56,851 nt of DNA, taken from assembly GCA_015063545.1 (NCBI GenBank), contig SVTX01000010.1:1-56851 (forward strand), written 5' to 3'. Positions 1 through 56,851 of the stretch are shown here, in pieces (the stretch's first letter is position 1; the number at the start of each line of letters is the position of its first letter). A model generated the notes under the pieces. That model was not told where the DNA came from and ran no database searches. It saw only the letters and a list, made by a program, of their open reading frames with translations. The position numbers were made by a program, and so were the translations under genes. Origin of the DNA: Oscillospiraceae bacterium (GTDB lineage Bacteria; Bacillota; Clostridia; Oscillospirales; CAG-272).

Positions 1-1
1 G

Positions 2-325
2 CTTGCCTGTTTATTTGCAATTTATCTTACCGCAACGAATCAGGCAAGCGTGGCAGAAGCGCGAAGCGCGAACCTCTTTTTCTTTATAATATCTGCCGCC
101 GCAGCATCTGTGATTAACATTAAAAAAGCAAGATATGATCCAAAGCTGATCTTCATGCTCGCTTCTTTGGGCATATTGGGAAGCATTCTCGGCACGTACG
201 CGGCAGGCTTGATATCTCCCGCGGCGATCAAAAAAGTTTTCGGTATAACTCTTGTTGCAACGGGTGCTTATTCCTTGCTTTCAAATATATTCCGCGTCCG
301 CAAGCGCAGGTCGCACGGTATATAG
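2..325 (+). CDS. TauE/SafE family permease, C-terminal part (5' truncated by window edge)
   Basis: The reading frame is open from base 2 and ends at TAG 323-325, giving about 107 residues. It shows two hydrophobic helices and the typical tail of the TauE/SafE (sulfite exporter) family: a GILGSILGTYAAG segment, then SPAAIKKVFGITLVATGAYSLL. Family knowledge: these inner-membrane proteins move sulfur oxyanions or other small organic anions; the substrate cannot be told here. An internal GTG at base 50 is not a plausible start because the frame continues upstream with membrane-like sequence. The basic tail (RKRRS) would lie in the cytoplasm. Confidence 0.7.
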   Translation, partial: LACLFAIYLTATNQASVAEARSANLFFFIISAAAASVINIKKARYDPKLIFMLASLGILGSILGTYAAGLISPAAIKKVFGITLVATGAYSLLSNIFRVRKRRSHGI

Positions 326-377
326 ATCGCATAATGTATAGATTATGAAAATTACGGAGACAATTTTCAAAAAACTA

Positions 378-406
378 TTGACAAATATGAAACTCTATGC
401 TATAAT
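378..406 (+). promoter_or_regulatory. Consensus housekeeping promoter of rpsO
   Basis: TTGACA (378-383), a 17-base spacer and TATAAT (401-406): a perfect match to the SigA consensus. It lies about 147 bases upstream of the rpsO start, so the transcript has a long leader. Confidence 0.9.
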
Positions 407-411
407 ACAAT

Positions 412-552
412 GAAGCATAGCGCCGACACGGCTCTCGGACATAAAGCCACAAGGAATTCCTACTTTTCGGGATGACCTCGGATTTCACCCACCGATTGCT
501 GTGTAGACCGCATTTGCTCAAAAATATTATTTTTCGAAAGGTGAAAAGAAAA
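412..552 (+). promoter_or_regulatory. rpsO mRNA leader, candidate S15 autoregulatory region
   Basis: About 140 transcribed bases lie between the promoter and the rpsO start codon and hold no convincing gene. The ribosome binding site AAAGGTG is at 537-543. S15 binds its own leader in several bacteria, and a leader of this length fits that mode. No specific fold was verified here, so autoregulation is inferred. Confidence 0.4.
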
Positions 553-816
553 ATGACAGCAGCAGAAAAGCAGGCAATTATTGAACAGTACGCTACACAC
601 GAGGGCGACACAGGTTCTCCTGAGGTACAGATCGCGATTCTTACTTACAGAATCAACAATCTCACAGAGCACCTCAAGGACAACCACAAGGACAACCACA
701 GCCGTCGCGGCCTCTTCAAGATGGTTGGTCACAGAAGAAATCTTCTCAACTATCTTATGAAGGTAGACATCAACAGATACAGAGCTATCATTGAAAAGCT
801 CGGCATCAGAAAGTAA
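553..816 (+). CDS. rpsO: 30S ribosomal protein S15
   Basis: An 87-residue protein beginning [20 protein letters not shown], the usual S15 opening and length. It keeps the conserved [11 protein letters not shown] stretch and the HxxDxHSRRGL-type motif ([15 protein letters not shown]) used for 16S rRNA binding. S15 binds early to the central domain of 16S rRNA. The start at 553 is chosen over an in-frame upstream ATG at 472 because AAAGGTG sits nine bases before it and the extra residues do not look like S15. It is followed by a hairpin and then pnp, the classic rpsO-pnp order. Confidence 0.97.
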
Positions 817-824
817 TAATTGAT

Positions 825-856
825 GGGGAGTGGAGTGACATTTCACTCCGCTCCCC
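825..856 (+). terminator. rpsO-pnp intergenic hairpin
   Basis: A 14-bp stem (GGGGAG-T-GGAGTGA against TCACTCC-G-CTCCCC) with loop CATT, directly after rpsO. No clean run of T follows, so it may be a weak terminator or an RNase III processing hairpin of the kind known between rpsO and pnp. Confidence 0.65.
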
Positions 857-939
857 TTCCTGTATCCCACACCATTCAACACAATGTACACTCCACACGA
901 GGTTTTTAGTGCTTAAATATGCATCCAAGGGTGCGTTCC

Positions 940-1012
940 GTAGGGGACGGCGCCCACGACGTCCCGTTGTAGTGGACGGCGCAATTTGCTCGCAAATTAA
1001 CACGACGTCCCG
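940..1012. repeat. Two adjacent REP-like palindromes (GTAGGGG...GACGTCCCG family)
   Basis: Copy A, 940-966, runs from GTAGGGGACGGCGCC to CGACGTCCCG. Copy B, 969-1012, starts GTAGTGGACGGCG and ends CGACGTCCCG, but its loop holds an extra small hairpin (AATTTGC..GCAAATT). Relatives occur at 13998-14031 and 23897-24001. They occupy the rpsO-pnp gap. Confidence 0.7.
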
Positions 1013-1078
1013 CCCGTCGTATGCGTATTTAAGTCCTAAAGCTCCGTGTGAGAAAATAAAAGACATGGAGGAATAAAA

Positions 1079-3226
1079 ATGTCCACATCAATCGTAAGCT
1101 CCGCTATGGAGTTTAAGAACTACAAGGTATTTAACTACACACTCGCAGGCCGCCCCCTCGTAATTGAGACTGGTAAGATGGCAGGCCTTGCAAACGGCTC
1201 CGCGCTCGTTCGCTACGGCGACACGGCTATTCTCTGCTGCGCTACCGCATCCGAGAAGCCCCGTGACGGTATCGACTTCCTTCCCCTCTCTGTTGACTTT
1301 GACGAGAGAATGTACGCGGCAGGAAAGATCCCCGGCGGTTACCTCAAGCGTGAGGGTAAGCCCAGCGAGAAGGCAATTCTCACAAGCCGCGTTATCGACC
1401 GTCCCATCCGTCCCCTTTTCCCCAAGGATCTCCGCAACGACGTAGCCCTCACACTTACGGTTATGTCCGTTGACCCCGACTGCGCTCCCGAGGTTACCGC
1501 TATGATCGGTGCTTCCATCGCGCTCTCCATCTCGGATATCCCGTGGAACGGACCTATCGGCGGTCTCCACATTGGTCTTATCGACGGCAAGTACATCGTT
1601 AACCCCACCACAGAGCAGCAGAAGAAGAGCGACCTTCAGCTTACGGTTGCCGCTTCTATGGAAAAGGTCGTTATGATCGAGGCAGGCGCTAACGAGGTCG
1701 AGGACGACGTTATGTACGAAGCAATCATGCTCGCGCACAGAGAAATAAAGGATCTTCTTGGATTTATCAACGCGATCGTTGATGAGATCGGCAAGCCCAA
1801 GTTTGAGTATCCCTCTTGCGAGCTTGACCACGATATGTTCGACAAGATCTTCGACTTCTGCGAAAAGGACGTTATGTTCGCGCTTGACACCGACGACAAG
1901 ACGGTTCGCGACGCAAGAATGTTCCCTGTAAAGGAGGCTATTCTTGAGAAGTTCACCGAGGAATATCCCGAGCTTCCCACAATGATGGACGAGCTTGTTT
2001 ACAAGATCCAGAAGAAGATAGTTCGCCGTTGGTTGCTCGTAGACAAGAAGCGTGTTGACGGACGTGCAATGAACCAGATCCGTCCTCTCGGCGCTGAGGT
2101 TGACATTCTTCCCAGAACACACGGCTCGGGTCTCTTTACAAGAGGTCAGACACAGGTTCTCACAGTTGCAACTCTCGGTACGCTCTCCGAAGCTCAGATG
2201 CTCGACGGTATCGACTCCGAGACCTCCAAGAGATATATGCACCACTACAACATGCCCGGCTTCTCCACAGGTGAGGCAAAGGCAGTTCGATCGCCCGGAC
2301 GCCGCGAGATCGGTCACGGTGCGCTCGCAGAAAGATCTCTCGTTCCCGTTCTTCCCTCCGAGGAGGAATTCCCCTATGCTATCCGTCTCGTTTCCGACGT
2401 AGTTTCCTCTAACGGCTCTACTTCTCAGGGCTCGGTTTGCGGTTCTACCCTCGCTCTTATGGCAGCAGGCGTTCCGATCAAGGCTCCCGTTGCAGGTATC
2501 TCCTGCGGTCTTATCACCGCTGAGGACGGCTCTTGGGATACGATGATAGACATTCAGGGACTTGAGGACTTCTATGGCGACATGGACTTCAAGGTAGCAG
2601 GTACGCACAAGGGTATCACGTCCATTCAGATGGACCTCAAGATCGACGGTCTCACACCCGAGATAATCAAGCAGGCATTCGAGCAGACAAAGGCAGGCCG
2701 TGAGTACATTATCGACGAGGTAATTCTCAAGGCTATCCCCGCGCCCAGAGCCGAGGTTTCAAAGTACGCTCCCAAGATGACCTCCTTCAAGATAGATCCC
2801 GATAAGATCCGTGAGGTAATCGGTAAGGGCGGATCAGTAATTCAGAAGATCTGCGCAGATTCGGGCGCTAAGGTTGACATCAACGACGAGGGTATGATCA
2901 CCATCGCGGCAATAAACGGCGAGAGTGCTGCAATAGCAAAGGCTATGATCGACGCTATCGTATTTGAGCCTGAAGTAGGATGCTGCTACAATGCGACTGT
3001 AGTTAAGATCCTTGCAAGCAAGGACAAACCCAATGAAGACATTGGTTGCTTTGTTGAATACGCTCCCGGCAAGGAAGGTATGGTTCACATCTCCAAAATT
3101 TGCGACAAGCGCATAAACAAGATAACCGATGCAGGCATCGACGTTGGAAGCGCAGTTAAGGTAAAGTATATGGGACTTGACAAGAAGGGCCGTATGGACT
3201 TCTCCATCAAGGACGCAAATAACTGA
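1079..3226 (+). CDS. pnp: Polyribonucleotide nucleotidyltransferase (PNPase)
   Basis: A 715-residue phosphorolytic 3'-5' exoribonuclease of mRNA decay. The domain order is complete: first RNase PH-like domain (about 15-230), helical linker, second RNase PH domain (about 320-550) with the GRREIGHGALAERSL catalytic-region motif and GSVCGSTLAL, then a KH domain (IREVIGKGGSVIQKI, about 575-640) and a C-terminal S1 domain (GKEGMVHISKI). Length is normal for the family. GGAGGA at 1067-1072 supports the start at 1079; an internal ATG at codon 10 would also fit family alignments. It lies downstream of rpsO and may be partly co-transcribed. Codon use is that of a highly expressed gene (many C/G third positions). 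Confidence 0.97.
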   Translation: MSTSIVSSAMEFKNYKVFNYTLAGRPLVIETGKMAGLANGSALVRYGDTAILCCATASEKPRDGIDFLPLSVDFDERMYAAGKIPGGYLKREGKPSEKAILTSRVIDRPIRPLFPKDLRNDVALTLTVMSVDPDCAPEVTAMIGASIALSISDIPWNGPIGGLHIGLIDGKYIVNPTTEQQKKSDLQLTVAASMEKVVMIEAGANEVEDDVMYEAIMLAHREIKDLLGFINAIVDEIGKPKFEYPSCELDHDMFDKIFDFCEKDVMFALDTDDKTVRDARMFPVKEAILEKFTEEYPELPTMMDELVYKIQKKIVRRWLLVDKKRVDGRAMNQIRPLGAEVDILPRTHGSGLFTRGQTQVLTVATLGTLSEAQMLDGIDSETSKRYMHHYNMPGFSTGEAKAVRSPGRREIGHGALAERSLVPVLPSEEEFPYAIRLVSDVVSSNGSTSQGSVCGSTLALMAAGVPIKAPVAGISCGLITAEDGSWDTMIDIQGLEDFYGDMDFKVAGTHKGITSIQMDLKIDGLTPEIIKQAFEQTKAGREYIIDEVILKAIPAPRAEVSKYAPKMTSFKIDPDKIREVIGKGGSVIQKICADSGAKVDINDEGMITIAAINGESAAIAKAMIDAIVFEPEVGCCYNATVVKILASKDKPNEDIGCFVEYAPGKEGMVHISKICDKRINKITDAGIDVGSAVKVKYMGLDKKGRMDFSIKDANN

Positions 3227-3236
3227 TAAGACTTTT

Positions 3237-3271
3237 CAGATCGGGCTGTTATACACTGGCAGTCCGATCTG
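3237..3271 (+). terminator. Hairpin after pnp
   Basis: A 12-bp stem, CAGATCGGGCTG against CAGTCCGATCTG (one G.T pair), with an 11-base loop, 11 bases after the pnp stop. There is no T-run, so it is a weak terminator or an mRNA 3'-end stabiliser. Confidence 0.5.
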
Positions 3272-3350
3272 TGTCAAATGGCACAAAACATTTTTCGTAG
3301 CGCATATCCGTCACATGATGCGCAAAAAAATAATAAGGAACGGTGAAACT

Positions 3351-3461
3351 ATGAATTCAAACAACAAACAAAAGCAGCTTACTGCTCTTATAGCGATTAT
3401 GGGTGTGCTGACTGCCGTACTTTTCGTTTCAGTGATTATTCTTATAGCCGCTGCGGCGTAA
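3351..3461 (+). CDS. 36-residue single-pass membrane peptide
   Basis: A small gene MNSNNKQKQ followed by one hydrophobic helix ending IILIAAAA. AAGGA lies upstream. The stop TAA at 3459-3461 abuts the ribosome binding site (AAAGGAG) of the VanY-like gene at 3480, so the two are probably co-transcribed. Function is unknown; a small partner of the following membrane-anchored protein is possible. Confidence 0.6.
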   Translation: MNSNNKQKQLTALIAIMGVLTAVLFVSVIILIAAAA

Positions 3462-3479
3462 TGAAAGGAGAGACGAGAT

Positions 3480-4391
3480 ATGAGCTACAGCCAACTCGAC
3501 ATTCAATCAAAGAAAAAGATAACCGTTACCGTCATGATATGCTTGGCAGTCGCCCTCGCGCTCTGCCTTATTATCCTGATAGCAGTGGGAATATACCACA
3601 AATTCTCTCCCGCCGTATCGTTTTCCGGCGGTCTTCCCAAGGATAAACTAACGACCACGACCGTATCTAAGGAAAAATCGGTATACGGTGACCTCATTCT
3701 TGTAAATGCAACACATCCGTATCAGGCGTTCGATACCGTAGAGGAAGATCTGGTTAAATTGTCAGACTACGCTCGCAACAACTCAGGAAAGAATTACCTT
3801 ATATCCTTCCCCGAGACCACGTTTTTGCACAAAAATGCGGTAGCGCCCGCGCACTCAATGCTAAACAAGATGTGTTCTGCATTGGGCAACACGTATGAAG
3901 TCAAGGCCGCGTACAGATCGTACGCAGATCAAGAAGGTAAAGAGATAATGCCCGGAAACTCGGATCATCATACCGGACTTTGCCTGGCTATCAAACGCGA
4001 AAACAACATTCCCCTCTCCCCCGAGGACTACGCGTGGATCTCCGAGAATGCGCATAACTACGGATTTGTTCTGAGATATCCCAGTGACAAAGAAAATGCA
4101 ACCGGTATAACAGATTATACCGAGTGCCTCAGATACGTCGGCGTAGCTCACGCTACGATAATGAAGGAAAACAATCTCTGCTTTGAGGAATACATAGAAT
4201 ACTTGAAGAAAAACGCAGTAGATCAAACAGTAGACGTTAAGTGCTCAAACGGATCGGAATATTACGTTTATTACTATGCCTTCACAGGAAAGCAGATAGA
4301 TATTAACGTACCTAAGGATGCGTCAAAATATCCTTATACGGTATCCGGCACAAACGATAACGGCATTGTCGTAACGATCAAGGCCAAATAA
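3480..4391 (+). CDS. VanY-like (peptidase M15) membrane-anchored protein with degenerate active site
   Basis: 303 residues: a short cytoplasmic tail, a membrane helix at about 15-38, then an extracellular domain. The core resembles VanY-type D-alanyl-D-alanine carboxypeptidases, which trim peptidoglycan stems: AYRSYADQE, SDHHTGLCLAI (161-171), YGFVLRYP and ECLRYVG. In active enzymes the second motif is S-x-H-x-x-G-x-A-x-D and the last is E-P-W-H-x-R-Y-V-G. Here the first His (H163) is kept, but the Asp ligand is Ala170 and the second His ligand is Cys216, with the catalytic Glu displaced. It may therefore bind cell-wall peptides without cutting them. AAAGGAG precedes the start. The 36-residue membrane peptide is upstream. 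Confidence 0.75.
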   Translation: MSYSQLDIQSKKKITVTVMICLAVALALCLIILIAVGIYHKFSPAVSFSGGLPKDKLTTTTVSKEKSVYGDLILVNATHPYQAFDTVEEDLVKLSDYARNNSGKNYLISFPETTFLHKNAVAPAHSMLNKMCSALGNTYEVKAAYRSYADQEGKEIMPGNSDHHTGLCLAIKRENNIPLSPEDYAWISENAHNYGFVLRYPSDKENATGITDYTECLRYVGVAHATIMKENNLCFEEYIEYLKKNAVDQTVDVKCSNGSEYYVYYYAFTGKQIDINVPKDASKYPYTVSGTNDNGIVVTIKAK

Positions 4392-4438
4392 TCGCAAAAA
4401 TCACGCAATCAAATAAAATACTAAGAAAGGAGTCAACT

Positions 4439-6295
4439 ATGAAGAGAAGATTATTCTCCCTTGCAGTTCTTATCATCACAGCTTTGCTTGCTATGGCGGC
4501 ATTGTCTTCCTGTTCGGTTCTTTTCGATGAAGAATCTGCGAGTGAAACGAACACCAATAACTCCTCCACAGATACTCCGACAACTGAGATACCCACGGTA
4601 GGGCCTGCCCCTTCCGACACTGACGCCCCTACAGCGACGCCTACGGAAACTCCAACGGAAAATCCAAACGAAACACACACACACACCTCAAAAATAGTAG
4701 CCGGAAAAGCTCCCACGTGTACAACAACAGGCCTTACGGCAGGTGCAGTGTGCAGTGAGTGCGGTGACGTTATCACGGCGCAGGAAGAAATTGCCGCGCT
4801 TGGTCACGAAGAAGTCACGGTTTACGGATATGTGGCAACATGCTCCTCTGCAGGTCTTACAAACGGCTCAAAGTGCAACAGATGCAACGAAACGCTTACT
4901 GCTCAAAAACCCATAGAAATGCTTCCGCACGACTGGAACGAAGCGTATTCGTATGATGACGAATATCACTGGAACAAGTGCAGCAACTGTGAGGTTACTA
5001 CTCAAAAAACAGCGCACAGCTTCGGTGATACAACTGTATGCCTGTGCGGATTCGGGTGCGATCATGAAAACACAACGTGGACTCAGACGGTCGATCCCAC
5101 GTGTCACACATTAGGAAAAAAGATACAGACCTGTAACGACTGCGGCGCGGTTGTTCAAACAGAATCCATTGAAAAGCTTGCACACACGCCCGGAGCAGCG
5201 GCTACGTGTACCGTGTCTCAGACGTGCACGATATGTTATGCGGAGCTCTCACCCGCTTTGGGACACACCGCCGGCGCAGATGCAACCTGCACTGCCGATC
5301 AGTTGTGCCGCATATGTAATGCAATCCTCACGCCCCATACAGGCCATGTTATCAAAATCATTTCCGGAACACCGGCAACCTGCGTTCAATCAGGACTCAC
5401 CGAGGGCACAGAGTGTGCCGTTTGTCATGAAACACTTACATCTCAAGTTACAATTCCCGCGACAAACATACACACGTATGACAACAACACGGATGCCGAA
5501 TGTAATATTTGCGGATTCGTGCGTGATACAACTCCTCAGTATACCTTATCATTCACTTCATCCGGCGCTCAGACATCCGACAGCTCCGCAGTAATAACGT
5601 CGGGTAAAATTCACACCATAGTAAAGCCCGGCATCTATACGATCAGCGGCAACATGACAGACGGACAGATAAGAGTTGAGGTAGCCAAGACAGAAAAAGT
5701 AACGCTTCTTTTAAATAATTTCTACGGCAGTTGCTCCGATTCGGGTGTAATATATGTCGTAAGCGCAGACAAAGTCGATATCGACCTTGCCAAAGGCACA
5801 ACAAACGTTGTAACAGATGCGCAAAACTATGTTTTCGACGATCCCACACAGGATAAGCCCAATGCGTGCATATACTCCTCGGAGGACCTCACAATAAAAG
5901 GTGGAGGCACCTTGTACGTTAACGGCCTTTATAACAACGGCATAGGCTCTAAAAACGATCTTGAAATAAAGAACGGTGTTGTATATGTCAGCGCAGTTAA
6001 AAATGCCCTCAAGGGCAACGACAGCGTTACAGTCTGCGGAGACGCTATAGTGAACGTAGAACACGCTAACGATGCTCTCAAATCTGACACACCGGCAACA
6101 GAAAAGCCCGGAAAAGGCTTTGTCATGATCACGGATACGGCAATCGTAAACGTGAAATGTGATGACGAGGCAATACAGGCAACTCAGAATATCACTATCA
6201 CCGCAGGCGCAACCCTTAACGTGATTCAGGCAAGCAAGCAATACAAATGCGACGGCACCGTAAATATAGATGACGGATGCATTATAACACCGTAA
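4439..6295 (+). CDS. Surface lipoprotein: Cys-x2-Cys repeats plus Cthe_2159-type carbohydrate-binding domain
   Basis: 618 residues. The signal peptide has a lipobox (AALSSC, Cys25), then a Thr/Pro-rich stalk (about 30-78). Several repeats of about 35-40 residues follow, each with C-x2-C pairs and a GH signature (CSECGD, CNRCNE, CNDCGA, CAVCHE), as seen in clostridial surface proteins. The C-terminal part (about 375-618) matches the Cthe_2159 family: YTISGNMTDGQI, ...DKPNACIYSSEDLTIKGGG..., LYVNGLYNNGIGSKNDL. That fold is a pectate-lyase-like beta-helix that binds acidic polysaccharide. AAAGGAG precedes the start. The Cys-repeat modules closely resemble those of the lipoprotein at 44340-45632 in this window. 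Confidence 0.8.
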   Translation: MKRRLFSLAVLIITALLAMAALSSCSVLFDEESASETNTNNSSTDTPTTEIPTVGPAPSDTDAPTATPTETPTENPNETHTHTSKIVAGKAPTCTTTGLTAGAVCSECGDVITAQEEIAALGHEEVTVYGYVATCSSAGLTNGSKCNRCNETLTAQKPIEMLPHDWNEAYSYDDEYHWNKCSNCEVTTQKTAHSFGDTTVCLCGFGCDHENTTWTQTVDPTCHTLGKKIQTCNDCGAVVQTESIEKLAHTPGAAATCTVSQTCTICYAELSPALGHTAGADATCTADQLCRICNAILTPHTGHVIKIISGTPATCVQSGLTEGTECAVCHETLTSQVTIPATNIHTYDNNTDAECNICGFVRDTTPQYTLSFTSSGAQTSDSSAVITSGKIHTIVKPGIYTISGNMTDGQIRVEVAKTEKVTLLLNNFYGSCSDSGVIYVVSADKVDIDLAKGTTNVVTDAQNYVFDDPTQDKPNACIYSSEDLTIKGGGTLYVNGLYNNGIGSKNDLEIKNGVVYVSAVKNALKGNDSVTVCGDAIVNVEHANDALKSDTPATEKPGKGFVMITDTAIVNVKCDDEAIQATQNITITAGATLNVIQASKQYKCDGTVNIDDGCIITP

Positions 6296-6315
6296 CAAAT
6301 AAGGAGAATGAGAAT

Positions 6316-6618
6316 ATGAAAATTAACATTACACCGGCATGTGAGGGCGCAAAGAAGGCAGCGTCCAAAGTAAAAGACATGTTTGCTCCCGTATGCAAAA
6401 AGTTGTCCGAAACGTATGTGGAATACGACGTGGATATATCTTGCAAAGCTCACCCCACGCCTGATAAAAAAGACGAAAACGGAAACGAAGCAAATGTATT
6501 GACAAGCACCTGCAAAGGAAATATAAAGCTCTCTCTCAAAGATATTCTTTATATTGCGCTCGCATCCGTAGCGATATTTACAATTGCAAAATCCTTGCTT
6601 AAAAGAATATTCCGATAA
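6316..6618 (+). CDS. Small tail-anchored membrane protein of unknown function
   Basis: 100 residues starting MKINITPACEGAKKAASKV, with a soluble Lys-rich N-terminal part and one C-terminal membrane helix (ILYIALASVAIFTIAKSLL) followed by KRIFR. AAGGAGAAT sits just before ATG 6316, which decides this start over an in-frame ATG at 6277 that overlaps the previous gene. It lies 20 bases after the lipoprotein gene and before a strong terminator, so it is probably the last gene of that transcript. No family recognised. Confidence 0.65.
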   Translation: MKINITPACEGAKKAASKVKDMFAPVCKKLSETYVEYDVDISCKAHPTPDKKDENGNEANVLTSTCKGNIKLSLKDILYIALASVAIFTIAKSLLKRIFR

Positions 6619-6630
6619 ACGTTAAAAATA

Positions 6631-6666
6631 AACCTCTGCAAAAGCAGAGGTTTATTTTATTATTTT
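6631..6666 (+). terminator. Rho-independent terminator
   Basis: Stem AACCTCTGC / GCAGAGGTT with loop AAAA, followed by TATTTTATTATTTTTT. It ends the 3.3-6.6 kb transcript. Confidence 0.9.
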
Positions 6667-6678
6667 TTCAAAAAGCTC

Positions 6679-6707
6679 TTTACTTATAAGATGTTTTATG
6701 ATATAAT
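6679..6707 (+). promoter_or_regulatory. Promoter of the iron alcohol dehydrogenase gene
   Basis: TTTACT (6679-6684), a 17-base spacer and TATAAT (6702-6707), 49 bases upstream of the start codon. Confidence 0.7.
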
Positions 6708-6755
6708 GGATGTGTATATGTAATCATCAGCACATTCCGCACGGAGGTATAAAAA

Positions 6756-7910
6756 ATGCGCAGTTGTACTTTAAAAACGACTATACATTTTGAATCAAAC
6801 GCCCTTTCGCGTTTGGCTTCTCTTGAATATAAAAAAGTATTTATCATTGCAGATCCTTTTACAGTGTCAAGCGGACTTTTGCAATGCGTAACAAAACATC
6901 TTGACTCTGCAAATGTAGAATACACCGTATATTCGGATGTAGTTCCCGATCCGTCAATAGATAAGGTTGTCCTCGGTGTTGCGGCGCTTGTGCGCGAAAT
7001 GTCGCCCTGCATAATTGCTGTCGGAGGAGGATCAGCGATAGACCTATCTAAATGCGTTCGTTGGTTTGCCAACCAATTACATAACGATTACAAGCCGTAT
7101 TTTATAGCTATTCCCACAACCAGCGGAACAGGCAGCGAGGTCACATCCTTCGCGGTTATAACAGATACCGAAAAGAACATAAAACACGCGCTTACAAACG
7201 ATTTTCTCCTTCCCAACGAAGCAATACTTGACGTGGAAATGGTAAAAAGCGTGCCCGCATTTATTACCGCTGACACGGGAATGGACGTTATGACACATGC
7301 AATTGAAGCGTACGTAAGTACAGAGGCAGACTATTTTTCCGACATGTACGCAGAAAAAGCCACCTCTCTTTGTAAGCACTATCTCGTGCGCTCGTACAAT
7401 TATCCGCAAACACACGAAAATAAAGCAAGAGAAAAAATGCATGTTGCGTCGTGTCTTGCAGGTATTGCATTTAATGCCGTTTCTCTTGGCATTTGTCACA
7501 GTATAGCTCACCAGCTTGGCGCGCAGTTCCACATTCCCCACGGTAGAGCAAATGCAATAGTATTACCTAACGTAATTGCATTTAACGCAGGCATCGACGA
7601 AAAAACCATCGTTTTGAAAGATCCTGCTCCCTGCGTATCAAAATATGCTAACATGTCCAGAAGAATCGGTCTTATCGGATATGATGATATAGCTTGCATA
7701 AAATCCCTCAATTATTTTATCAGATCCATGCAAATAGAAATGGGAATGCCGGTATGTGTGCGCGAAGCCATTCCCGATTGCTCGTATGAGTGCTATCTCT
7801 CCAAGTTGGATGAAATGGCAGAAGCGGCACTCAATGACAGATGCACTCAGACAAACCCCAGGGTTCCCACCAAGGAAGAAATAATAGAGATATTTAAGGA
7901 AATATGGTAA
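6756..7910 (+). CDS. Iron-containing alcohol dehydrogenase
   Basis: 384 residues, normal for group III (Fe-ADH) enzymes, which interconvert alcohols and aldehydes with NAD(P). The N-terminal Rossmann-like half has the nucleotide motif VGGGSAIDLSKC (about 89-100) and AIPTTSGTGSEVTSFAV. The C-terminal helical half carries the metal ligands: Asp and His in TGMDVMTHAIEAY, and two His in CHSIAHQLGAQFHIPHGRAN. It resembles the 1-propanol/butanol dehydrogenase branch; the substrate is not certain. ACGGAGGT precedes ATG 6756. It has its own promoter and stands alone. Confidence 0.9.
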   Translation: MRSCTLKTTIHFESNALSRLASLEYKKVFIIADPFTVSSGLLQCVTKHLDSANVEYTVYSDVVPDPSIDKVVLGVAALVREMSPCIIAVGGGSAIDLSKCVRWFANQLHNDYKPYFIAIPTTSGTGSEVTSFAVITDTEKNIKHALTNDFLLPNEAILDVEMVKSVPAFITADTGMDVMTHAIEAYVSTEADYFSDMYAEKATSLCKHYLVRSYNYPQTHENKAREKMHVASCLAGIAFNAVSLGICHSIAHQLGAQFHIPHGRANAIVLPNVIAFNAGIDEKTIVLKDPAPCVSKYANMSRRIGLIGYDDIACIKSLNYFIRSMQIEMGMPVCVREAIPDCSYECYLSKLDEMAEAALNDRCTQTNPRVPTKEEIIEIFKEIW

Positions 7911-8076
7911 ACAACAAAAAGGTTGCGAAAGCATTATGTGATGTCCTTAGCGGAGATTTCAAAAATCCCACTGCGTGCGAGCACCGCATTTGACCGATGC
8001 CGAAAAAGCTACAATAGAAAATTGGCTCAGAATGGAAAGCGGCGTAGATACCGTAATGCTTTGGGCTTACCAATAA
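7904..8076 (+). pseudogene. Possible frameshifted small gene after the alcohol dehydrogenase
   Basis: ATG 7904 overlaps the dehydrogenase stop and reads 29 codons (VNNKKVAKALCDVLSGDF...) to a TGA in the CGCATTTGA stretch. A different frame then continues with protein-like sequence, LTDAEKATIENWLRMESGV, to TAA 8074-8076. One indel would join them into a protein of about 57 residues. The parent family is not recognised. It could also be chance sequence. Confidence 0.35.
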
Positions 8077-8088
8077 TATATACATAAA

Positions 8089-8122
8089 AAATATAGCAGC
8101 TTGTATAAGCTGCTATATTTTT
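8089..8122. terminator. Bidirectional terminator between the dehydrogenase and niaR
   Basis: Stem AAATATAGCAGCTT / AAGCTGCTATATTT with loop GTAT and T-runs on both strands. It serves the convergent genes on each side. Confidence 0.9.
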
Positions 8123-8638
8123 TCAGTCATCGCAAACAAGTATACCGATACGCTTGAGCTCATCGCATATTCTTGCATAATTCTTTTCGTCGTTTACGTT
8201 GATGGTATGAATGTGGATACCGCCCGTGAGGTCTGAAAGCTGCGTCGCGCCTGCTTCGCTGGTTTCTCTGATAAATTCATCTGCATCATATCTGGAAGAA
8301 ATGGACATGTTTGCGGATATCTGTCCGTAAATGGGATGCTCAACCTCTACGTTTACAACCGAACCGCCGTTATCCACGATGGCGTAAAACTCATCGCGCA
8401 CACCGGATTTATCGTGCTTACATACTATCTTCTTACTGATACCCTTAAACTGTCTTTCAATAACGTAACCTCTGTGTTCTGCGCGGATAGCGTTTCCCGA
8501 CGCGCGAAGCAGGGCGATGTCCGCAACAATTATCTGTCTTGTAACACCGAACTTTTCTGCCAATGCAGTCGCACTGATTGCCTTGTCGGCATTCTTGAGA
8601 ATTTCAAGAATTTCCTCTCGTCTTTTGTCGTTAGTCAT
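8123..8638 (-). CDS. niaR: Niacin-responsive transcription repressor NiaR
   Basis: 171 residues: an N-terminal winged helix (KRREEILEILKNAD... VTRQIIVADIALLRASG), then a 3H domain with its conserved histidines (VEHPIYGQ and GGIHIHTI). NiaR binds nicotinic acid and represses NAD biosynthesis or niacin uptake genes in Firmicutes. It is 29 bases downstream of icd on the same strand, so it may be co-transcribed with an NADP-dependent enzyme. No NAD biosynthesis genes are in the window. A strong ribosome binding site (GGGGGGATC) precedes the start. Confidence 0.9.
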   Translation of the reverse strand: MTNDKRREEILEILKNADKAISATALAEKFGVTRQIIVADIALLRASGNAIRAEHRGYVIERQFKGISKKIVCKHDKSGVRDEFYAIVDNGGSVVNVEVEHPIYGQISANMSISSRYDADEFIRETSEAGATQLSDLTGGIHIHTINVNDEKNYARICDELKRIGILVCDD

Positions 8639-8667
8639 TTTTGATCCCCCCTGAATGGTATTTTGTA

Positions 8668-9882
8668 TTAATTATATATTTTTTCAAGTCTTTCTTTGAC
8701 CGCTGCAATAAAGCCCGCTGTATTTACTGCGGTCACCTTTACACCCTCGTCAACAAGGCCGGCAAGGTCTTTGGTCATAATACCGTCGTTGAGTGCGCCG
8801 ATACACGCACCTTCGAGATTGTTCGCGAATTCGCAAAGCTCCTCTATGCCATCAAGCTCACCTCTCTTGCGAAGCGCTCCACTCCATGCGAATATCGTCG
8901 CCATGGGGTTTGTGGATGTCTCCTCGCCCTTGAGATGTCTGTAATAATGACGCGTAACCGTGCCGTGCGCCGCCTCGTACTCATACTTTCCGTCGGGAGA
9001 TACGAGCACGCTCGTCATCATAGCGAGCGAGCCAAACGCCGTGGATACCATGTCACTCATAACGTCACCGTCGTAGTTCTTGCAAGCCCAGATATATCCG
9101 CCCTCGCTTCTTATAACACGCGCCACCGCGTCGTCAATAAGCGTGTAGAAATACGTGATGCCGAGTCTATCAAACTCTGCCTTGTAGTGTTCATTGTATA
9201 TAGCCTCAAAAATGAGCTTGAAGGTCTGGTCGTATTGCTTTGATATAGTGTCCTTGGTCGCAAACCACAAGTCCTGCTTTGTGTCTATTGCAAACTTAAA
9301 GCAGGAATGAGCAAATGACTCAATGGAGGAATCCTTATTATACATTCCCTGAAGCACGCCCGCACACTCAAAGTCGTAAATGGTCTTGGAAAACTCCGTG
9401 CCGTCGTTGCCTTTGAATGAAAGCGTTGCCACACCGCTTGTAGGAACGCGATATTCCGTACACTTATATACGTCACCGTACGCGTGACGCGCGATTGTGA
9501 TAGGCTTTTTCCAGTTGCGGACAACGGGCTTTATGGAATCAATAATGATAGGCGCGCGGAATACCGTTCCGTCAAGAATAGCTCTTATCGTGCCGTTGGG
9601 TGACTTCCACATTTCGGAGAGGTTGTATTCCTCAACCCTCTGCTTGTTAGGAGTAATAGTCGCGCACTTTACCGCAACGCCGTATTTGAGCGTCGCATTC
9701 GCGCTATCAAACGTAACCTTATCCTTGGTCTTTTCTCTTTCGGGAAGACCGAGGTCATAATATTCCGTCTTTAAGTCAACGAAGGGGTAAAGAAGCTCGT
9801 CCTTTATCATCCTCCAAATAATTCTTGTCATTTCGTCGCCGTCCATCTCAACCAGAGGCGTTGTCATTCTGATCTTTTGCAT
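8668..9882 (-). CDS. icd: NADP-dependent isocitrate dehydrogenase
   Basis: 404 residues. The protein is the homodimeric, eukaryote-like type: TPLVEMDGDEMTRIIW at the N-terminus, KSPNGTIRAILDGTVFRAPI for isocitrate binding, and the conserved YEAAHGTVTRHY and STNPMATIFAW segments. It oxidises isocitrate to 2-oxoglutarate, making NADPH and feeding glutamate synthesis. AGGAGA precedes the start. The upstream neighbour is a secreted nuclease and the downstream one niaR. With the aconitase at 52758 this gives two steps of the oxidative TCA branch; no citrate synthase is seen. Confidence 0.95.
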   Translation of the reverse strand: MQKIRMTTPLVEMDGDEMTRIIWRMIKDELLYPFVDLKTEYYDLGLPEREKTKDKVTFDSANATLKYGVAVKCATITPNKQRVEEYNLSEMWKSPNGTIRAILDGTVFRAPIIIDSIKPVVRNWKKPITIARHAYGDVYKCTEYRVPTSGVATLSFKGNDGTEFSKTIYDFECAGVLQGMYNKDSSIESFAHSCFKFAIDTKQDLWFATKDTISKQYDQTFKLIFEAIYNEHYKAEFDRLGITYFYTLIDDAVARVIRSEGGYIWACKNYDGDVMSDMVSTAFGSLAMMTSVLVSPDGKYEYEAAHGTVTRHYYRHLKGEETSTNPMATIFAWSGALRKRGELDGIEELCEFANNLEGACIGALNDGIMTKDLAGLVDEGVKVTAVNTAGFIAAVKERLEKIYN

Positions 9883-9916
9883 AATTGTATCTCCTGTATA
9901 TTTTTGCTATGTATTA

Positions 9917-10684
9917 TTACGCGAGCTTATTATCGCCTGTTTTATAATCTATCTCTATTCCCGGCTGAACGTTATAAACGTAAACACAAAACTCAACGCC
10001 TTCGCCGTCGTCCTCCATTGAGCGAGCTTCCATAAGAACTCCACTCGCAAGCAAATTGGTTCCTTCAAAAATAGGTGTTACACGATAAAGCACGTGGTTT
10101 GACGTCTCGCGAACGTAGTCTGCGACCATATTCTCAAACGGAAGCATTCCGTCCACGTTGAAGTATCTCGTTCCCGTGATAAGATTTTCCTTGTTCGCAT
10201 TCTCTGCTGTAAGCTGCCAGCCTATAAGATGCGCGCGATTGTAGAGCCAACCGCCCTCAACGAGATCGGAGTCATATCTGTTCTGCTCCCAGCCCGTGGG
10301 ATATACGCTGCTGATACTTCCCCTCTCCTCGTCCGCGGCAGGCATTATGTCCTTGCCTATACACGCCATAGTGACCGTGCATCTTCCGAGAGAATCAAGG
10401 TCGCCGTACGTCTCGTAAGACTTCGTGGTATATTCGCTCTCCTCAAAGAACGGCAAATTGTCATTAATGATGACATACGGTGACGTACCGTCATAGTCCG
10501 GTATGTTATCTATTGTTGAGCTTGACACGGGGGGCTTTTCAGTATCGCTTTCGTCAGACATCGGCAGCGATATCTCATCCTGCTCTTTAAGTCCAAGATC
10601 CACTCCGTCACAGGAAGCAAGAAGCACCGCCGTAAACAAGAGCGTCAGCAACAAAAATAAGCTTAATATTCTCTTTGATTTCAT
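9917..10684 (-). CDS. Secreted lipoprotein DNA/RNA non-specific endonuclease
   Basis: 255 residues with a lipobox (VLLASC, Cys25), an acidic linker, then a nuclease domain of the NUC1/EndA fold. The catalytic region reads LYNRAHLIGWQLTAENANKENL, where the family has DRGHL or NRxHLI with the catalytic His, followed by TGTRYFNVDGMLPFEN that carries the metal-binding Asn region. Such enzymes degrade extracellular nucleic acid for nutrition or DNA uptake. The gene lies between an unknown gene and icd in a compact minus-strand series. The signal peptide predicts attachment to the outer face of the membrane. Confidence 0.88.
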   Translation of the reverse strand: MKSKRILSLFLLLTLLFTAVLLASCDGVDLGLKEQDEISLPMSDESDTEKPPVSSSTIDNIPDYDGTSPYVIINDNLPFFEESEYTTKSYETYGDLDSLGRCTVTMACIGKDIMPAADEERGSISSVYPTGWEQNRYDSDLVEGGWLYNRAHLIGWQLTAENANKENLITGTRYFNVDGMLPFENMVADYVRETSNHVLYRVTPIFEGTNLLASGVLMEARSMEDDGEGVEFCVYVYNVQPGIEIDYKTGDNKLA

Positions 10685-10699
10685 ACGTGATTCTCCAAA

Positions 10700-11104
10700 T
10701 TATCTTATATATATCTGCTCTGTTATATCGTGTGACGAGCCGCCTATCTCCGACGTACCCTCAAGCTTCCACTCTCCGCAGGGAAACTTGAAATACACGG
10801 TTGCGGGATACGCTCTGTTCCACCGATAGATTATTATCTTATTTATCTTGGATTCATACGGCAAAATATCAACGTTCTCAACAAAGCACACGTCACCGGT
10901 CTGCGCCGTATCAAGAAAATTCTCATCACAAATAGCATAGTTTTCCGTATTCTGTGAAAACATTTTATAAGAATACTCATTCATATAAAGTTTTTTACCC
11001 ATGTTGTCATTGAGAATCCTGTCGCGAAGCACACCGTCCTGACTCTGTCGGCGCGTACCGAACATCATGCCGTCCTTGTCGTCAAGGCAAACAATAACAG
11101 TCAT
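10700..11104 (-). CDS. Conserved clostridial protein of unknown function
   Basis: 134 residues, starting MTVIVCLDDKDGMMFGTRRQ. It has SQDGVLRDRIL, a central MNEYSYKMF and a WNRAYPATVYF segment near the end; no signal peptide or membrane helix. The start lies one base from the DUF1015 stop (TAATATG), which indicates translational coupling. I recognise the general look as a conserved cytoplasmic protein of clostridia but no function. Its place between DUF1015 and a nuclease gives no strong hint. Confidence 0.7.
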   Translation of the reverse strand: MTVIVCLDDKDGMMFGTRRQSQDGVLRDRILNDNMGKKLYMNEYSYKMFSQNTENYAICDENFLDTAQTGDVCFVENVDILPYESKINKIIIYRWNRAYPATVYFKFPCGEWKLEGTSEIGGSSHDITEQIYIR

Positions 11105-11105
11105 A

Positions 11106-12368
11106 TTACTTTATCCTTCTGCACTCAATGTAATATCTCTTGTCCTCTGCGTGTCCCATGGAAAAAGTCTTTCTGGGGAGCGCGCCGTCGCAAATGACCG
11201 TACGGAAAAGTTGATTTTTCTCCATTCCGTCAAAGGTAAGTCCCACGGCATTTTCCTTTTGCGCCAAGGTGTGTGTGGAATTCAGTCCGTGGATATAATC
11301 CACCTCCACACCCTTGTGTGTCTTTATATATTCATCTATAAACTGCTGAACACTGCCTACTGTAAGCTGACACTCGGGAGTTTTTATAACAATTTCCCCC
11401 GTGGTCTCTCCGTAAACATACTTGATCTTCTGCTCACGCTCCTCTGCTCCGCAAAGTCTCTTTGCATAGTCAGAAAGCTCCGCAACAAACTTTTCGGGCT
11501 CTACGCCAAATACTACTCTGTATATGGGCTCAAACTCGAGTGCCTCATCGTGAAGGTTTACTATCTCGCAAAGCGCGTATCTTGCGGGATGATCCTTTGC
11601 AGCTTCCGCGCCTATCTGCGCCTTAATTTCCTCATAAAGAGCCTTCGCGGTAGCAAGCGAATGATTGCCATCACCCATTGCAAAAAGCAACGGAGCGCAA
11701 TTTATGCCGTATTTATCAAGCATCTGCTCGCTTGTTGCAAGCTCATCAAGCGCGATATTAATATCTTTGATGTCCTCTGCGGGAATAAATCTTCCCGTGG
11801 CATGACCGCCACCCAGCATCAGATCAAAGTCATATGCAAGCTCATATTCCGCAGCTTTGGCGGCTATAGGCTCAATTACGCTTCTCTGCTCGTCATCAAT
11901 AAGTATCATTATGTGTGGAAGCTCTATCTGAGCATCTCGTCTTATGGCAACTCTGGGAGGAATTCTGTCAAGAACTGTTCCCTCGGTAGCTCTGATAAGC
12001 GACTGAGAGCCCTTGGAGTAATCGTATTCCTCAAGATCCACCGCACCGACAATTCCTCTGCGCACCTTGCCGTCGGACTGAACTCGCTCAAGATATATCA
12101 TGGTATCCTTGTGACATACAAGAACGTCCTTGAGATATTCCTCCATCGTGGAGTTTATCTTTCCTATTCTCTTTCCCGCTTCGTCAAGATATGCCTCAGG
12201 CAATATTACTCTGAGCGCGGAGGGACTGCCTCCAACGTACGCATCGGCATTCTCCCAATATTCGCGTTCACTTGTAAACTGATCGCACGCAACGGTTGCC
12301 CAACGGCTACCGTCAACCTTTTCAAAATCGGGCAAATATATATCTGCCTCATACAAATACTTTTTCAA
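11106..12368 (-). CDS. DUF1015 family protein (TTG start)
   Basis: About 420 residues. The family signature MGDGNHSLATAKALYEE is present, along with WATVACDQFTSEREYW near the start and GGGHATGRFIP. GGAGG at 12376-12380 followed seven bases later by TTG (12368-12366) argues that translation starts at that TTG (MKKYLYEADIYL), not at an earlier in-frame TTG that precedes the ribosome binding site. The function of the family is not settled. It lies 17 bases after truB and is coupled to the next small gene, so it belongs to the trmB-truB transcript. Confidence 0.85.
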   Translation of the reverse strand: MKKYLYEADIYLPDFEKVDGSRWATVACDQFTSEREYWENADAYVGGSPSALRVILPEAYLDEAGKRIGKINSTMEEYLKDVLVCHKDTMIYLERVQSDGKVRRGIVGAVDLEEYDYSKGSQSLIRATEGTVLDRIPPRVAIRRDAQIELPHIMILIDDEQRSVIEPIAAKAAEYELAYDFDLMLGGGHATGRFIPAEDIKDINIALDELATSEQMLDKYGINCAPLLFAMGDGNHSLATAKALYEEIKAQIGAEAAKDHPARYALCEIVNLHDEALEFEPIYRVVFGVEPEKFVAELSDYAKRLCGAEEREQKIKYVYGETTGEIVIKTPECQLTVGSVQQFIDEYIKTHKGVEVDYIHGLNSTHTLAQKENAVGLTFDGMEKNQLFRTVICDGALPRKTFSMGHAEDKRYYIECRRIK

Positions 12369-12385
12369 ATTACTATCCTCCAAAC

Positions 12386-13318
12386 TTAAAGCTTGAAAAT
12401 TTTAATTGATTTTATAACGCTTTCTCCATCATGCTCACATGCTCTGCCAAGCGCAAAAAATTCTCCGTCAGAGCCGTAAACTTTTACCGCGCGCCCGGAC
12501 AAAATGCTTGTCTTTATCTTGCTTTGATAAACAGGACATCCGCTTCTGAACAGCTTTTCAAAAAACTCAGGCAGTCTTACACTCGCCAGATCATCAAAAA
12601 GCCTTTCGGTAGGAATAAGTATAGCCTGCCTTCTCTCCTCGGACATTTCCTCTATCTCGTTCAACGCGTAGGTTTCATTCAAAGAAATTCCGCAAGCCTC
12701 ATCCCTTCGCAAGCTTGCCATAACACCGCCGCAGCCAAGAGCGCTTCCGATATCGGCGCAAAGTGTTCGAATGTAAGTTCCTCCCGAACACTCAACGGAT
12801 ATAATATAATCACTTTCCATATCGGTAGGCCGGCAGGATATTGAAAACACCTCTATTTCTCTTGCCTGCCTGTCAATAACAACTCCCTGTCTTGCCAGAT
12901 CATACAGCTTCTGACCGTTCACCTTGAGTGCCGAATACATGGGCGGTGTCTGCATTATTTTGCCGCAAAAGCCCTCGCAGACCTTTGCCACCTCATCAAA
13001 CGTCGGCAGCCTGCCATCATGCTTTGAAAGCAACTCTCCCGTAATATCCTCAGTATCGGTAGTCAACCCAAGGCGCAGAGTTGCCGTGTATGCTTTTTTG
13101 TCCGAGCTTATATATTCGCAAGCCTTCGCCGCGCGCCCGACAAGTACGACAAGCACTCCCTCCGCAAGCGGATCAAGAGTTCCCGCGTGTCCCACGCGCT
13201 TGGCATTGTACAATCTTCTTATTTTGTTTACAACGTCGTGTGACGATATTCCCGACGGCTTATTTACGGCAATAATGCCACCCGGAAGATTGTCGATCTC
13301 CGTGTGCTTTACTCCCAT
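12386..13318 (-). CDS. truB: tRNA pseudouridine(55) synthase
   Basis: 310 residues. N-terminal GGIIAVNKPSGISSHDVV and the catalytic GHAGTLDPLAEGVL motif, whose Asp attacks uridine 55 of the tRNA T-loop. Further motifs TPPMYSALKVNGQKLYDLARQG and SGGTYIRTLCADIG are typical of TruB. The C-terminal part is longer than in E. coli and PUA-like. Its ATG shares one base with the trmB stop (TGATG), so the two tRNA modification genes are translationally coupled. Confidence 0.95.
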   Translation of the reverse strand: MGVKHTEIDNLPGGIIAVNKPSGISSHDVVNKIRRLYNAKRVGHAGTLDPLAEGVLVVLVGRAAKACEYISSDKKAYTATLRLGLTTDTEDITGELLSKHDGRLPTFDEVAKVCEGFCGKIMQTPPMYSALKVNGQKLYDLARQGVVIDRQAREIEVFSISCRPTDMESDYIISVECSGGTYIRTLCADIGSALGCGGVMASLRRDEACGISLNETYALNEIEEMSEERRQAILIPTERLFDDLASVRLPEFFEKLFRSGCPVYQSKIKTSILSGRAVKVYGSDGEFFALGRACEHDGESVIKSIKIFKL

Positions 13319-13971
13319 CAGTTAAACCTCACAATTGCCGAGCAAATGGAAAATCCCTTCTCGGAAAAGTTCTTTTCATACTCCGTCATAACGTTGGTAG
13401 CTGCGCGCTCGGAGTTGTGAAGATCGCGCGTCATCCAGATAAGCTCCAAACCAAACGCCTCAAACTCCTCAAGCGAGAAATCAAACAGTCCCGCATTGTC
13501 GGTCTTGAATATCAGCTCGCCGCCGACCTTCAAAAGATTTTTGTATCTTTCAAGAAAAATTCTGTGCGTAAGACGGCGCTTTGCATGTCCCGCCTTAGGC
13601 CACGGATCGCTGAAATTGAGATATATTCTGTCAAGACTGTGAGGCGGAAACCACTCCTCAAGATTCGCCGCGTCACCAATGATGAAGCGGAGATTGTCGG
13701 GTCTGCTTTCCTTGCACGCCATCGCCTTCTCAAGCGCGATACAACACACGTCAGGCACTTTTTCCATAGATATCAGGTTAATGTCATGCTCCGCCGCCGC
13801 AGTTCCGACAGCAAAGTTACCCTTTCCACAACCTATTTCAAGACAAAGGAGCTTTTCCCTGTCCGAAAAAGGAGCGCGAGGATCATCCTTGAGGGATTCC
13901 GGATTTTCTATAAGTATTTCCGCGCACGCCGCGATTCTCTCCGCACCGTGCTTCTTTTTTCTCATTCTCAT
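13318..13971 (-). CDS. trmB: tRNA (guanine-N7-)-methyltransferase
   Basis: 217 residues. SAM-binding motif LEIGCGKGNFAVG, the acidic IIGDAANLEEWF region, and the family hallmark LNFSDPWPKAGHAKRRLTH, which holds catalytic and substrate-contact residues, then FKTDNAGLFDFS. It makes m7G46 in the variable loop of tRNA. AGGAATAAAAAT precedes the start; a second Met two codons in is also possible. It is the first gene of the minus-strand series trmB-truB-DUF1015-unknown-nuclease. Confidence 0.95.
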   Translation of the reverse strand: MRMRKKKHGAERIAACAEILIENPESLKDDPRAPFSDREKLLCLEIGCGKGNFAVGTAAAEHDINLISMEKVPDVCCIALEKAMACKESRPDNLRFIIGDAANLEEWFPPHSLDRIYLNFSDPWPKAGHAKRRLTHRIFLERYKNLLKVGGELIFKTDNAGLFDFSLEEFEAFGLELIWMTRDLHNSERAATNVMTEYEKNFSEKGFSICSAIVRFN

Positions 13972-13997
13972 ATTTTTATTCCTGTTTTTACGTTTTT

Positions 13998-14143
13998 CGG
14001 GCTGTCAAGTTCTCAATGCGCCAGCCCCTACCTTTTTGTTAAAAGTTTTTGGAGATGAGGGGGTTGCACAGACTACGCTAGTGCGTGCAGAGAGGGGAGA
14101 AGAACACTTTTTTCAAAAAGGGGCTTCTCCCCGCTCGTCTCCC
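13998..14143. repeat. REP-like palindrome and a second intergenic repeat with a long hairpin
   Basis: 13998-14031 runs from CGGGCTGTC to GCCAGCCCCTAC, pairing GGGCTG with CAGCCC; it is the complement of the GTAGGGGCTGG version of the REP family. 14050-14143 holds TTTTTGGAGATGAGGGGG and GGGGAGAAG..CTTCTCCCC with an inner TTTTTTCAAAAA, which could act as the ychF terminator on the minus strand. No gene is seen. Confidence 0.55.
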
Positions 14144-15238
14144 TTACACGTTAAATCTAAAGAGAACTATGTCTCCGTCCTTCATTACGTATTCTTTACC
14201 CTCGGAGCGCACAAGTCCCGCTTCTTTTGCCGCAACCATGTTGCCGCAAGAAACAAGATCGTCAAAAGCGATAACCTCGGCGCGAATAAATCCGCGCTCA
14301 AAATCACTGTGTATCTTTCCTGCCGCCTGGGGCGCTTTCGTGCCGCGGGTGATAGTCCATGCTCTTACCTCCTCAGGGCCTGCCGTGAGGTAGCTTATAA
14401 GTCCGAGAAGCGAATATGACGCCTTGATGAGCTTGTCAAGACCGCTTTCCGAGATTCCCATATCTTCAAGGAACATAGCCTTCTCGTCCGCGTCAAGCTC
14501 TGCTATTTCGGACTCAATGCCCGCGCAAACTGCGATGACCTCCGAATTCTCACTCTTGGCAAAGTCCTTAACTGCCATATAAGCCGCATTGTCCACGGGC
14601 TCGCTTGCCGCATCATCCTCTGCTACGTTCGCAACGTAAATGACAGGCTTCATGGTAAGGAGGGGCGTATCGTAAAGAACCGCCATTTCGTCCTCTGTAA
14701 GCGCCATGGTACGCGCGCACTTTCCGGATTCGAGAGTAGCATAAATGCGTTCAAATATCTCAAGCTCGCCTGCCAGCGTCTTATCGCCCTTCATAGCCTT
14801 TTTAGTTCTGTCCATACGGCGCTCAACCATCTCCATATCCGAGAAAATAAGCTCCATATTTATAGTTTCTATATCACGGAGAGGATCAACACTTCCGTCA
14901 ACGTGAATGATATTTTCGTCCTCAAAGCAACGCACTACGTGAATGATGGCGTCACATTCACGAATATTGGACAAAAACTTGTTTCCAAGTCCCTCTCCCT
15001 GCGCCGCGCCCTTAACAAGACCTGCAATATCCACGAACTGAATTATCGCGGGCGTGTACTTTTTAGGGTCATACATCTTCGCCAGCACGTCAAGACGGCT
15101 GTCGGGCACAGTAACCACGCCCACGTTGGGCTCTATAGTACAAAAGGGATAGTTTGCCGATTCCGCCCCCGCATTTGTCAAGGCGTTAAAAAGAGTTGAC
15201 TTACCTACGTTGGGAAGTCCTACGATACCGAGTTTCAT
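14144..15238 (-). CDS. ychF: Redox-regulated ATPase YchF (OBG family)
   Basis: 364 residues, the normal length when started at [21 protein letters not shown] (ATG 15238, AGGAATAAAAAAC before it). An in-frame upstream ATG would add about 39 unrelated residues. Walker A is [10 protein letters not shown]3-like motif [17 protein letters not shown], and the specificity motif is NVAED rather than NKxD, as expected for the ATP-preferring YchF. The C-terminal TGS-like domain contains [20 protein letters not shown]. YchF binds ribosomes and is linked to stress responses. It has its own consensus promoter. Confidence 0.96.
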
Positions 15239-15292
15239 GTTTTTTATTCCTGCTTTCTGTAAAAATACACATAATATCCTATTATAAAATAT

Positions 15293-15321
15293 ATTATAAT
15301 ACATTTCCGCGCATTTTTCAA
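15293..15321 (-). promoter_or_regulatory. Promoter of ychF
   Basis: On the minus strand TTGAAA (15321-15316), 17-base spacer, TATAAT (15298-15293), 55 bases upstream of the start codon. Confidence 0.8.
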
Positions 15322-15459
15322 GGGGTTTACGCATTTTTTGAGACCATATATGCAATAAAAAAGCCTTCCCTCATTTTCGAGAGAAGGCGGGGTTTGTCTA
15401 ACTGTAGCGATAATGTTTCAAATTTAGACCTTGGACATTTCTTTATCGATTTCGCCCAA

Positions 15460-16467
15460 TTAATCCCTAACCGGCAATTCTGATTTTCTTATAGTGCAAT
15501 CAAAACCACATTGAACTAAATAGTCCTTTGTCGTATTTACTACACTTTCAGTTTCAATAAATGGGCTAATTAGCACCTCATCTAAATATGAAGAGCCATT
15601 TTCTACTGTAAGATCAATATAAGGAATTGGCATGCCTTTTTGTGTTCTAAATTTAACATTTGGCATTTCATTTTTCAAGAGTTCAGGCTTGTTGCAAGGT
15701 AAATAAAAAACAAATCTATATTCTTGCTCTGATGAATAACACTCATGCTTGAATTTAAATTGAAGTGTTTTCAATGCATATTGAATAAATCCTTTTGCTT
15801 CCTGATTTTTATCATTTTCTACTTTATCTGAATTTTTGTATGCTAAAAAAGTATCTAAAATAATATCTCTCAAAATTTGCTTTTTTTCTGAATCTTGATA
15901 AATTACCCTGTATGAGCGAATCAAGCTAAACATTGCATCTTCCCGATAATCAGAATATTCGTAATCTTTGTATTTATCAAAAAGCAACGAAAAGCATTTC
16001 AATCCATATCCACCATCACCCTTTGAATAATATCTCCACATATCAAGAGAATCTTCTTTTAACGAAAAACTACATATGTATGCATGGCACCTAACACAAT
16101 CCAATATGCTTTCGTGATGAAATCCCTCACTTGCAGGTATGGGAAAATTAATAAATTGATGCTCAGGAATTTCCGCATTTTTTATTACGTCATAAAAAGA
16201 TTGAGTTATATTACTTTGTTGGAAAAGTTCAGAACATATTTGGCGAAACAACAATAAGATATGAGTTCCTTCAGACGTATCATTCAAACAATCACTTCTT
16301 GTAAACCAAAAGTGAAGCTTGCCATGTTCACTCTGCTCATTTCGTATAATCCCTAATAACCCATCAGCACTTGTATAATGCCACAATTCAAAATAAAACG
16401 TGTATGATTCCTGTGAAAAATGCTTTCTATAGAGATCATTAAAATTAAAACTTGGAGATTCAGTCAT
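15460..16467 (-). CDS. DUF2971 domain protein (accessory, defence-island type)
   Basis: 335 residues. The opening FELWHYTSADGLLGIIRNEQ, then LHFWFTRSDCLNDTSEG, and later YICSFSLKEDSLDMWRYYSKGDGGYGL and SSEQEYRFVFYLP are the conserved blocks of DUF2971. The function of the family is unknown; members are common in accessory and defence islands. AGAAAGGA eight bases before ATG 16467 decides the start. The gene is clearly AT-richer than its neighbours, which suggests transfer. It lies 68 bases downstream of the restriction-modification gene on the same strand and is probably expressed with it. Confidence 0.8.
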   Translation of the reverse strand: MTESPSFNFNDLYRKHFSQESYTFYFELWHYTSADGLLGIIRNEQSEHGKLHFWFTRSDCLNDTSEGTHILLLFRQICSELFQQSNITQSFYDVIKNAEIPEHQFINFPIPASEGFHHESILDCVRCHAYICSFSLKEDSLDMWRYYSKGDGGYGLKCFSLLFDKYKDYEYSDYREDAMFSLIRSYRVIYQDSEKKQILRDIILDTFLAYKNSDKVENDKNQEAKGFIQYALKTLQFKFKHECYSSEQEYRFVFYLPCNKPELLKNEMPNVKFRTQKGMPIPYIDLTVENGSSYLDEVLISPFIETESVVNTTKDYLVQCGFDCTIRKSELPVRD

Positions 16468-16535
16468 ATTCAAGTTCCTTTCTGTTTCAAAATATGCTTA
16501 TTTATTACTATCTTGTTATCGCTACATAAAAATCC

Positions 16536-19313
16536 TTATTTCGTCAACTCCTGATACATTTTCATAAGCTCTGCGACGCAGCTACTCTCTGTCGTGGTTT
16601 TTATATCAAAGCCGTACGCCTGCATTACTGCGCGGTCATTGGCTTGGTGTGCGCGGCGAAGCTCGGGCGGCATAGCAACCTCGTCGTAGAGATCTGCCAA
16701 AGAACAATCGGGATAGAGCGCGCGGGCGTCAAGGATAGCTTGTGCCGTTTCCTCTATTCTCTTTTTCTGCTCCGCAGTAGGCGTAGGCCAAGGGAAGTTG
16801 TTGTAAATAGCTGGAGAATATCTATAGCCATTTCCCAATCTTCCACAAGTTAACCGCACCCACGCCATATGTACATTGGACATCATAATTCCAAACAAAT
16901 ACAACGAGGCATTAGGAATTATATAGCAAGCATCACCAACAATGGTGTAGTTGTCTATAAATCCTAACGGTATATATCTCCTGCTACTCGTTGTATGTCT
17001 TGGGAATAGTAAATAATTGTTTTCAGGTTGACGAATTTGACAGAATAAATAAGGGAACAACGCTCTCTTGCGTATTCTGTCTGCTGAGCTTTGCTCGCGC
17101 TTTTGAGCAATGTTTTTCAAGCGATCTTTAATTTCAGGTATATTTACAAAATCATGAGGATTTCCGCCTAGAAACCAAAGGCAATACCTAGAATATTTTC
17201 CTTGTGGATTACTTAAAAATTCATCTCCTCCAACAAATGGACGAATATACTTTTGCAACAATGGATATTTGCTTTCCAAATAATCTTTTTCTTGCTCGGT
17301 TATAAATAAATTACCACCATCAGTAGGTTCGCTACCTTTTATCATCTTGGGAAGATTATCTGACAAAGATGCACTTCTGCTAGTTATCCAAACATCTGGC
17401 GCATTTTGTAAATACGCATTTATGTACGGCACCTTTTGAATTTTAGCATTGTCAAAAATATACTTGCTACCTGTGTATCCTTTTTTACAAAAGCCTACAA
17501 TAACGCAAACAACTGCGGCGGAATTTGACGATTCACTGCTCCACTTAAATGATCTATGTGCAAAAATTATTTCTGCACCTTCATCAAACATACGTCTCCA
17601 AAAAGTAGGAACAGATTCACCCTGACATATTGAATTAGTTGATACAAATCCAACAGACACTTTATGACTTATATCATTAATCAAATCCAATGATTTTTTA
17701 TACCAACAAAGCACATAATCCAATTTTGTTTCAGAACTACCATCTCCAAAAACATCCGCCATGTCTTTAGATTGCGCCTTTGAACGTTTTGCTTGCCCCA
17801 CAAACGGCGGATTGCCCATAATATAATCCAGCTTGTCCTTCGGTACAACGGATTCCCAATCTATGCGGAGAGCATTTCCCTCAACGATATTGGCGTAGGA
17901 TTTCAGGGGCAAAAATTCGAGGTGAGTTTCGAGTATTTCCTCTGTTTCCTTCATCATCTGCGACTCGGCTATCCACAGCGCCGTCTTTGCGACGGTCACG
18001 GCAAAGTCGTTTATCTCAATACCGTAAAACTGACCGAGAGAGACCTTGATAACGTCACCGAAATCCATAATGATCTGTTCTTCGTTGATTATTTTCAAGG
18101 CTTCATTTTCAAGTCGGCGCAGGTCGATATACGTCTGTGTCAAGAAATTTCCCGAGCCGCACGCAGGGTCAAGAAATACAAGCTCGGACAGCTTTTTGCG
18201 GAATGCCTCGGCTTTCTCCTTGCGTATTTTTGATACCTTTACCGCCTTGATATTGTCAAGCTCCTCGCAAAGCTCGTCCAAAAACAACGGCTTTGTCACC
18301 TTATGGATATTTTCGATAGAGGTATAGTGCATACCGCCGCCGCGACGGGTTTCGGGGTTTAATGTTGATTCAAACACCGCGCCGAAAATCGTGGGGCTTA
18401 TCTGCGACCAGTCGAAATCTTCGCTTGCCTTGTGCAAAAGCAGGTCTACTATCTCCTGCGTGAAATTGGGTATCTCTATATTTTCATCCGCAAACAGACC
18501 GCCGTTGACGTACGGGAAAACTCCAAGTCTCTCGTCAAGATATTTGTCTCTATCATCAATCTTGGTATCAAGGACTTTGAAAAGGTCGATAAGCGCGCGG
18601 CGTACGTCTCTGACGTCAAAGCTCTTAATATAATTGTGGAATTTATTATGGTCGCCGCCGAAAATGCCCGAATCCTCTGCGTAAAGGCAGAAAACAAGGC
18701 GCACACAAAGAATGTTAAGGCTATGGAGCGAAGCCTTATCACTTGGGTCTATGTACTGCTTGAGTATGGCATCGTAGAGCTTTCCAACAAGCTCACCCGC
18801 ACGAATTGAAACAATCTCCTCACGTTTGGCAAGCTCGCTCTTTTCTTCCACAAGGAACTGCAAGCGGTAGTATTCCTTTGAAAGCTCCGACAGTAAAATG
18901 CTCTCGGGCTCACCTGTGTTCTTTTCCATATCGTATATCAAAAATTCTTGGAAATTGCATACGATTATCCATCTCGGGCGTTGCGAATAAGACAGCGCCG
19001 CAGAGTATCTCCGCGCCTGCTGAAAGGGTGTCAGGAACGTTCCGTCCGACTGCTTTATGGGCTTGCGGAGATCCTTGTCTCTGCCCTTTTGCTCAATAAG
19101 CACGTGCGTTGACGGAATGTGACCGTCAATAAAGCTGGTGTGGTCAAGACGCACCTGTTCCTCAAAAATTATAGTCTGCTCGGGATTCTCAACGCCCAAA
19201 ACGTCGCGCAAAAGAGACAGCCAGAACGATTGGCTCTCCCCCTTCTCATATCCCTTGTCCTTCCAATATTCAGCAAACGCCTTCGCCGCTTTTTTTCTAT
19301 CTATTCCTGCCAT
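16536..19313 (-). CDS. Single-chain Type IIL/IIG restriction-modification enzyme (MmeI-like)
   Basis: 925 residues. N-terminal nuclease domain with a D-x10-E-x-K centre (Asp63, Glu74, Lys76, in FIDGHIPSTHVLIEQK). A helical connector follows. The gamma-class adenine methyltransferase has motif I DPACGSGNFL (about 381-390) and motif IV GNPPF (about 500). The C-terminal target-recognition and tail region (about 600-925) contains RRYIPLGFIDNYTIVGDACY, LTCGRLGNGYRYSPAIYNNFPW and ELRRAHQANDRAVMQAYGF, typical of MmeI relatives. Such enzymes methylate one strand of an asymmetric site and cut at a distance, so no separate methylase is needed. The recognition site cannot be read from sequence. The recognition part is more AT-rich than the nuclease part. 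Confidence 0.88.
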   Translation of the reverse strand: MAGIDRKKAAKAFAEYWKDKGYEKGESQSFWLSLLRDVLGVENPEQTIIFEEQVRLDHTSFIDGHIPSTHVLIEQKGRDKDLRKPIKQSDGTFLTPFQQARRYSAALSYSQRPRWIIVCNFQEFLIYDMEKNTGEPESILLSELSKEYYRLQFLVEEKSELAKREEIVSIRAGELVGKLYDAILKQYIDPSDKASLHSLNILCVRLVFCLYAEDSGIFGGDHNKFHNYIKSFDVRDVRRALIDLFKVLDTKIDDRDKYLDERLGVFPYVNGGLFADENIEIPNFTQEIVDLLLHKASEDFDWSQISPTIFGAVFESTLNPETRRGGGMHYTSIENIHKVTKPLFLDELCEELDNIKAVKVSKIRKEKAEAFRKKLSELVFLDPACGSGNFLTQTYIDLRRLENEALKIINEEQIIMDFGDVIKVSLGQFYGIEINDFAVTVAKTALWIAESQMMKETEEILETHLEFLPLKSYANIVEGNALRIDWESVVPKDKLDYIMGNPPFVGQAKRSKAQSKDMADVFGDGSSETKLDYVLCWYKKSLDLINDISHKVSVGFVSTNSICQGESVPTFWRRMFDEGAEIIFAHRSFKWSSESSNSAAVVCVIVGFCKKGYTGSKYIFDNAKIQKVPYINAYLQNAPDVWITSRSASLSDNLPKMIKGSEPTDGGNLFITEQEKDYLESKYPLLQKYIRPFVGGDEFLSNPQGKYSRYCLWFLGGNPHDFVNIPEIKDRLKNIAQKREQSSADRIRKRALFPYLFCQIRQPENNYLLFPRHTTSSRRYIPLGFIDNYTIVGDACYIIPNASLYLFGIMMSNVHMAWVRLTCGRLGNGYRYSPAIYNNFPWPTPTAEQKKRIEETAQAILDARALYPDCSLADLYDEVAMPPELRRAHQANDRAVMQAYGFDIKTTTESSCVAELMKMYQELTK

Positions 19314-19665
19314 TTTCCCTCTCCGCTATCAAAGATTTCTTATACATGAAACTCCTTTATACATTATTATGTCATAAAATCTGCACATTGTCAAGGCGGT
19401 AACGCGCAGTATCTGCATATAAAAAGTCAAATTATATGCAGATACTCAACGGTTTACGCCAATTATCTGCACATAAAATTTAAATTTATATGCAGATTTC
19501 ATATCTCCGCCACTTCCCTGCCAGGCTCGCAAAACGTGTAGAGTTGATCCCGAATCTTGTCGATGTTTGAAATAAAAAATAAACAAATTCCCTATATTTT
19601 ATAAAGGAATTTGGGGCAATTTAAAAATAAATTTTAAAAATTATGAATTTTTTTTGAAAAAAGAC
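19314..19665. repeat. Intergenic region with repeated ATCTGCANAT inverted repeats
   Basis: Upstream of the restriction-modification gene. IR1: TATCTGCATATAA (19410-19422) against TTATATGCAGATA (19432-19444), perfect, 9-base spacer. IR2: ATCTGCACATAAA (19465-19477) against TTTATATGCAGAT (19485-19497), one mismatch. A lone half-site ATCTGCACAT lies at 19379-19388. Five half-sites in 120 bases suggest binding sites for a dimeric regulator, or stem-loops. A related TATCTGCG..CGCAGATA pair is at 24762-24790. The rest of the interval is AT-rich with no gene seen. Confidence 0.7.
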
Positions 19666-19694
19666 TGTACAAATGCATTTTTTTGTGGTATAAT
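19666..19694 (+). promoter_or_regulatory. Promoter of the response regulator gene
   Basis: TGTACA (19666-19671), 17-base spacer, TATAAT (19689-19694). The leader to the start codon is about 180 bases. Confidence 0.65.
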
Positions 19695-19883
19695 TATTAA
19701 CGCTGAAAACCACTTTATGAATTATTTTCATTCTAAAAATTACGGATTTGTGCTTTTAATGACAATTTGTGACCAAAATTCGCATAAAATTCAACACGCA
19801 TTCACCCATTCATCTAAAAAGCCAAATATAATCATTACAGTAAATCAGCGGACTCCCAAAAAAGCAACAAGGAGATTTTAAAT

Positions 19884-20576
19884 ATGTCTGACACAAAAAT
19901 TCTTGTCATTGACAACGACCCCGGCATATGTGAACTTATAAAGACACATTTCGAGAGCGAGGGTTATGAGGTAAAGACGGTATCGGACGGCAGTGAGAGC
20001 ATCAGCGCATTTAAGATGTACGAGCCCGATATCACCCTTTTGGATATCATGCTTCCCAAAAAAGACGGTTGGCAGGTATGCCGCGAAATCCGCGAGATAT
20101 CCAGCCGCCCCATCATTATGATAAGCGCTAAGAGCGATATTTTCGACAAAGTACTCGGTCTTGAGCTCGGCGCCGACGACTATCTTGTAAAGCCCTTTGA
20201 TATTAAGGAGCTTTCCGCAAGAATCAAAGCCGTACTTCGCCGTTGCCAGAAGGACACAAGCCAGGTCGACGAAGAAGTAGTTAAATTTGAAAACATCGAG
20301 ATAAGCTTGCAAAAGTATGAGCTCAAGCTCAGGGGAAAATCTATTGATATTCCTCCCAAGGAGTTGGAGCTTCTCTACTTCCTTGCGTCCAACTACAATC
20401 GCGTTTTCTCCAGAGATCAGCTTCTTGATAAGGTTTGGGGATTTGATTATCTCGGAGATTCACGTACAGTTGACGTACATATCAAGCGTCTGCGCGAAAA
20501 GCTTCAGGGCATTTCCGACAAATGGCTTATCAAGACCGTTTGGGGCGTTGGATACAAATTTGAATTCTTGAATTAA
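19884..20576 (+). CDS. OmpR/PhoB-family response regulator, orphan
   Basis: 230 residues. Receiver domain (1-120) with the acidic pocket IDNDPG, phosphoacceptor Asp54 (TLLDIMLPKKDGW), Ser in MISAKSD and Lys in LVKPFD. The winged-helix DNA-binding domain (about 135-228) has PPKELELLYFLASN, SRDQLLDKVWG and SRTVDVHIKRLREKL. No histidine kinase gene is adjacent. It is followed by a hairpin and the HtrA-type protease gene, a possible envelope-stress target. AAGGAG precedes the start. Confidence 0.93.
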   Translation: MSDTKILVIDNDPGICELIKTHFESEGYEVKTVSDGSESISAFKMYEPDITLLDIMLPKKDGWQVCREIREISSRPIIMISAKSDIFDKVLGLELGADDYLVKPFDIKELSARIKAVLRRCQKDTSQVDEEVVKFENIEISLQKYELKLRGKSIDIPPKELELLYFLASNYNRVFSRDQLLDKVWGFDYLGDSRTVDVHIKRLREKLQGISDKWLIKTVWGVGYKFEFLN

Positions 20577-20596
20577 CTAATGATTTTTAATACACG

Positions 20597-20630
20597 GTGC
20601 CAATTCGAGAAGCGAATTGGCACTTTGTTT
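20597..20630 (+). terminator. Terminator after the response regulator gene
   Basis: Stem GTGCCAATTCG / CGAATTGGCAC, loop AGAAG, followed by TTTGTTT. It may allow some read-through into the protease gene 30 bases on. Confidence 0.75.
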
Positions 20631-20652
20631 CAAAATAAGAAAGGTGGTAAAT

Positions 20653-22362
20653 ATGGACGAAAACAAATCCTATAACGATATGGATTTTCACGGTCAGAAT
20701 ACGAATAATGAAACCGAAATTCCTAACAGCACAAGTAATGAGCAGGCGCCATCTCCTGTGTATGATAATCTCCCCCCCGTAAATAGCGAAAGCTACGGCA
20801 GACCTCCCGTATATCCTTCACAGCCCTATGTTCTCGATCCTCAATTCACGTACAGTTACAACGCTCAACAGCCTCAAAACGGGCAGTACGGTACCCCCAC
20901 TCCCCCGCCCGCGACAGAAGCAGGAACGCCACCCCAAGCCCCCCAAAAGATCGGCGGTTGGTACGATCAAATGGGACAGTACGTATTCCCCGACGGCAGT
21001 TTTTACGATATATACGGAACCTATCACCCTGTATATTCTCAAGCAACACAGGCATTTAACTGGTCTCCGGATCCTCAGCCCGAGCCTCAACCCGAGCCTC
21101 AACCCGAGGAAACCCCTCAGCCCGGCATAGAAGATCTTTTTGAACAGAACTCTCCCGATTCTGAAGATGCGCCTGCTCCCAAAAAGAAAAAGAACGGCTT
21201 TAAAGTCACTTTGATAGTCATGGCATGCGTATTTGGCGTTGCTTTCCTTATTCTCGCAGCCGCGCTTATATTTGGACTTTTTGAGTCCTTCCCCGGCATC
21301 TCCGATGACGACATGAGCGTAAACATCGTGGTTTCCGACAAGGGCCCCACGGCTATTGAGGACGGCATGGCATCAAAAGATGTTCTTGATAAAGCAACCC
21401 AATCCACAGTTGTTATCACAGTACAAAAAGGAACGTCTACCGGTCTTGGAAGCGGATTTATTATTCACGAGGACGGATATATAGTTACTAACTACCACGT
21501 TGTATCCGGATATACCGATATCACTGTTGAGCTTTACAATGCGACCTCATACAAAGCTACTCTCGTTGGCGGAAGTGAACGCGATGACATTGCGGTAATT
21601 AAAATCACCGCCGATAATCTTCCCGTAGCTACTATAGGCAAGAGCGTTTACTGCTATTCAGGCGAGCGCGTTTATGCAATAGGATGTCCCAGCAGCTATG
21701 ATTTCGCATGGACAATATCCACGGGAATAATTTCTCATCCCAACAGAACCGTGACGATGTACAACGATGACGGTAGCGTAGATAAGGTCATGTCTGTGAT
21801 CCAAACCGACGCGGCAGTAAATCACGGAAATTCCGGCGGCCCGCTTATCAACACTCGCGGAGAGGTCATAGGAATAGTAACTATGAAAAAATCCGACAGC
21901 GCAGGCATTGGATTTGCCATTCCGATAGACGGCGCGCTTGAAATAGTCAGCGAGCTTATCAAGGACGGAGACGCAAGTGATATAGATTCCACTGTTGCAT
22001 ATCCCCGCCCCATGATAGGAATAAGCTGTATAGGCGTTACAGCCGATAAGTATTATTTCACCGACGGAATAAACATAAAGGAAATATCCGCGCAGGAAGT
22101 AACCAAATACCCCGAAAAAAACGTATTTTATGCTCCTGTTAACGGTATATACGTCGCCGATACTGACAAAAATTATAATGCTACAGACGTTTTGCAACCC
22201 GGAGATATAATCCTCACCATAGGTGACCTCTCTGTATACACGAGATATCAGCTTTCCGCATACATCAACAGATATAAACCAAGTGAAAGCGTAAAGCTCA
22301 CAGTCTACAGAAACGGCGAAACCATCTCAGTAGACGTTTTGCTTGCGGAAGAAATAAAATAA
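20653..22362 (+). CDS. HtrA/DegP-type membrane serine protease with PDZ domain
   Basis: 569 residues. The long N-terminal cytoplasmic part (about 1-180) is Pro/Gln/Tyr-rich and ends in PEPQPEPQPEPQPEE repeats. One membrane helix (about 184-206) follows, then a trypsin-like domain with the triad His (VTNYHVV, about 282), Asp (RDDIAVIKI, about 310) and Ser (GNSGGPL, about 394). The C-terminal PDZ domain contains QPGDIILTIGDLSVYTRYQL. Such proteases clear misfolded envelope proteins. The start is at ATG 20653, with AAAGGTGG six bases before it. It ends at a strong terminator. Confidence 0.92.
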   Translation: MDENKSYNDMDFHGQNTNNETEIPNSTSNEQAPSPVYDNLPPVNSESYGRPPVYPSQPYVLDPQFTYSYNAQQPQNGQYGTPTPPPATEAGTPPQAPQKIGGWYDQMGQYVFPDGSFYDIYGTYHPVYSQATQAFNWSPDPQPEPQPEPQPEETPQPGIEDLFEQNSPDSEDAPAPKKKKNGFKVTLIVMACVFGVAFLILAAALIFGLFESFPGISDDDMSVNIVVSDKGPTAIEDGMASKDVLDKATQSTVVITVQKGTSTGLGSGFIIHEDGYIVTNYHVVSGYTDITVELYNATSYKATLVGGSERDDIAVIKITADNLPVATIGKSVYCYSGERVYAIGCPSSYDFAWTISTGIISHPNRTVTMYNDDGSVDKVMSVIQTDAAVNHGNSGGPLINTRGEVIGIVTMKKSDSAGIGFAIPIDGALEIVSELIKDGDASDIDSTVAYPRPMIGISCIGVTADKYYFTDGINIKEISAQEVTKYPEKNVFYAPVNGIYVADTDKNYNATDVLQPGDIILTIGDLSVYTRYQLSAYINRYKPSESVKLTVYRNGETISVDVLLAEEIK

Positions 22363-22368
22363 AATAGA

Positions 22369-22405
22369 AATATTGCAAGGATAGTTGTCCTTGCAATATT
22401 TTTTT
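22369..22405 (+). terminator. Terminator of the HtrA gene
   Basis: Stem AATATTGCAAGGA / TCCTTGCAATATT, loop TAGTTG, then a T-run. Confidence 0.9.
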
Positions 22406-22471
22406 GATTGGTTGGGGTGCTTGGCGCTCTTTCGTCGAGCAAAAAGTAGAAAGCGGAGTGCAGCTTTGCAC

Positions 22472-22531
22472 AAGAATCAGAACTCTCAGCAAGTTCGACG
22501 AGCAAACTTGGTGTAGCGGTTCGATATTCTT
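22472..22531 (+). repeat. T-arm-mimic palindromic element E1
   Basis: Outer arms AAGAATCAGAAC (22472-22483) and GGTTCGATATTCTT (22518-22531), with an inner hairpin CAAGTT / AACTTG (22490-22495, 22505-22510). The right arm carries the GGTTCGAT core of a tRNA/tmRNA T-loop on the plus strand. It has the same layout as E2, E3 and the array at 27401. Confidence 0.6.
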
Positions 22532-22534
22532 AAA

Positions 22535-22618
22535 TGGTGAGTGAGGGGAATCGAACCTTTACATAATTTGCTCCGCAAATTATGTGTAGGAGTTCTTCTT
22601 GTCCCCTCACCTCCACCA
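22535..22618. repeat. Element E2: two inverted copies of the tmRNA 3' end around a hairpin
   Basis: Left part GTGAGGGGAATCGAACC (22541-22557) is identical to bases 22815-22831 inside ssrA. The right part TCCCCTCACCTCCACCA (22602-22618) is identical, on the opposite strand, to the last 17 bases of tmRNA including CCA. Between them is a perfect 11-bp hairpin, ACATAATTTGC / GCAAATTATGT with loop TCC (22561-22585). It lies about 190 bases beyond the ssrA 3' end. Confidence 0.75.
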
Positions 22619-22662
22619 CAAAAAAAGCACGCTATGCGCGTGAAGGTAATCACAAGCAACAG

Positions 22663-22755
22663 AAGATTTTCAAGGACATCGAGTCCTTGAAAATCTTGGG
22701 AATCAGAACCATTACCCGACTCGCAAGCGAGCGAGTGTAATGGTTCGATTCTCCC
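22663..22755. repeat. Perfect 15-bp hairpin joined to T-arm-mimic element E3
   Basis: 22663-22697: AAGATTTTCAAGGAC / GTCCTTGAAAATCTT with loop ATCGA. Directly abutting, 22698-22755 is E3: GGGAATCAGAACCATTAC against GTAATGGTTCGATTCTCCC, with inner ACTCGC / GCGAGT. E3 ends in a T-loop-like GGTTCGATTC and is followed by a CAGCCA that resembles a tRNA end. No tRNA body is found upstream. Confidence 0.65.
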
Positions 22756-22766
22756 TCGCGTCAGCC

Positions 22767-22807
22767 ATAAAATAAGGGCACTCCCTTGCGGAGTGCCCTT
22801 ATTTTAT
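22767..22807. terminator. ssrA terminator
   Basis: An 18-bp stem whose arms begin ATAAAATAAGGGC and end GCCCTTATTTTAT, with loop CTTGC. It lies directly beyond the tmRNA CCA end on the minus strand and has T-rich flanks on both strands. Confidence 0.85.
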
Positions 22808-23200
22808 GGTGGAGGTGAGGGGAATCGAACCCCTGTCCAAAAACCTCTTGATACAACTTTCTCCGGGTGCAGTTTGTCATTTAGTCTTTTTCACTTGGGC
22901 GCGGGCAAACACGCTCCCAAGCAAAGCAACCGTTTTGTGCGTGATCGGTTCAACGGTCACCGCCGATGCACGTTCACCGCTGAAATGACGCTCAGTCCCA
23001 AGCCGCGATACTCTTGGGAGGAACGGGCGGTCCGCAGACCGCAGCACTGCCATTGTCAAGTCCAAAAGGACTTAACAATTAGGCAGCCATAGCAACTGTA
23101 TCGTTGTCGTTTATTTTTTAAAGTTTGAGCAGTTAAAGAGATTACTCGGCTCTACCCGCTTATCATACCTCAAAATCCCTGTCGAAACCATTGCACCCCC
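22807..23200 (-). ncRNA. ssrA: Transfer-messenger RNA (tmRNA)
   Basis: On the minus strand the 5' end is GGGGGTGCAATGGTTTCGAC and the 3' end is GGTTCGATTCCCC-TCACCTCCACCA. GGGGGTG pairs with CACCTCC as the acceptor stem, and GTTCGATTC is the T-loop. The tag frame ends ...AAC GAC AAC GAT ACA GTT GCT ATG GCT GCC TAA, giving a tag tail NDNDTVAMAA; the exact resume codon (AAC or one or two codons earlier) is not certain. tmRNA rescues stalled ribosomes with SmpB, whose gene is just upstream on the same strand. The CCA end is encoded. Confidence 0.95.
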
Positions 23201-23321
23201 ATGCGTCAACGCCAAGCGTCGACGAGTGAGATGTTCCGCTTCACAGAACTTGATGTTGCAAGCCAAGGCTTGCAGTAATATTTGCTCCGCAGGAGCAAAT
23301 GAGTTTTGCTTGCGCAAAAAG
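23201..23321. repeat. smpB-ssrA gap with three short hairpins
   Basis: GCAAGCC / GGCTTGC, ATTTGCTCC / GGAGCAAAT (loop GCA) and TTTTGC / GCAAAA lie within about 65 bases. The AATTTGCTCC-type hairpin recurs at 980 and 22561. No clear ssrA promoter was resolved in this stretch. Confidence 0.5.
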
Positions 23322-23789
23322 TTAAAATCTGTCCTTCATCTTGCGGTCTATTTCCCTGTCAGCGTCGCGCTTCGCGATCGAGTCGCGCTTGTCGTAGAGC
23401 TTTTTGCCGCGGCAAAGTCCGACCTCGACCTTAACGTGTGAACCCGAAAAATACAGCGAAAGCGGTATAAGCGACACTCCCTTCTGAGCAACCAGCCCAT
23501 GCAGCTTCATTATCTCACGCTTGTGCATAAGCAGTCTGCGCTGACGCAAGGGATCCTTATTAAAAATATTCCCATGCTCGTAAGGACTTATGTGCATACC
23601 TATAACGAAAAGCTCACCGTTTTTGACGTCGCAGTAGGAGTCCTTGAGATTGACTGCGCCTGCGCGTATTGACTTGACTTCAGTACCGAAAAGCTCAATT
23701 CCCGCTTCGTATTTCTCATCCACAAAGTAATCGTGCCACGCCTTTTTGTTCTGCGCGATTATCTTGCCCGAATTTTTCTTATCAGCCAT
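23322..23789 (-). CDS. smpB: SsrA-binding protein SmpB
   Basis: 155 residues. Conserved blocks are [53 protein letters not shown] and a basic C-terminal tail starting [18 protein letters not shown]. SmpB binds tmRNA and places it in the stalled ribosome. It is directly upstream of ssrA on the same strand, a common Firmicutes order. A CTCC-containing region upstream gives a good ribosome binding site (GAGGGGCAG before ATG). Confidence 0.97.
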
Positions 23790-23896
23790 CTCTGCCCCTC
23801 CTTTCTGTGATTTGCCTATATAATTATACAGTTTTTCGCCGTCTCTGTCAACAGTTTTGATAAAAGAAATTTCGACCGCATTTGCAACACTTTTAT

Positions 23897-24001
23897 CGTA
23901 GCGGGCTGTCGAGAGCGCCAGCCCCTACGACAAACTAATCAATTATCCGCGCGCAAAATTGATGTTCTATTAACCGTAGGGGACGGCGCCTCGACGTCCC
24001 G
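23897..24001. repeat. Two REP-like palindromes between smpB and the CotF genes
   Basis: 23897-23929 pairs GGGCTG with CAGCCC inside CGTAG...CTACG. 23976-24001 runs GTAGGGGACGGCGCC to CGACGTCCCG and is nearly identical to copy A at 940-966. Confidence 0.7.
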
Positions 24002-24059
24002 TAAAGTTTGTGCATATAAATCACAAAAGCACGGGTCGCCCCGTGCCTTGCGTATAATT

Positions 24060-24308
24060 TCAACAGCCTTGACTGTATTTCTGCTTTAAGGTGTCAATCT
24101 TCTGCGGCTCAACATTGGTAGCAGGATACCATCCCTTCTGCGCCATCTTGGAATATATCTGATTCTGCATCGAGATACATTCATCAAGCGACTGCGCAAA
24201 TGCCGCGTGTACGTTCTGCGTGGACGACTCTATCGCGCCGTGCATCATAAGATCGCACTCCCCTTTTACGTTGAGCAAAATGTTTTCCATTATCTGCTTA
24301 TCCTGCAT
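24060..24308 (-). CDS. CotF-like spore coat protein
   Basis: 82 residues beginning MQDKQIMENILLNVKGECDL, with MMHGAIESSTQNVHAAF and SKMAQKGWYP: the pattern of the short clostridial CotF family. These helical proteins are found in the spore coat. It lies 12 bases downstream of the 58-residue gene and is probably co-transcribed. Expression under mother-cell sigma factors is expected from the family; no promoter was resolved. Confidence 0.85.
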   Translation of the reverse strand: MQDKQIMENILLNVKGECDLMMHGAIESSTQNVHAAFAQSLDECISMQNQIYSKMAQKGWYPATNVEPQKIDTLKQKYSQGC

Positions 24309-24320
24309 ATCTTCCCCTCC

Positions 24321-24497
24321 TTAACCGAGCAATCCGTAAAATTTGTTAAAGCACTGCGTGTGTTTGTCCGCGAGGCTTTGGACAAAGCTTTTCAACTCCG
24401 CGTCCTGAAGCTGCCCTGCCGCCTCGGTGCAGGTCGCCTTGATCTGTGTCTCATGACCGAGGACGTCTTCAATGTAAAGCAATTCTTTTGGTGACAT
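24321..24497 (-). CDS. Small CotF-associated helical protein
   Basis: 58 residues, MSPKELLYIEDVLGHETQIK, predicted helical, with C-terminal HTQCFNKFYGLLG. The start at 24497 is chosen because AAGGGGGAATT precedes it; an in-frame upstream ATG at 24668 would add unrelated residues. It sits directly before the CotF-like gene and resembles the N-terminal helical half of CotF proteins, so the two may form one coat component. Confidence 0.75.
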   Translation of the reverse strand: MSPKELLYIEDVLGHETQIKATCTEAAGQLQDAELKSFVQSLADKHTQCFNKFYGLLG

Positions 24498-25262
24498 AAT
24501 AATTCCCCCTTTTTGTTGGTATAGAGAGTGTTGACAAAACCAAAACGCTTTATACAAAAAAGCCCCGCAAAATAAATTTGCGAAGCCTTTTATGAATTTT
24601 ATCATCCCTTGTCCTATCCTTCCCTGCCTTGAGCTTTTTTCTGTTGCATAAGCTCTTAATAAACACAAACGCTTTATAAAATTCTAAAAACAGAATAAAG
24701 TTGCCGCTGAAAATTTCTTTTCCCAGCGGCGTTTGTGTCAGGCTATTTTAAATTGTCAAGCTATCTGCGTGATTACAAGATGCGCAGATACGGCGCGATA
24801 TGTCGTTTTTTGACGAACAGATACTGACTAATTTCGTCGACGATTTTGCTTAAAGTAAGACCTGCGCAATGTCTTTTTCATATAGTTCCCCTATCCTTGG
24901 ATAGCGATTTTATAATTTTATACTTTAATTTTGAGGATTCGCTACACAACTTCAATAAATGCCTTGATTTATTTATAAAAAGTGATATAATAATAACAAC
25001 GATACACCTACTTAATATAAAAAAGAGCTTTTTTGTTTACCGGAGCGAGTACTGTTCCCTTTTTCGGCTTTCTACATAATGAATTTGATAAAAATGAAAA
25101 TTCCACCTATAGAGAGCAGATTAGTTCTGTCGTATTCAAATTTATTCAGCGACTCGGGGTTTGCGTTTTTGTGCGTGGCTTCGGTTACGCACTTTTTTAT
25201 TTCAGGGTACTTCATGGCAATATTGCATAAATTTTAATGTATCAGATATGGAGAAAAACATT
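24498..25262. other. Intergenic region with hairpins and a possible small transcription unit
   Basis: Contents: a wobble-rich hairpin with T-runs at 24556-24592; GCCGCTG / CAGCGGC at 24703-24730; TATCTGCG / CGCAGATA at 24762-24790, like the repeats at 19410; a promoter-like TTGATT-16-TATAAT at 24964-24991; and a terminator GTGCGT..ACGCAC plus TTTTTT at 25171-25198. The promoter and terminator enclose about 200 bases with no good gene, so a small RNA is possible. Some short reading frames here look like decayed coding sequence. Confidence 0.4.
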
Positions 25263-25757
25263 ATGAAAATGAACAAATTAGACAAAAGCGTACTTAAATT
25301 ATGGTACATTCGAGCGGCAATCGGTGCTTTGGCACTTTTGGGAGTCGCGGTCGGCGTATTAGTAATTCTGCTTGCGACCGAAGCACCGAGTAATGTGATG
25401 CTCGCCGTTTCTTTAAGCGCGGGAATACCCGTTATTTTGCTTCTTTGCATCACTTTGATAATGCCCGCTCTACGCTATAAAATGTACTCTTGGGGTTATG
25501 ACGACAAAAGAATTGTTGTAAAGCAAGGCGTGATATTCAGACAGAGAGTGGTTATCCCTGTTTGTCAGATTCAAGACCTTCACAGAACACAAGGTCCGAT
25601 TATGATGATGTTAAAGCTTAGCGGCGTAACCATTTCCACCGCAGGCTCGAACTTCGATATTTCCACCCTTACCACCAATGAGGCGGATCGTCTGATCGAT
25701 GCGCTTGAGCAAAACCTTGAAATAAGAGTCGAGGAGCTGAAAGATGAAGAGATTTGA
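25263..25757 (+). CDS. PH-domain (bPH2) membrane protein, YdbS-like
   Basis: 164 residues. Two membrane helices (about 14-36 and 45-67) precede a bacterial PH domain: YSWGYDDKRIVVKQGVIFRQRVVIPVCQIQDLHRTQGPIMM... This is the YdbS pattern. The start at 25263 has GGAG nine bases before it. It overlaps the next gene by 14 bases, so the pair is translated together. YdbS/YdbT-type proteins are linked to envelope-stress resistance in Bacillus; the molecular role is not clear. Confidence 0.85.
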   Translation: MKMNKLDKSVLKLWYIRAAIGALALLGVAVGVLVILLATEAPSNVMLAVSLSAGIPVILLLCITLIMPALRYKMYSWGYDDKRIVVKQGVIFRQRVVIPVCQIQDLHRTQGPIMMMLKLSGVTISTAGSNFDISTLTTNEADRLIDALEQNLEIRVEELKDEEI

Positions 25758-27273
25758 CAAAGGATATATCTATTCAGGTTTATTGACGGACTTCTTCTAC
25801 AGCGTCTTCTTGGTTTTTATTCTTCTTAAAGACTTTTTTCTTGATGAGGAATCAGCTTCCGAGGATATTGCCACGGCAGCCCCCTTTTTCGCAATTGGAT
25901 TTATTGTCATCTATTTATGTTTTGTTGTCTACAGAATCATGTATTACAAAACTTCAGGCTATGAACTGACAGACAAGGAGATAAAATGCAATAGGGGCGT
26001 GCTTTTTAGAAAACGCTCGGTACTCGATTACAAAAAAGTACACGCCATCAATAAGAAACAAAATATTATTCAAAGGATCTTCGGAATCGCCGTTTTAACG
26101 GTAGACAGCGGCTCCGCCAATACCTCACACCAAGCGGAAATTACGATCATCGAAAAGAATGCGGTCGTAGACTCTCTGCTCGACGAATTGAATTCGCTGA
26201 AAGAAAGCGGTGTCAGGAGCGATGCGAGTGCGCAACAGGCAGAAGAAGTACTTCTATCCGATAAAGATAGTATGTACCATTTTACCTCCGGCAAGAAAAT
26301 GCTGTATACACTCATCAATATTGCTTCCACTGCCTTCTTCACCGCGTTGTTTGCGGTATTATCTATTATCGTCATCGGTCTTGGTAAGGGAATGTTGCAG
26401 CTTGACTTTCTAGGCACGTGGGGGCAGTATTTCCTCTATGCTATTTTGATCACGGCAGGAGCAATACTACTGTTCTCGATATTCTCCTTTATCGGAAGCA
26501 TTGTTCATTCCTTCGTTGGTTATTACGATTTCACCGTCACAAAGCGTGATAACAATATTCAGATATCCTACGGACTTTTGGAAAAGCACACAAATACCTT
26601 CAGCTACGATCGAATCAAAGCGGTAAAAATATCGCAAGGACTTGTTCAAAGAATTCTTGGCTTCGCCTCCATCAAACTTGAGGTAATCGGTTATACTGTA
26701 AGTAGCGGTGATAGTGATAATAATGCCGGTCTTGGCATACTCATCCCGTTCTGCAAATACGATGAGATCGACGAAATACTCGGCAAGGTTTTGCCCGATT
26801 ATATTCCGACCGAAAAGAAAACGAAATCAGTATCCATTTTCCCGTTCATGTCTTGGTTCCTTCTGATATTTGGTATCACAGTAGGCATTATATTGACAGG
26901 AACTGTTGCTGTTATGAAATTATTAGATGCGCCTGCTACTGCTTTATATACAGTTACATTTGTAACTTTAGGCTTGACTGCTATCGTGATTTTAATAAAA
27001 CTCGCAAGTGCAATCCTCGCATATCATACCAACGGTCTTGCCGTTGAAAACGGGAAGATAACCGCATATAGCGGCAGCTTCAACAAAAATATTACAGTGT
27101 TTATGGCTAAGCACCTCGTTGCTGTAGAAACCGTAACCACTCCTCTTCGCAAGAAGCGGGGGATCTCAAGCCTCGTAATGCACCTTAAAACCAATGAATC
27201 ATCCAATGAAGTAAAGGTTCATATCCAAAAAGATACGCTTTCCGATGAACTGGAAAAAATGTTGATGTTATGA
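25744..27273 (+). CDS. PH-domain (bPH2) membrane protein, YdbT-like
   Basis: 509 residues: pairs of membrane helices alternate with three PH-like domains. The first contains YELTDKEIKCNRGVLFRKRS, the second DFTVTKRDNNIQISYGLLEK, the third HTNGLAVENGKITAYSGSFN. This is the YdbT architecture and it overlaps the YdbS-like gene. The two proteins probably act as a membrane complex. Confidence 0.85.
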   Translation: MKRFDKGYIYSGLLTDFFYSVFLVFILLKDFFLDEESASEDIATAAPFFAIGFIVIYLCFVVYRIMYYKTSGYELTDKEIKCNRGVLFRKRSVLDYKKVHAINKKQNIIQRIFGIAVLTVDSGSANTSHQAEITIIEKNAVVDSLLDELNSLKESGVRSDASAQQAEEVLLSDKDSMYHFTSGKKMLYTLINIASTAFFTALFAVLSIIVIGLGKGMLQLDFLGTWGQYFLYAILITAGAILLFSIFSFIGSIVHSFVGYYDFTVTKRDNNIQISYGLLEKHTNTFSYDRIKAVKISQGLVQRILGFASIKLEVIGYTVSSGDSDNNAGLGILIPFCKYDEIDEILGKVLPDYIPTEKKTKSVSIFPFMSWFLLIFGITVGIILTGTVAVMKLLDAPATALYTVTFVTLGLTAIVILIKLASAILAYHTNGLAVENGKITAYSGSFNKNITVFMAKHLVAVETVTTPLRKKRGISSLVMHLKTNESSNEVKVHIQKDTLSDELEKMLML

Positions 27274-27379
27274 CTTTTGCTTTCACAAACGCCCTTGTTC
27301 CATTACGGAGCAAGGGCGTTTCGTCTAAGTAATTGAAATACATAAAATATGATATAATGGCAAAAAAGCAAAATACGAC

Positions 27380-27756
27380 ATATCAAAAGGTCGACCTCCC
27401 GACCGCCGACACCAAAAAAGAGAGGCATCCGTCTGGATGCCTCAACGAGTCGGGGTCAGAACACTCACATCAACTGCGTTGATGTAGTCGGTTCGCCCCT
27501 ACGACCGCCGACACCAAAAAATAGAGGCATCCGTCTGGATGCCTCAACGAGTCGGGGTCTGAACACTCACATCAACTGCGTTGATGTAGTCGGTTCGCCC
27601 CTACGACCGCCGACACCAAAAAAGAGAGGCATCCGTCTGGATGCCTCAACGAGTCGGGGTCAGAACACTCACATCAACTGCGTTGATGTAGTCGGTTCGC
27701 CCCTACGACCGCCGACACCAAAAAATAGAGGCATCCGTCTGGATGCCTCTCTTTTT
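27380..27756. repeat. Tandem 102-bp repeats carrying terminator and T-arm-mimic hairpins
   Basis: Units start at 27401, 27503, 27605 and 27707 (the last partial, running into the tRNA-Leu 3' end). Each unit has GAGGCATCC / GGATGCCTC plus a T-run on the minus strand (a Rho-independent terminator), then GGGGTC(A/T)GAAC, an inner hairpin ACATCAAC / GTTGATGT and GGTTCGCCCC. Units 1 and 3 share AAAAAAGAGAGG and GTCAGAAC. Units 2 and 4 share AAAAAATAGAGG; unit 2 reads GTCTGAAC. A two-unit block therefore seems to have duplicated. The GGTTCG...GACCGCCGACACC end resembles the tRNA-Leu T-arm and acceptor end, inverted. A partial copy precedes unit 1. No gene is present. Confidence 0.85.
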
Positions 27757-27843
27757 TGGTGCCGGTGGTCGGGGTCGAACCGACACGGTATCGCTACCAC
27801 TGGATTTTGAGTCCAGCACGTCTGCCAATTCCATCACACCGGC
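27757..27843 (-). tRNA. tRNA-Leu (anticodon CAA)
   Basis: 87 bases on the minus strand, starting GCCGGTGTGATGGAATTGG and ending GACCACCGGCACCA with CCA encoded. The acceptor stem is GCCGGTG / CACCGGC. The anticodon stem-loop is CTGGA-CTCAAAA-TCCAG, giving CAA. A long variable arm of class II type is present (TGGTAGCGATACCG), and the T-arm is GTCGG-TTCGACC-CCGAC. The terminator hairpin at 27728-27749 follows. Confidence 0.95.
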
Positions 27844-27876
27844 GTATGAATCAATCGCGCCAATTCACACTCAATG

Positions 27877-27905
27877 AGTATATCATAAATATACATACAA
27901 GTCAA
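27877..27905 (-). promoter_or_regulatory. Promoter of tRNA-Leu
   Basis: Minus strand: TTGACT (27905-27900), 17-base spacer, TATACT (27882-27877), 34 bases before the mature 5' end. Confidence 0.85.
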
Positions 27906-27939
27906 TAGCTTTTTGAAACTTTTTTCGGGTTTTTGAAAG

Positions 27940-28440
27940 TCACCCCGCGTTTTCTATGCTATTGATTATAAACTGCTCGACTTCTGTTATCGGTATCTCA
28001 AAAACCGCGGCAAACTCACTGTAAAGTCCGTGCTTGGCTCTTTTTTCGTAATCCGCATCCGTCTCGCTTATACGCTTTTTGACTTTGGCAAGCTCCTCAC
28101 GTCTGACATAAACTGTCTTTATGATGCTCACGTAATCCTCAAGCTTATATCCCCCCAAAGCGGATTTATAAACTTCCCTTCTGTTGCGCTCGTTTCCAAC
28201 AACCAAGGGCTGTATCGAGGGGATCTTCGCAATTATCTCATGTGCTTGATCTTGGGTTATTATTCCTCTGACCTTGTCGTTATCTACCGGTGTAACTATA
28301 ACGTTACATTCGGGCTCATACATGGGCACAAGAACATAAAAAAGTCGCTCGTCCGTCTTATCAACGGGCGAATTGGAAATTTCTCTGACAGTGTAAACTC
28401 CCTGATACTCATATATCACTCGATCACCGATATTAAACAT
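27940..28440 (-). CDS. CarD/CdnL-family transcription regulator
   Basis: 166 residues. The N-terminal RNA polymerase-interacting (Tudor-like) domain begins MFNIGDRVIYEYQGVYTVRE; CarD_TRCF-type residues follow (YVLVPMYEPECNVIVTPVDN). The C-terminal half is helical (EELAKVKKRISETDADYEKR). CarD-like proteins stabilise promoter opening with RNA polymerase. It is monocistronic, between tRNA-Leu and the divergent cotJ operon. Confidence 0.88.
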   Translation of the reverse strand: MFNIGDRVIYEYQGVYTVREISNSPVDKTDERLFYVLVPMYEPECNVIVTPVDNDKVRGIITQDQAHEIIAKIPSIQPLVVGNERNRREVYKSALGGYKLEDYVSIIKTVYVRREELAKVKKRISETDADYEKRAKHGLYSEFAAVFEIPITEVEQFIINSIENAG

Positions 28441-28654
28441 TGCGCGCCTCCTCTATTCATGTGTTTTGCGGCATGAATTTAGGTTGAAAAAGATACCTGT
28501 ATACATTATAACATATATTATTAAAAAATGTAATAGTCAAACTGTACAAAATATTTTCACTTTATCTTAGCAAAGTGTCCTTAGAGTGACGCTTTTCGAC
28601 AAAATATCATATATTTATATTGGGGCAACCCAAAACACGAAAGGAGAAACTCAC

Positions 28655-28996
28655 ATGAATTATAACAACGGCGGACAGTACGGCGCGCCGCGCCGCAGAT
28701 CCCCGCAAGCTATGCACTATGGCAGAGCGCCATTTGAAACACTTCATTCGCGCTCTGACTTTTCACCATCCGAGCATAACAAAGACATTCCTACCCTATC
28801 AAATCAGCAGCACCACGAACACAGCCACACCACCTGGGGATTGAGCAATCACCCTCTTGCAATGGTATACGCTCCGCTTCAAGCGTTCTCAGGTCTTTAC
28901 GACGAGGATACCGCCCTGTCGCGCGGCACACTTTTCTCGGCTCTTGACCTCCCCTTTGAGGCTCACAAATGCAACGGAAAGGACAGGTGTTGCTAA
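28655..28996 (+). CDS. cotJA: Spore coat-associated protein CotJA
   Basis: 113 residues. The conserved CotJA region is at the C-terminal half: LAMVYAPLQAFSGLYDEDTA and LSRGTLFSALDLPFEA. The N-terminal extension (Arg/Ser/His-rich, about 1-65) is longer than in Bacillus CotJA. AAAGGAG eight bases before ATG 28655 decides the start. It is the first gene of cotJABC, expressed in the mother cell in Bacillus; a weak CATATATT -10-like sequence upstream could be a SigE site, but this is not firm. Confidence 0.9.
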   Translation: MNYNNGGQYGAPRRRSPQAMHYGRAPFETLHSRSDFSPSEHNKDIPTLSNQQHHEHSHTTWGLSNHPLAMVYAPLQAFSGLYDEDTALSRGTLFSALDLPFEAHKCNGKDRCC

Positions 28997-28997
28997 T

Positions 28998-29264
28998 ATG
29001 ATGAACAATCACAAGAACATGACCTCACAGCTCGCAAAGAGCATACAAAAAATTGACTTTGCGCTTGCAGAAACAATACTTTATCTCGACGTATATCCGC
29101 ATTCCAAGGAAGCATTGAACTATTATCACAAGCTTCTCTCCGCGCGCGAAAAGCTCATCGAGCAATATCAAGCCCATTCCCCGATCACAGCTGCCGGCAA
29201 CACAAGCACGGAAAGCTGGGACTGGATAAAATCCCCTTGGCCGTGGCACTACGACGCAAACTGA
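28998..29264 (+). CDS. cotJB: Spore coat protein CotJB
   Basis: 88 residues. The family core is SIQKIDFALAETILYLDVYP, HSKEALNYYHKLLSAREKLI. The ending WDWIKSPWPWHYDAN is also typical. The start ATG is one base after the cotJA stop, so the genes are coupled. CotJB is needed with CotJC for inner coat assembly in Bacillus. Confidence 0.9.
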   Translation: MMNNHKNMTSQLAKSIQKIDFALAETILYLDVYPHSKEALNYYHKLLSAREKLIEQYQAHSPITAAGNTSTESWDWIKSPWPWHYDAN

Positions 29265-29284
29265 TGAAAGGAGAACCATAGAAC

Positions 29285-29478
29285 ATGTGGACATACGAGA
29301 AAAAATTACAATTCCCTGTTAAGATCAAAAATCCCAACCCCACACTTGCCAACATCATAGTATCCCAGCTTGGCGGTCCCGACGGTGAGCTTGCCGCTTC
29401 CATGCGATACCTCAACCAAAGATATGCTATGCCCTATAACGAGGTAGTGGGCATACTTACCGACGTCGGCACTGGCGT
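29285..29478 (+). pseudogene. cotJC: cotJC 5' fragment (manganese catalase-like coat protein) interrupted by an integrated element
   Basis: MWTYEKKLQFPVKIKNPNPT, then LGGPDGELAASMRYLNQRYA and GILTDVGT match the first about 65 residues of CotJC. In intact proteins the next residues are EELAHLEM, which carry metal ligands; here the frame runs instead into G-V-P-S-M and stops at 29506. The break coincides with the end of a large serine recombinase gene on the opposite strand. AAAGGAG precedes ATG 29285. The remaining about 120 codons are not in the window. The split may be repaired by excision in the mother cell. Confidence 0.88.
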
Positions 29479-31125
29479 ACCGTCTATGTTCCACATTGTA
29501 TTTTGAAGATCTAAATCTTCATGTTTTAATGCTTTTTTTAATGTATAGCTCCATTTATGTGGTATCATTTTTAGATACACATCTATATTGTCTTTATCAT
29601 TAACAACAATTTTGTCTGTCAGACCTCCATAAAACACCTCATCATACTCTATACCATTAATAATATCTTTTAGCGCAGAAGATATTTCTTCTATAACTTC
29701 TAAATTGTTCTCTTGCCCATATTCTCTTTCATTGATTAAATTAATTCTTTCTTTCAAATTCATTATTTCATCATCATACTTTTCGCGTATGTTTCTAAAC
29801 TCTTCCTTAGTTATATCTCCGGATACATATATATCTAACAGTTTTGCCTGTTTGCTTTCGTATTCATTTAATTTTTGTATTATCTCATCTTTGCTGCATG
29901 AAGCTGTGTTAGTATTTAAAACATACTTGATAGCAGAAACAAGTTGCTCTACTATCTTTTCTTTGGAAAAATTTAATTGTTTAATGACCAGATTCATTAT
30001 GTGTACAATATCTTCATTGCGTATTCCTAATCCTCGACACCCAACTTCATTTCCAGCTTTATCAATATGCGGACTTCCATGAGTGGCTGCTTCATAGCAC
30101 CGCCAAGATTTGTAGCGACTACCGTCACTTCTTGTTTTGTATCTTGCAACAAAACTCGCTCCACAACAACCACACTTTATTTTCCCCGAAAAGGGATATC
30201 TGTTGCTATATTTCTCTTTACCTTTCAATTGATCGGATCTTTCATCGAGAATTTTATTAGCCCTGTCAAACATTTCCCTGGAAATTATTGCTTCATGGTG
30301 ATCTTTTATAATTACAAATTCTTCCTCGCCCCGATTGTACTTTTTTTCATGTGACAAGAAATCAGGCGTTATTGTCTTTTTTTGAACTAAATCTCCACAA
30401 TATTTTTCATTTCGTATTACTCTTAGAATAACCGTGTTGGACCATCGTTTAATATGCATTGGGTAAATTCCTTCTTCAAGCAACTCGCGTGCAATAACAT
30501 GTGTGCCTTTGTGCTCATTCACAAATTTGTGGAATATCAAGCGCACAATTCTTGCTCCATCGGGATTCACATACATTTTTCCATCCTTAACATCGTACCC
30601 CAGCATGCTACGGCCAAAAACTACGCCTTGTTCCATCTGTCGTTTTTGCCCCCACTTCACCCTATCCGATGTTTTACGGCTCTCTTCTTGAGCTATAGAC
30701 GACATGATTGCAAGCCTCAGTTCCGAGTCGCCATCCAGTGTATTTATGTTATCATTCATAAAAATAACACCTACACCATTCTTTTTCAACTCTCTTGTGT
30801 AGTATATGCTATCCAATGTATTCCTGGCAAACCTCGATATTTCTTTAGTCACAATTAAATCAAAACAGTGACTTTTAGCTAAGGTTATCATCCTGTTAAA
30901 TTCTACTCTCTTTTTTGTGTTTGTGCCGGTTATACCTTCATCAGCAAAAACCTCATATAGTTCCCAGTCTGGATGATTTGCAATATACTGACTAAAATAC
31001 CTTTGTTGGCTTGCAAAAGAGTTCGCTTGATCATCGTCATCTGTTGAAACACGGCAATATGCCGCCACTTTTTTCTTGGAATTGGTCACTTTTCTTTCTT
31101 GATTCAAACGCTCGTATTTGTTCAT
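29434..31125 (-). CDS. Large serine recombinase (site-specific integrase)
   Basis: About 563 residues. Resolvase domain with catalytic Ser in AAYCRVSTDDDDQANSFASQ, the conserved TKEISRFARNTLD, then the recombinase domain (GRSMLGYDVKDGKMYVNPDG), a zinc ribbon starting SGKIKCGCCGASF, and a C-terminal coiled coil (about 425-500). AAGGAG eight bases before ATG 31125 sets the start. The last about 20 codons run across the attachment site into antisense cotJC, so the C-terminus depends on where the element sits. Such enzymes integrate and excise phages and conjugative elements, including sporulation-gene elements. Confidence 0.95.
   Translation of the reverse strand: MNKYERLNQERKVTNSKKKVAAYCRVSTDDDDQANSFASQQRYFSQYIANHPDWELYEVFADEGITGTNTKKRVEFNRMITLAKSHCFDLIVTKEISRFARNTLDSIYYTRELKKNGVGVIFMNDNINTLDGDSELRLAIMSSIAQEESRKTSDRVKWGQKRQMEQGVVFGRSMLGYDVKDGKMYVNPDGARIVRLIFHKFVNEHKGTHVIARELLEEGIYPMHIKRWSNTVILRVIRNEKYCGDLVQKKTITPDFLSHEKKYNRGEEEFVIIKDHHEAIISREMFDRANKILDERSDQLKGKEKYSNRYPFSGKIKCGCCGASFVARYKTRSDGSRYKSWRCYEAATHGSPHIDKAGNEVGCRGLGIRNEDIVHIMNLVIKQLNFSKEKIVEQLVSAIKYVLNTNTASCSKDEIIQKLNEYESKQAKLLDIYVSGDITKEEFRNIREKYDDEIMNLKERINLINEREYGQENNLEVIEEISSALKDIINGIEYDEVFYGGLTDKIVVNDKDNIDVYLKMIPHKWSYTLKKALKHEDLDLQNTMWNIDGTPVPTSVSMPTTSL
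29464..29478. other. Putative attachment site (attL) of the element in cotJC
   Basis: Homology to CotJC ends in the codons for D-V-G-T (GACGTCGGCACTGG). The crossover of the serine recombinase is inferred to lie in or near GGCACTG. The partner site is not in the window, so the exact core cannot be fixed. Confidence 0.5.
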
Positions 31126-31167
31126 ATACACATCTCCTTCTTGCGTAAGTTCAGTATAACAATATCA

Positions 31168-31389
31168 CTAAACATCGAATTTGTCAAAGCTACAACTATG
31201 TTGTATATGACTGTTCAATTGTCTTTCTAAATAATCAACACAATCAAGCATTTGTTGATGTGTTATCAGGTTTCTTTTTTTCAGTGATACGAGCAATGCC
31301 TTTTGAATTTCCATATTGATTTTTTCGTCATTATTCAGCACAAAATTCACATCCCCTGCATCAGCACACACAAAATCCCTATGTTTCAT
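31168..31389 (-). CDS. Small conserved protein upstream of the recombinase (SHOCT-like C-terminus)
   Basis: 73 residues, MKHRDFVCADAGDVNFVLNN then INMEIQKALLVSLKKRNLIT, HQQMLDCVDYLERQL. The second half resembles SHOCT-type short helical segments often found beside recombinases in conjugative elements. It lies 42 bases before the recombinase start on the same strand. Function is unknown. Confidence 0.65.
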   Translation of the reverse strand: MKHRDFVCADAGDVNFVLNNDEKINMEIQKALLVSLKKRNLITHQQMLDCVDYLERQLNSHIQHSCSFDKFDV

Positions 31390-31634
31390 AAAACGGCCTT
31401 ATCTCCTTTCACTATAATTTTATGTGCCATCACTTTAAAAGTTTATTTATCAAACGACCGACTGCTACTCGGTTCCATAGGAATCTCACCTCCCCCGGGT
31501 ACTCCGCAGGCTGCGCCTTTCGGCTACAGAAGTATCAATATCACTCGTGCTTGTCATCGCCACATCAAATGCAATTTGATTATTTTCTATATAAGTTTTA
31601 TCGCTCGTTTTCATAAAGAAAAGTCATGGCGCAC
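31390..31634. other. Non-coding stretch between the recombinase module and the virB4 fragment
   Basis: On the minus strand it begins GTGCGCC directly after the virB4 fragment and contains several potential short stems (GCCGAAAGGC, GCAGCCTGC, ACCGA..TCGGT). A structured RNA or a decayed group II intron 5' part is conceivable but not shown. No gene is seen. Confidence 0.3.
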
Positions 31635-31778
31635 CTATAGGATCGGCTTAGACCACTTATTTTTCCCAACAAGAAAAATACCATCTTCAAAAACCTCGTA
31701 TATAGGTATTGCTTCTTCTACAGTTGTAGGCACGTTGCTGTTCTCATGCTTATTTTTTGATATATTTAAGATTCCCAT
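31635..31778 (-). pseudogene. virB4/traE-type conjugation ATPase, 47-codon 5' fragment
   Basis: MGILNISKNKHENSNVPTTV, then EEAIPIYEVFEDGIFLVGKN. This resembles the opening of VirB4-family ATPases of Gram-positive conjugative elements, which normally follow prgI. The start has AAGGATAAAA before it and lies nine bases after the prgI stop. The frame ends at TAG 31637 where an intact gene would continue for hundreds of codons, so only the 5' end survives. Confidence 0.65.
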
Positions 31779-31786
31779 TTTTATCC

Positions 31787-32089
31787 TTACCCTTCATTGC
31801 CCGTAAATACCAAATATTTGGGCATTTTTATCGTAGATTGAAACCATGCTTTTACTATTTGCTCCGCGTTCATGCCATTATATTTCACAAAACCAAGTGC
31901 AGCAAATGGCACTGCTCCAAGCACACAAATCCATGAAAGAATTTCCTTGTGTAAATGCGACCTGAAGGCAAAGTAAATTCCAACCGCAACACCGCATGCC
32001 AAAACAGAGAAAATGGCCTGCCGTACCGACAAGCCAAAAAACATAGTTTCGTTATACTCTTTAATTTCTTTGTTTATTTTTATTTCCAT
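31787..32089 (-). CDS. PrgI family conjugation protein
   Basis: 100 residues: a short N-terminal cytoplasmic stretch (MEIKINKEIKEYNETMFFGL) followed by two membrane helices and a soluble tail, as in PrgI proteins of type IV secretion in Tn1549/Tn916-like elements. TTTTGGAGGACAA precedes the start. It is followed by the virB4 fragment, the normal gene order. No other transfer genes are present, so it is probably a relic of a conjugative element. Confidence 0.8.
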   Translation of the reverse strand: MEIKINKEIKEYNETMFFGLSVRQAIFSVLACGVAVGIYFAFRSHLHKEILSWICVLGAVPFAALGFVKYNGMNAEQIVKAWFQSTIKMPKYLVFTGNEG

Positions 32090-32144
32090 TTGTCCTCCAA
32101 AATGAAAAGGTGACGTAAAGCCACGTCACCTTTTGTGCTGTATT

Positions 32145-32456
32145 TCATCTTACCAAAATTCCCGACTTTTCAGGGAAGGTAGGATCATTTCGCGTCAATG
32201 CAAGAAGTCTGCAAGCTGCACCCTCGGGATGATTTCTTCCTGCTTCCCACGCTTCAATAGTCTTCACAGAAACACCCATATATTTTGCAAACAATACTTG
32301 GGTAAGTCCTGTATTTGTCCGAATTTGCTTGATATCACTCGGGGAAAAAGTATCCACCGGTGCTATACTCAAGGTTGTAGTTTTGGCTTTTAATGTTCCT
32401 TTTTCATAAGCAATAGCTTGCTCTATGCCCGTTTTGATATCATCAAAAACACCCAT
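32145..32456 (-). CDS. HigA-type antitoxin with helix-turn-helix
   Basis: 103 residues. MGVFDDIKTGIEQAIAYEKG, then a helix-turn-helix: DIKQIRTNTGLTQVLFAKYM-GVSVKTIEAWEAGR. AAGGGAGAATAAAC precedes ATG 32456, which is preferred over an upstream ATG. It lies 28 bases downstream of the RelE-like toxin gene. The toxin-first order is the HigBA type; the antitoxin should neutralise the toxin and repress the shared promoter. Confidence 0.85.
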   Translation of the reverse strand: MGVFDDIKTGIEQAIAYEKGTLKAKTTTLSIAPVDTFSPSDIKQIRTNTGLTQVLFAKYMGVSVKTIEAWEAGRNHPEGAACRLLALTRNDPTFPEKSGILVR

Positions 32457-32484
32457 GTTTATTCTCCCTTCTAACATTTATTTT

Positions 32485-32832
32485 TTATGAATTATTCTCT
32501 TTGAGTTGTTGTTCGAGTATGGCGATTAGTTGCTTAAGCTCGTTTCTTTCTTCTTTCGTCAAGTTATCCTTTTCATTTTTAGGATATGCAGTAATCAGAA
32601 AAATTTTCTCATATATTTCAAAATCAATATATATTACTCTGACTCCTCCGCTTTTACCTTGATGCTCAAATGCAAACCGCATTTTTCGAACTCCACCTGT
32701 TCCCTGCATCACAGCTCCTATCTTGGGATCAGCAAGTATTTCATCTTGAAGTCTGCGAAGATCATTATCATCCAATCCCAAATCCTTCCATTTGGCACGG
32801 AAATGTGGCAATTCAACAAATATTCTCGTCAT
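32485..32832 (-). CDS. RelE/HigB-type toxin
   Basis: 115 residues. TRIFVELPHFRAKWKDLGLD, then GGVRKMRFAFEHQGKSGGVR-VIYIDFEIYEKIFLITAYPK NEK: the pattern of HigB-2/RelE mRNA-cleaving toxins, with basic residues in the last strands. It is the first gene of the pair and has a consensus promoter. The C-terminal helix (LTKEERNELKQLIAILEQQL) is as in the family. The pair probably helps keep the element. Confidence 0.88.
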   Translation of the reverse strand: MTRIFVELPHFRAKWKDLGLDDNDLRRLQDEILADPKIGAVMQGTGGVRKMRFAFEHQGKSGGVRVIYIDFEIYEKIFLITAYPKNEKDNLTKEERNELKQLIAILEQQLKENNS

Positions 32833-32863
32833 TATAAAACTCCTGATGTCTTATTTCAATTAT

Positions 32864-32892
32864 ATTATACCCTATTTAATCGGGTTTGTCAA
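32864..32892 (-). promoter_or_regulatory. Promoter of the toxin-antitoxin pair
   Basis: Minus strand TTGACA (32892-32887), 17-base spacer, TATAAT (32869-32864): full consensus. Confidence 0.9.
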
Positions 32893-32996
32893 GCAATTTT
32901 TATGGATTTTTTTCGTTTTCCTTCATTGCTACGGTATGTGTGCCACAAAGGTATGACAAGCCGAAAGAGTTGAGGGAGTTTAGTACACCTTGCAAA

Positions 32997-33125
32997 ATGA
33001 GGGAACGGCTTTGCGGTATTTGTGATTATGCCGTTCACGGAATGGACGGAGATTTGATAGATTGCAATACAAGCATTACAAGACCGCCACAGAGTTGGTG
33101 CTATGTTGAGGAAAGGAAAGAATGA
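32997..33125 (+). CDS. Small Cys-rich phage protein, start uncertain
   Basis: At least 42 residues, MRERLCGICDYAVHGMDGDL followed by a further Cys and WCYVEERKE. The C-x2-C and later Cys suggest a zinc knuckle. The frame is open further upstream (VPQRYDKPKELREFSTPCK), with no good start or ribosome binding site, so the gene may have lost its 5' end where the phage module meets the toxin-antitoxin module. Confidence 0.5.
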   Translation: MRERLCGICDYAVHGMDGDLIDCNTSITRPPQSWCYVEERKE

Positions 33126-33126
33126 T

Positions 33127-33414
33127 ATGGCACGATATTATGAAGAACAAACCGTCCTTAATGCGGTTTGCAGAGGATGTAATGAGGAATTTTCGGACGA
33201 ACCTTGCGAGCCTTCCGATTGCTTGCTTTTGAGAGAAATAAAAAACCTCTCCACCGCCGATGTTGTACCAACGAGCGAGGTTGCGAGGGAGATTTTTGAG
33301 GAGATTGAAAATCTATCGGTAAATACGGTTGACGATTGGGGGAATAGTGTGCAAATTATAAGCGAAATAGATTATGCCGAACTCAAAAAGAAATACACGG
33401 AGGGCGGGAAATGA
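33127..33414 (+). CDS. Phage protein of unknown function
   Basis: 95 residues, MARYYEEQTVLNAVCRGCNE, with a C-x2-C pair and another Cys pair (EPCEPSDCLL), then an acidic helical part. GGAAAGGAAAG precedes ATG 33127. It overlaps the next gene by four bases (ATGA). No function recognised; similar small Cys-containing proteins are common in clostridial phages. Confidence 0.65.
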   Translation: MARYYEEQTVLNAVCRGCNEEFSDEPCEPSDCLLLREIKNLSTADVVPTSEVAREIFEEIENLSVNTVDDWGNSVQIISEIDYAELKKKYTEGGK

Positions 33415-33728
33415 CAAAGAAACGCTTTATTAAATTACTGATGTCACACGGTAAGCAACCACGAGAGGCGAGAATGATAGCACTCCGCTATAACGCTCGC
33501 GGTATGTCTTACAAGAAAGCCTATAACTTCTATTATGCAGAAACCTCCCTAATGAGGGCAATCCTCAAAATAGGAAAAGTGAGCATAAAGTTGGGCGATA
33601 GTATAACAAACGCCGCACAATCATTGAAAAAATTTACGGAGGCAAGCCGAGAGCAGCCAATACGCAGACTTACACCGGAAGAACTCGCAAAAATTCAAGG
33701 TTTACCCAACGAAACTGAAAGAGGTTGA
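33411..33728 (+). CDS. Basic phage protein of unknown function
   Basis: 105 residues, strongly basic: MTKKRFIKLLMSHGKQPREA, ARGMSYKKAYNFYYAE, and a C-terminal LTPEELAKIQGLPNETERG. It overlaps the preceding gene by four bases and ends one base before the methyltransferase start, so all three are one operon. No family is recognised; nucleic-acid binding is possible from its charge only. Confidence 0.65.
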   Translation: MTKKRFIKLLMSHGKQPREARMIALRYNARGMSYKKAYNFYYAETSLMRAILKIGKVSIKLGDSITNAAQSLKKFTEASREQPIRRLTPEELAKIQGLPNETERG

Positions 33729-33729
33729 T

Positions 33730-35514
33730 ATGTTAGAACAAGAACTTGTTGTAGATAATTTTGCCGGGGGCGGTGGAGCTTCCACAGGCATTGAAATGGC
33801 AATCGGCAGAAGCGTCGATATTGCTATAAATCACGATCCTGATGCTATCGCTATGCACAGAGAAAATCACCCTACCACGAAACACTATTGTGAGGACGTA
33901 TGGGAAGTAGATCCCGTAGAGGCTTGCGGTGATAAGTCGGTAGCACTCGCTTGGTTTTCGCCTGACTGCAAGCATTTTTCAAGAGCGAAGGGTGGCAAAC
34001 CTGTCGATAAGAAAATCAGAGGTCTTGCGTGGGTTGCTATCAAGTGGGCTTACCTTGTACGCCCTCGTGTGATTATGATGGAAAATGTACCCGAGATTAT
34101 GACTTGGGGGCCACTCGGAGAAGATAACAAACCTATTAAAGAGAGAATGGGAGAGACATTCGACGGATTTCTCGCTGCTCTTTCATTCGGATTGTCGCGC
34201 TCAAGCCCCGCATTTCATGAGATGTGCGAAGCTCTCGGTGTTTCCGAGAACTCTGACATAGCCCTCGCTTGCGAACGCGGTCTTGGATATGACATTCAGT
34301 ACAGAGAGCTTAAATCCTGCGATTACGGCGCACCGACTACTCGAACACGCTTCTATATGATCGCTCGTTGTGATGGCAAGCCTATTGTATGGCCCGCACC
34401 GACACACGGAGATAAGCGCAATCCCAAAGTCAAGGATGGCACACTCCTTCCTTACCGCACCGCGGCAGAGTGCATAGATTGGTCTATCCCGGCAAAGAGC
34501 ATTTTTGAGAGAGACAAGCCTCTTGCAGAAAACACTCTCCGCAGAATAGCCAAAGGCATACAGAAGTTTGTCATTGACAATCCCGAGCCGTTTATTGTTC
34601 ATTATAAGTTTGATAACGAGCCGGAGAGCATTGACGCTCCGCTTTCCACGGTGACGGCAGTAAACAGTCATTACGTTGTTACACCTACGATTATGTGTAA
34701 CAACACCAATAACAACGGCGCAAGCGCAGATTCTCCGCTGCCGACCGTTACCACAGGCAACAGGAATTTTGTAGTTACGCCTACAATCGTTCCTATTGGG
34801 TATGGAGAGCGCAAAGGTCAAGAGCCTCGTGTAAACAGCGTCGAAGATCCCCTTGGTACAATCGTGTCAAGCGGTAAGCATTATCTTGCTATGCCCTCTC
34901 TGATACAGTATCACTCCGAAACGTCCGAGGATGAGGTCAGAGGTCAGGAGCTTACAGAGCCTCTTATGACTGTTGACACTTCACCGCGATATGCCCTCTC
35001 GGTCGCAAACATTATGAAGAATTACGGCGGCAATTATCAAGGATCGGGTAGCGCGGTGGACGAGCCTCTTGATACTGTTACGGCAAAGGATCACAACTCC
35101 CTTGTCACAGCTCATATTTTGACGATGCGTAACAATATGGACGGTCAGGCAGTAGATGAGCCAATTACAACTATTTCTTGTAAGGAGCATCATGCAGAAG
35201 TTCAAGCGTTTCTTGTGAAATATTTTTCGGGCGAAAAAGTCAAGCCTGTCGATGCACCGCTTGATACTATTACAACAAAAGACCGCTTTGCCGTTGTGAC
35301 TGTTCACGGAGAGGAATACATAATCACGGACATTAAGATGCGAATGCTCACGCCAAGAGAACTATTCAAGGCGCAGGGCTTTCCTTCTGATTATATTATT
35401 GATACGGCAAACGGCAAGCCTTATCCAAAGAGTAAACAAGTCGCAAGATGCGGTAATGCGGTGACACCGCCCGTCCCGGCTGCTCTTGTGAGAGCTAATT
35501 TGTTGGAGGTGTAA
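33730..35514 (+). CDS. C5-cytosine DNA methyltransferase with seven internal repeats
   Basis: 594 residues. Motif I VVDNFAGGGGASTGIEMA, nucleophile Cys80 in FSPDCKHFSRAKGG, motif VI MMENVPEI, and motifs IX/X at the end (RMLTPRELFKAQGFPSDY, KQVARCGNAVTPPV). Between about 290 and 545, in the target-recognition region, a unit of about 30-40 residues with core EPLxTVTAKDHxxLVT occurs seven times (APLSTVTAV, SPLPTVTTG, DPLGTIVSS, EPLMTVDTS, EPLDTVTAK, EPITTISCK, APLDTITTK). It modifies cytosine, probably to protect phage DNA. No cognate nuclease is adjacent. Confidence 0.92.
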   Translation: MLEQELVVDNFAGGGGASTGIEMAIGRSVDIAINHDPDAIAMHRENHPTTKHYCEDVWEVDPVEACGDKSVALAWFSPDCKHFSRAKGGKPVDKKIRGLAWVAIKWAYLVRPRVIMMENVPEIMTWGPLGEDNKPIKERMGETFDGFLAALSFGLSRSSPAFHEMCEALGVSENSDIALACERGLGYDIQYRELKSCDYGAPTTRTRFYMIARCDGKPIVWPAPTHGDKRNPKVKDGTLLPYRTAAECIDWSIPAKSIFERDKPLAENTLRRIAKGIQKFVIDNPEPFIVHYKFDNEPESIDAPLSTVTAVNSHYVVTPTIMCNNTNNNGASADSPLPTVTTGNRNFVVTPTIVPIGYGERKGQEPRVNSVEDPLGTIVSSGKHYLAMPSLIQYHSETSEDEVRGQELTEPLMTVDTSPRYALSVANIMKNYGGNYQGSGSAVDEPLDTVTAKDHNSLVTAHILTMRNNMDGQAVDEPITTISCKEHHAEVQAFLVKYFSGEKVKPVDAPLDTITTKDRFAVVTVHGEEYIITDIKMRMLTPRELFKAQGFPSDYIIDTANGKPYPKSKQVARCGNAVTPPVPAALVRANLLEV

Positions 35515-36294
35515 ATGAAAGTAATTAAAATCAACTTACCCACAGAACTTACGAGCATCGAGCTTCATATTTTCGCAGATGAACATATCGGCGATGCTCA
35601 CTGTGACATGAAACGTCTGATGGAACGCATTGAACACGTTAAGAATACTCCCAATGCCTACTGCATTATGAACGGCGATATTCTTGATAATGCTACCAAA
35701 ACTTCTATCGGAGATACATACGCACAGGTATTCAACCCTATGGAGCAGCTTCACAGAGCCGTTGAATTGTTCGGGCCTATTAAGGATAAGGTACTCTGTA
35801 TCACACACGGCAATCACGAAAATCGCACATATAAGAAGGAAGGCATCAACCTCTCCGCTATGATCGCAAATCAACTCGGTCTGCAAGACCGATATTCGCC
35901 TACGTCTGCTCTAATGTTCTTGCGCTTCGGCAAAGGCTCACCGAGCGCAACACGCGGCAGGAGAATACTTTATACCATCTATGCCTTGCATGGTAGCGGT
36001 GGTGGTCGCAAGGAGGGCGCGAAGGCTATACGTCTCGCAGACATGGCTGCCATAGTCGATGTCGATATATACATACATAGTCACACGCACCTCCCTATGA
36101 TTATGAAACAAGGCTTCCACAGAGTTGACCTGACAAACAGTTCTGTCGCGCTTGTTGACAAGCTGTTTGTGAATACTGCCGCCAACCTTAATTATGGCGG
36201 TTATGGCGAGGCGCAGGAGTTCAAGCCGTCAAGCAAGGAAACGCCCGTCATTTATCTCGACGGCAAACGCAAGCAATTTAAAGCGAGGTTGTAA
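35515..36294 (+). CDS. Phage metallophosphoesterase
   Basis: 259 residues of the calcineurin-like phosphoesterase fold. All metal motifs are present: DEHIGD (D-x-H), NGDILDNAT (GDxxD), THGNHENR (GNHE) and HSHTHLP (GHxH-type). The ATG follows the methyltransferase stop directly, so the genes are co-transcribed. Substrate is unknown; phage versions can act on nucleic acids or nucleotides. Confidence 0.88.
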   Translation: MKVIKINLPTELTSIELHIFADEHIGDAHCDMKRLMERIEHVKNTPNAYCIMNGDILDNATKTSIGDTYAQVFNPMEQLHRAVELFGPIKDKVLCITHGNHENRTYKKEGINLSAMIANQLGLQDRYSPTSALMFLRFGKGSPSATRGRRILYTIYALHGSGGGRKEGAKAIRLADMAAIVDVDIYIHSHTHLPMIMKQGFHRVDLTNSSVALVDKLFVNTAANLNYGGYGEAQEFKPSSKETPVIYLDGKRKQFKARL

Positions 36295-36299
36295 TTATT

Positions 36300-36665
36300 A
36301 TGAAAGCAAGAATACCAAAATCATATCAAGAACTCCCCCAATCTCAACGCGATAAGCTCAAGGAGTATGCCAAACAGGTCGGTCTTGATGCTGCGAGAGA
36401 ACAGTTTAATCAGGACGTTCGCCTTATGACCGAGCTTTATATTAAGATGCTCTGCGTTCTCCTGCACGATACCGAGGGCTATGGCGAGAGGCGGCTTAAC
36501 CGCGTTCTGTGGAATCACAAGCGTCTCTTTACTCGGCAGATCCGTATGGTGCGAGACGGAGAACAAATCGAATATCTGAACAGGCGCATGTCCGAGATAT
36601 TCCACAAGGATGGATTTCCGCAGAAATTTTTAGATGAGTTGCTCGGAGAGGTGGATACTGTGTGA
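36300..36665 (+). CDS. Phage protein of unknown function
   Basis: 121 residues, mostly helical and charged: MKARIPKSYQELPQSQRDKL, then DVRLMTELYIKMLCVLLHDT and RRLNRVLWNHKRLFTRQIRM. It is five bases after the phosphoesterase gene and the last gene before the iterated repeats upstream of terS. The pattern is frequent in Siphoviridae of clostridia, but I do not know its role. Confidence 0.6.
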   Translation: MKARIPKSYQELPQSQRDKLKEYAKQVGLDAAREQFNQDVRLMTELYIKMLCVLLHDTEGYGERRLNRVLWNHKRLFTRQIRMVRDGEQIEYLNRRMSEIFHKDGFPQKFLDELLGEVDTV

Positions 36666-36667
36666 AT

Positions 36668-36938
36668 GGGACGGTAACGAAAAAATTAACTGTCCCACCG
36701 CAAAGCCTTATGGTACAAAGGATTTCGTAAACTATGGGACAGAGACAGTTCAATACCGAGGTCAGCTCTATATTGTTTGCTGTTCAAAAATAATTTTCAG
36801 TTGCGATATTTACTGTCTACTGTCCCTTTTATATATTTTTATAAATAAAAAATAATAAAAAATATAATAAATATAAGGGTTTTAGGCTTGGGACAGTTCA
36901 TGGGACAGTTCGACGGACAGTTTTTTTGTTACTGTCCC
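36668..36938. repeat. Cluster of GGGACAGT repeats upstream of terS
   Basis: Copies or near copies of GGGACAGT(TC), in both directions, at 36668 (GGGACGGT), 36689 (inverted), 36736, 36744 (GACAGTTC), 36812 (ACTGTC), 36819 (inverted), 36890, 36902, 36915 and 36931 (inverted). The last two pair as GGACAGT / ACTGTCC. The strongest cluster is within 70 bases of the terS start. Between them lies a very AT-rich stretch (36838-36875). Iterated sites beside terS suggest a packaging (pac/cos) site or binding sites for TerS or a regulator. Confidence 0.7.
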
Positions 36939-36966
36939 ATAGCAAAATTTGATAGGAGGTATTTAA

Positions 36967-37554
36967 ATGGCAGGGAAAAAAGGTATGAAAATGCAGAATT
37001 TGACCGAGGCGGATAGAGAGCGCAGACGAGGAACTTTGACCGTTACCAATGATGATGTTATTAAGGCATCTATTGTCGCTCCCTCTCCCGACGTCATACA
37101 TAATTTCTTGATGGGTAGACCGCCCGCTTATTCTTCCGAGGAAGAACTGCAAGCTAAAATTGAGGAGTATTTCGGTACTTTGCTTGCTCCGTTTTTTGAC
37201 GAGAACGGTATTCAGATAGGTACGAGGTGGATAAATAAGCCTACTGTGGGAGGGCTTGCCGTGTATTTGGGGATTGATAGAGTGACTTTGCACAATTATT
37301 CTAAATCTGACCGCTTTTTTAACGTAATAAAAAGAGCCAAGGATTTGATACACAGTTTTAACGAGCAAATGTTGACCGAAGGCAAAAACCCTGTCGGTGC
37401 GATCAATACTCTCATAAACACATCGGAGTTTTGGGTGTCCGACCAAAAAAATATCCGTGTCGAGCCTGTAATGCCTGACAACGGAGCGAAATCTGCATCC
37501 GAGATCACAGAATTTCTTGAAACGAGAGCTTTGCCTGAATCTGACGGAGACTGA
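36967..37554 (+). CDS. Phage terminase small subunit
   Basis: 195 residues. The centre reads EEELQAKIEEYFGTLL, then KPTVGGLAVYLGIDRVTLHN and YSKSDRFFNVIKRAKDLIHS: a helix-turn-helix followed by helices, as in terminase small subunits of the DNA-packaging Gp3-like type. TerS recognises phage DNA and loads the TerL motor. TAGGAGG precedes the start. Unusually, terL lies 4.3 kb downstream, with a repressor switch between them. Iterated repeats flank the gene on both sides. Confidence 0.82.
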   Translation: MAGKKGMKMQNLTEADRERRRGTLTVTNDDVIKASIVAPSPDVIHNFLMGRPPAYSSEEELQAKIEEYFGTLLAPFFDENGIQIGTRWINKPTVGGLAVYLGIDRVTLHNYSKSDRFFNVIKRAKDLIHSFNEQMLTEGKNPVGAINTLINTSEFWVSDQKNIRVEPVMPDNGAKSASEITEFLETRALPESDGD

Positions 37555-37648
37555 ATCTGACGGAAAGCATATATAGCCACGAGCTGAATTTGACCTCTCC
37601 CGATAGGCAAAATTTGACCGAGAGCCTTATATAGCTGAATTTGACCGA
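37535..37648. repeat. CTGAATYTGACSGA repeats at the 3' end of terS
   Basis: Five direct copies: CTGAATCTGACGGA at 37535 and 37551, CTGAATTTGACC at 37584, AATTTGACCGA at 37611 and CTGAATTTGACCGA at 37635. The first lies inside the last terS codons. The spacing is 16-33 bases. They are distinct from the GGGACAGT family upstream. Confidence 0.75.
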
Positions 37649-37702
37649 GCGCGGGAAGGCAAAAATAAAACGCCTGACGTGGCGGTTATATAGGCAAAAA
37701 AT

Positions 37703-37734
37703 AATCCCCGGAGCTTGTCCGGGGATTTTGTTTT
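37703..37734 (+). terminator. Terminator after the terS region
   Basis: Stem AATCCCCGGA / TCCGGGGATT, loop GCTTG, then TTTTGTTTT. Confidence 0.9.
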
Positions 37735-37813
37735 AACGTCTGCGTCTGCGCTTCCCTCTTGTAGCTGAACGGAGAACGACAAACACGGGGAATAATAAAA
37801 TCAATAATGGCAT
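37733..37813 (-). CDS. 26-residue membrane peptide with poly-Arg tail
   Basis: MPLLILLFPVFVVLRSAT followed by RGKRRRRR. A near-perfect AAAGGAGGTG lies seven bases before ATG 37813. One hydrophobic helix plus a basic tail predicts an inner-membrane microprotein. It is the last gene of a minus-strand series of small phage genes (39067 to 37733). Function is unknown; toxin- or holin-like roles are only speculation. Confidence 0.65.
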   Translation of the reverse strand: MPLLILLFPVFVVLRSATRGKRRRRR

Positions 37814-37827
37814 GGTTTACACCTCCT

Positions 37828-38100
37828 TTAAAATTCGGGATTGTCAAATAAATATGTTCCGTTTGCTTTATAACAGGCGTTCCAATGATTAACGAGAAAT
37901 TCAGCGCGTTTTTTTGTGGGGCAAAGATTCGCGCTTTTTAGCCCGCCGATGCTTTCAAATTTTGCTTTTATATTGTCGCTTTCTGAACATTTCACAATAT
38001 AAGAATAATATCCGGGTTTATATTCGGGGTTTGTTCTCTCGGTCAAAATGCTTTCGTTTATGTCCTGTTCTACGGTCACGGCAAAATAAAAATGTTTCAT
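37828..38100 (-). CDS. Small phage protein of unknown function
   Basis: 90 residues, MKHFYFAVTVEQDINESILT, with YKPGYYSYIVKCSESDNIKA and KKRAEFLVNHWNACYKANG. Gene ends 14 bases before the 26-residue peptide gene. GAGGAAGCG precedes the start. Proteins of this type sit in early operons of gut Firmicutes phages; the role is unknown. Confidence 0.65.
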   Translation of the reverse strand: MKHFYFAVTVEQDINESILTERTNPEYKPGYYSYIVKCSESDNIKAKFESIGGLKSANLCPTKKRAEFLVNHWNACYKANGTYLFDNPEF

Positions 38101-38115
38101 TGTTTCGCTTCCTCC

Positions 38116-38325
38116 TTAATTCCATTGTCCGCGTGTTATTGTGTTGTTCGGCGCTTTTTTGTTTCGACGTCTGAAAACGAGAGGATCAACACCGGGCAAA
38201 CCGAGCAAATAAAAAGTATCTTCAACGTTATAGCTTTTATTTGCTTCAATGCTTGCTTTGCGTTTGAGTTGTGGGAACGTGTGCGCGGTGATTGTTTTCC
38301 CATTTATAGCGGCCTTATATTCCAT
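38116..38325 (-). CDS. Small basic phage protein of unknown function
   Basis: 69 residues, MEYKAAINGKTITAHTFPQL, then LKRKASIEANKSYNVEDTFY. GAGAAAGG before ATG 38325 selects this start over an in-frame ATG at 38415 that overlaps the upstream gene and runs through a GC-rich hairpin (38380-38399, AGCGCCCA / TGGGCGCT). Function unknown. Confidence 0.6.
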   Translation of the reverse strand: MEYKAAINGKTITAHTFPQLKRKASIEANKSYNVEDTFYLLGLPGVDPLVFRRRNKKAPNNTITRGQWN

Positions 38326-38404
38326 TTTATAACCTTTCTCGCCTGCCATCATCAGAGCCGGGAGGCGATCCCACGGCTGAGCGCCCAGGTGTGGGCGCTT
38401 TCGG

Positions 38405-38683
38405 CTAAATTTCAAAAATATTATAATGTTCTGTAACTTCTCCGAAGAAGTAGCCCGCGCCTCTCCATGCGCATACAGAGCTTTTATAATACTTTTTCGG
38501 AATATATCCGTTATTCATGAGATAGTTAAAAACTTCGTGTTGCGCTCCTCTTGTTGAGCCTGTCGAGTAAGAGAAAAAGCCTATATAATGGGGTTTATTT
38601 TGTTTGATTCGGTAAACGGTGACTTCTCTATTGTTGCGCGTTCTGTTGTGGTGTGCGACTTCTTTATATATAAATGTTTTCAT
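38405..38683 (-). CDS. Small phage protein of unknown function
   Basis: 92 residues, MKTFIYKEVAHHNRTRNNRE, rich in aromatic and basic residues, with GFFSYSTGSTRGAQHEVFNY and a C-terminal RGAGYFFGEVTEHYNIFEI. It starts four bases after the previous gene's stop and is followed by a GC-rich hairpin. No family recognised. Confidence 0.6.
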   Translation of the reverse strand: MKTFIYKEVAHHNRTRNNREVTVYRIKQNKPHYIGFFSYSTGSTRGAQHEVFNYLMNNGYIPKKYYKSSVCAWRGAGYFFGEVTEHYNIFEI

Positions 38684-38686
38684 TGT

Positions 38687-39067
38687 TTAGCCCTCCTCTG
38701 CTTCGTTTTCGAGTTCGTCGAGGGCTTCGCTAATGGCAGAGCCGAGCAAATAACATCTAATGGTTACGTCTGCGGCTTCACTGCCCTTCTCAATCAGGTA
38801 ACTCGCATTGCATCCAAATTCTTGGAGAGCTTCGCCGAGTAAATCGAGATTGTGGCAGATGTATTCTTCTGCGCGCCATGTGTTAAAGGTGTAGCTTCCG
38901 CTTCCGTTCCCGGTCACGCTGTCAACCGTCCACAATTCATCGTGGAGTTTTTCGGCGAACTCGTCGCGATCTGCGAGGGCTTCGCGGATCTCTTCGGGGG
39001 TGTAGTTGTCGCGGATATATTCGAGGACGTCCGCGCGGACTGCTTCGGGGTAGTTGTATCTTTCCAT
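38687..39067 (-). CDS. Acidic phage protein, first gene of the minus-strand early operon
   Basis: 126 residues, acidic: MERYNYPEAVRADVLEYIRD, NYTPEEIREALADRDEFAEK, and an ending LDELENEAEEG. It is the first gene downstream of the divergent, operator-controlled promoter at 39133-39160, so it should be controlled by the repressor at 39460. Function is unknown. Confidence 0.65.
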   Translation of the reverse strand: MERYNYPEAVRADVLEYIRDNYTPEEIREALADRDEFAEKLHDELWTVDSVTGNGSGSYTFNTWRAEEYICHNLDLLGEALQEFGCNASYLIEKGSEAADVTIRCYLLGSAISEALDELENEAEEG

Positions 39068-39108
39068 ATATAACCTTTCTGCGATTTATAGCCTCGCCCG
39101 GCTTATTT

Positions 39109-39207
39109 GCAACCTTTTCGTTGTCTACTATTATTATACAATCTTTTCGTTGTAAGTCAATAGCGTTGCACGCTTGTTTACAATTTATTTACAATCTTTT
39201 CGTTGTA
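39109..39207. promoter_or_regulatory. Minus-strand early promoter with three repressor operators
   Basis: Operators: O1 GCAACCTTTTCGTTGTC (39109-39125), O2 TACAATCTTTTCGTTGTA (39137-39154) and O3 TACAATCTTTTCGTTGTA (39190-39207). The ends TACAA / TTGTA are palindromic. Promoter on the minus strand: TTGACT (39160-39155), 16-base spacer, TATAAT (39138-39133). O2 fills the spacer exactly, so bound repressor would block it. The promoter drives the small genes at 39067-37733. Confidence 0.85.
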
Positions 39208-39251
39208 AAAATATAGTGTTGTTTTAACTCTACTTTACGCAACACACAAGC

Positions 39252-39274
39252 ACCCGGCGCGAGCTGCGCCGGGT
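39252..39274. other. GC-rich hairpin in the switch region
   Basis: ACCCGGCGC / GCGCCGGGT with loop GAGCT. No T-run follows on the plus strand. It may insulate the two divergent units. Confidence 0.6.
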
Positions 39275-39295
39275 GGTGGGGGTGGGGTATATATA

Positions 39296-39307
39296 GAACG
39301 AATGTTC
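39296..39307. promoter_or_regulatory. LexA-type SOS box
   Basis: GAACGAATGTTC fits the Gram-positive LexA core GAAC-N4-GTTC, including the RNRY centre. It lies between the two divergent phage promoters and suggests that DNA damage influences the switch. Confidence 0.6.
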
Positions 39308-39391
39308 TGCTCTAAGTCACCAAAATTCCGCGCAAAAATAAAAAAGCCCTCTTTATTTACAAAATATTCATACATTTCTTTTCAAACCCTA

Positions 39392-39420
39392 TTGACTTTG
39401 CAATCTTTTCGTTGTATAAT
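39392..39420 (+). promoter_or_regulatory. Repressor promoter containing operator O4
   Basis: TTGACT (39392-39397), 17-base spacer, TATAAT (39415-39420). Operator GCAATCTTTTCGTTGTA (39400-39416) lies inside the spacer, so the repressor should control its own gene. Confidence 0.88.
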
Positions 39421-39459
39421 GAGTTCAAGCTAACAAAGCAACGAAAGGGGAATACAAAA

Positions 39460-39684
39460 ATGAAAGCAAACGAGATCGTTCAGAAGATAATGGAGAGTGA
39501 TGGTGTCACTCAAAAGAAGTTGGCAGAGGCACTTGGCTATGATGCGCCGCAGTATGTCGGCAATATGTTGTATCGAAAGAACGGTATGCGAGTAGATAAT
39601 CTCGTCAAGATGCTGAATGTTATGGGCTATGAGGTTGTCATTCGCAAGAAGATCGGCAAGTCGGAAGAATGGAAGGTGGACTAA
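39460..39684 (+). CDS. XRE-family repressor of the phage switch
   Basis: 74 residues, nearly all one helix-turn-helix domain: NEIVQKIMESDGVTQKKLAE, ALGYDAPQYVGNMLYRKNG. AAAGGGG precedes ATG 39460. Its promoter contains one of four identical-type operators, and the divergent promoter has the others, so it is the likely binder of TACAA-N8-TTGTA. It is very short and has no cleavable C-terminal domain; relief of repression by LexA-like self-cleavage is not expected. The resolvase gene starts two bases after its stop codon. Confidence 0.85.
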   Translation: MKANEIVQKIMESDGVTQKKLAEALGYDAPQYVGNMLYRKNGMRVDNLVKMLNVMGYEVVIRKKIGKSEEWKVD

Positions 39685-39685
39685 T

Positions 39686-40282
39686 ATGGCAAAATACTTT
39701 TCCGCACGAGTATCGAGCAAGGATCAAAACTTGGCTCGTCAGCTCGAAGTAGCAAAACAGTACGGCATCCCCGAGGAGAATGTCTTTTGCGATAAGATTA
39801 CAGGCAGACGGAAAGACAGACCTGAATATGACAGAATGAAGTCTCTTTTGGTTAAGGGCGATGAAGTGTACTTCAAGGAGCTTGACCGAATCGGCAGAGC
39901 GAAACACTTGATAAAGGAAGAGTTGGAGTGGTTCAAGGAACGAGGAATAATCGTTCGTATATTCGATGTACCAACAACACTCATGAAAGTTCCGAAGGGT
40001 CAAGAGTGGGTATTTGAAATGATACACAACGTACTTATTGAGGTATTAGCTTCGATAGCTGAGCAAGAGTGGACTAAAACGAAACAGCGCAGAGAAGAAG
40101 GTATCGCAGCTATGCCTATCGTGGATGGTCGAAAGGTTAGCAGTAGAACGGGGCGAGGTTTCGGCAGAGAGGCAAAGGAACTTGACCTTGCTCTCCGAGA
40201 GGGTGAGACCGTCACCGAGGCTTGCAAGCGGTTAGGTATTGTTCGGTCAACGTATTATAGAAGAATGAAAGAAGTGGGGTAA
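39686..40282 (+). CDS. Small serine recombinase (resolvase/invertase family)
   Basis: 198 residues. Catalytic Ser in FSARVSSKDQNLARQL, the ELDRIGR motif (FKELDRIGRAKHLI) and a C-terminal helix-turn-helix of Hin type (ETVTEACKRLGIVRSTYYRR). GGAAGGTGG precedes ATG 39686. It directly follows the repressor gene, so the two are co-transcribed. It is distinct from the large recombinase at 29434; DNA inversion or dimer resolution are possible roles. Confidence 0.9.
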   Translation: MAKYFSARVSSKDQNLARQLEVAKQYGIPEENVFCDKITGRRKDRPEYDRMKSLLVKGDEVYFKELDRIGRAKHLIKEELEWFKERGIIVRIFDVPTTLMKVPKGQEWVFEMIHNVLIEVLASIAEQEWTKTKQRREEGIAAMPIVDGRKVSSRTGRGFGREAKELDLALREGETVTEACKRLGIVRSTYYRRMKEVG

Positions 40283-40318
40283 TCAGTCGCCGAACTTAAA
40301 CGGAGAAAGGAGTTATAT

Positions 40319-40711
40319 ATGGTCGCTACATTGATAGTGATGTTTTTAGTATTGTTTTTGTGTGTGGTATTTGAGATACCGGCATATGTAATAGTGTTGG
40401 CGGTTATCGGTATAATAGCGTTTGCAGTATTGATAATATGGTTAGATAAGAAAGAGTTAAGTGTTATTGATAAGGTGGTAAGCGCCGAACTGCTAAACGA
40501 AGTAGCTGTATATAAAGAGAAAATTGAAAACACGGGATTTTCGATTGGATATAGTTGGCATTCAGGGCGTAGTTATTATAGATATAAAAAGGTTTTAGAT
40601 CACTACGATTGTTATTTTAAAGTGGTGTACGCTGATGGCAGCACAGGGACAAAAAAATGTAAAAAAGGTAGCAATATGTATAACGAGTTGATATTGAAGT
40701 GTAGGAGTTGA
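40319..40711 (+). CDS. Membrane protein of unknown function
   Basis: 130 residues: two membrane helices (MVATLIVMFLVLFLCVVF and YVIVLAVIGIIAFAVLIIW), then a cytoplasmic domain with Tyr-rich SWHSGRSYYRYKKVLDHYDC and a Lys/Cys end. AGAAAGGAG precedes the start. It is part of the phage run between resolvase and terL. No family recognised. Confidence 0.65.
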   Translation: MVATLIVMFLVLFLCVVFEIPAYVIVLAVIGIIAFAVLIIWLDKKELSVIDKVVSAELLNEVAVYKEKIENTGFSIGYSWHSGRSYYRYKKVLDHYDCYFKVVYADGSTGTKKCKKGSNMYNELILKCRS

Positions 40712-40717
40712 TTGCAA

Positions 40718-41356
40718 ATGCAACGCATCAAGAGAAACGCGGCAAAATGTAAGGTCTGTGGAGAGGTCGTTGAGAGCAGATGGAGAAACAACTTTGTGAC
40801 TTGTAGTTGCGGTAATCTATCGGTAGATGGCGGTCACGATTACATCCGCAGAGGATTTAGGGACGGCAAGGACAGTTACGAGGATTTAAACGAGTACGGA
40901 GTTGACATTGTGCCGACTTATGCTACTTGTCCGGGTTGGTGGAAGCTCTTGGACTGTGAGTTAAAGGAGTTCTACGAGGTAGATCCTGAGCTAACCGAAG
41001 TTCGCGTCAAGGAGAAATATGGACGGGCAGACGTTGACTGCTACACCGAAACAGAAACTCGATGGGATTTACTTGCGATGCACGGTGAGATTTTAAGTAG
41101 GAAGTCACAAGAAACGTGTGAGCTATGCGGAAGTCCCGGCAAGATGCGAAACGATAAAGGTTGGATTCAATGCAGGTGTGACCGATGCCACTCTGCTACG
41201 CGCGAGGAACGGACGGAGATTATGCGCGAGACTGCAAGGCAGTATGAAGAAGCGATTGATGCGGCGATGCCGAAAGAATTAGAGAGCGTTGAGTTGACGG
41301 AGCGCGATAAGGCGATGCTTCGGTATAAGGTATGGAACAATAGCCGCCGGGCTTAA
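40718..41356 (+). CDS. Phage zinc-ribbon protein (DUF7695-like N-terminus)
   Basis: About 212 residues. The N-terminal domain KRNAAKCKVCGEVVESRWRN, then VTCSCGNLSVDGGHDYIRRG, has C-x2-C...C-x-C and the GGHDY hallmark. A second zinc site near the C-terminus reads CELCGSPGKMR and CRCDRCHSATREE. AGGAG lies ten bases before ATG 40718, preferred over a TTG at 40712. The protein is probably nucleic-acid or protein binding; the exact role is unknown. Confidence 0.75.
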   Translation: MQRIKRNAAKCKVCGEVVESRWRNNFVTCSCGNLSVDGGHDYIRRGFRDGKDSYEDLNEYGVDIVPTYATCPGWWKLLDCELKEFYEVDPELTEVRVKEKYGRADVDCYTETETRWDLLAMHGEILSRKSQETCELCGSPGKMRNDKGWIQCRCDRCHSATREERTEIMRETARQYEEAIDAAMPKELESVELTERDKAMLRYKVWNNSRRA

Positions 41357-41376
41357 ACGGAGGAAGAAAAGGAGAG

Positions 41377-41829
41377 ATGAAAACAAAGGGGTTAATAATT
41401 GGAACAATCGTGCTGTTAAGCATATGGTCGATGATAGCGACAATGGCAGCAGTAGGGACAGAAAAAAAGAGGGTTGGCTTGGTTGAGCAAAAAAAAGAAC
41501 TTAGGGAAGAATTTGACAAAGAAATCGAAAGCCAAGAAAAAGCGTACAATGAGTTAGAAGCAAAGTATGCTGAGTTAGAAGCGGAATACGAGCAAGAGAA
41601 AAACGAGCATTTGGAGTTTACATTAAAGTGTACTACTCTGCACTTAGCTTATGAGTGGTTAGTTGATGTTATGGCTAATACGTCAGATGCAGTAAACAAC
41701 GTCCAATATGATCCTGATGCGGCACTTGACAGAATATGCGAGCGTGAAGGCTTGGGATTGTATTCAAAACTTTTGATTTTGCAAAAAGCACAGCAAATAT
41801 TGTTGGAGTATGGATTAGAAATAAAATAA
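41377..41829 (+). CDS. Membrane-anchored coiled-coil phage protein
   Basis: 150 residues: one N-terminal membrane helix (LIIGTIVLLSIWSMIATMAA) followed by a Lys/Glu-rich coiled coil (about 35-80) with AYNELEAKYAELEAEYEQEK, then a helical C-terminal domain. The layout resembles phage lysis spanins or superinfection membrane proteins, but nothing more specific can be said. A terminator follows. Confidence 0.65.
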   Translation: MKTKGLIIGTIVLLSIWSMIATMAAVGTEKKRVGLVEQKKELREEFDKEIESQEKAYNELEAKYAELEAEYEQEKNEHLEFTLKCTTLHLAYEWLVDVMANTSDAVNNVQYDPDAALDRICEREGLGLYSKLLILQKAQQILLEYGLEIK

Positions 41830-41843
41830 ATAATGAGAGCCAA

Positions 41844-41881
41844 AGAGCCACTTACGGAAACGTAGGTGGCTCTATTTTTAT
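41844..41881 (+). terminator. Terminator before terL
   Basis: Stem AGAGCCACTTACG / CGTAGGTGGCTCT (one wobble), loop GAAA, then ATTTTTAT. Confidence 0.9.
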
Positions 41882-41896
41882 ATTTTGGAGGAAAAT

Positions 41897-43540
41897 ATGG
41901 ATAACCAAGAGATAATCAAGCGGTTGTGGGAGCGAGACACAAGAGATCCCAAGATAGTAGATATGCTTTACAGCATGGCGGTCAACACGGCAGACCATAA
42001 GATGTCTTATGAGATAGCGAAACTGTGCCAAAAGCGGATAACGGAGTTCCGAGCCGAGCCGAAGAAGGCTATGGAGTTTTACGAGATTTACGAAAAGGCA
42101 TTGAAATACGCATCGGAACGAGTATTTGAGGCATTTTTGATATATAACGAGTTAGACAGACCTGCGAGAGAGCGATTTTACCAACCGAGAATGAAGCAGT
42201 TAAAACCGATAGTGGATGCGTTGCAAGAGATAGCAGACGGAGAACTTGAGGAATTATTTATTTCACAGCCGCCCCGAACAGGTAAGAGTACGCTCGTACA
42301 GTTGTTTCTTGTGTGGTATGCGAAAACAAGGCCCGAGAAGGCGAATTTGTATTGCTCGTATGCTCAAGGTGTAGCCGAAACATTCTACGATGGATGTCTC
42401 GAATTTCTCACAGATCCCACGTATCGTTTGTGTAATATGTTTCCCGGCAACGATTTGGTGTATCAAAACAAGCAGTCGGGCAGTTTGGACATCAAGAGAC
42501 ACAAAAAATATAAGTCTATTAACTGTAAATCGCTATACGGACAGTTGAACGGCTCGATGGATGCTTCGGGCATACTGATAGGCGATGACCTTTTGAGTGG
42601 TATTGAAGAAGCACTAAATCCCGAAACGCTTGCAAAGTGTCTGTTGAGGGTGAACAACAACTTGCTCTCTCGTGCGAAGCAAGGGTGCGCCAAGATATTC
42701 ATAGCGACAAGGTGGAGTCCTCTCGATCCAATAGGAACGAGAATAAATATGATTGAAACACAGCCTGAATATGCGAATTTGCGATACAAGGTAGTGAATG
42801 TTCCCGCGCTTGACGAGAACGATGAGAGTAATTTCGATTATGATTTCGACGTTGGATTTAGCACAGAGCATTACCGAAAATTGAGAGCGCAGTTTGAGGC
42901 AGGAGATGATATAGCATCATGGTCGGCGCAGTATCAAGGCGAGCCATACTTCCGTGAAGGTCTGCTCTACCCCGAAGAAAGTCTGCGTAGATATTATGAG
43001 TTGCCTGATAGCGAGCCTGACGCAGTTGTGGGTATATGCGATACAAAGGACACAGGTAAGGACTATGCGTTCCTCCCTGTTGCGTATGTTTACGGCAAGG
43101 ACGTTTACATAGATGATTGCGTGTGTGATAACAGTTTACCCGAAATAACAGACGTTCGGTGCGCGGATATATTGGTAAGGCGCAAGGTGCAGATGTGCCG
43201 TTTCGAGAGTAACAGCGCGGGAGGACGAATAGCCGATAAAGTGAACGATATGGTAAAAGAGCGAGGACATAATTGCCATATTACAAAGAAATTCACGACC
43301 GCAAACAAGCTCACGAAGATCATACAGTACAGCAGCTATGTCAAGGAGCATTTCTTGTTCCGTGATAGGTCGGTTTGTAAAGGCATGACAGATTATAACA
43401 AAATGATGAAATTCCTTACGCAGTTCACGATAGACGGCAAAAACAAGAACGATGACGTGCCTGACGGCATGAGTATGTTAGCAGATTACGTTGAAACCTC
43501 AATACACAGACAGGTCGAGGTAATGAATCCGTTGTGGTAG
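41897..43540 (+). CDS. Phage terminase large subunit
   Basis: 547 residues. ATPase: Walker A SQPPRTGKST (about 124-132), Walker B GILIGDDLL, then a motif-III-like FIATRWSPLDP. The nuclease half has VVGICDTKDTGKDYAFLPVA (first acidic residues) and later VPDGMSMLADYVE. This protein cuts and pumps phage DNA into the prohead. GGAGG six bases before ATG 41897 sets the start; an earlier TTG overlaps that site. It follows a terminator, so it needs read-through or its own promoter. Confidence 0.92.
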   Translation: MDNQEIIKRLWERDTRDPKIVDMLYSMAVNTADHKMSYEIAKLCQKRITEFRAEPKKAMEFYEIYEKALKYASERVFEAFLIYNELDRPARERFYQPRMKQLKPIVDALQEIADGELEELFISQPPRTGKSTLVQLFLVWYAKTRPEKANLYCSYAQGVAETFYDGCLEFLTDPTYRLCNMFPGNDLVYQNKQSGSLDIKRHKKYKSINCKSLYGQLNGSMDASGILIGDDLLSGIEEALNPETLAKCLLRVNNNLLSRAKQGCAKIFIATRWSPLDPIGTRINMIETQPEYANLRYKVVNVPALDENDESNFDYDFDVGFSTEHYRKLRAQFEAGDDIASWSAQYQGEPYFREGLLYPEESLRRYYELPDSEPDAVVGICDTKDTGKDYAFLPVAYVYGKDVYIDDCVCDNSLPEITDVRCADILVRRKVQMCRFESNSAGGRIADKVNDMVKERGHNCHITKKFTTANKLTKIIQYSSYVKEHFLFRDRSVCKGMTDYNKMMKFLTQFTIDGKNKNDDVPDGMSMLADYVETSIHRQVEVMNPLW

Positions 43541-43591
43541 TCAAACGGCAAAAATGGGGTAAAAACGGCTATTTTGGGTACTCCTACACGA

Positions 43592-43620
43592 TTGACAGAA
43601 TCGAACATATGTGCTATAAT
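43592..43620 (+). promoter_or_regulatory. Consensus promoter with an embedded SOS-like box
   Basis: TTGACA (43592-43597), 17-base spacer, TATAAT (43615-43620). Inside the spacer CGAACATATGTGCT (43602-43615) matches the Gram-positive LexA consensus at 12 of 14 positions. Confidence 0.75.
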
Positions 43621-43658
43621 GAAGAAAATAGGTCTAACAAATTAGGACGGAGGTAGCC

Positions 43659-43790
43659 GTGGAAGAAATTAAAATATTATGTCCCGACTGCGGAAAGTTC
43701 TTGTTTAAGGTAACTAAAAACAGTCGAGCGACAATGATATGTTGGTGTCGGCGTTGCAGGACTGAAAAACGAATACAGATAGAGCCATAA
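43659..43790 (+). CDS. Com-like small zinc-ribbon protein (GTG start)
   Basis: 43 residues: MEEIKILCPDCGKFLFKVT and later ICWCRRCRTEKRIQIEP, giving C-x2-C and C-x-C-x2-C zinc ligands. This resembles the Com translational regulator family of Mu-like phages. GGACGGAGGT precedes GTG 43659. The gene has its own strong promoter with an SOS-like box and is closed by a terminator, so it is transcribed separately between terL and portal. Confidence 0.75.
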   Translation: MEEIKILCPDCGKFLFKVTKNSRATMICWCRRCRTEKRIQIEP

Positions 43791-43791
43791 G

Positions 43792-43840
43792 AGCCTAACA
43801 TTCCAATCGCATGAAGCGAAGGAGTGTTAGGCTATTTTTA
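43792..43840 (+). terminator. Terminator after the Com-like gene
   Basis: Arms starting AGCCTAACA and ending TGTTAGGCT, with TTCC / GGAG and TCGC / GCGA further in, loop ATGAA, then ATTTTTATT. Confidence 0.85.
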
Positions 43841-43861
43841 TTGCATGAGAGGTGATGCGCC

Positions 43862-44339
43862 GTGGTAATAAGACAGGCAAACACACCCGGTGTATTCGCC
43901 GGGAGAAGAAAAATTTTTATAGACGTAGATCGCATAGACAGAAGCAACATAGTAGAAGTTGTGACGGATATGCTGAAGATTCACACTGTGAATGCTCAAG
44001 AGATACAGTATCTCATGGACTACGAACGTGGAATAACGCCTATTCAACAGAGAGAAAAGGCGGGCCGTAAGGACATTGATTATCGTATAAATGAAAACCA
44101 CGCGGCAGAGATAAAGACGTTCAAGGTAGGATATGTATTCAGTTCACCGATAACTCTCGTACAGAGAGCAGTCGAGGACAACGAGCATAGTGCCGAGGAC
44201 GATAAGCGCGTTGCAAAGCTGAATGAGATGTTGTTTGAGCAGAGCAAGGCGGCGAAAGACAAGCAGCTTGCGGAAGATTTTTCGATATGCGGTGTTGGTT
44301 ATCGTATGGCTCTGCCAAAGAGATACGATGACGGAGGTA
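43862..44339 (+). pseudogene. Phage portal protein, 5' fragment (about 159 codons)
   Basis: GTG start at 43862 with GAGAGGTG before it. The sequence MVIRQANTPGVFAGRRKIFI, MDYERGITPIQQREKAGRKD and YRINENHAAEIKTFKVGYVF fits the N-terminal part of SPP1-type portal proteins, which normally have 400-500 residues. Homology ends at about base 44339, where the DNA becomes part of a leucine-rich-repeat gene on the other strand. All later phage structural genes are missing. Confidence 0.8.
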
Positions 44340-45632
44340 TATGCTCGTGACACTGTCGGGGATTCCTATGCTCGTAAGGCTACTGCAATCACGGAACGCA
44401 GAATTGCCTATGCTCTCACCGCTTGTTATAATGACTGTTTTTAATTTACCTTTAGATATGCTTGAAATTGCTACCGCTGGAATTGTTGCTGTCTCTATCG
44501 GACAATCATAGAACGCGTAAACGCCTATACTCGTTACACTGTCGGGAATTTCTATGCTCGTAAGGCTACTGCAATCACGGAACGCAGAATTGCCTATGCT
44601 CGTGACACTGTCGGGGATTCCTATGCTCGTAAGGCTACTGCAATTACAGAACGCGTAACCGCCTATGCTCGTGACACTGTCGGGAATTTCTATGCTCGTA
44701 AGGCTACTGCAATCACGGAACGCAGAATTGCCTATGCTCGTCACAACCCAGCCTTCTGGTGAGGTCATCGGAATTACTATATCCGTATCAGCACAAGTAC
44801 CTTTTCCACTGACGTAACACGTGCCGTCACCGTTTGACTCGAATTTAAGCCCTTTGCTTGTAGTATCGTAACCGCATATCGTACACACATAATTGTGATA
44901 GTTGTGTCCAAGGGCTTCACTTAATATCTCGCCACACGCAAGGCAAATTTGGGATTCTGTACACGTCGCGGGTATTCCGGCACTGTGTCCAAGGGCTTCA
45001 CTTAATATCTCTCCGCACATAAGGCAAATCTGGGATTCTGTACACGTCGCAGGCGTTCCGGCACTGTGTCCAAGGGCTTTACTTAATATCTTGCCGCACG
45101 TAAGACAGGTCTGCGCCTCTGTACACGTAGCCTCTACACCGGGGGTGTGACCAAGCGCATCTATTTGAACTGTCTCAATCGTATTTCCACATTCACAAAC
45201 AAGCTTTTTCTCACCTTTTTCGGTACAGGTCGCGTCCTTAACCACAACCCACTCGCTGCCCTCGCAAACGTGGGGATCGGTGGGTTTTTCCGAAGGAGTT
45301 TCAGAGGGCTTCTCCGAAGGCTGTTCGGACGGTTTCTCTGAGGGTTTCTCCGAAGGCTGTTCAGAGGGCTTCTCTGAGGGTTTCTCGGAAGGATTTTCCG
45401 AAGGCTGTTCAGAAGGTTTCTCCGTAGGATCTTCTGTAGGCTTTTCGGTAGGCTCTGTCGGAGTGCCATCACCTACGGTGGGTTTTTCCGTGGGATCATC
45501 ATTCGGCTTTTCCGTCGGAGCCGTTGTTGTTTCCTCAGTCGTTTTCTCACCGCTATCACACGCTGCAAGCACCGAAAAGCTCATTGAAAGCACGAGGATC
45601 AGTGCAAGAATTTTGAAAATTGTGTTTTTCAT
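44340..45632 (-). CDS. LRR (BspA-type) surface lipoprotein, 3' truncated at the junction
   Basis: 431 codons remain. Lipobox FSVLAAC (Cys25); a long Pro/Ser/Glu/Lys stalk of EKPSEQPSEKPSE repeats (about 30-120); Cys repeats (CTEAQTCLTCGKILS, CTESQICLMCGEILS, CTESQICLACGEILS); then BspA-like leucine-rich repeats such as SIGNSAFRDCSSLTSIEIPD (five or more, nearly identical at DNA level). The C-terminal end is missing: after SVTSI the frame continues only as antisense of the portal gene. The Cys repeats are close relatives of those at 4439-6295. The protein is predicted to be surface-exposed and adhesive. Confidence 0.85.
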
Positions 45633-45710
45633 TTTAGTTTCCTCCTAAAAATGAGTAAATAAAAAGTGCACCAACCGAAGCCGGTGCACAAAAATACACG
45701 CTCCGATTGT

Positions 45711-45824
45711 TGCCACACAATTTTATATGCTTACTTTTTTCACACAAGTATGCAGATAAGAGCATGTATTTTTACAAATAAAAAATACACACTTACGTGA
45801 AAAAAGATATAAAATTATGTGGCA
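45711..45824. repeat. 114-bp palindromic element
   Basis: Ends TGCCACACAATTTTATAT (45711-45728) and ATATAAAATTATGTGGCA (45807-45824) pair with one mismatch. Further in, TTTTTTCAC pairs with GTGAAAAAA and AAGT with ACTT. It contains no gene. It could be a miniature inverted-repeat element or the 5' structured leader of the lipoprotein gene. No target duplication is obvious. Confidence 0.6.
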
Positions 45825-45900
45825 CTTTTATTCTATCATAAAAATAGGCATTTGTAAAGATATTTTCAAATATTTGTTCAAATATTTGTATATACACAAA

Positions 45901-45932
45901 AAGGAACTGCCGCGCGCTCACGGCAATTCCTT
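45901..45932 (-). terminator. Terminator of the hydrolase gene
   Basis: AAGGAACTGCCG / CGGCAATTCCTT with one mismatch and loop CGCGCTCA, followed on the minus strand by TTTTTG. Confidence 0.8.
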
Positions 45933-45939
45933 TATTGTT

Positions 45940-46866
45940 TTATCTACAAAATTCAACTATATCCCTCTTGGTATCCTCATAAGAAAAATCATTGAGTATC
46001 TCATGTCTTGCGCCCTTGTATAGAATACACTTTGCGTCAAGCCCGTGCGAGAGCATTTTTTTGTGAACGCTCAACACGCCCTTTCCGTAATTGCCCACCG
46101 GATCATCCTCGCCTGCCACCAAGAGTATCGGCATAGTCTTGGGCATAAGAGAGTAGCATTTCTTTAAGTTGCACTTTTTGATAAGTCTGATAAGGTCTCC
46201 CATGCCACTCACGGTAAAGCCAAAGGTGCAGAACTTATCCTTTGCGTATTTCTGTCTGACCGACGCATCCGTTGTAAGCCACGCCGCAGGAGCGAGCTGC
46301 AGCTCATCCTCAAAGCGTTTATTGTATGAGCCGAACGCTATACCGTTAATAAGCTTTGAGACGTGTTTGTCGCCCTTGAATATTTTTGTAATGCCTATCA
46401 GCGCAAGTCCTGCATTCGCGGCGGGATTTGGTCCTGCCGTGCCCATAACTATAAGCTTGTCGGGAAATACGTATTTGCCCGTTGCAAGACGCACGATAAA
46501 CGAGCCCATGCTATGTCCCATAAGAATATACGGCGCGCTCTCATGGGGGAATTCCGTCATTACCGCATCCGAAAACACCTTTACGTCACGGCACAAAGCA
46601 TCCCAGCCATCCTTTTTTGCTATATAACCAAGCTCTGAATCATTGCTTGCGGTATGACCGTGGCCAAGATGGTCATAGCCAAAGCATATATAGCCATGCT
46701 CCGCCATCTCGCGCATGAATCTGTCGTATCTTCCCATATATTCGGTCATTCCGTGTACTACGTGAAAATATCCCCTGACATCCCCCTGCGGCATATATAT
46801 CACTCCCGCAAGGTCATGAACTCCGTCGCTTGATCTGACCTTATATTCTCTTACATCTACCGTCAC
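45940..46866 (-). CDS. Alpha/beta hydrolase (monoacylglycerol lipase-like)
   Basis: 308 residues. Nucleophile elbow LMGHSMGSFI, oxyanion region VVHGMTEYMGRYD, GYDHLGHG, catalytic Asp in VAGEDDPVG and His in GARHEIL: a complete triad of the lysophospholipase/monoacylglycerol lipase family. GTG start with GGGAGG before it, three bases after the glpK stop. Linkage to glycerol kinase fits release of glycerol from acylglycerols and its phosphorylation. Confidence 0.9.
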   Translation of the reverse strand: MTVDVREYKVRSSDGVHDLAGVIYMPQGDVRGYFHVVHGMTEYMGRYDRFMREMAEHGYICFGYDHLGHGHTASNDSELGYIAKKDGWDALCRDVKVFSDAVMTEFPHESAPYILMGHSMGSFIVRLATGKYVFPDKLIVMGTAGPNPAANAGLALIGITKIFKGDKHVSKLINGIAFGSYNKRFEDELQLAPAAWLTTDASVRQKYAKDKFCTFGFTVSGMGDLIRLIKKCNLKKCYSLMPKTMPILLVAGEDDPVGNYGKGVLSVHKKMLSHGLDAKCILYKGARHEILNDFSYEDTKRDIVEFCR

Positions 46867-46869
46867 AAC

Positions 46870-48384
46870 TTAATCCTCCCGTGCAAACTCTCTGCAAGCC
46901 CGCACTGCTCTGCGCCATGCGCTGAGTTTTTTCTTTTGTTCCTGTACATTTATCTTGGGGGAGAATTCTCTACCACTCTCCGCCATAGCGCAAAGCTCCG
47001 CCCTATCCTTATAAAAGCCTACCGCAAGTCCTGCAAGATAAGCCGCGCCCGCCGCAGTCGCCTCTGCGTTTTTTGGAACGCAAATGTCTATTTGCGATAT
47101 ATCCGCCTGCATCTGCATAAGTAAATTGTTTGCGGAAGCTCCGCCGTCCACTTGAAGTCTGCTTATAAGACATCCGTCACCGCAGATAGCGCTCATATCC
47201 TCATTTATAGCGTCTATAACGTCCTGTGTCTGATATGCAATAGATTCAAGACACGCATAAATAATATGGTTAGTGTTTGAGCCGCGCGTAAGTCCGACTA
47301 CAGTACCGCGAGCATTCATATCCCAATGCGGCGCGCCCAATCCCGCAAACGCAGGAACGACGTAAACTCCACCGCTGTCTGAGACCTTGCTTGCAAGCTC
47401 CTCGCTTTGCGCCGAATTCTCTATCACTTTGAGCTCGTCACGCAACCACTGAACTACAGCGCCGCCCACGAAAACGCTTCCTTCAAGCGCGTATTCGATA
47501 GGCTCACCCGCAGCCGTAGCGGCTATTGTCGTTAAAAGTCCGTTTGAGCTGGATATAGCGGCATGTCCGGTGTTCGCGAGCAAAAAGCAACCCGTTCCGT
47601 ACGTATTTTTCGCGCTACCCGTCTCAAAGCAACACTGACCGAACAGGGCTGCCTGCTGATCCCCCGCAATTCCCGAAATGGGTATCCTCTCACCCATAAG
47701 CTCCATATATCCGTATATCTCGCTACTGCTTTTGATTGTGGGAAGCATTGACGCAGGCACACCAAGAATGTCGAGCATCTTTTGATCCCACTCACCCGTG
47801 TGTATGTTGCACATAAGCGTTCTTGAAGCATTTGTCCTGTCCGTCACAAACACCTCTGAGCCCGTCAGCTTCCATACAAGCCACGTATCCACGGTTCCAA
47901 ACATTAGCTTGCCCTGATCGGCAAGTTCTTTTGCGCCGGATACGTTATCAAGTATCCACTTTACTTTTGTTCCGCTGAAATAAGGATCAAGGCGAAGCCC
48001 CGTGGTTTTCTTTACGTACTCGCCGACTCCCTGCGCTTCAAGCTGCTTGCATATATCAGCGCTTCGGCGACATTGCCAAACTATTGCGTTGCATATCGGC
48101 TTGCCCGTTTCTTTGTTCCAGACTATAGCCGTCTCCCTTTGGTTTGTAATTCCTATTGCCGCTATCTCGGAAACAGAAACACCGCTTTTTATAACGCACT
48201 CGGTGAGCGCGGCATACTGATTGCCGTAAATATCCATGGGATCCTGCTCCACCCAACCGGGGTGAGGATACTTTTGCGGTATCTCATGCTGCGCCATGGA
48301 AACTATATTGCAGTTTTTGTCAAAAAGTATCGCTCTGGCACTGGTCGTACCTTCATCAAGAGCTAAAATGTATTTTTTCATCAT
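46870..48384 (-). CDS. glpK: Glycerol kinase
   Basis: 504 residues. FGGY-kinase motifs: [15 protein letters not shown] at the N-terminus, [42 protein letters not shown], and the C-terminal [18 protein letters not shown]. It makes glycerol 3-phosphate. It has a consensus promoter and is co-transcribed with the hydrolase. No glpF or glpD lies near, so uptake and oxidation genes must be elsewhere. Confidence 0.97.
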
Positions 48385-48414
48385 GTCTGTCCTTTTGATG
48401 CTTATTATATGTAT

Positions 48415-48443
48415 ATTATAGCGCGTTTTTAATAAAATTTCAA
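48415..48443 (-). promoter_or_regulatory. Promoter of glpK
   Basis: Minus strand TTGAAA (48443-48438), 17-base spacer, TATAAT (48420-48415). Confidence 0.8.
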
Positions 48444-48522
48444 CACCTAATATTATATTTCGGCATCACACTCAAAAAAAGTCTGCATATCATGTATTAG
48501 AACAAAAAGGAGGTTTGTTTTC

Positions 48523-49116
48523 ATGTACATATCCAATCCCGGCAGAAAAGCTCGCCGAGTAATGGCAGATCAGAATTATCAAACTCAGAATACGCAAAAA
48601 AACTCGTTCCAAGCTCCCACTCCCCTCCCAACGCCGTCTCTCCCGCCTACGCAAAATTCTATTCCGTTTCAACCGCCGCAAATCCCCACCGAAACAGGCC
48701 AAGGGTATATCATAGTGCGTGTCAGCACTGCCTCGGGGGCTATTCCTCTTGAAGATGCCCTTGTGACTGTAACAAGCTATAAAGCTCAGGACGGCTCGGA
48801 CATTCTGCACGCGCAAAAAACAGATATGTCGGGGCTCACAAAAAGACTTCCCCTGCCTGCGCCGCCCAAAAGCGCCTCTCTCTCCCCCGGTAACGGAAAG
48901 TCATATTCCTCATATAATGTCCGTGTCGACAAAGACGGATATAGCTCTCAGTTATACATAAACGTTCCTATCTTCGACGGTATTACCGCCGTACAAAATG
49001 CCGACTTGGTGCCCCTGCCGGAGAACGGAGAGACCGACCGCGCAGATCCCTATAATCCCGGCATATTTTACGAAAACGAAAACCCCAATCTTGAGTCCCA
49101 ATCCACTGACAACTGA
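48523..49116 (+). CDS. Carboxypeptidase-regulatory-like domain protein (spore envelope-associated cluster)
   Basis: 197 residues. Pro/Gln/Asn-rich first 60 residues, no signal peptide, then a beta-sandwich-like domain: GYIIVRVSTASGAIPLEDAL, VRVDKDGYSSQLYINVPIFD and GITAVQNADLVPLP, the pattern of CarboxypepD_reg/PEGA-type domains. AAAAGGAGG precedes ATG 48523. It is 12 bases before a SpoIID/peptidoglycan-binding gene. A CATATCATG sequence about 35 bases upstream resembles a SigK -10 box, so spore-stage expression is possible but unproven. Confidence 0.7.
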   Translation: MYISNPGRKARRVMADQNYQTQNTQKNSFQAPTPLPTPSLPPTQNSIPFQPPQIPTETGQGYIIVRVSTASGAIPLEDALVTVTSYKAQDGSDILHAQKTDMSGLTKRLPLPAPPKSASLSPGNGKSYSSYNVRVDKDGYSSQLYINVPIFDGITAVQNADLVPLPENGETDRADPYNPGIFYENENPNLESQSTDN

Positions 49117-49128
49117 AAGGAATACGCT

Positions 49129-50529
49129 ATGCCGACAAATCTTCCCTTCATACCAGAATTTATAACCGTTCACCTCGGACCTCCCGACTCAAATTCCCCC
49201 AACGTCACACTGCCATTTGCAGATTATATTGCCAACGTCGCGTCAAGTGAAGTTTACCCCACGTGGCCCGAAAGCGCACTGAGGGCAAATATATACGCGC
49301 AGATATCCTTTGCGCTCAACAGAATATATACCGAATATTACCGTTCCAGAGGCTATGATTTTGATATAACAAATTCCATAGCCATCGACCAGAGCTTTGT
49401 AAACGGCAGAGATATTTTCGACAACGTTCAAAGCATCGTAAACGATATATTCGACAGCTATCTCAGACGTCAAGGCAACGTAGAACCCCTATTTGCCCAA
49501 TATTGCGACGGAATAGAAGTAATGTGTAACGGACTTTCACAGTGGGGCTCGCTCGACCTTGCCAACCGGGGATACTCTCCTTATGAGATAATTACATATT
49601 ATTACGGAGATGATATAGACATAGTTCAAGATGCGCCCGTTCAAGGAATAAGCGCAAGTGTACCAAGCTATCCGCTTCAGCTCGGAAGCACAGGAGACGA
49701 CGTGCGAAGCATACAAATTCGGCTCAATCGCATTTCAAGCAACTTCCCCGCTATCCCCAAGATATCTCCCCCATTCGGTGTTTTTGCGGATTCTACCGAT
49801 GCCGCGGTAAGAAAATTTCAGGAAATATTCGGTCTTACCCCCGACGGCATTATAGGCAGAGCTACGTGGTATAAAATACAAAACATATACAATAGTGTTA
49901 AACGCCTCAACGCCCTTAATTCCGAAGGAATAACTCTTGAAGAGATCACACAGCAATTCCCCAGCGTGCTTTCCGAAGGCAGCCGAGGTATAGGCGTAAC
50001 CTCGCTCCAATATTATCTGGACTATCTGTCAGACTTTTACGACACCATACCGTCCGTTGCCGCAGACGGAGTTTTCGGCCCTTCTACCACATCCGCAGTC
50101 ATCGCCGCGCAGAATGCTTTCGGTCTCACTCCCGACGGTGTGGTTGGTGAGGAGACGTGGCGCGCGATCTATAATGCTTATATCGGCATCGTTCGTACCA
50201 TTCCCATAGAATACAGAGACGGTAACGTTATTCCTTTCCCCGGTGTATTTTTGACCATAGGCTCCGAATCCGAGGCGGTAAGGGTAATTCAGGAATATCT
50301 TAACTACATATCCGAATTCTATCCCGAAATACCCTCTGTAAATCCCACGGGGTATTACGGACAGATAACACAAGAATCCGTTACAGCCTTCCAAGAGCAA
50401 TTCGGGCTTCCGTCAACGGGCACAGTAGGCCCTGTCACGTGGGACAGAATAGCCGATCTGTACAGTGATCTGTACAACGGATCAAATATATCGCGCGGTC
50501 AATTCCCCGGATATAATATAGGCGAATAA
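49129..50529 (+). CDS. SpoIID-like domain protein with three peptidoglycan-binding domains
   Basis: 466 residues. The N-terminal region LPFADYIANVASSEVYPTWP followed by ESALRANIYAQISFALNRIY resembles the SpoIID/LytB fold. Three PG_binding_1 domains follow (about 185-250, 280-345, 380-450), each with the pattern GSxGDDVRxIQxxL...GxFGxxTxxAVxxFQ...DGxxGxxTW. No signal peptide is seen, as often for mother-cell spore proteins. It probably modifies or binds spore cortex peptidoglycan. It is co-transcribed with its neighbours on both sides. Confidence 0.8.
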   Translation: MPTNLPFIPEFITVHLGPPDSNSPNVTLPFADYIANVASSEVYPTWPESALRANIYAQISFALNRIYTEYYRSRGYDFDITNSIAIDQSFVNGRDIFDNVQSIVNDIFDSYLRRQGNVEPLFAQYCDGIEVMCNGLSQWGSLDLANRGYSPYEIITYYYGDDIDIVQDAPVQGISASVPSYPLQLGSTGDDVRSIQIRLNRISSNFPAIPKISPPFGVFADSTDAAVRKFQEIFGLTPDGIIGRATWYKIQNIYNSVKRLNALNSEGITLEEITQQFPSVLSEGSRGIGVTSLQYYLDYLSDFYDTIPSVAADGVFGPSTTSAVIAAQNAFGLTPDGVVGEETWRAIYNAYIGIVRTIPIEYRDGNVIPFPGVFLTIGSESEAVRVIQEYLNYISEFYPEIPSVNPTGYYGQITQESVTAFQEQFGLPSTGTVGPVTWDRIADLYSDLYNGSNISRGQFPGYNIGE

Positions 50530-50548
50530 ATGATAAGGGGTGATAATT

Positions 50549-51112
50549 ATGTACCACAATCAATCAAACACTTCTCAAGAAATATCTGCCGAACCCGGCG
50601 GCTTTCAGAATTCCGTATCCTATATACAGGAAAATCTGCGTCAGCTTTCTTACCACGATGATGACATATACAGCGTCGGAATAGACGGAATGTGGGGCGC
50701 ACAAACACGCGACGCGCTAAAAAGCTTTCAGCGCAAATACGGTCTGCCCGACACCGGAGTTGCAGACATAAAAACGTGGGAGCTGTTGCGAGAGGCAGCA
50801 GACGCATCAAGAAAAATTCACTCCCCCACAATGCCGATAAAAATATTCCCACGCTATCCGTCAGACTATTTCTGGGACAGAGAAAGCTCGCCCATTCACA
50901 TACAGATCCTTCAGTATGTTCTGGGTGAGCTATCATCGGAATATAAATTTGAAAATATCCAGACGTCCGGAATATATGACGAGCCAACACACTTGGCGGT
51001 CATGAAATTTCAAGAAAAAAACGGTTTGCCAACGACAGGCGCCGTAGACCGCATCACATGGAATGAGATAGCCGATCAATACAACAAAATTGCCGATGTA
51101 TCAAACCGTTAG
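50549..51112 (+). CDS. Protein with two peptidoglycan-binding domains
   Basis: 187 residues. Two PG_binding_1 domains: GFQNSVSYIQENLRQLSY to LPDTGVADIKTWELL, and HIQILQYVLGELSSEYKF to LPTTGAVDRITWNEIADQYN. AAGGGGTG before ATG 50549 selects this start. It is the last gene of the cluster, and its 3' end overlaps the convergent HprK-like gene by 12 bases. No catalytic domain or signal peptide. Confidence 0.8.
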   Translation: MYHNQSNTSQEISAEPGGFQNSVSYIQENLRQLSYHDDDIYSVGIDGMWGAQTRDALKSFQRKYGLPDTGVADIKTWELLREAADASRKIHSPTMPIKIFPRYPSDYFWDRESSPIHIQILQYVLGELSSEYKFENIQTSGIYDEPTHLAVMKFQEKNGLPTTGAVDRITWNEIADQYNKIADVSNR

Positions 51113-51802
51113 TATTCTGTTTCTGACCTCTGTTGCCGATTCTATATCCTGATTTACGGAGATAACGTAAATATCCACAGAATTTAAAAACTCGGCTATA
51201 TCAGCGGCGAATTTATCATAATCCGCTGAATTTTCGGGATACACTGTCTGTCTGCACATGCGTGTCCATGCTTGCTTTGCGGTGATTTTTTCGACCGACG
51301 GCTTATCTGCCCTCTTTATAAAGCAGAGCTTATCAAGCTTGACCGAACCCGTGCCGCCGTATCCCTCCTTGCCTCTCCACGGAGTTGAATAAGCAACGTA
51401 TCCTTTGGCAGTGCGCTTGAGTATCGGCTTGTCTCCGTTTACAACGTTGACACTGTCTCCGAATGCGTCCTTCCACAAATTGATGTGTGTGGTCTTTCCT
51501 ACTCCGCGCTTGGCGCAGAATATTATTCCCTTGCCACCGTATTCTATAACTCCTCCGTGAAGCAGAAAAGCATGATAAGGAGTAAGCTTTGCGGCAAGCT
51601 TGCGGCAAAGCAGAATTCTCTCCACTGACGCGGCAGTCGTCTCATATCCGCAATTTCCAATATAGTTGTTTATCTCTTGTGACGTTACCTTCACTCTGAA
51701 ATTCGGAGTGCCGTCGCAGAGCCAATCCTTGCAATACTCCTGTATGTATGAATGGATATTATCTACTTCAACTATGATATCCGCGATCTTGATCTTAAAC
51801 AT
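51101..51802 (-). CDS. HPr kinase-like P-loop protein, standalone
   Basis: 233 residues. Walker A at GGKGIIFCAKRGVGKTTHIN (about residues 88-107), preceded by YHAFLLHGGVIEY, and VVNGDKPILKR with a catalytic-type Asp. This is the HprK/PEPCK-like nucleotide fold seen in HprK-related proteins of peptide-modification clusters. It lacks the N-terminal part of true HPr kinase and no PqqD-, precursor- or maturase-like gene is adjacent. Substrate unknown. It ends convergently over the previous gene and lies downstream of a membrane protein gene. Confidence 0.7.
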   Translation of the reverse strand: MFKIKIADIIVEVDNIHSYIQEYCKDWLCDGTPNFRVKVTSQEINNYIGNCGYETTAASVERILLCRKLAAKLTPYHAFLLHGGVIEYGGKGIIFCAKRGVGKTTHINLWKDAFGDSVNVVNGDKPILKRTAKGYVAYSTPWRGKEGYGGTGSVKLDKLCFIKRADKPSVEKITAKQAWTRMCRQTVYPENSADYDKFAADIAEFLNSVDIYVISVNQDIESATEVRNRILTV

Positions 51803-51864
51803 GCAACTCCTCCTCTCCCTTTTATAAAACTTTCGGCGGAACGGTAGCGTTCCGCCGTTTTAAA

Positions 51865-52548
51865 TCAGAATTTTTCTATGTTGTTCTTTGCGCAGTTGAA
51901 CATCTTGCTCTCAAGATATGCCTTGTTATCCATAAGGAACTTTCTGCTCTTTTCGAAGCTTCCCGAAGCGGTAGAGTGAAGCTTGATGATGTATTTGCCA
52001 AACTCATCTCCGTTAGCCTCTATGTAATCTGCAATGGATTCAATGATCTCGGCATCAGCATTGAGATAAAGATTCCAAAGTCCGGGAATATCCTTATCCG
52101 CAAGATCGTAAAGCATCTTGTATGCCAAAAGGGTTTTAAGCTCGTCAACGTCATCAAACGCTTCATCGTTTGCAAACAGATTAGTCGTCCACATATCCTT
52201 GACGCTGGGAGTTATACGGCTCATGAAGAACGCCATTCTCTTGTTTACAAGCTCGAAATCAAGAACATCCTCGCTCATGTTCTCGCCGCTATTAGAATCG
52301 TACAAGAACAAATTAGGCTCAACGGGAGCGTTGCCCTCGCCCTTCAAAAGAAGAATGAAATACACCATAACACAACCGAGAAGTATCATTACCAAAGCCG
52401 TTATGATAAACATTACCGCCGTAAATGTGGTCTTTGCCGAGGTAATACCGAGAACTATAAATATAACACCGACTACGATCAAAAGCGCGCTTATGATAGC
52501 AAGTATAAGTGACAAATTATTTTTTACTGCATTCTTAATTTTTTCCAT
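51865..52548 (-). CDS. Membrane protein of unknown function with helical cytoplasmic domain
   Basis: About 227 residues from MEKIKNAVKNNLSLILAIIS: two membrane helices (about 10-35 and 42-68), then a soluble domain with ELVNKRMAFFMSRITPSVKD and VDELKTLLAYKMLYDLADKD. An in-frame upstream ATG at 52587 would add 13 residues; neither start has a strong ribosome binding site. Near that upstream start GCATGAA-A-TTCATGC forms a palindrome that could be an operator. No family recognised. Confidence 0.65.
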   Translation of the reverse strand: MEKIKNAVKNNLSLILAIISALLIVVGVIFIVLGITSAKTTFTAVMFIITALVMILLGCVMVYFILLLKGEGNAPVEPNLFLYDSNSGENMSEDVLDFELVNKRMAFFMSRITPSVKDMWTTNLFANDEAFDDVDELKTLLAYKMLYDLADKDIPGLWNLYLNADAEIIESIADYIEANGDEFGKYIIKLHSTASGSFEKSRKFLMDNKAYLESKMFNCAKNNIEKF

Positions 52549-52687
52549 AACAGTTAAACCCAAACTTTCCGCATGAATTTCATGCATACATAATAATACA
52601 AATTAATTATAACACAGCATTACATTTTTTGCAAGCAGTTTTCAAAAAAATTTATTAAAATCTGCGTTTAAATATTCAGCAATTTAC

Positions 52688-52716
52688 TTGACTAAATCGC
52701 ACGGGAATGTTATAAT
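52688..52716 (+). promoter_or_regulatory. Promoter of the aconitase gene
   Basis: TTGACT (52688-52693), 17-base spacer, TATAAT (52711-52716). Confidence 0.85.
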
Positions 52717-52757
52717 AAAAGTGATTTTTCAAATTACCATTCAAGGAGGACTGAAAA

Positions 52758-55004
52758 ATGGTTAAACTCCACGCAGGCGGTGTGTTTCTCTGCAACGGCA
52801 AAATATGCGATTCTGCGCCCATATCGGCGGCAGAGGCGAGAAAAAACACGATAACCGCTTCCATTCTCAATTCACATAACACGTCGGGAGACGACCAAGC
52901 GCTCAAGATAAAATTTGACGCCCTCGTATCCCACGATATCACATATGTCGGAATTATTCAGACCGCGCGTATCGGCGGTCTCAAGGAATTCCCTATTCCC
53001 TACGCGCTTACAAACTGCCACAACAGCCTTTGCGCAGTTGGCGGTACAATAAACGAGGACGACCACGTATTCGGTCTTTCGGCGGCCAAAAAGTACGGTG
53101 GAATCTACGTTCCCGCAAACCAGTCTGTCATTCACTCCTACGCTCGCGAGGAGCTTGCGGGCTGCGGCAAAATGATACTCGGCTCGGATAGCCACACACG
53201 TTACGGCGCGCTTGGCACGATGGGTGTGGGCGAAGGCGGACCTGAGCTTGTAAAACAGATCTTGTGCGACACCTACGATATAAAATCTCCCGAGGTCGTT
53301 CTTGTTTACCTCACAGGTGAGCCCAAGCACGGAATAGGCCCTCACGACGTGGCTCTCGCGCTTGTTGGCGCGACGTTCAAGGATGGCTTTGTCAAGAACA
53401 AGGTGCTTGAATTTGTCGGCCCCGGCGTCAAGAACCTCCCCATCGACTTCCGTAACGGCATTGACGTTATGACAACGGAGACCACGTGTCTTTCGTCCAT
53501 CTGGGAGACAGACGAGGTAGTAAAAAAGCACTACGAGGTACACGGTCGCCCCGATCAGTACAAGAAACTTACCCCCGGCGACGTCGCTTACTACGACTCG
53601 CTTATCGAGATAGATCTCTCCAAGGTTGAGTCTATGATAGCTCTCCCCTTCCACCCCTCAAACGTGTACACAATTCACGAATTTGTCGAGAACGCAGAAC
53701 AAATACTCAAATCCGTTGAGGAGGAAGCAAGAAAGAAATTCCCCAAGTGCAAGTTTGACCTCGTATCAAAGATACAGCCCGACGGTTCCGTTCTTGCGGA
53801 TCAGGGTGTTATCGCGGGCTGTTCGGGCGGTATGTTCGACAGCATAGTTGAAGCAGGCGCGATTTTGAAGGACAAGAGCACGGGTAATGACTACTTCAAC
53901 CTCTCTGTATATCCCACAAGCATTCCCGTATCCTTGGCGCTCACACGTTTGGGCGTAACTGCAGATCTTTTGGCGGCGGGCGCAACAATTAAGCCCTCGT
54001 TCTGCGGCCCTTGCTTTGGCGCAGGTGACGTTCCCGCAAACAACGGATTGTCTCTCCGTCACACTACACGTAACTTCCCCAACCGTGAAGGCTCCAAGCC
54101 CGGCGAGGGACAGATCTCCGGTGTTGCCCTCATGGACGCGCGCTCAATCGCCGCAACGGCGGCAAACGGCGGCAGAATAACCGCGGCAACCGATATAGAT
54201 TACGATTACACTCCTCTTGAATATACCTTCGATAAATCCGTATATGACAAGAGACTTTACTACGGCTACGGTAAGCCTCAGCCCGAAACAGAGCTTATTC
54301 TCGGTCCTAACATCACAAGCTGGCCCGATCAGTATGAGCTCGCAGAAAACCTCATGCTTGAGCTTGCGGCAGTCATTCACGATCCCGTAACTACAACAGA
54401 TGAGCTTATTCCTTCCGGCGAGACCTCGTCACTCCGTTCCAATCCTCTCCGTCTTTCGGAATATGCGCTTTCCCGCCGTGTTCCCGAGTACGTCGGAAAC
54501 TCCAAGGCGGTTGCGGCTGATGAAAAGCTCCGCCGCGAGGGCAATCCCTCAGACAAGCTCATGGCTCTTCTCTCCAAGGTCGGTGATGCGAATGAACTCG
54601 CAAAAAACACACAGTTCGGCTCTTGCGTATTTGCAAACAAGCCGGGTGACGGCTCGGCGCGTGAGCAAGCTGCGTCCTGTCAGAAGGTGCTTGGCGGCTT
54701 TGGTAACATCTGCTACGAGTTCGCGACCAAGAGATACCGTTCCAACTGTATCAACTGGGGTATTCTTCCCTTCACACTTGATCCCAACACAAAGTTTGAA
54801 TACGAGCAGGGCGACTGCGTTTACGTCGGCGGCATAAAACAAGCCTTGATCGACGGCAAGGAAGAATTCAGTGCAACAGTAATCCGCAAGGACGGAACGA
54901 CAGAGCCCATCACGCTTTACGTTAAGGGACTGACCGAGGAAGAAAAACAGATACTCCTCTGCGGTTGTCTTATGAATTACTACAAGGCAAAGAATAATCT
55001 TTAA
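52758..55004 (+). CDS. Aconitate hydratase family protein
   Basis: 748 residues. Iron-sulfur cysteines: GCSGG (about 356) and the pair SFCGPCFG (about 415-420). Substrate-site segments LGSDSHTRYGALGTMGVGEG and NFPNREGSKPGEGQISGV are present, and the swivel domain near the C-terminus has FGSCVFANKPGDGSAREQAA. This is the clostridial aconitase/hydratase type that isomerises citrate and isocitrate. AAGGAGG precedes the start, and it has its own promoter and terminator. Together with icd at 8668 it makes 2-oxoglutarate from citrate. The exact substrate is inferred. Confidence 0.9.
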   Translation: MVKLHAGGVFLCNGKICDSAPISAAEARKNTITASILNSHNTSGDDQALKIKFDALVSHDITYVGIIQTARIGGLKEFPIPYALTNCHNSLCAVGGTINEDDHVFGLSAAKKYGGIYVPANQSVIHSYAREELAGCGKMILGSDSHTRYGALGTMGVGEGGPELVKQILCDTYDIKSPEVVLVYLTGEPKHGIGPHDVALALVGATFKDGFVKNKVLEFVGPGVKNLPIDFRNGIDVMTTETTCLSSIWETDEVVKKHYEVHGRPDQYKKLTPGDVAYYDSLIEIDLSKVESMIALPFHPSNVYTIHEFVENAEQILKSVEEEARKKFPKCKFDLVSKIQPDGSVLADQGVIAGCSGGMFDSIVEAGAILKDKSTGNDYFNLSVYPTSIPVSLALTRLGVTADLLAAGATIKPSFCGPCFGAGDVPANNGLSLRHTTRNFPNREGSKPGEGQISGVALMDARSIAATAANGGRITAATDIDYDYTPLEYTFDKSVYDKRLYYGYGKPQPETELILGPNITSWPDQYELAENLMLELAAVIHDPVTTTDELIPSGETSSLRSNPLRLSEYALSRRVPEYVGNSKAVAADEKLRREGNPSDKLMALLSKVGDANELAKNTQFGSCVFANKPGDGSAREQAASCQKVLGGFGNICYEFATKRYRSNCINWGILPFTLDPNTKFEYEQGDCVYVGGIKQALIDGKEEFSATVIRKDGTTEPITLYVKGLTEEEKQILLCGCLMNYYKAKNNL

Positions 55005-55021
55005 AGAAAAAAACGGGGCGT

Positions 55022-55065
55022 CAAGTGACACCTACCATAAAGCAGGTAGGTGTCACTTGGCATTT
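55022..55065 (+). terminator. Terminator of the aconitase gene
   Basis: Perfect 15-bp stem CAAGTGACACCTACC / GGTAGGTGTCACTTG, loop ATAAAGCA, then GCATTTTTG. Confidence 0.92.
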
Positions 55066-55116
55066 TTGTTGATTGGTTTGGATGCGAGGATGAATTGTAG
55101 TAAAATCAAAATCTAA

Positions 55117-55239
55117 TTTTGGAGGAAAGCGCAAAACCAACTCGAATGGGTACAGAAAATGAACAGTATTAAAGCTTTTGCAGAAGAATCGGTAATTGAA
55201 GCTTGGTGCAGACTTCCTCATTATGAAGCGAGAGGCTAA
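55117..55239 (+). pseudogene. TnpV-like transposon protein, C-terminal remnant
   Basis: The frame reads ...RKAQNQLEWVQKMNSIKAFA and then EESVIEAWCRLPHYEARG before TAA 55237-55239. The N-Q-L-E-W-V-x-x-M-N core with the following A-E-E-x-V resembles the end of TnpV proteins of clostridial transposons. No start or N-terminal part is present. It marks an old insertion between the aconitase gene and the last two genes. Confidence 0.5.
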
Positions 55240-55248
55240 ATAACAATG

Positions 55249-55283
55249 TGGCAAGGGGCGTTTTGCTCCTTGCCATTTTGATG
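55249..55283 (+). terminator. Hairpin after the TnpV remnant
   Basis: TGGCAAGGGGC / GCTCCTTGCCA with one wobble, loop GTTTT, then TTTTG. Confidence 0.7.
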
Positions 55284-55343
55284 TGATAACTCTATAATAT
55301 TATCTAAAATTCCTATTATCGCACGAATATTTTAATTTGCGTG

Positions 55344-55372
55344 TTGATTTTCGGCGGATTATGTGATATAAT
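55344..55372 (+). promoter_or_regulatory. Promoter of the XRE-AlbA pair
   Basis: TTGATT (55344-55349), 17-base spacer, TATAAT (55367-55372). Confidence 0.75.
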
Positions 55373-55407
55373 ATAAGTTGTAATAATGTATTTTTTTGAG
55401 GTGACTT

Positions 55408-55623
55408 ATGGCTGCAAGTTATAAACCCTTATTCAAACTTTTGATTGACCGCAATATGAAGAAAAAAGAACTCGCGGAGCGTGCAGGACTTAGCCTTGCT
55501 ACCATTACGAAAATGGGCAAGGAAGGCACTGTTGTGACAACCGACGTTCTCGTGAAAATATGCGTGGCTCTTAACTGTGAGATCGGGGATATTGTCGAGA
55601 TCGTTCCAGATGAGAACGCATAA
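55408..55623 (+). CDS. Small XRE/Cro-family regulator
   Basis: 71 residues, a single Cro/CI-type helix-turn-helix domain: FKLLIDRNMKKKELAERAGL and SLATITKMGKEGTVVTTDVL. The ending NCEIGDIVEIVPDE is typical of the short HTH_26 type. GAGGTGAC precedes the start. It is 16 bases before the AlbA_2 gene and likely regulates that pair. Confidence 0.85.
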   Translation: MAASYKPLFKLLIDRNMKKKELAERAGLSLATITKMGKEGTVVTTDVLVKICVALNCEIGDIVEIVPDENA

Positions 55624-55639
55624 TGTGGAGGTCTTAACG

Positions 55640-56851
55640 ATGATTGATTTTACCAACATAGAAAAATATAAAGAAAATAATCGCATTGAAGCAAAAAAGG
55701 CAATCGGTGGTTTGCCACGTAGCATTTGGGAAACCTATTCTGCGTTTGCCAATACTCTCGGTGGTATCATCTTGCTTGGCGTGGAGGAGCACGCGGACAA
55801 GTCCTTGCACCCCGTTGATTTACCCGATCCCAAAAAGCTGATAAAAGACTTTTGGGATATTGTCAATAACGCGAACAAAGTGAGCGCCAATATTCTCTCC
55901 GATAAGGACGTAACCATTGAGAATATAGATGGCAAACACATCGTGGCTATCCGTGTACCTCGCGCGCAGCGCAGCGATAAGCCCGTGTATATCGACGGCA
56001 ATCCTCTTTCGGGAAGCTATCGCCGTAACGGTGAGGGCGACTACAAGTGTACCAAGGAAGAAGTCCAAGCAATGATGCGTGACGCAGAAATCAAGACGCA
56101 AGATATGCTCGTGCTTGAAAATATGGAGCTTGACGCATTCGATTATGACAGCGTGAAGCGTTACCGTATCCGTATGAAGACATACCGTCCCGGACACGTA
56201 TGGGAGGAGCTTGAAGACGTAGAGTTCCTTTACAAGCTCGGTGCGGTTGGAAGATCGAGTGACGGAAAGATGCACCCCACCGCCGCAGGACTTTTGATGT
56301 TCGGTTACGAATACGAGATCGTAAAGGAATTTCCCGCATATTTCCTTGACTATCAAGAGCAGTTTGATCCCAACACCCGTTGGACAGACCGTATCGTATC
56401 CTCGTCGGGCGATTGGAGTGGAAATATTTACGATTTCTATTTCCGCGTTTACAACAAGATCACGCAGGATATTAAAGTCCCGTTCAAGCTCGAAGGCGGT
56501 GACCGCATTGACGATACCCCCGTCCACAAGGCACTCAGAGAAGCTCTTGCCAACTGCTTGATAAATGCCGACTATTACGGCAGACAAGGTCTTGTCATAA
56601 TCAAGAAAAAAGACGTTATCACGCTTTCCAATCCCGGCGGTTTCCGTATCGACGTCGAAGCCGCAAAGAGTGGCGGCGTTTCCGACCCTCGTAACAGCGC
56701 GCTTATCAAGATGTTCAATCTCATTGACGTTGGCAAGCGCGCAGGTAGCGGTATTCCGAATATTTTCAGTGTTTGGAAAAAGCAAGGTTGGTCAGCGCCC
56801 GTCATCAACGAGAGCTTTGAACCCGATAGAATCACTTTATCGCTGTCAATA
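55640..56851 (+). CDS. AlbA_2 domain / HATPase_c_4 protein (3' truncated by window edge)
   Basis: 404 codons, open to the window end. GTGGAGGT precedes ATG 55640. The N-terminal AlbA_2 (Schlafen-type) domain has EAKKAIGGLPRSIWETYSAF and ANTLGGIILLGVEE, then RVPRAQRSDKPVYIDG with YRRNGEGDY. The C-terminal ATPase-like part has EALANCLINADYYG (N-box), LSNPGGF and GKRAGSGIPNIF. Such proteins are called putative DNA-binding or transcription regulators and are common in accessory and defence regions; the role is not known. It forms a pair with the upstream XRE gene. Confidence 0.85.
   Translation, partial: MIDFTNIEKYKENNRIEAKKAIGGLPRSIWETYSAFANTLGGIILLGVEEHADKSLHPVDLPDPKKLIKDFWDIVNNANKVSANILSDKDVTIENIDGKHIVAIRVPRAQRSDKPVYIDGNPLSGSYRRNGEGDYKCTKEEVQAMMRDAEIKTQDMLVLENMELDAFDYDSVKRYRIRMKTYRPGHVWEELEDVEFLYKLGAVGRSSDGKMHPTAAGLLMFGYEYEIVKEFPAYFLDYQEQFDPNTRWTDRIVSSSGDWSGNIYDFYFRVYNKITQDIKVPFKLEGGDRIDDTPVHKALREALANCLINADYYGRQGLVIIKKKDVITLSNPGGFRIDVEAAKSGGVSDPRNSALIKMFNLIDVGKRAGSGIPNIFSVWKKQGWSAPVINESFEPDRITLSLSI

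Follow-up and report, generated by a model that had tools for sequence, protein, structure and literature searches.

What are the short palindromic elements that lie downstream of the tmRNA gene and of a tRNA-Leu gene in an Oscillospiraceae bacterium (CAG-272), and how did they come to be there? Both loci belong to the 56,851-nt stretch of DNA analysed here, called the window below (GCA_015063545.1, contig SVTX01000010.1, positions 1-56,851; genome 1.83 Mb). An earlier note, made from the letters alone, had described non-coding palindromes with T-loop sequence in their outer arms and proposed that they target or imitate T-arms. The genus consists of uncultured bacteria of the gut. Our comparisons indicate that small, mostly gene-less repeats lie downstream of its tmRNA gene and of about half the tRNA genes studied, each repeat being derived from the 3' end of the gene that it follows and apparently inserted within that gene's T-loop, at its middle. 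It seems, therefore, that tiny elements resembling mobile ones have repeatedly colonised ordinary tRNA genes.

Units downstream of the tmRNA and tRNA-Leu genes are built from the genes' own 3' ends

The window contains two arrays, each downstream of its host RNA gene, with the following features:

22807..23200, minus strand: tmRNA (ssrA), host gene of the first array (ARAGORN; Rfam RF00023, 159.5 bits)
22753..22821, no strand assigned: terminator-like palindrome, reaching into the tmRNA CCA and acceptor end and its inverted copy (inverted repeat I1, 32 nt, 88%)
22698..22757, minus strand: tmRNA unit 1 (E3), with inverted T-arm, hairpin and T-arm copy GGTTC-T-GATTCCC, extra T
22663..22697, no strand assigned: perfect hairpin separating tmRNA units 1 and 2 (inverted repeat I4, 15 nt, 100%)
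22541..22610, minus strand: tmRNA unit 2, with T-arm copy without extra base, hairpin ACATAATTTGC, and inverted T-arm and acceptor
22472..22531, minus strand: tmRNA unit 3 (E1), with T-arm copy GTTC-T-GATTCTT, hairpin and inverted T-arm
27757..27843, minus strand: tRNA-Leu(CAA), host gene of the second array (ARAGORN; Rfam RF00005)
27400..27749, minus strand: tandem array, 102-bp period, 3.4 copies, 97% matches (TRF; repeat search)
27656..27703, minus strand: array unit adjoining tRNA-Leu, with T-arm copy GTTC-T-GACCCC, hairpin ACATCAAC/GTTGATGT and inverted T-arm
27554..27601, minus strand: middle array unit, T-arm copy GTTC-A-GACCCC
27452..27499, minus strand: distal array unit, T-arm copy GTTC-T-GACCCC

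Read in the sense of the RNA gene, the gene's 3' end with its CCA is followed by a terminator, a degenerate inverted T-arm, a hairpin and a direct T-arm copy, and this copy is that of the host gene's own T-arm. Each 102-bp unit of the tRNA-Leu array comprises a terminator-like hairpin, an inverted acceptor copy and a fold-back element. The elements listed in the earlier note (E1, E3 and the array units at 27452, 27554 and 27656) are all present as it described them except for one base, the sequence quoted for the unit at 27554 as GGGGTCAGAAC being GGGGTCTGAAC; tmRNA unit 2, whose arm GTGAGGGGAATCGAACC is an exact 17-nt stretch of the tmRNA 3' part, was absent from its list. Its statement that the outer arms "adapt" to the neighbouring RNA gene falls short, since every arm is a copy, located downstream, of that gene's own 3' end. 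At gathering score, no Rfam family covers the window units.

The same architecture recurs at tRNA genes in genomes of the genus

The unit architecture exceeds chance. A pattern joining a hairpin to GTTC (ACATN{12,34}ATGTRARRGTTC) had 18 matches in the 1.83-Mb genome versus 1 for the reversed control, and 15 of the 18 lay no more than 400 nt (12 no more than 300 nt) downstream of a tRNA or tmRNA gene; of the others, 1 followed a putative tRNA-Pro 3' fragment and 2 were overlapping rows from one place where no RNA gene was found. In four genomes of the genus, the T-loop core of a tRNA gene was found again within 400 nt downstream of the gene for 53 of the 97 tRNAs fetched (15/27, 9/15, 13/27 and 16/28 per genome), compared with 124 of 970 tests with the cores of other tRNAs and 1 of 33 tRNAs upstream (27 of the 33 in genome G000). 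Together, the scan and these counts support the earlier note's view of non-coding palindromic elements linked to T-arms, and because the elements cluster at tRNA and tmRNA 3' ends, the lack of enrichment near RNA genes that it had set against its own proposal was not what we found. Its literal motif, TCAGAAC...GGTTCG, is not clearly enriched, with 5 matches in the genome (4 of them in the window) versus 3 in the control. At the tmRNA genes of relatives the own core recurred in 7 of 40, hardly above the foreign tests (36/267), and in the named relatives an inverted match was commoner without a direct copy (8/40) than with one (0/7).

A perfect stem of at least 8 bp occurs within 55 nt upstream of 36 of 62 first copies (0.2% in shuffles; the 62 include two left arms, of tRNA-Gln(CTG) in L022 and L078). 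The inverted arm is degenerate, reaching p<=0.05 in 14 of the 62, and left arms pair with their own right arms better than with foreign ones (p 0.006). Arms vary by tRNA and hairpins have no common sequence, and an alignment proved poor over the stems. Between different tRNAs, inner hairpins are more alike within than between the two species pairs (20/5000 permutations).

Every physical copy being counted once, even when two or three neighbouring tRNAs share it, there are 100 distinct T-arm copies. Of these, 60 have an additional T (34) or A (26) after C56 and before R57, one has G, one has C and 38 have no additional base; in the 60 the T-loop is enlarged. This bears on the idea that TruB, or a different enzyme acting on T-loops, recognises the units as mimics of T-arms, an idea for which the GTTCRANTCC-like cores of the arms might speak. 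However, in the units inspected the 5' T-stem strand is mostly absent beside the copy, so a T-arm would not form there, and the loop is altered in the 60 copies. Nothing was found in support of TruB, and we regard recognition of this kind as highly improbable. The earlier note's word "imitate" is also inexact, since the T-arm sequence comes from the host gene itself, as a copy of its 3' end that was either displaced or duplicated.

Two further patterns were tried as probes. One based on the altered T-loop gave 6 matches versus 3 for the control in the genome itself (3 of the 6, C33, C40 and C55, had no tRNA nearby) and 87 versus 24 in the 11 other genomes of the genus, a mix of units and coding hits. 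It was rejected as a measure of spread over the order because, among 30 of 43 matches fetched from six high-count genomes, only 2 loci lay near a tRNA, both at the same tRNA-Arg of one genome (G083), and most of the others were coding-like. The second pattern, designed for the long form with two hairpins, proved too narrow, with a match in 1 of 394 genomes.

Occupied and empty sites reveal insertion in relatives

Comparison of occupied with empty loci yielded only three clean sites from 438 comparisons, all in relatives and none at the window's two arrays. At each, a unit lies inside the gene, and the displaced 3' end and native flank lie to its right. Beyond the tmRNA array at L145 come a displaced 3' end and then the flank AACGTGTACTGGACGAACAC, and a near-identical flank, AACGTGTATTGGACGAACAC, directly follows the tmRNA in L132, L133 and L136; the terminators and hairpins of the L145 units are absent from L136. 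At L153 the displaced 3' end precedes the same flank in diverged form. For tRNA-Ser(GGA), comparing G002 with G000, a displaced end (1 of 2000 shuffles was as good) and the native terminator were found. These are insertions, and they are consistent with a recombinase as the recogniser, the earlier note having named an integrase as one of two candidates.

Alternatively, the repeats could be a mutational by-product that involves no recombinase and has no function: the terminator and hairpin would cause stalling or template switching, by which the tRNA 3' end is copied directly and in inverted orientation, and unequal crossing-over would then expand the tandem units. Tandem units are indeed often near-identical (97% in the window), they are flanked by palindromes, their arms are of local origin, and the number of units at a given tRNA, e.g., tRNA-Gln(TTG), varies between sister species. 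We nonetheless find this explanation doubtful: units contain terminators and hairpins that are missing from the empty tmRNA locus, inner hairpins resemble those of other tRNAs in the same lineage, and the extra A or T recurs at one T-loop position across different tRNAs.

That the units yield a stable RNA appears unlikely. Several single-unit loci read tRNA, terminator, hairpin, tRNA 3' end and second terminator, and small RNAs between dual terminators have been reported for E. coli rRNA operons (PMC8144298); the kept hairpin stems, the preference of left arms for their own right arms and the annotated E. coli sRNA RttR directly after tyrV also fit an RNA product. On the other hand, a terminator precedes the units, the Rfam search gave no family above gathering score on those of the window, and occupied and empty junctions would still require an insertion step. 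Furthermore, 44 of the 97 tRNAs have no detected unit, indicating that units are not needed for tRNA function in general.

A proposed model of tRNA-specific integration, and the search for an enzyme

The explanation we favour, with moderate confidence, is that the units are tRNA-specific integrative elements that entered at the T-loop and multiplied in tandem. Such elements would be very small (about 100-180 bp), mostly gene-less, and would sit inside tRNA and tmRNA genes. Their junction would lie within the T-loop, most probably where the extra base is found, between C56 and R57. The working gene 3' of the junction (T-stem 3' strand, acceptor, CCA and terminator) would be element-derived, and the gene's original 3' end and native flank would have been pushed to the right of the element, as seen at the three sites. 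The element end would be the fold-back site, made of the inverted T-arm, hairpin(s), T-arm copy and often an extra A or T by the junction; we infer that it serves as the attachment site for a recombinase supplied in trans. Repeated integration and unequal exchange would produce the tandem arrays. Within a lineage, inner hairpins seem to spread from one tRNA locus to another while arms stay tRNA-specific, and the elements may still be mobile today. If this explanation is right, the 3' ends of about half of the genus's examined tRNA genes have been replaced by tiny selfish or domesticated elements, and it becomes testable how elements without genes can travel through tRNA genes that stay functional.

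No integrase gene was found inside an element: window units are just 102 bp, and the two ORFs of a 1362-bp unit at tRNA-Glu of genome G009 had no Pfam match; one had a sub-cut-off NCBIfam match to a complement regulator-acquiring protein (19.1 of 30 bits). One ORF of this unit is lipoprotein-like. The gene-bearing unit was not seen at the same tRNA-Glu in G011, and when 40 regions of G009 and G007, some of them short and one lacking a tRNA, were searched for long-range copies, the three loci listed were this unit, one coding-like second match and one misplaced core. No enzyme could be linked to the T-loop sites. Among nine genomes, Y1 transposase had no matches in G000, G007, G008, G009 and G011 and matched in the other four; large serine recombinase had none in three of the nine. 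Some large serine recombinase genes do lie beside tRNA fragments. At L344 and L348 the fragment begins 5' of the T-loop; at L232 of G009, a recombinase ORF with a sub-cut-off match to CcrB (126 of 900 bits) extends into units and a 3' fragment resembling tRNA-Ser, and its crossover could not be assigned to C56/R57. As for a viral source, viral contigs scanned twice for the altered T-arm yielded 0 and 13 stretches, all 13 coding-like and with no tRNA nearby. Kink-turns, group II introns, retrons and TIGR arrays were weighed on paper only and set aside.

Comparison with known systems

No description of such arrays was found in the passages of open PMC papers that were searched. REP/BIME palindromes and other MITEs are likewise short, non-coding and at times in tandem. 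REPs, however, have a common consensus motif (PMC12306157), whereas here arms copy the neighbouring tRNA and hairpins differ, and the lack of a Y1 transposase match in five of nine genomes speaks against REP/RAYT or IS200/IS605 derivatives.

A clear precedent for T-loop insertion is provided by the Dehalococcoides ssrA islands, which insert serially in the middle of the tmRNA T-loop and leave the ssrA 3' end directly repeated many times downstream (PMC3146451). Some lack an integration module, and 16 have one with the CcrB-like serine recombinase DsiB (PMC3146451). Those islands bear genes and occupy ssrA, whereas the units described here are about 100-180 bp, mostly gene-less and palindromic, and occur at many tRNAs. 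As in islands of the Islander type, whose ends are marked by a restored gene and a displaced 3' fragment (PMC4383910), a restored gene, displaced 3' fragment and native flank beyond were seen at the three relatives' sites, although not at the window's two arrays. Because Islander requires an integrase gene and rejects candidates below 2 kb (PMC4383910), it would filter out our units; their scale, if our explanation is true, is below what tRNA-island finders look for.

A broader reading, which we consider quite unlikely, is that tRNA T-loops are targets in integron-like platforms with fold-back att sites and units as cassettes, with E. coli RtT as an enteric member. The T-loop would be the double-stranded target and the fold-back element the single-strand attachment site, and cassettes would accumulate in order behind the tRNA, a few of them gene-bearing, e.g., the tRNA-Glu unit of G009. 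The R box of integron attC sites is GTTRRRY, whereas the unit right arm is GTTC(W)RANTC, with C as fourth base.

Closest in layout are the E. coli RtT repeats (RF00391), tandem units 178 bp apart downstream of tRNA genes (tyrT/tyrV). RF00391 matched no window unit at gathering score or among the matches listed to E=10 in 22350-27900. Nevertheless, RtT units end in a direct copy of the tRNA's last 19 nt (offsets 159, 337 and 515 after tyrV), and the window units are likewise tandem and contain direct copies of the host RNA gene's 3' end. The RtT unit tested also has an inverted copy, GGGGAAGGAT, upstream of the direct copy (1/2000 shuffles), giving, at the one E. coli locus compared, the same three-part design, except that its direct repeat starts at A58, not R57. 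If our explanation is right, the units described here would also allow the RtT repeats of E. coli to be studied in a comparative setting.

T-arm copies downstream of tmRNA and tRNA genes

Both RNA genes in the window, tmRNA and tRNA-Leu, lie on the minus strand, and each is followed downstream of its 3' end by an array of small palindromic units:

22698-22757, 22541-22610 and 22472-22531: three successive tmRNA units, with a different hairpin in each
27400-27749: tRNA-Leu tandem array of three nearly identical 102-bp units

Followed in the direction of the RNA gene, a unit comprises first the CCA-bearing 3' end and then a terminator-like palindrome with arms that extend into CCA and the acceptor. 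Next come a degenerate copy of acceptor and T-arm in inverted orientation, a hairpin and, last, the gene's own T-arm copied in direct orientation. The earlier note had overlooked the middle tmRNA unit and had given GGGGTCAGAAC for the middle tRNA-Leu unit, which has GGGGTCTGAAC.

RF00005 matches 32 tRNAs in the window's 1.83-Mb assembly (69 contigs), and downstream sequence was inspected for 30 of them. To count recurrence, we took the fetched tRNAs of four genomes of the genus that end in CCA and have at least 200 nt downstream, and searched up to 400 nt downstream for each tRNA's own T-loop core, tolerating one inserted base and one substitution. The core recurred for 53 of 97 tRNAs (15/27, 9/15, 13/27 and 16/28 by genome; 13/27, 8/15, 10/28 and 11/28 in a stricter first count), while another tRNA's core, used as a control, was present in 124 of 970 tests. 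Upstream, the own core was found for one of the 33 tRNAs with sufficient sequence, 27 of these 33 being in the window's genome (G000). The copy tracks its own gene even when the T-loop is unusual, as for a tRNA-Tyr (locus L083) in which GTCCGAATCC is copied as GTCCTGAATCC. Apart from E. coli, sequences came from draft assemblies, named MAG contigs and viral contigs, and assemblies may break at arrays. Among named relatives (MAGs of Clostridia or Oscillospiraceae from ruminant and other guts), 80 loci surrounding smpB-like genes were taken, the best of 579, and the own core lay downstream of 4 of 7 tRNAs and 7 of 40 tmRNAs, the latter count proving little by itself because the foreign-core control for these tmRNAs is 36/267.

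An extra base can separate C56 from R57 of the T-loop in the copy. Among 100 distinct copies, excluding loci fetched with an A/T-demanding pattern, this position holds T 34 times, A 26 times and G and C once each. The remaining 38 copies lack the base, and 30 of them come from G000 and a second genome, G002. A redundant tally, with some copies listed repeatedly (n = 114), gives T 37, A 31, G 2, C 1 and none 43.

Hairpins, inverted arms and unit variants

Among 62 first copies within 200 nt, a perfect stem of at least 8 bp lies in the 55 nt preceding the T-arm copy in 36 (shuffles, 0.2%), and the stem is better than all 50 of its own shuffles in 38; stems vary widely from tRNA to tRNA. The inverted arm is weaker, reaching p ≤ 0.05 by local alignment in 14 of the 62. 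In the four genomes, the longest exact inverted match reached p ≤ 0.01 at 21 of 63 loci with a direct copy versus 3 of 35 without, and the named relatives showed the opposite trend (0/7 versus 8/40). Left arms pair with their own right arms better than with foreign ones (59 loci, p 0.006), at a median rank of only 0.36. Across 55 loci, the 34 nt before the copy resemble those of other tRNAs more closely when both loci belong to one species pair than when they come from separate pairs (20 of 5000 label permutations), which suggests that sequence has moved, or been converted, among tRNA loci within a lineage.

By reading, some family members have a longer, two-hairpin form, and one order-level genome (G083) has a minimal form whose loop measures 5 nt. 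ORF-bearing units seem rare: a 1362-bp unit at tRNA-Glu of genome G009 carries two ORFs, one lipoprotein-like and one of 66 aa, and is absent from the sequence read at the same tRNA-Glu in G011, and a unit at locus L232 holds an LRR_5 lipoprotein-like ORF. By eye, two different lipoprotein-like genes of G009 share a similar-looking long 5' leader (L232:2990-3230 and L239:570-790), perhaps a structured RNA, for which Rfam gave no match over the gathering score.

A second palindromic element, approximately TTACG...CGAGTTTTGC...GCAAAACGTCGCC, seems to be inserted right after GANTC of T-arm copies (L123, L088, L113, L110, L232). In L005, L026 and L085, larger pseudo-tRNA copies of tRNA-Thr or tRNA-Met are arrayed in tandem, with palindromes inserted in the anticodon region.

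Occupied and empty sites

At locus L145 (SVQX01000026), the tmRNA is followed by two 174-bp units, the displaced 3' end of the gene and then AACGTGTACTGGACGAACAC; at L132, L133 and L136, AACGTGTATTGGACGAACAC stands directly 3' of the tmRNA. At L153 a diverged form of this flank comes after a displaced 3' end, and comparison of tRNA-Ser(GGA) between G002 and G000 reveals a displaced end (equalled by 1 of 2000 shuffles) followed by the native terminator. These three sites, which show insertion of units into the gene, stand out of 438 comparisons, the remaining rows being far weaker or as good at the first position. L145 has GATTCC in the intact tmRNA and GACTCC in the displaced copy, which only hints that the junction lies 5' of the variant base, within the T-loop, because among array-less loci L136 has AATTCC (L133, GACTCC; L132, AACTCC).

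Separately, at L064 (G000 C55, near 99.5 kb), an apparent tRNA-Pro 3' part has a unit behind it and its 5' part replaced by unrelated sequence; ARAGORN found no intact tRNA there.

Candidate recombinases and neighbouring features

Y1 transposase had no matches in G000, G007, G008, G009 or G011. Large serine recombinases are present in 6 of 9 genomes, and in three of the neighbourhoods read the gene adjoins a tRNA 3' fragment, whose identity was assigned by reading:

L344:4395 (G007): Asn
L348:4283 (G011): Leu
L232, ~2640 (G009): Ser

Units lie behind the fragment in L232 and L348; the three fragments either start 5' of the T-loop or could not be positioned at C56/R57. Their position beside large serine recombinases contrasts with a 2014 paper (PMC4383910), according to which only tyrosine integrases were then known to target tRNA genes.

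The window itself holds a phage-like stretch (29437-43537), with matches to a cytosine methyltransferase, an exonuclease-like protein, a resolvase, and small and large terminases, and, beyond it, several tandem repeat arrays:

29437-31131: large serine recombinase (phrog_95 integrase), in the phage-like stretch
31475-31541, minus: pemK RNA motif (63.7 bits), in the phage-like stretch
38337-38406, minus: Type II hammerhead ribozyme (49 bits), in the phage-like stretch
44139-45632, minus: ORF of 497 aa
44523-45454: tandem repeat arrays within this ORF, periods 69, 81, 48, 36 and 12 bp

Relation to known systems

Dehalococcoides islands offer the nearest precedent for the enzyme: as described in PMC3146451, they insert midway through the T-loop of ssrA, with many direct repeats and a CcrB-like serine recombinase gene that overlaps the att site at its 3' end. 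Downstream of E. coli tyrV, 178-bp repeats each close with the tRNA's final 19 nt; the first of these RtT repeats also holds GGGGAAGGAT, which repeats part of that 19-nt stretch in inverted orientation. RtT is like our units in design; its Rfam model (RF00391) gives no sequence match to them. We therefore say that the elements described here probably work like tRNA-targeted integrative elements and resemble RtT in layout, and class them as members of neither.
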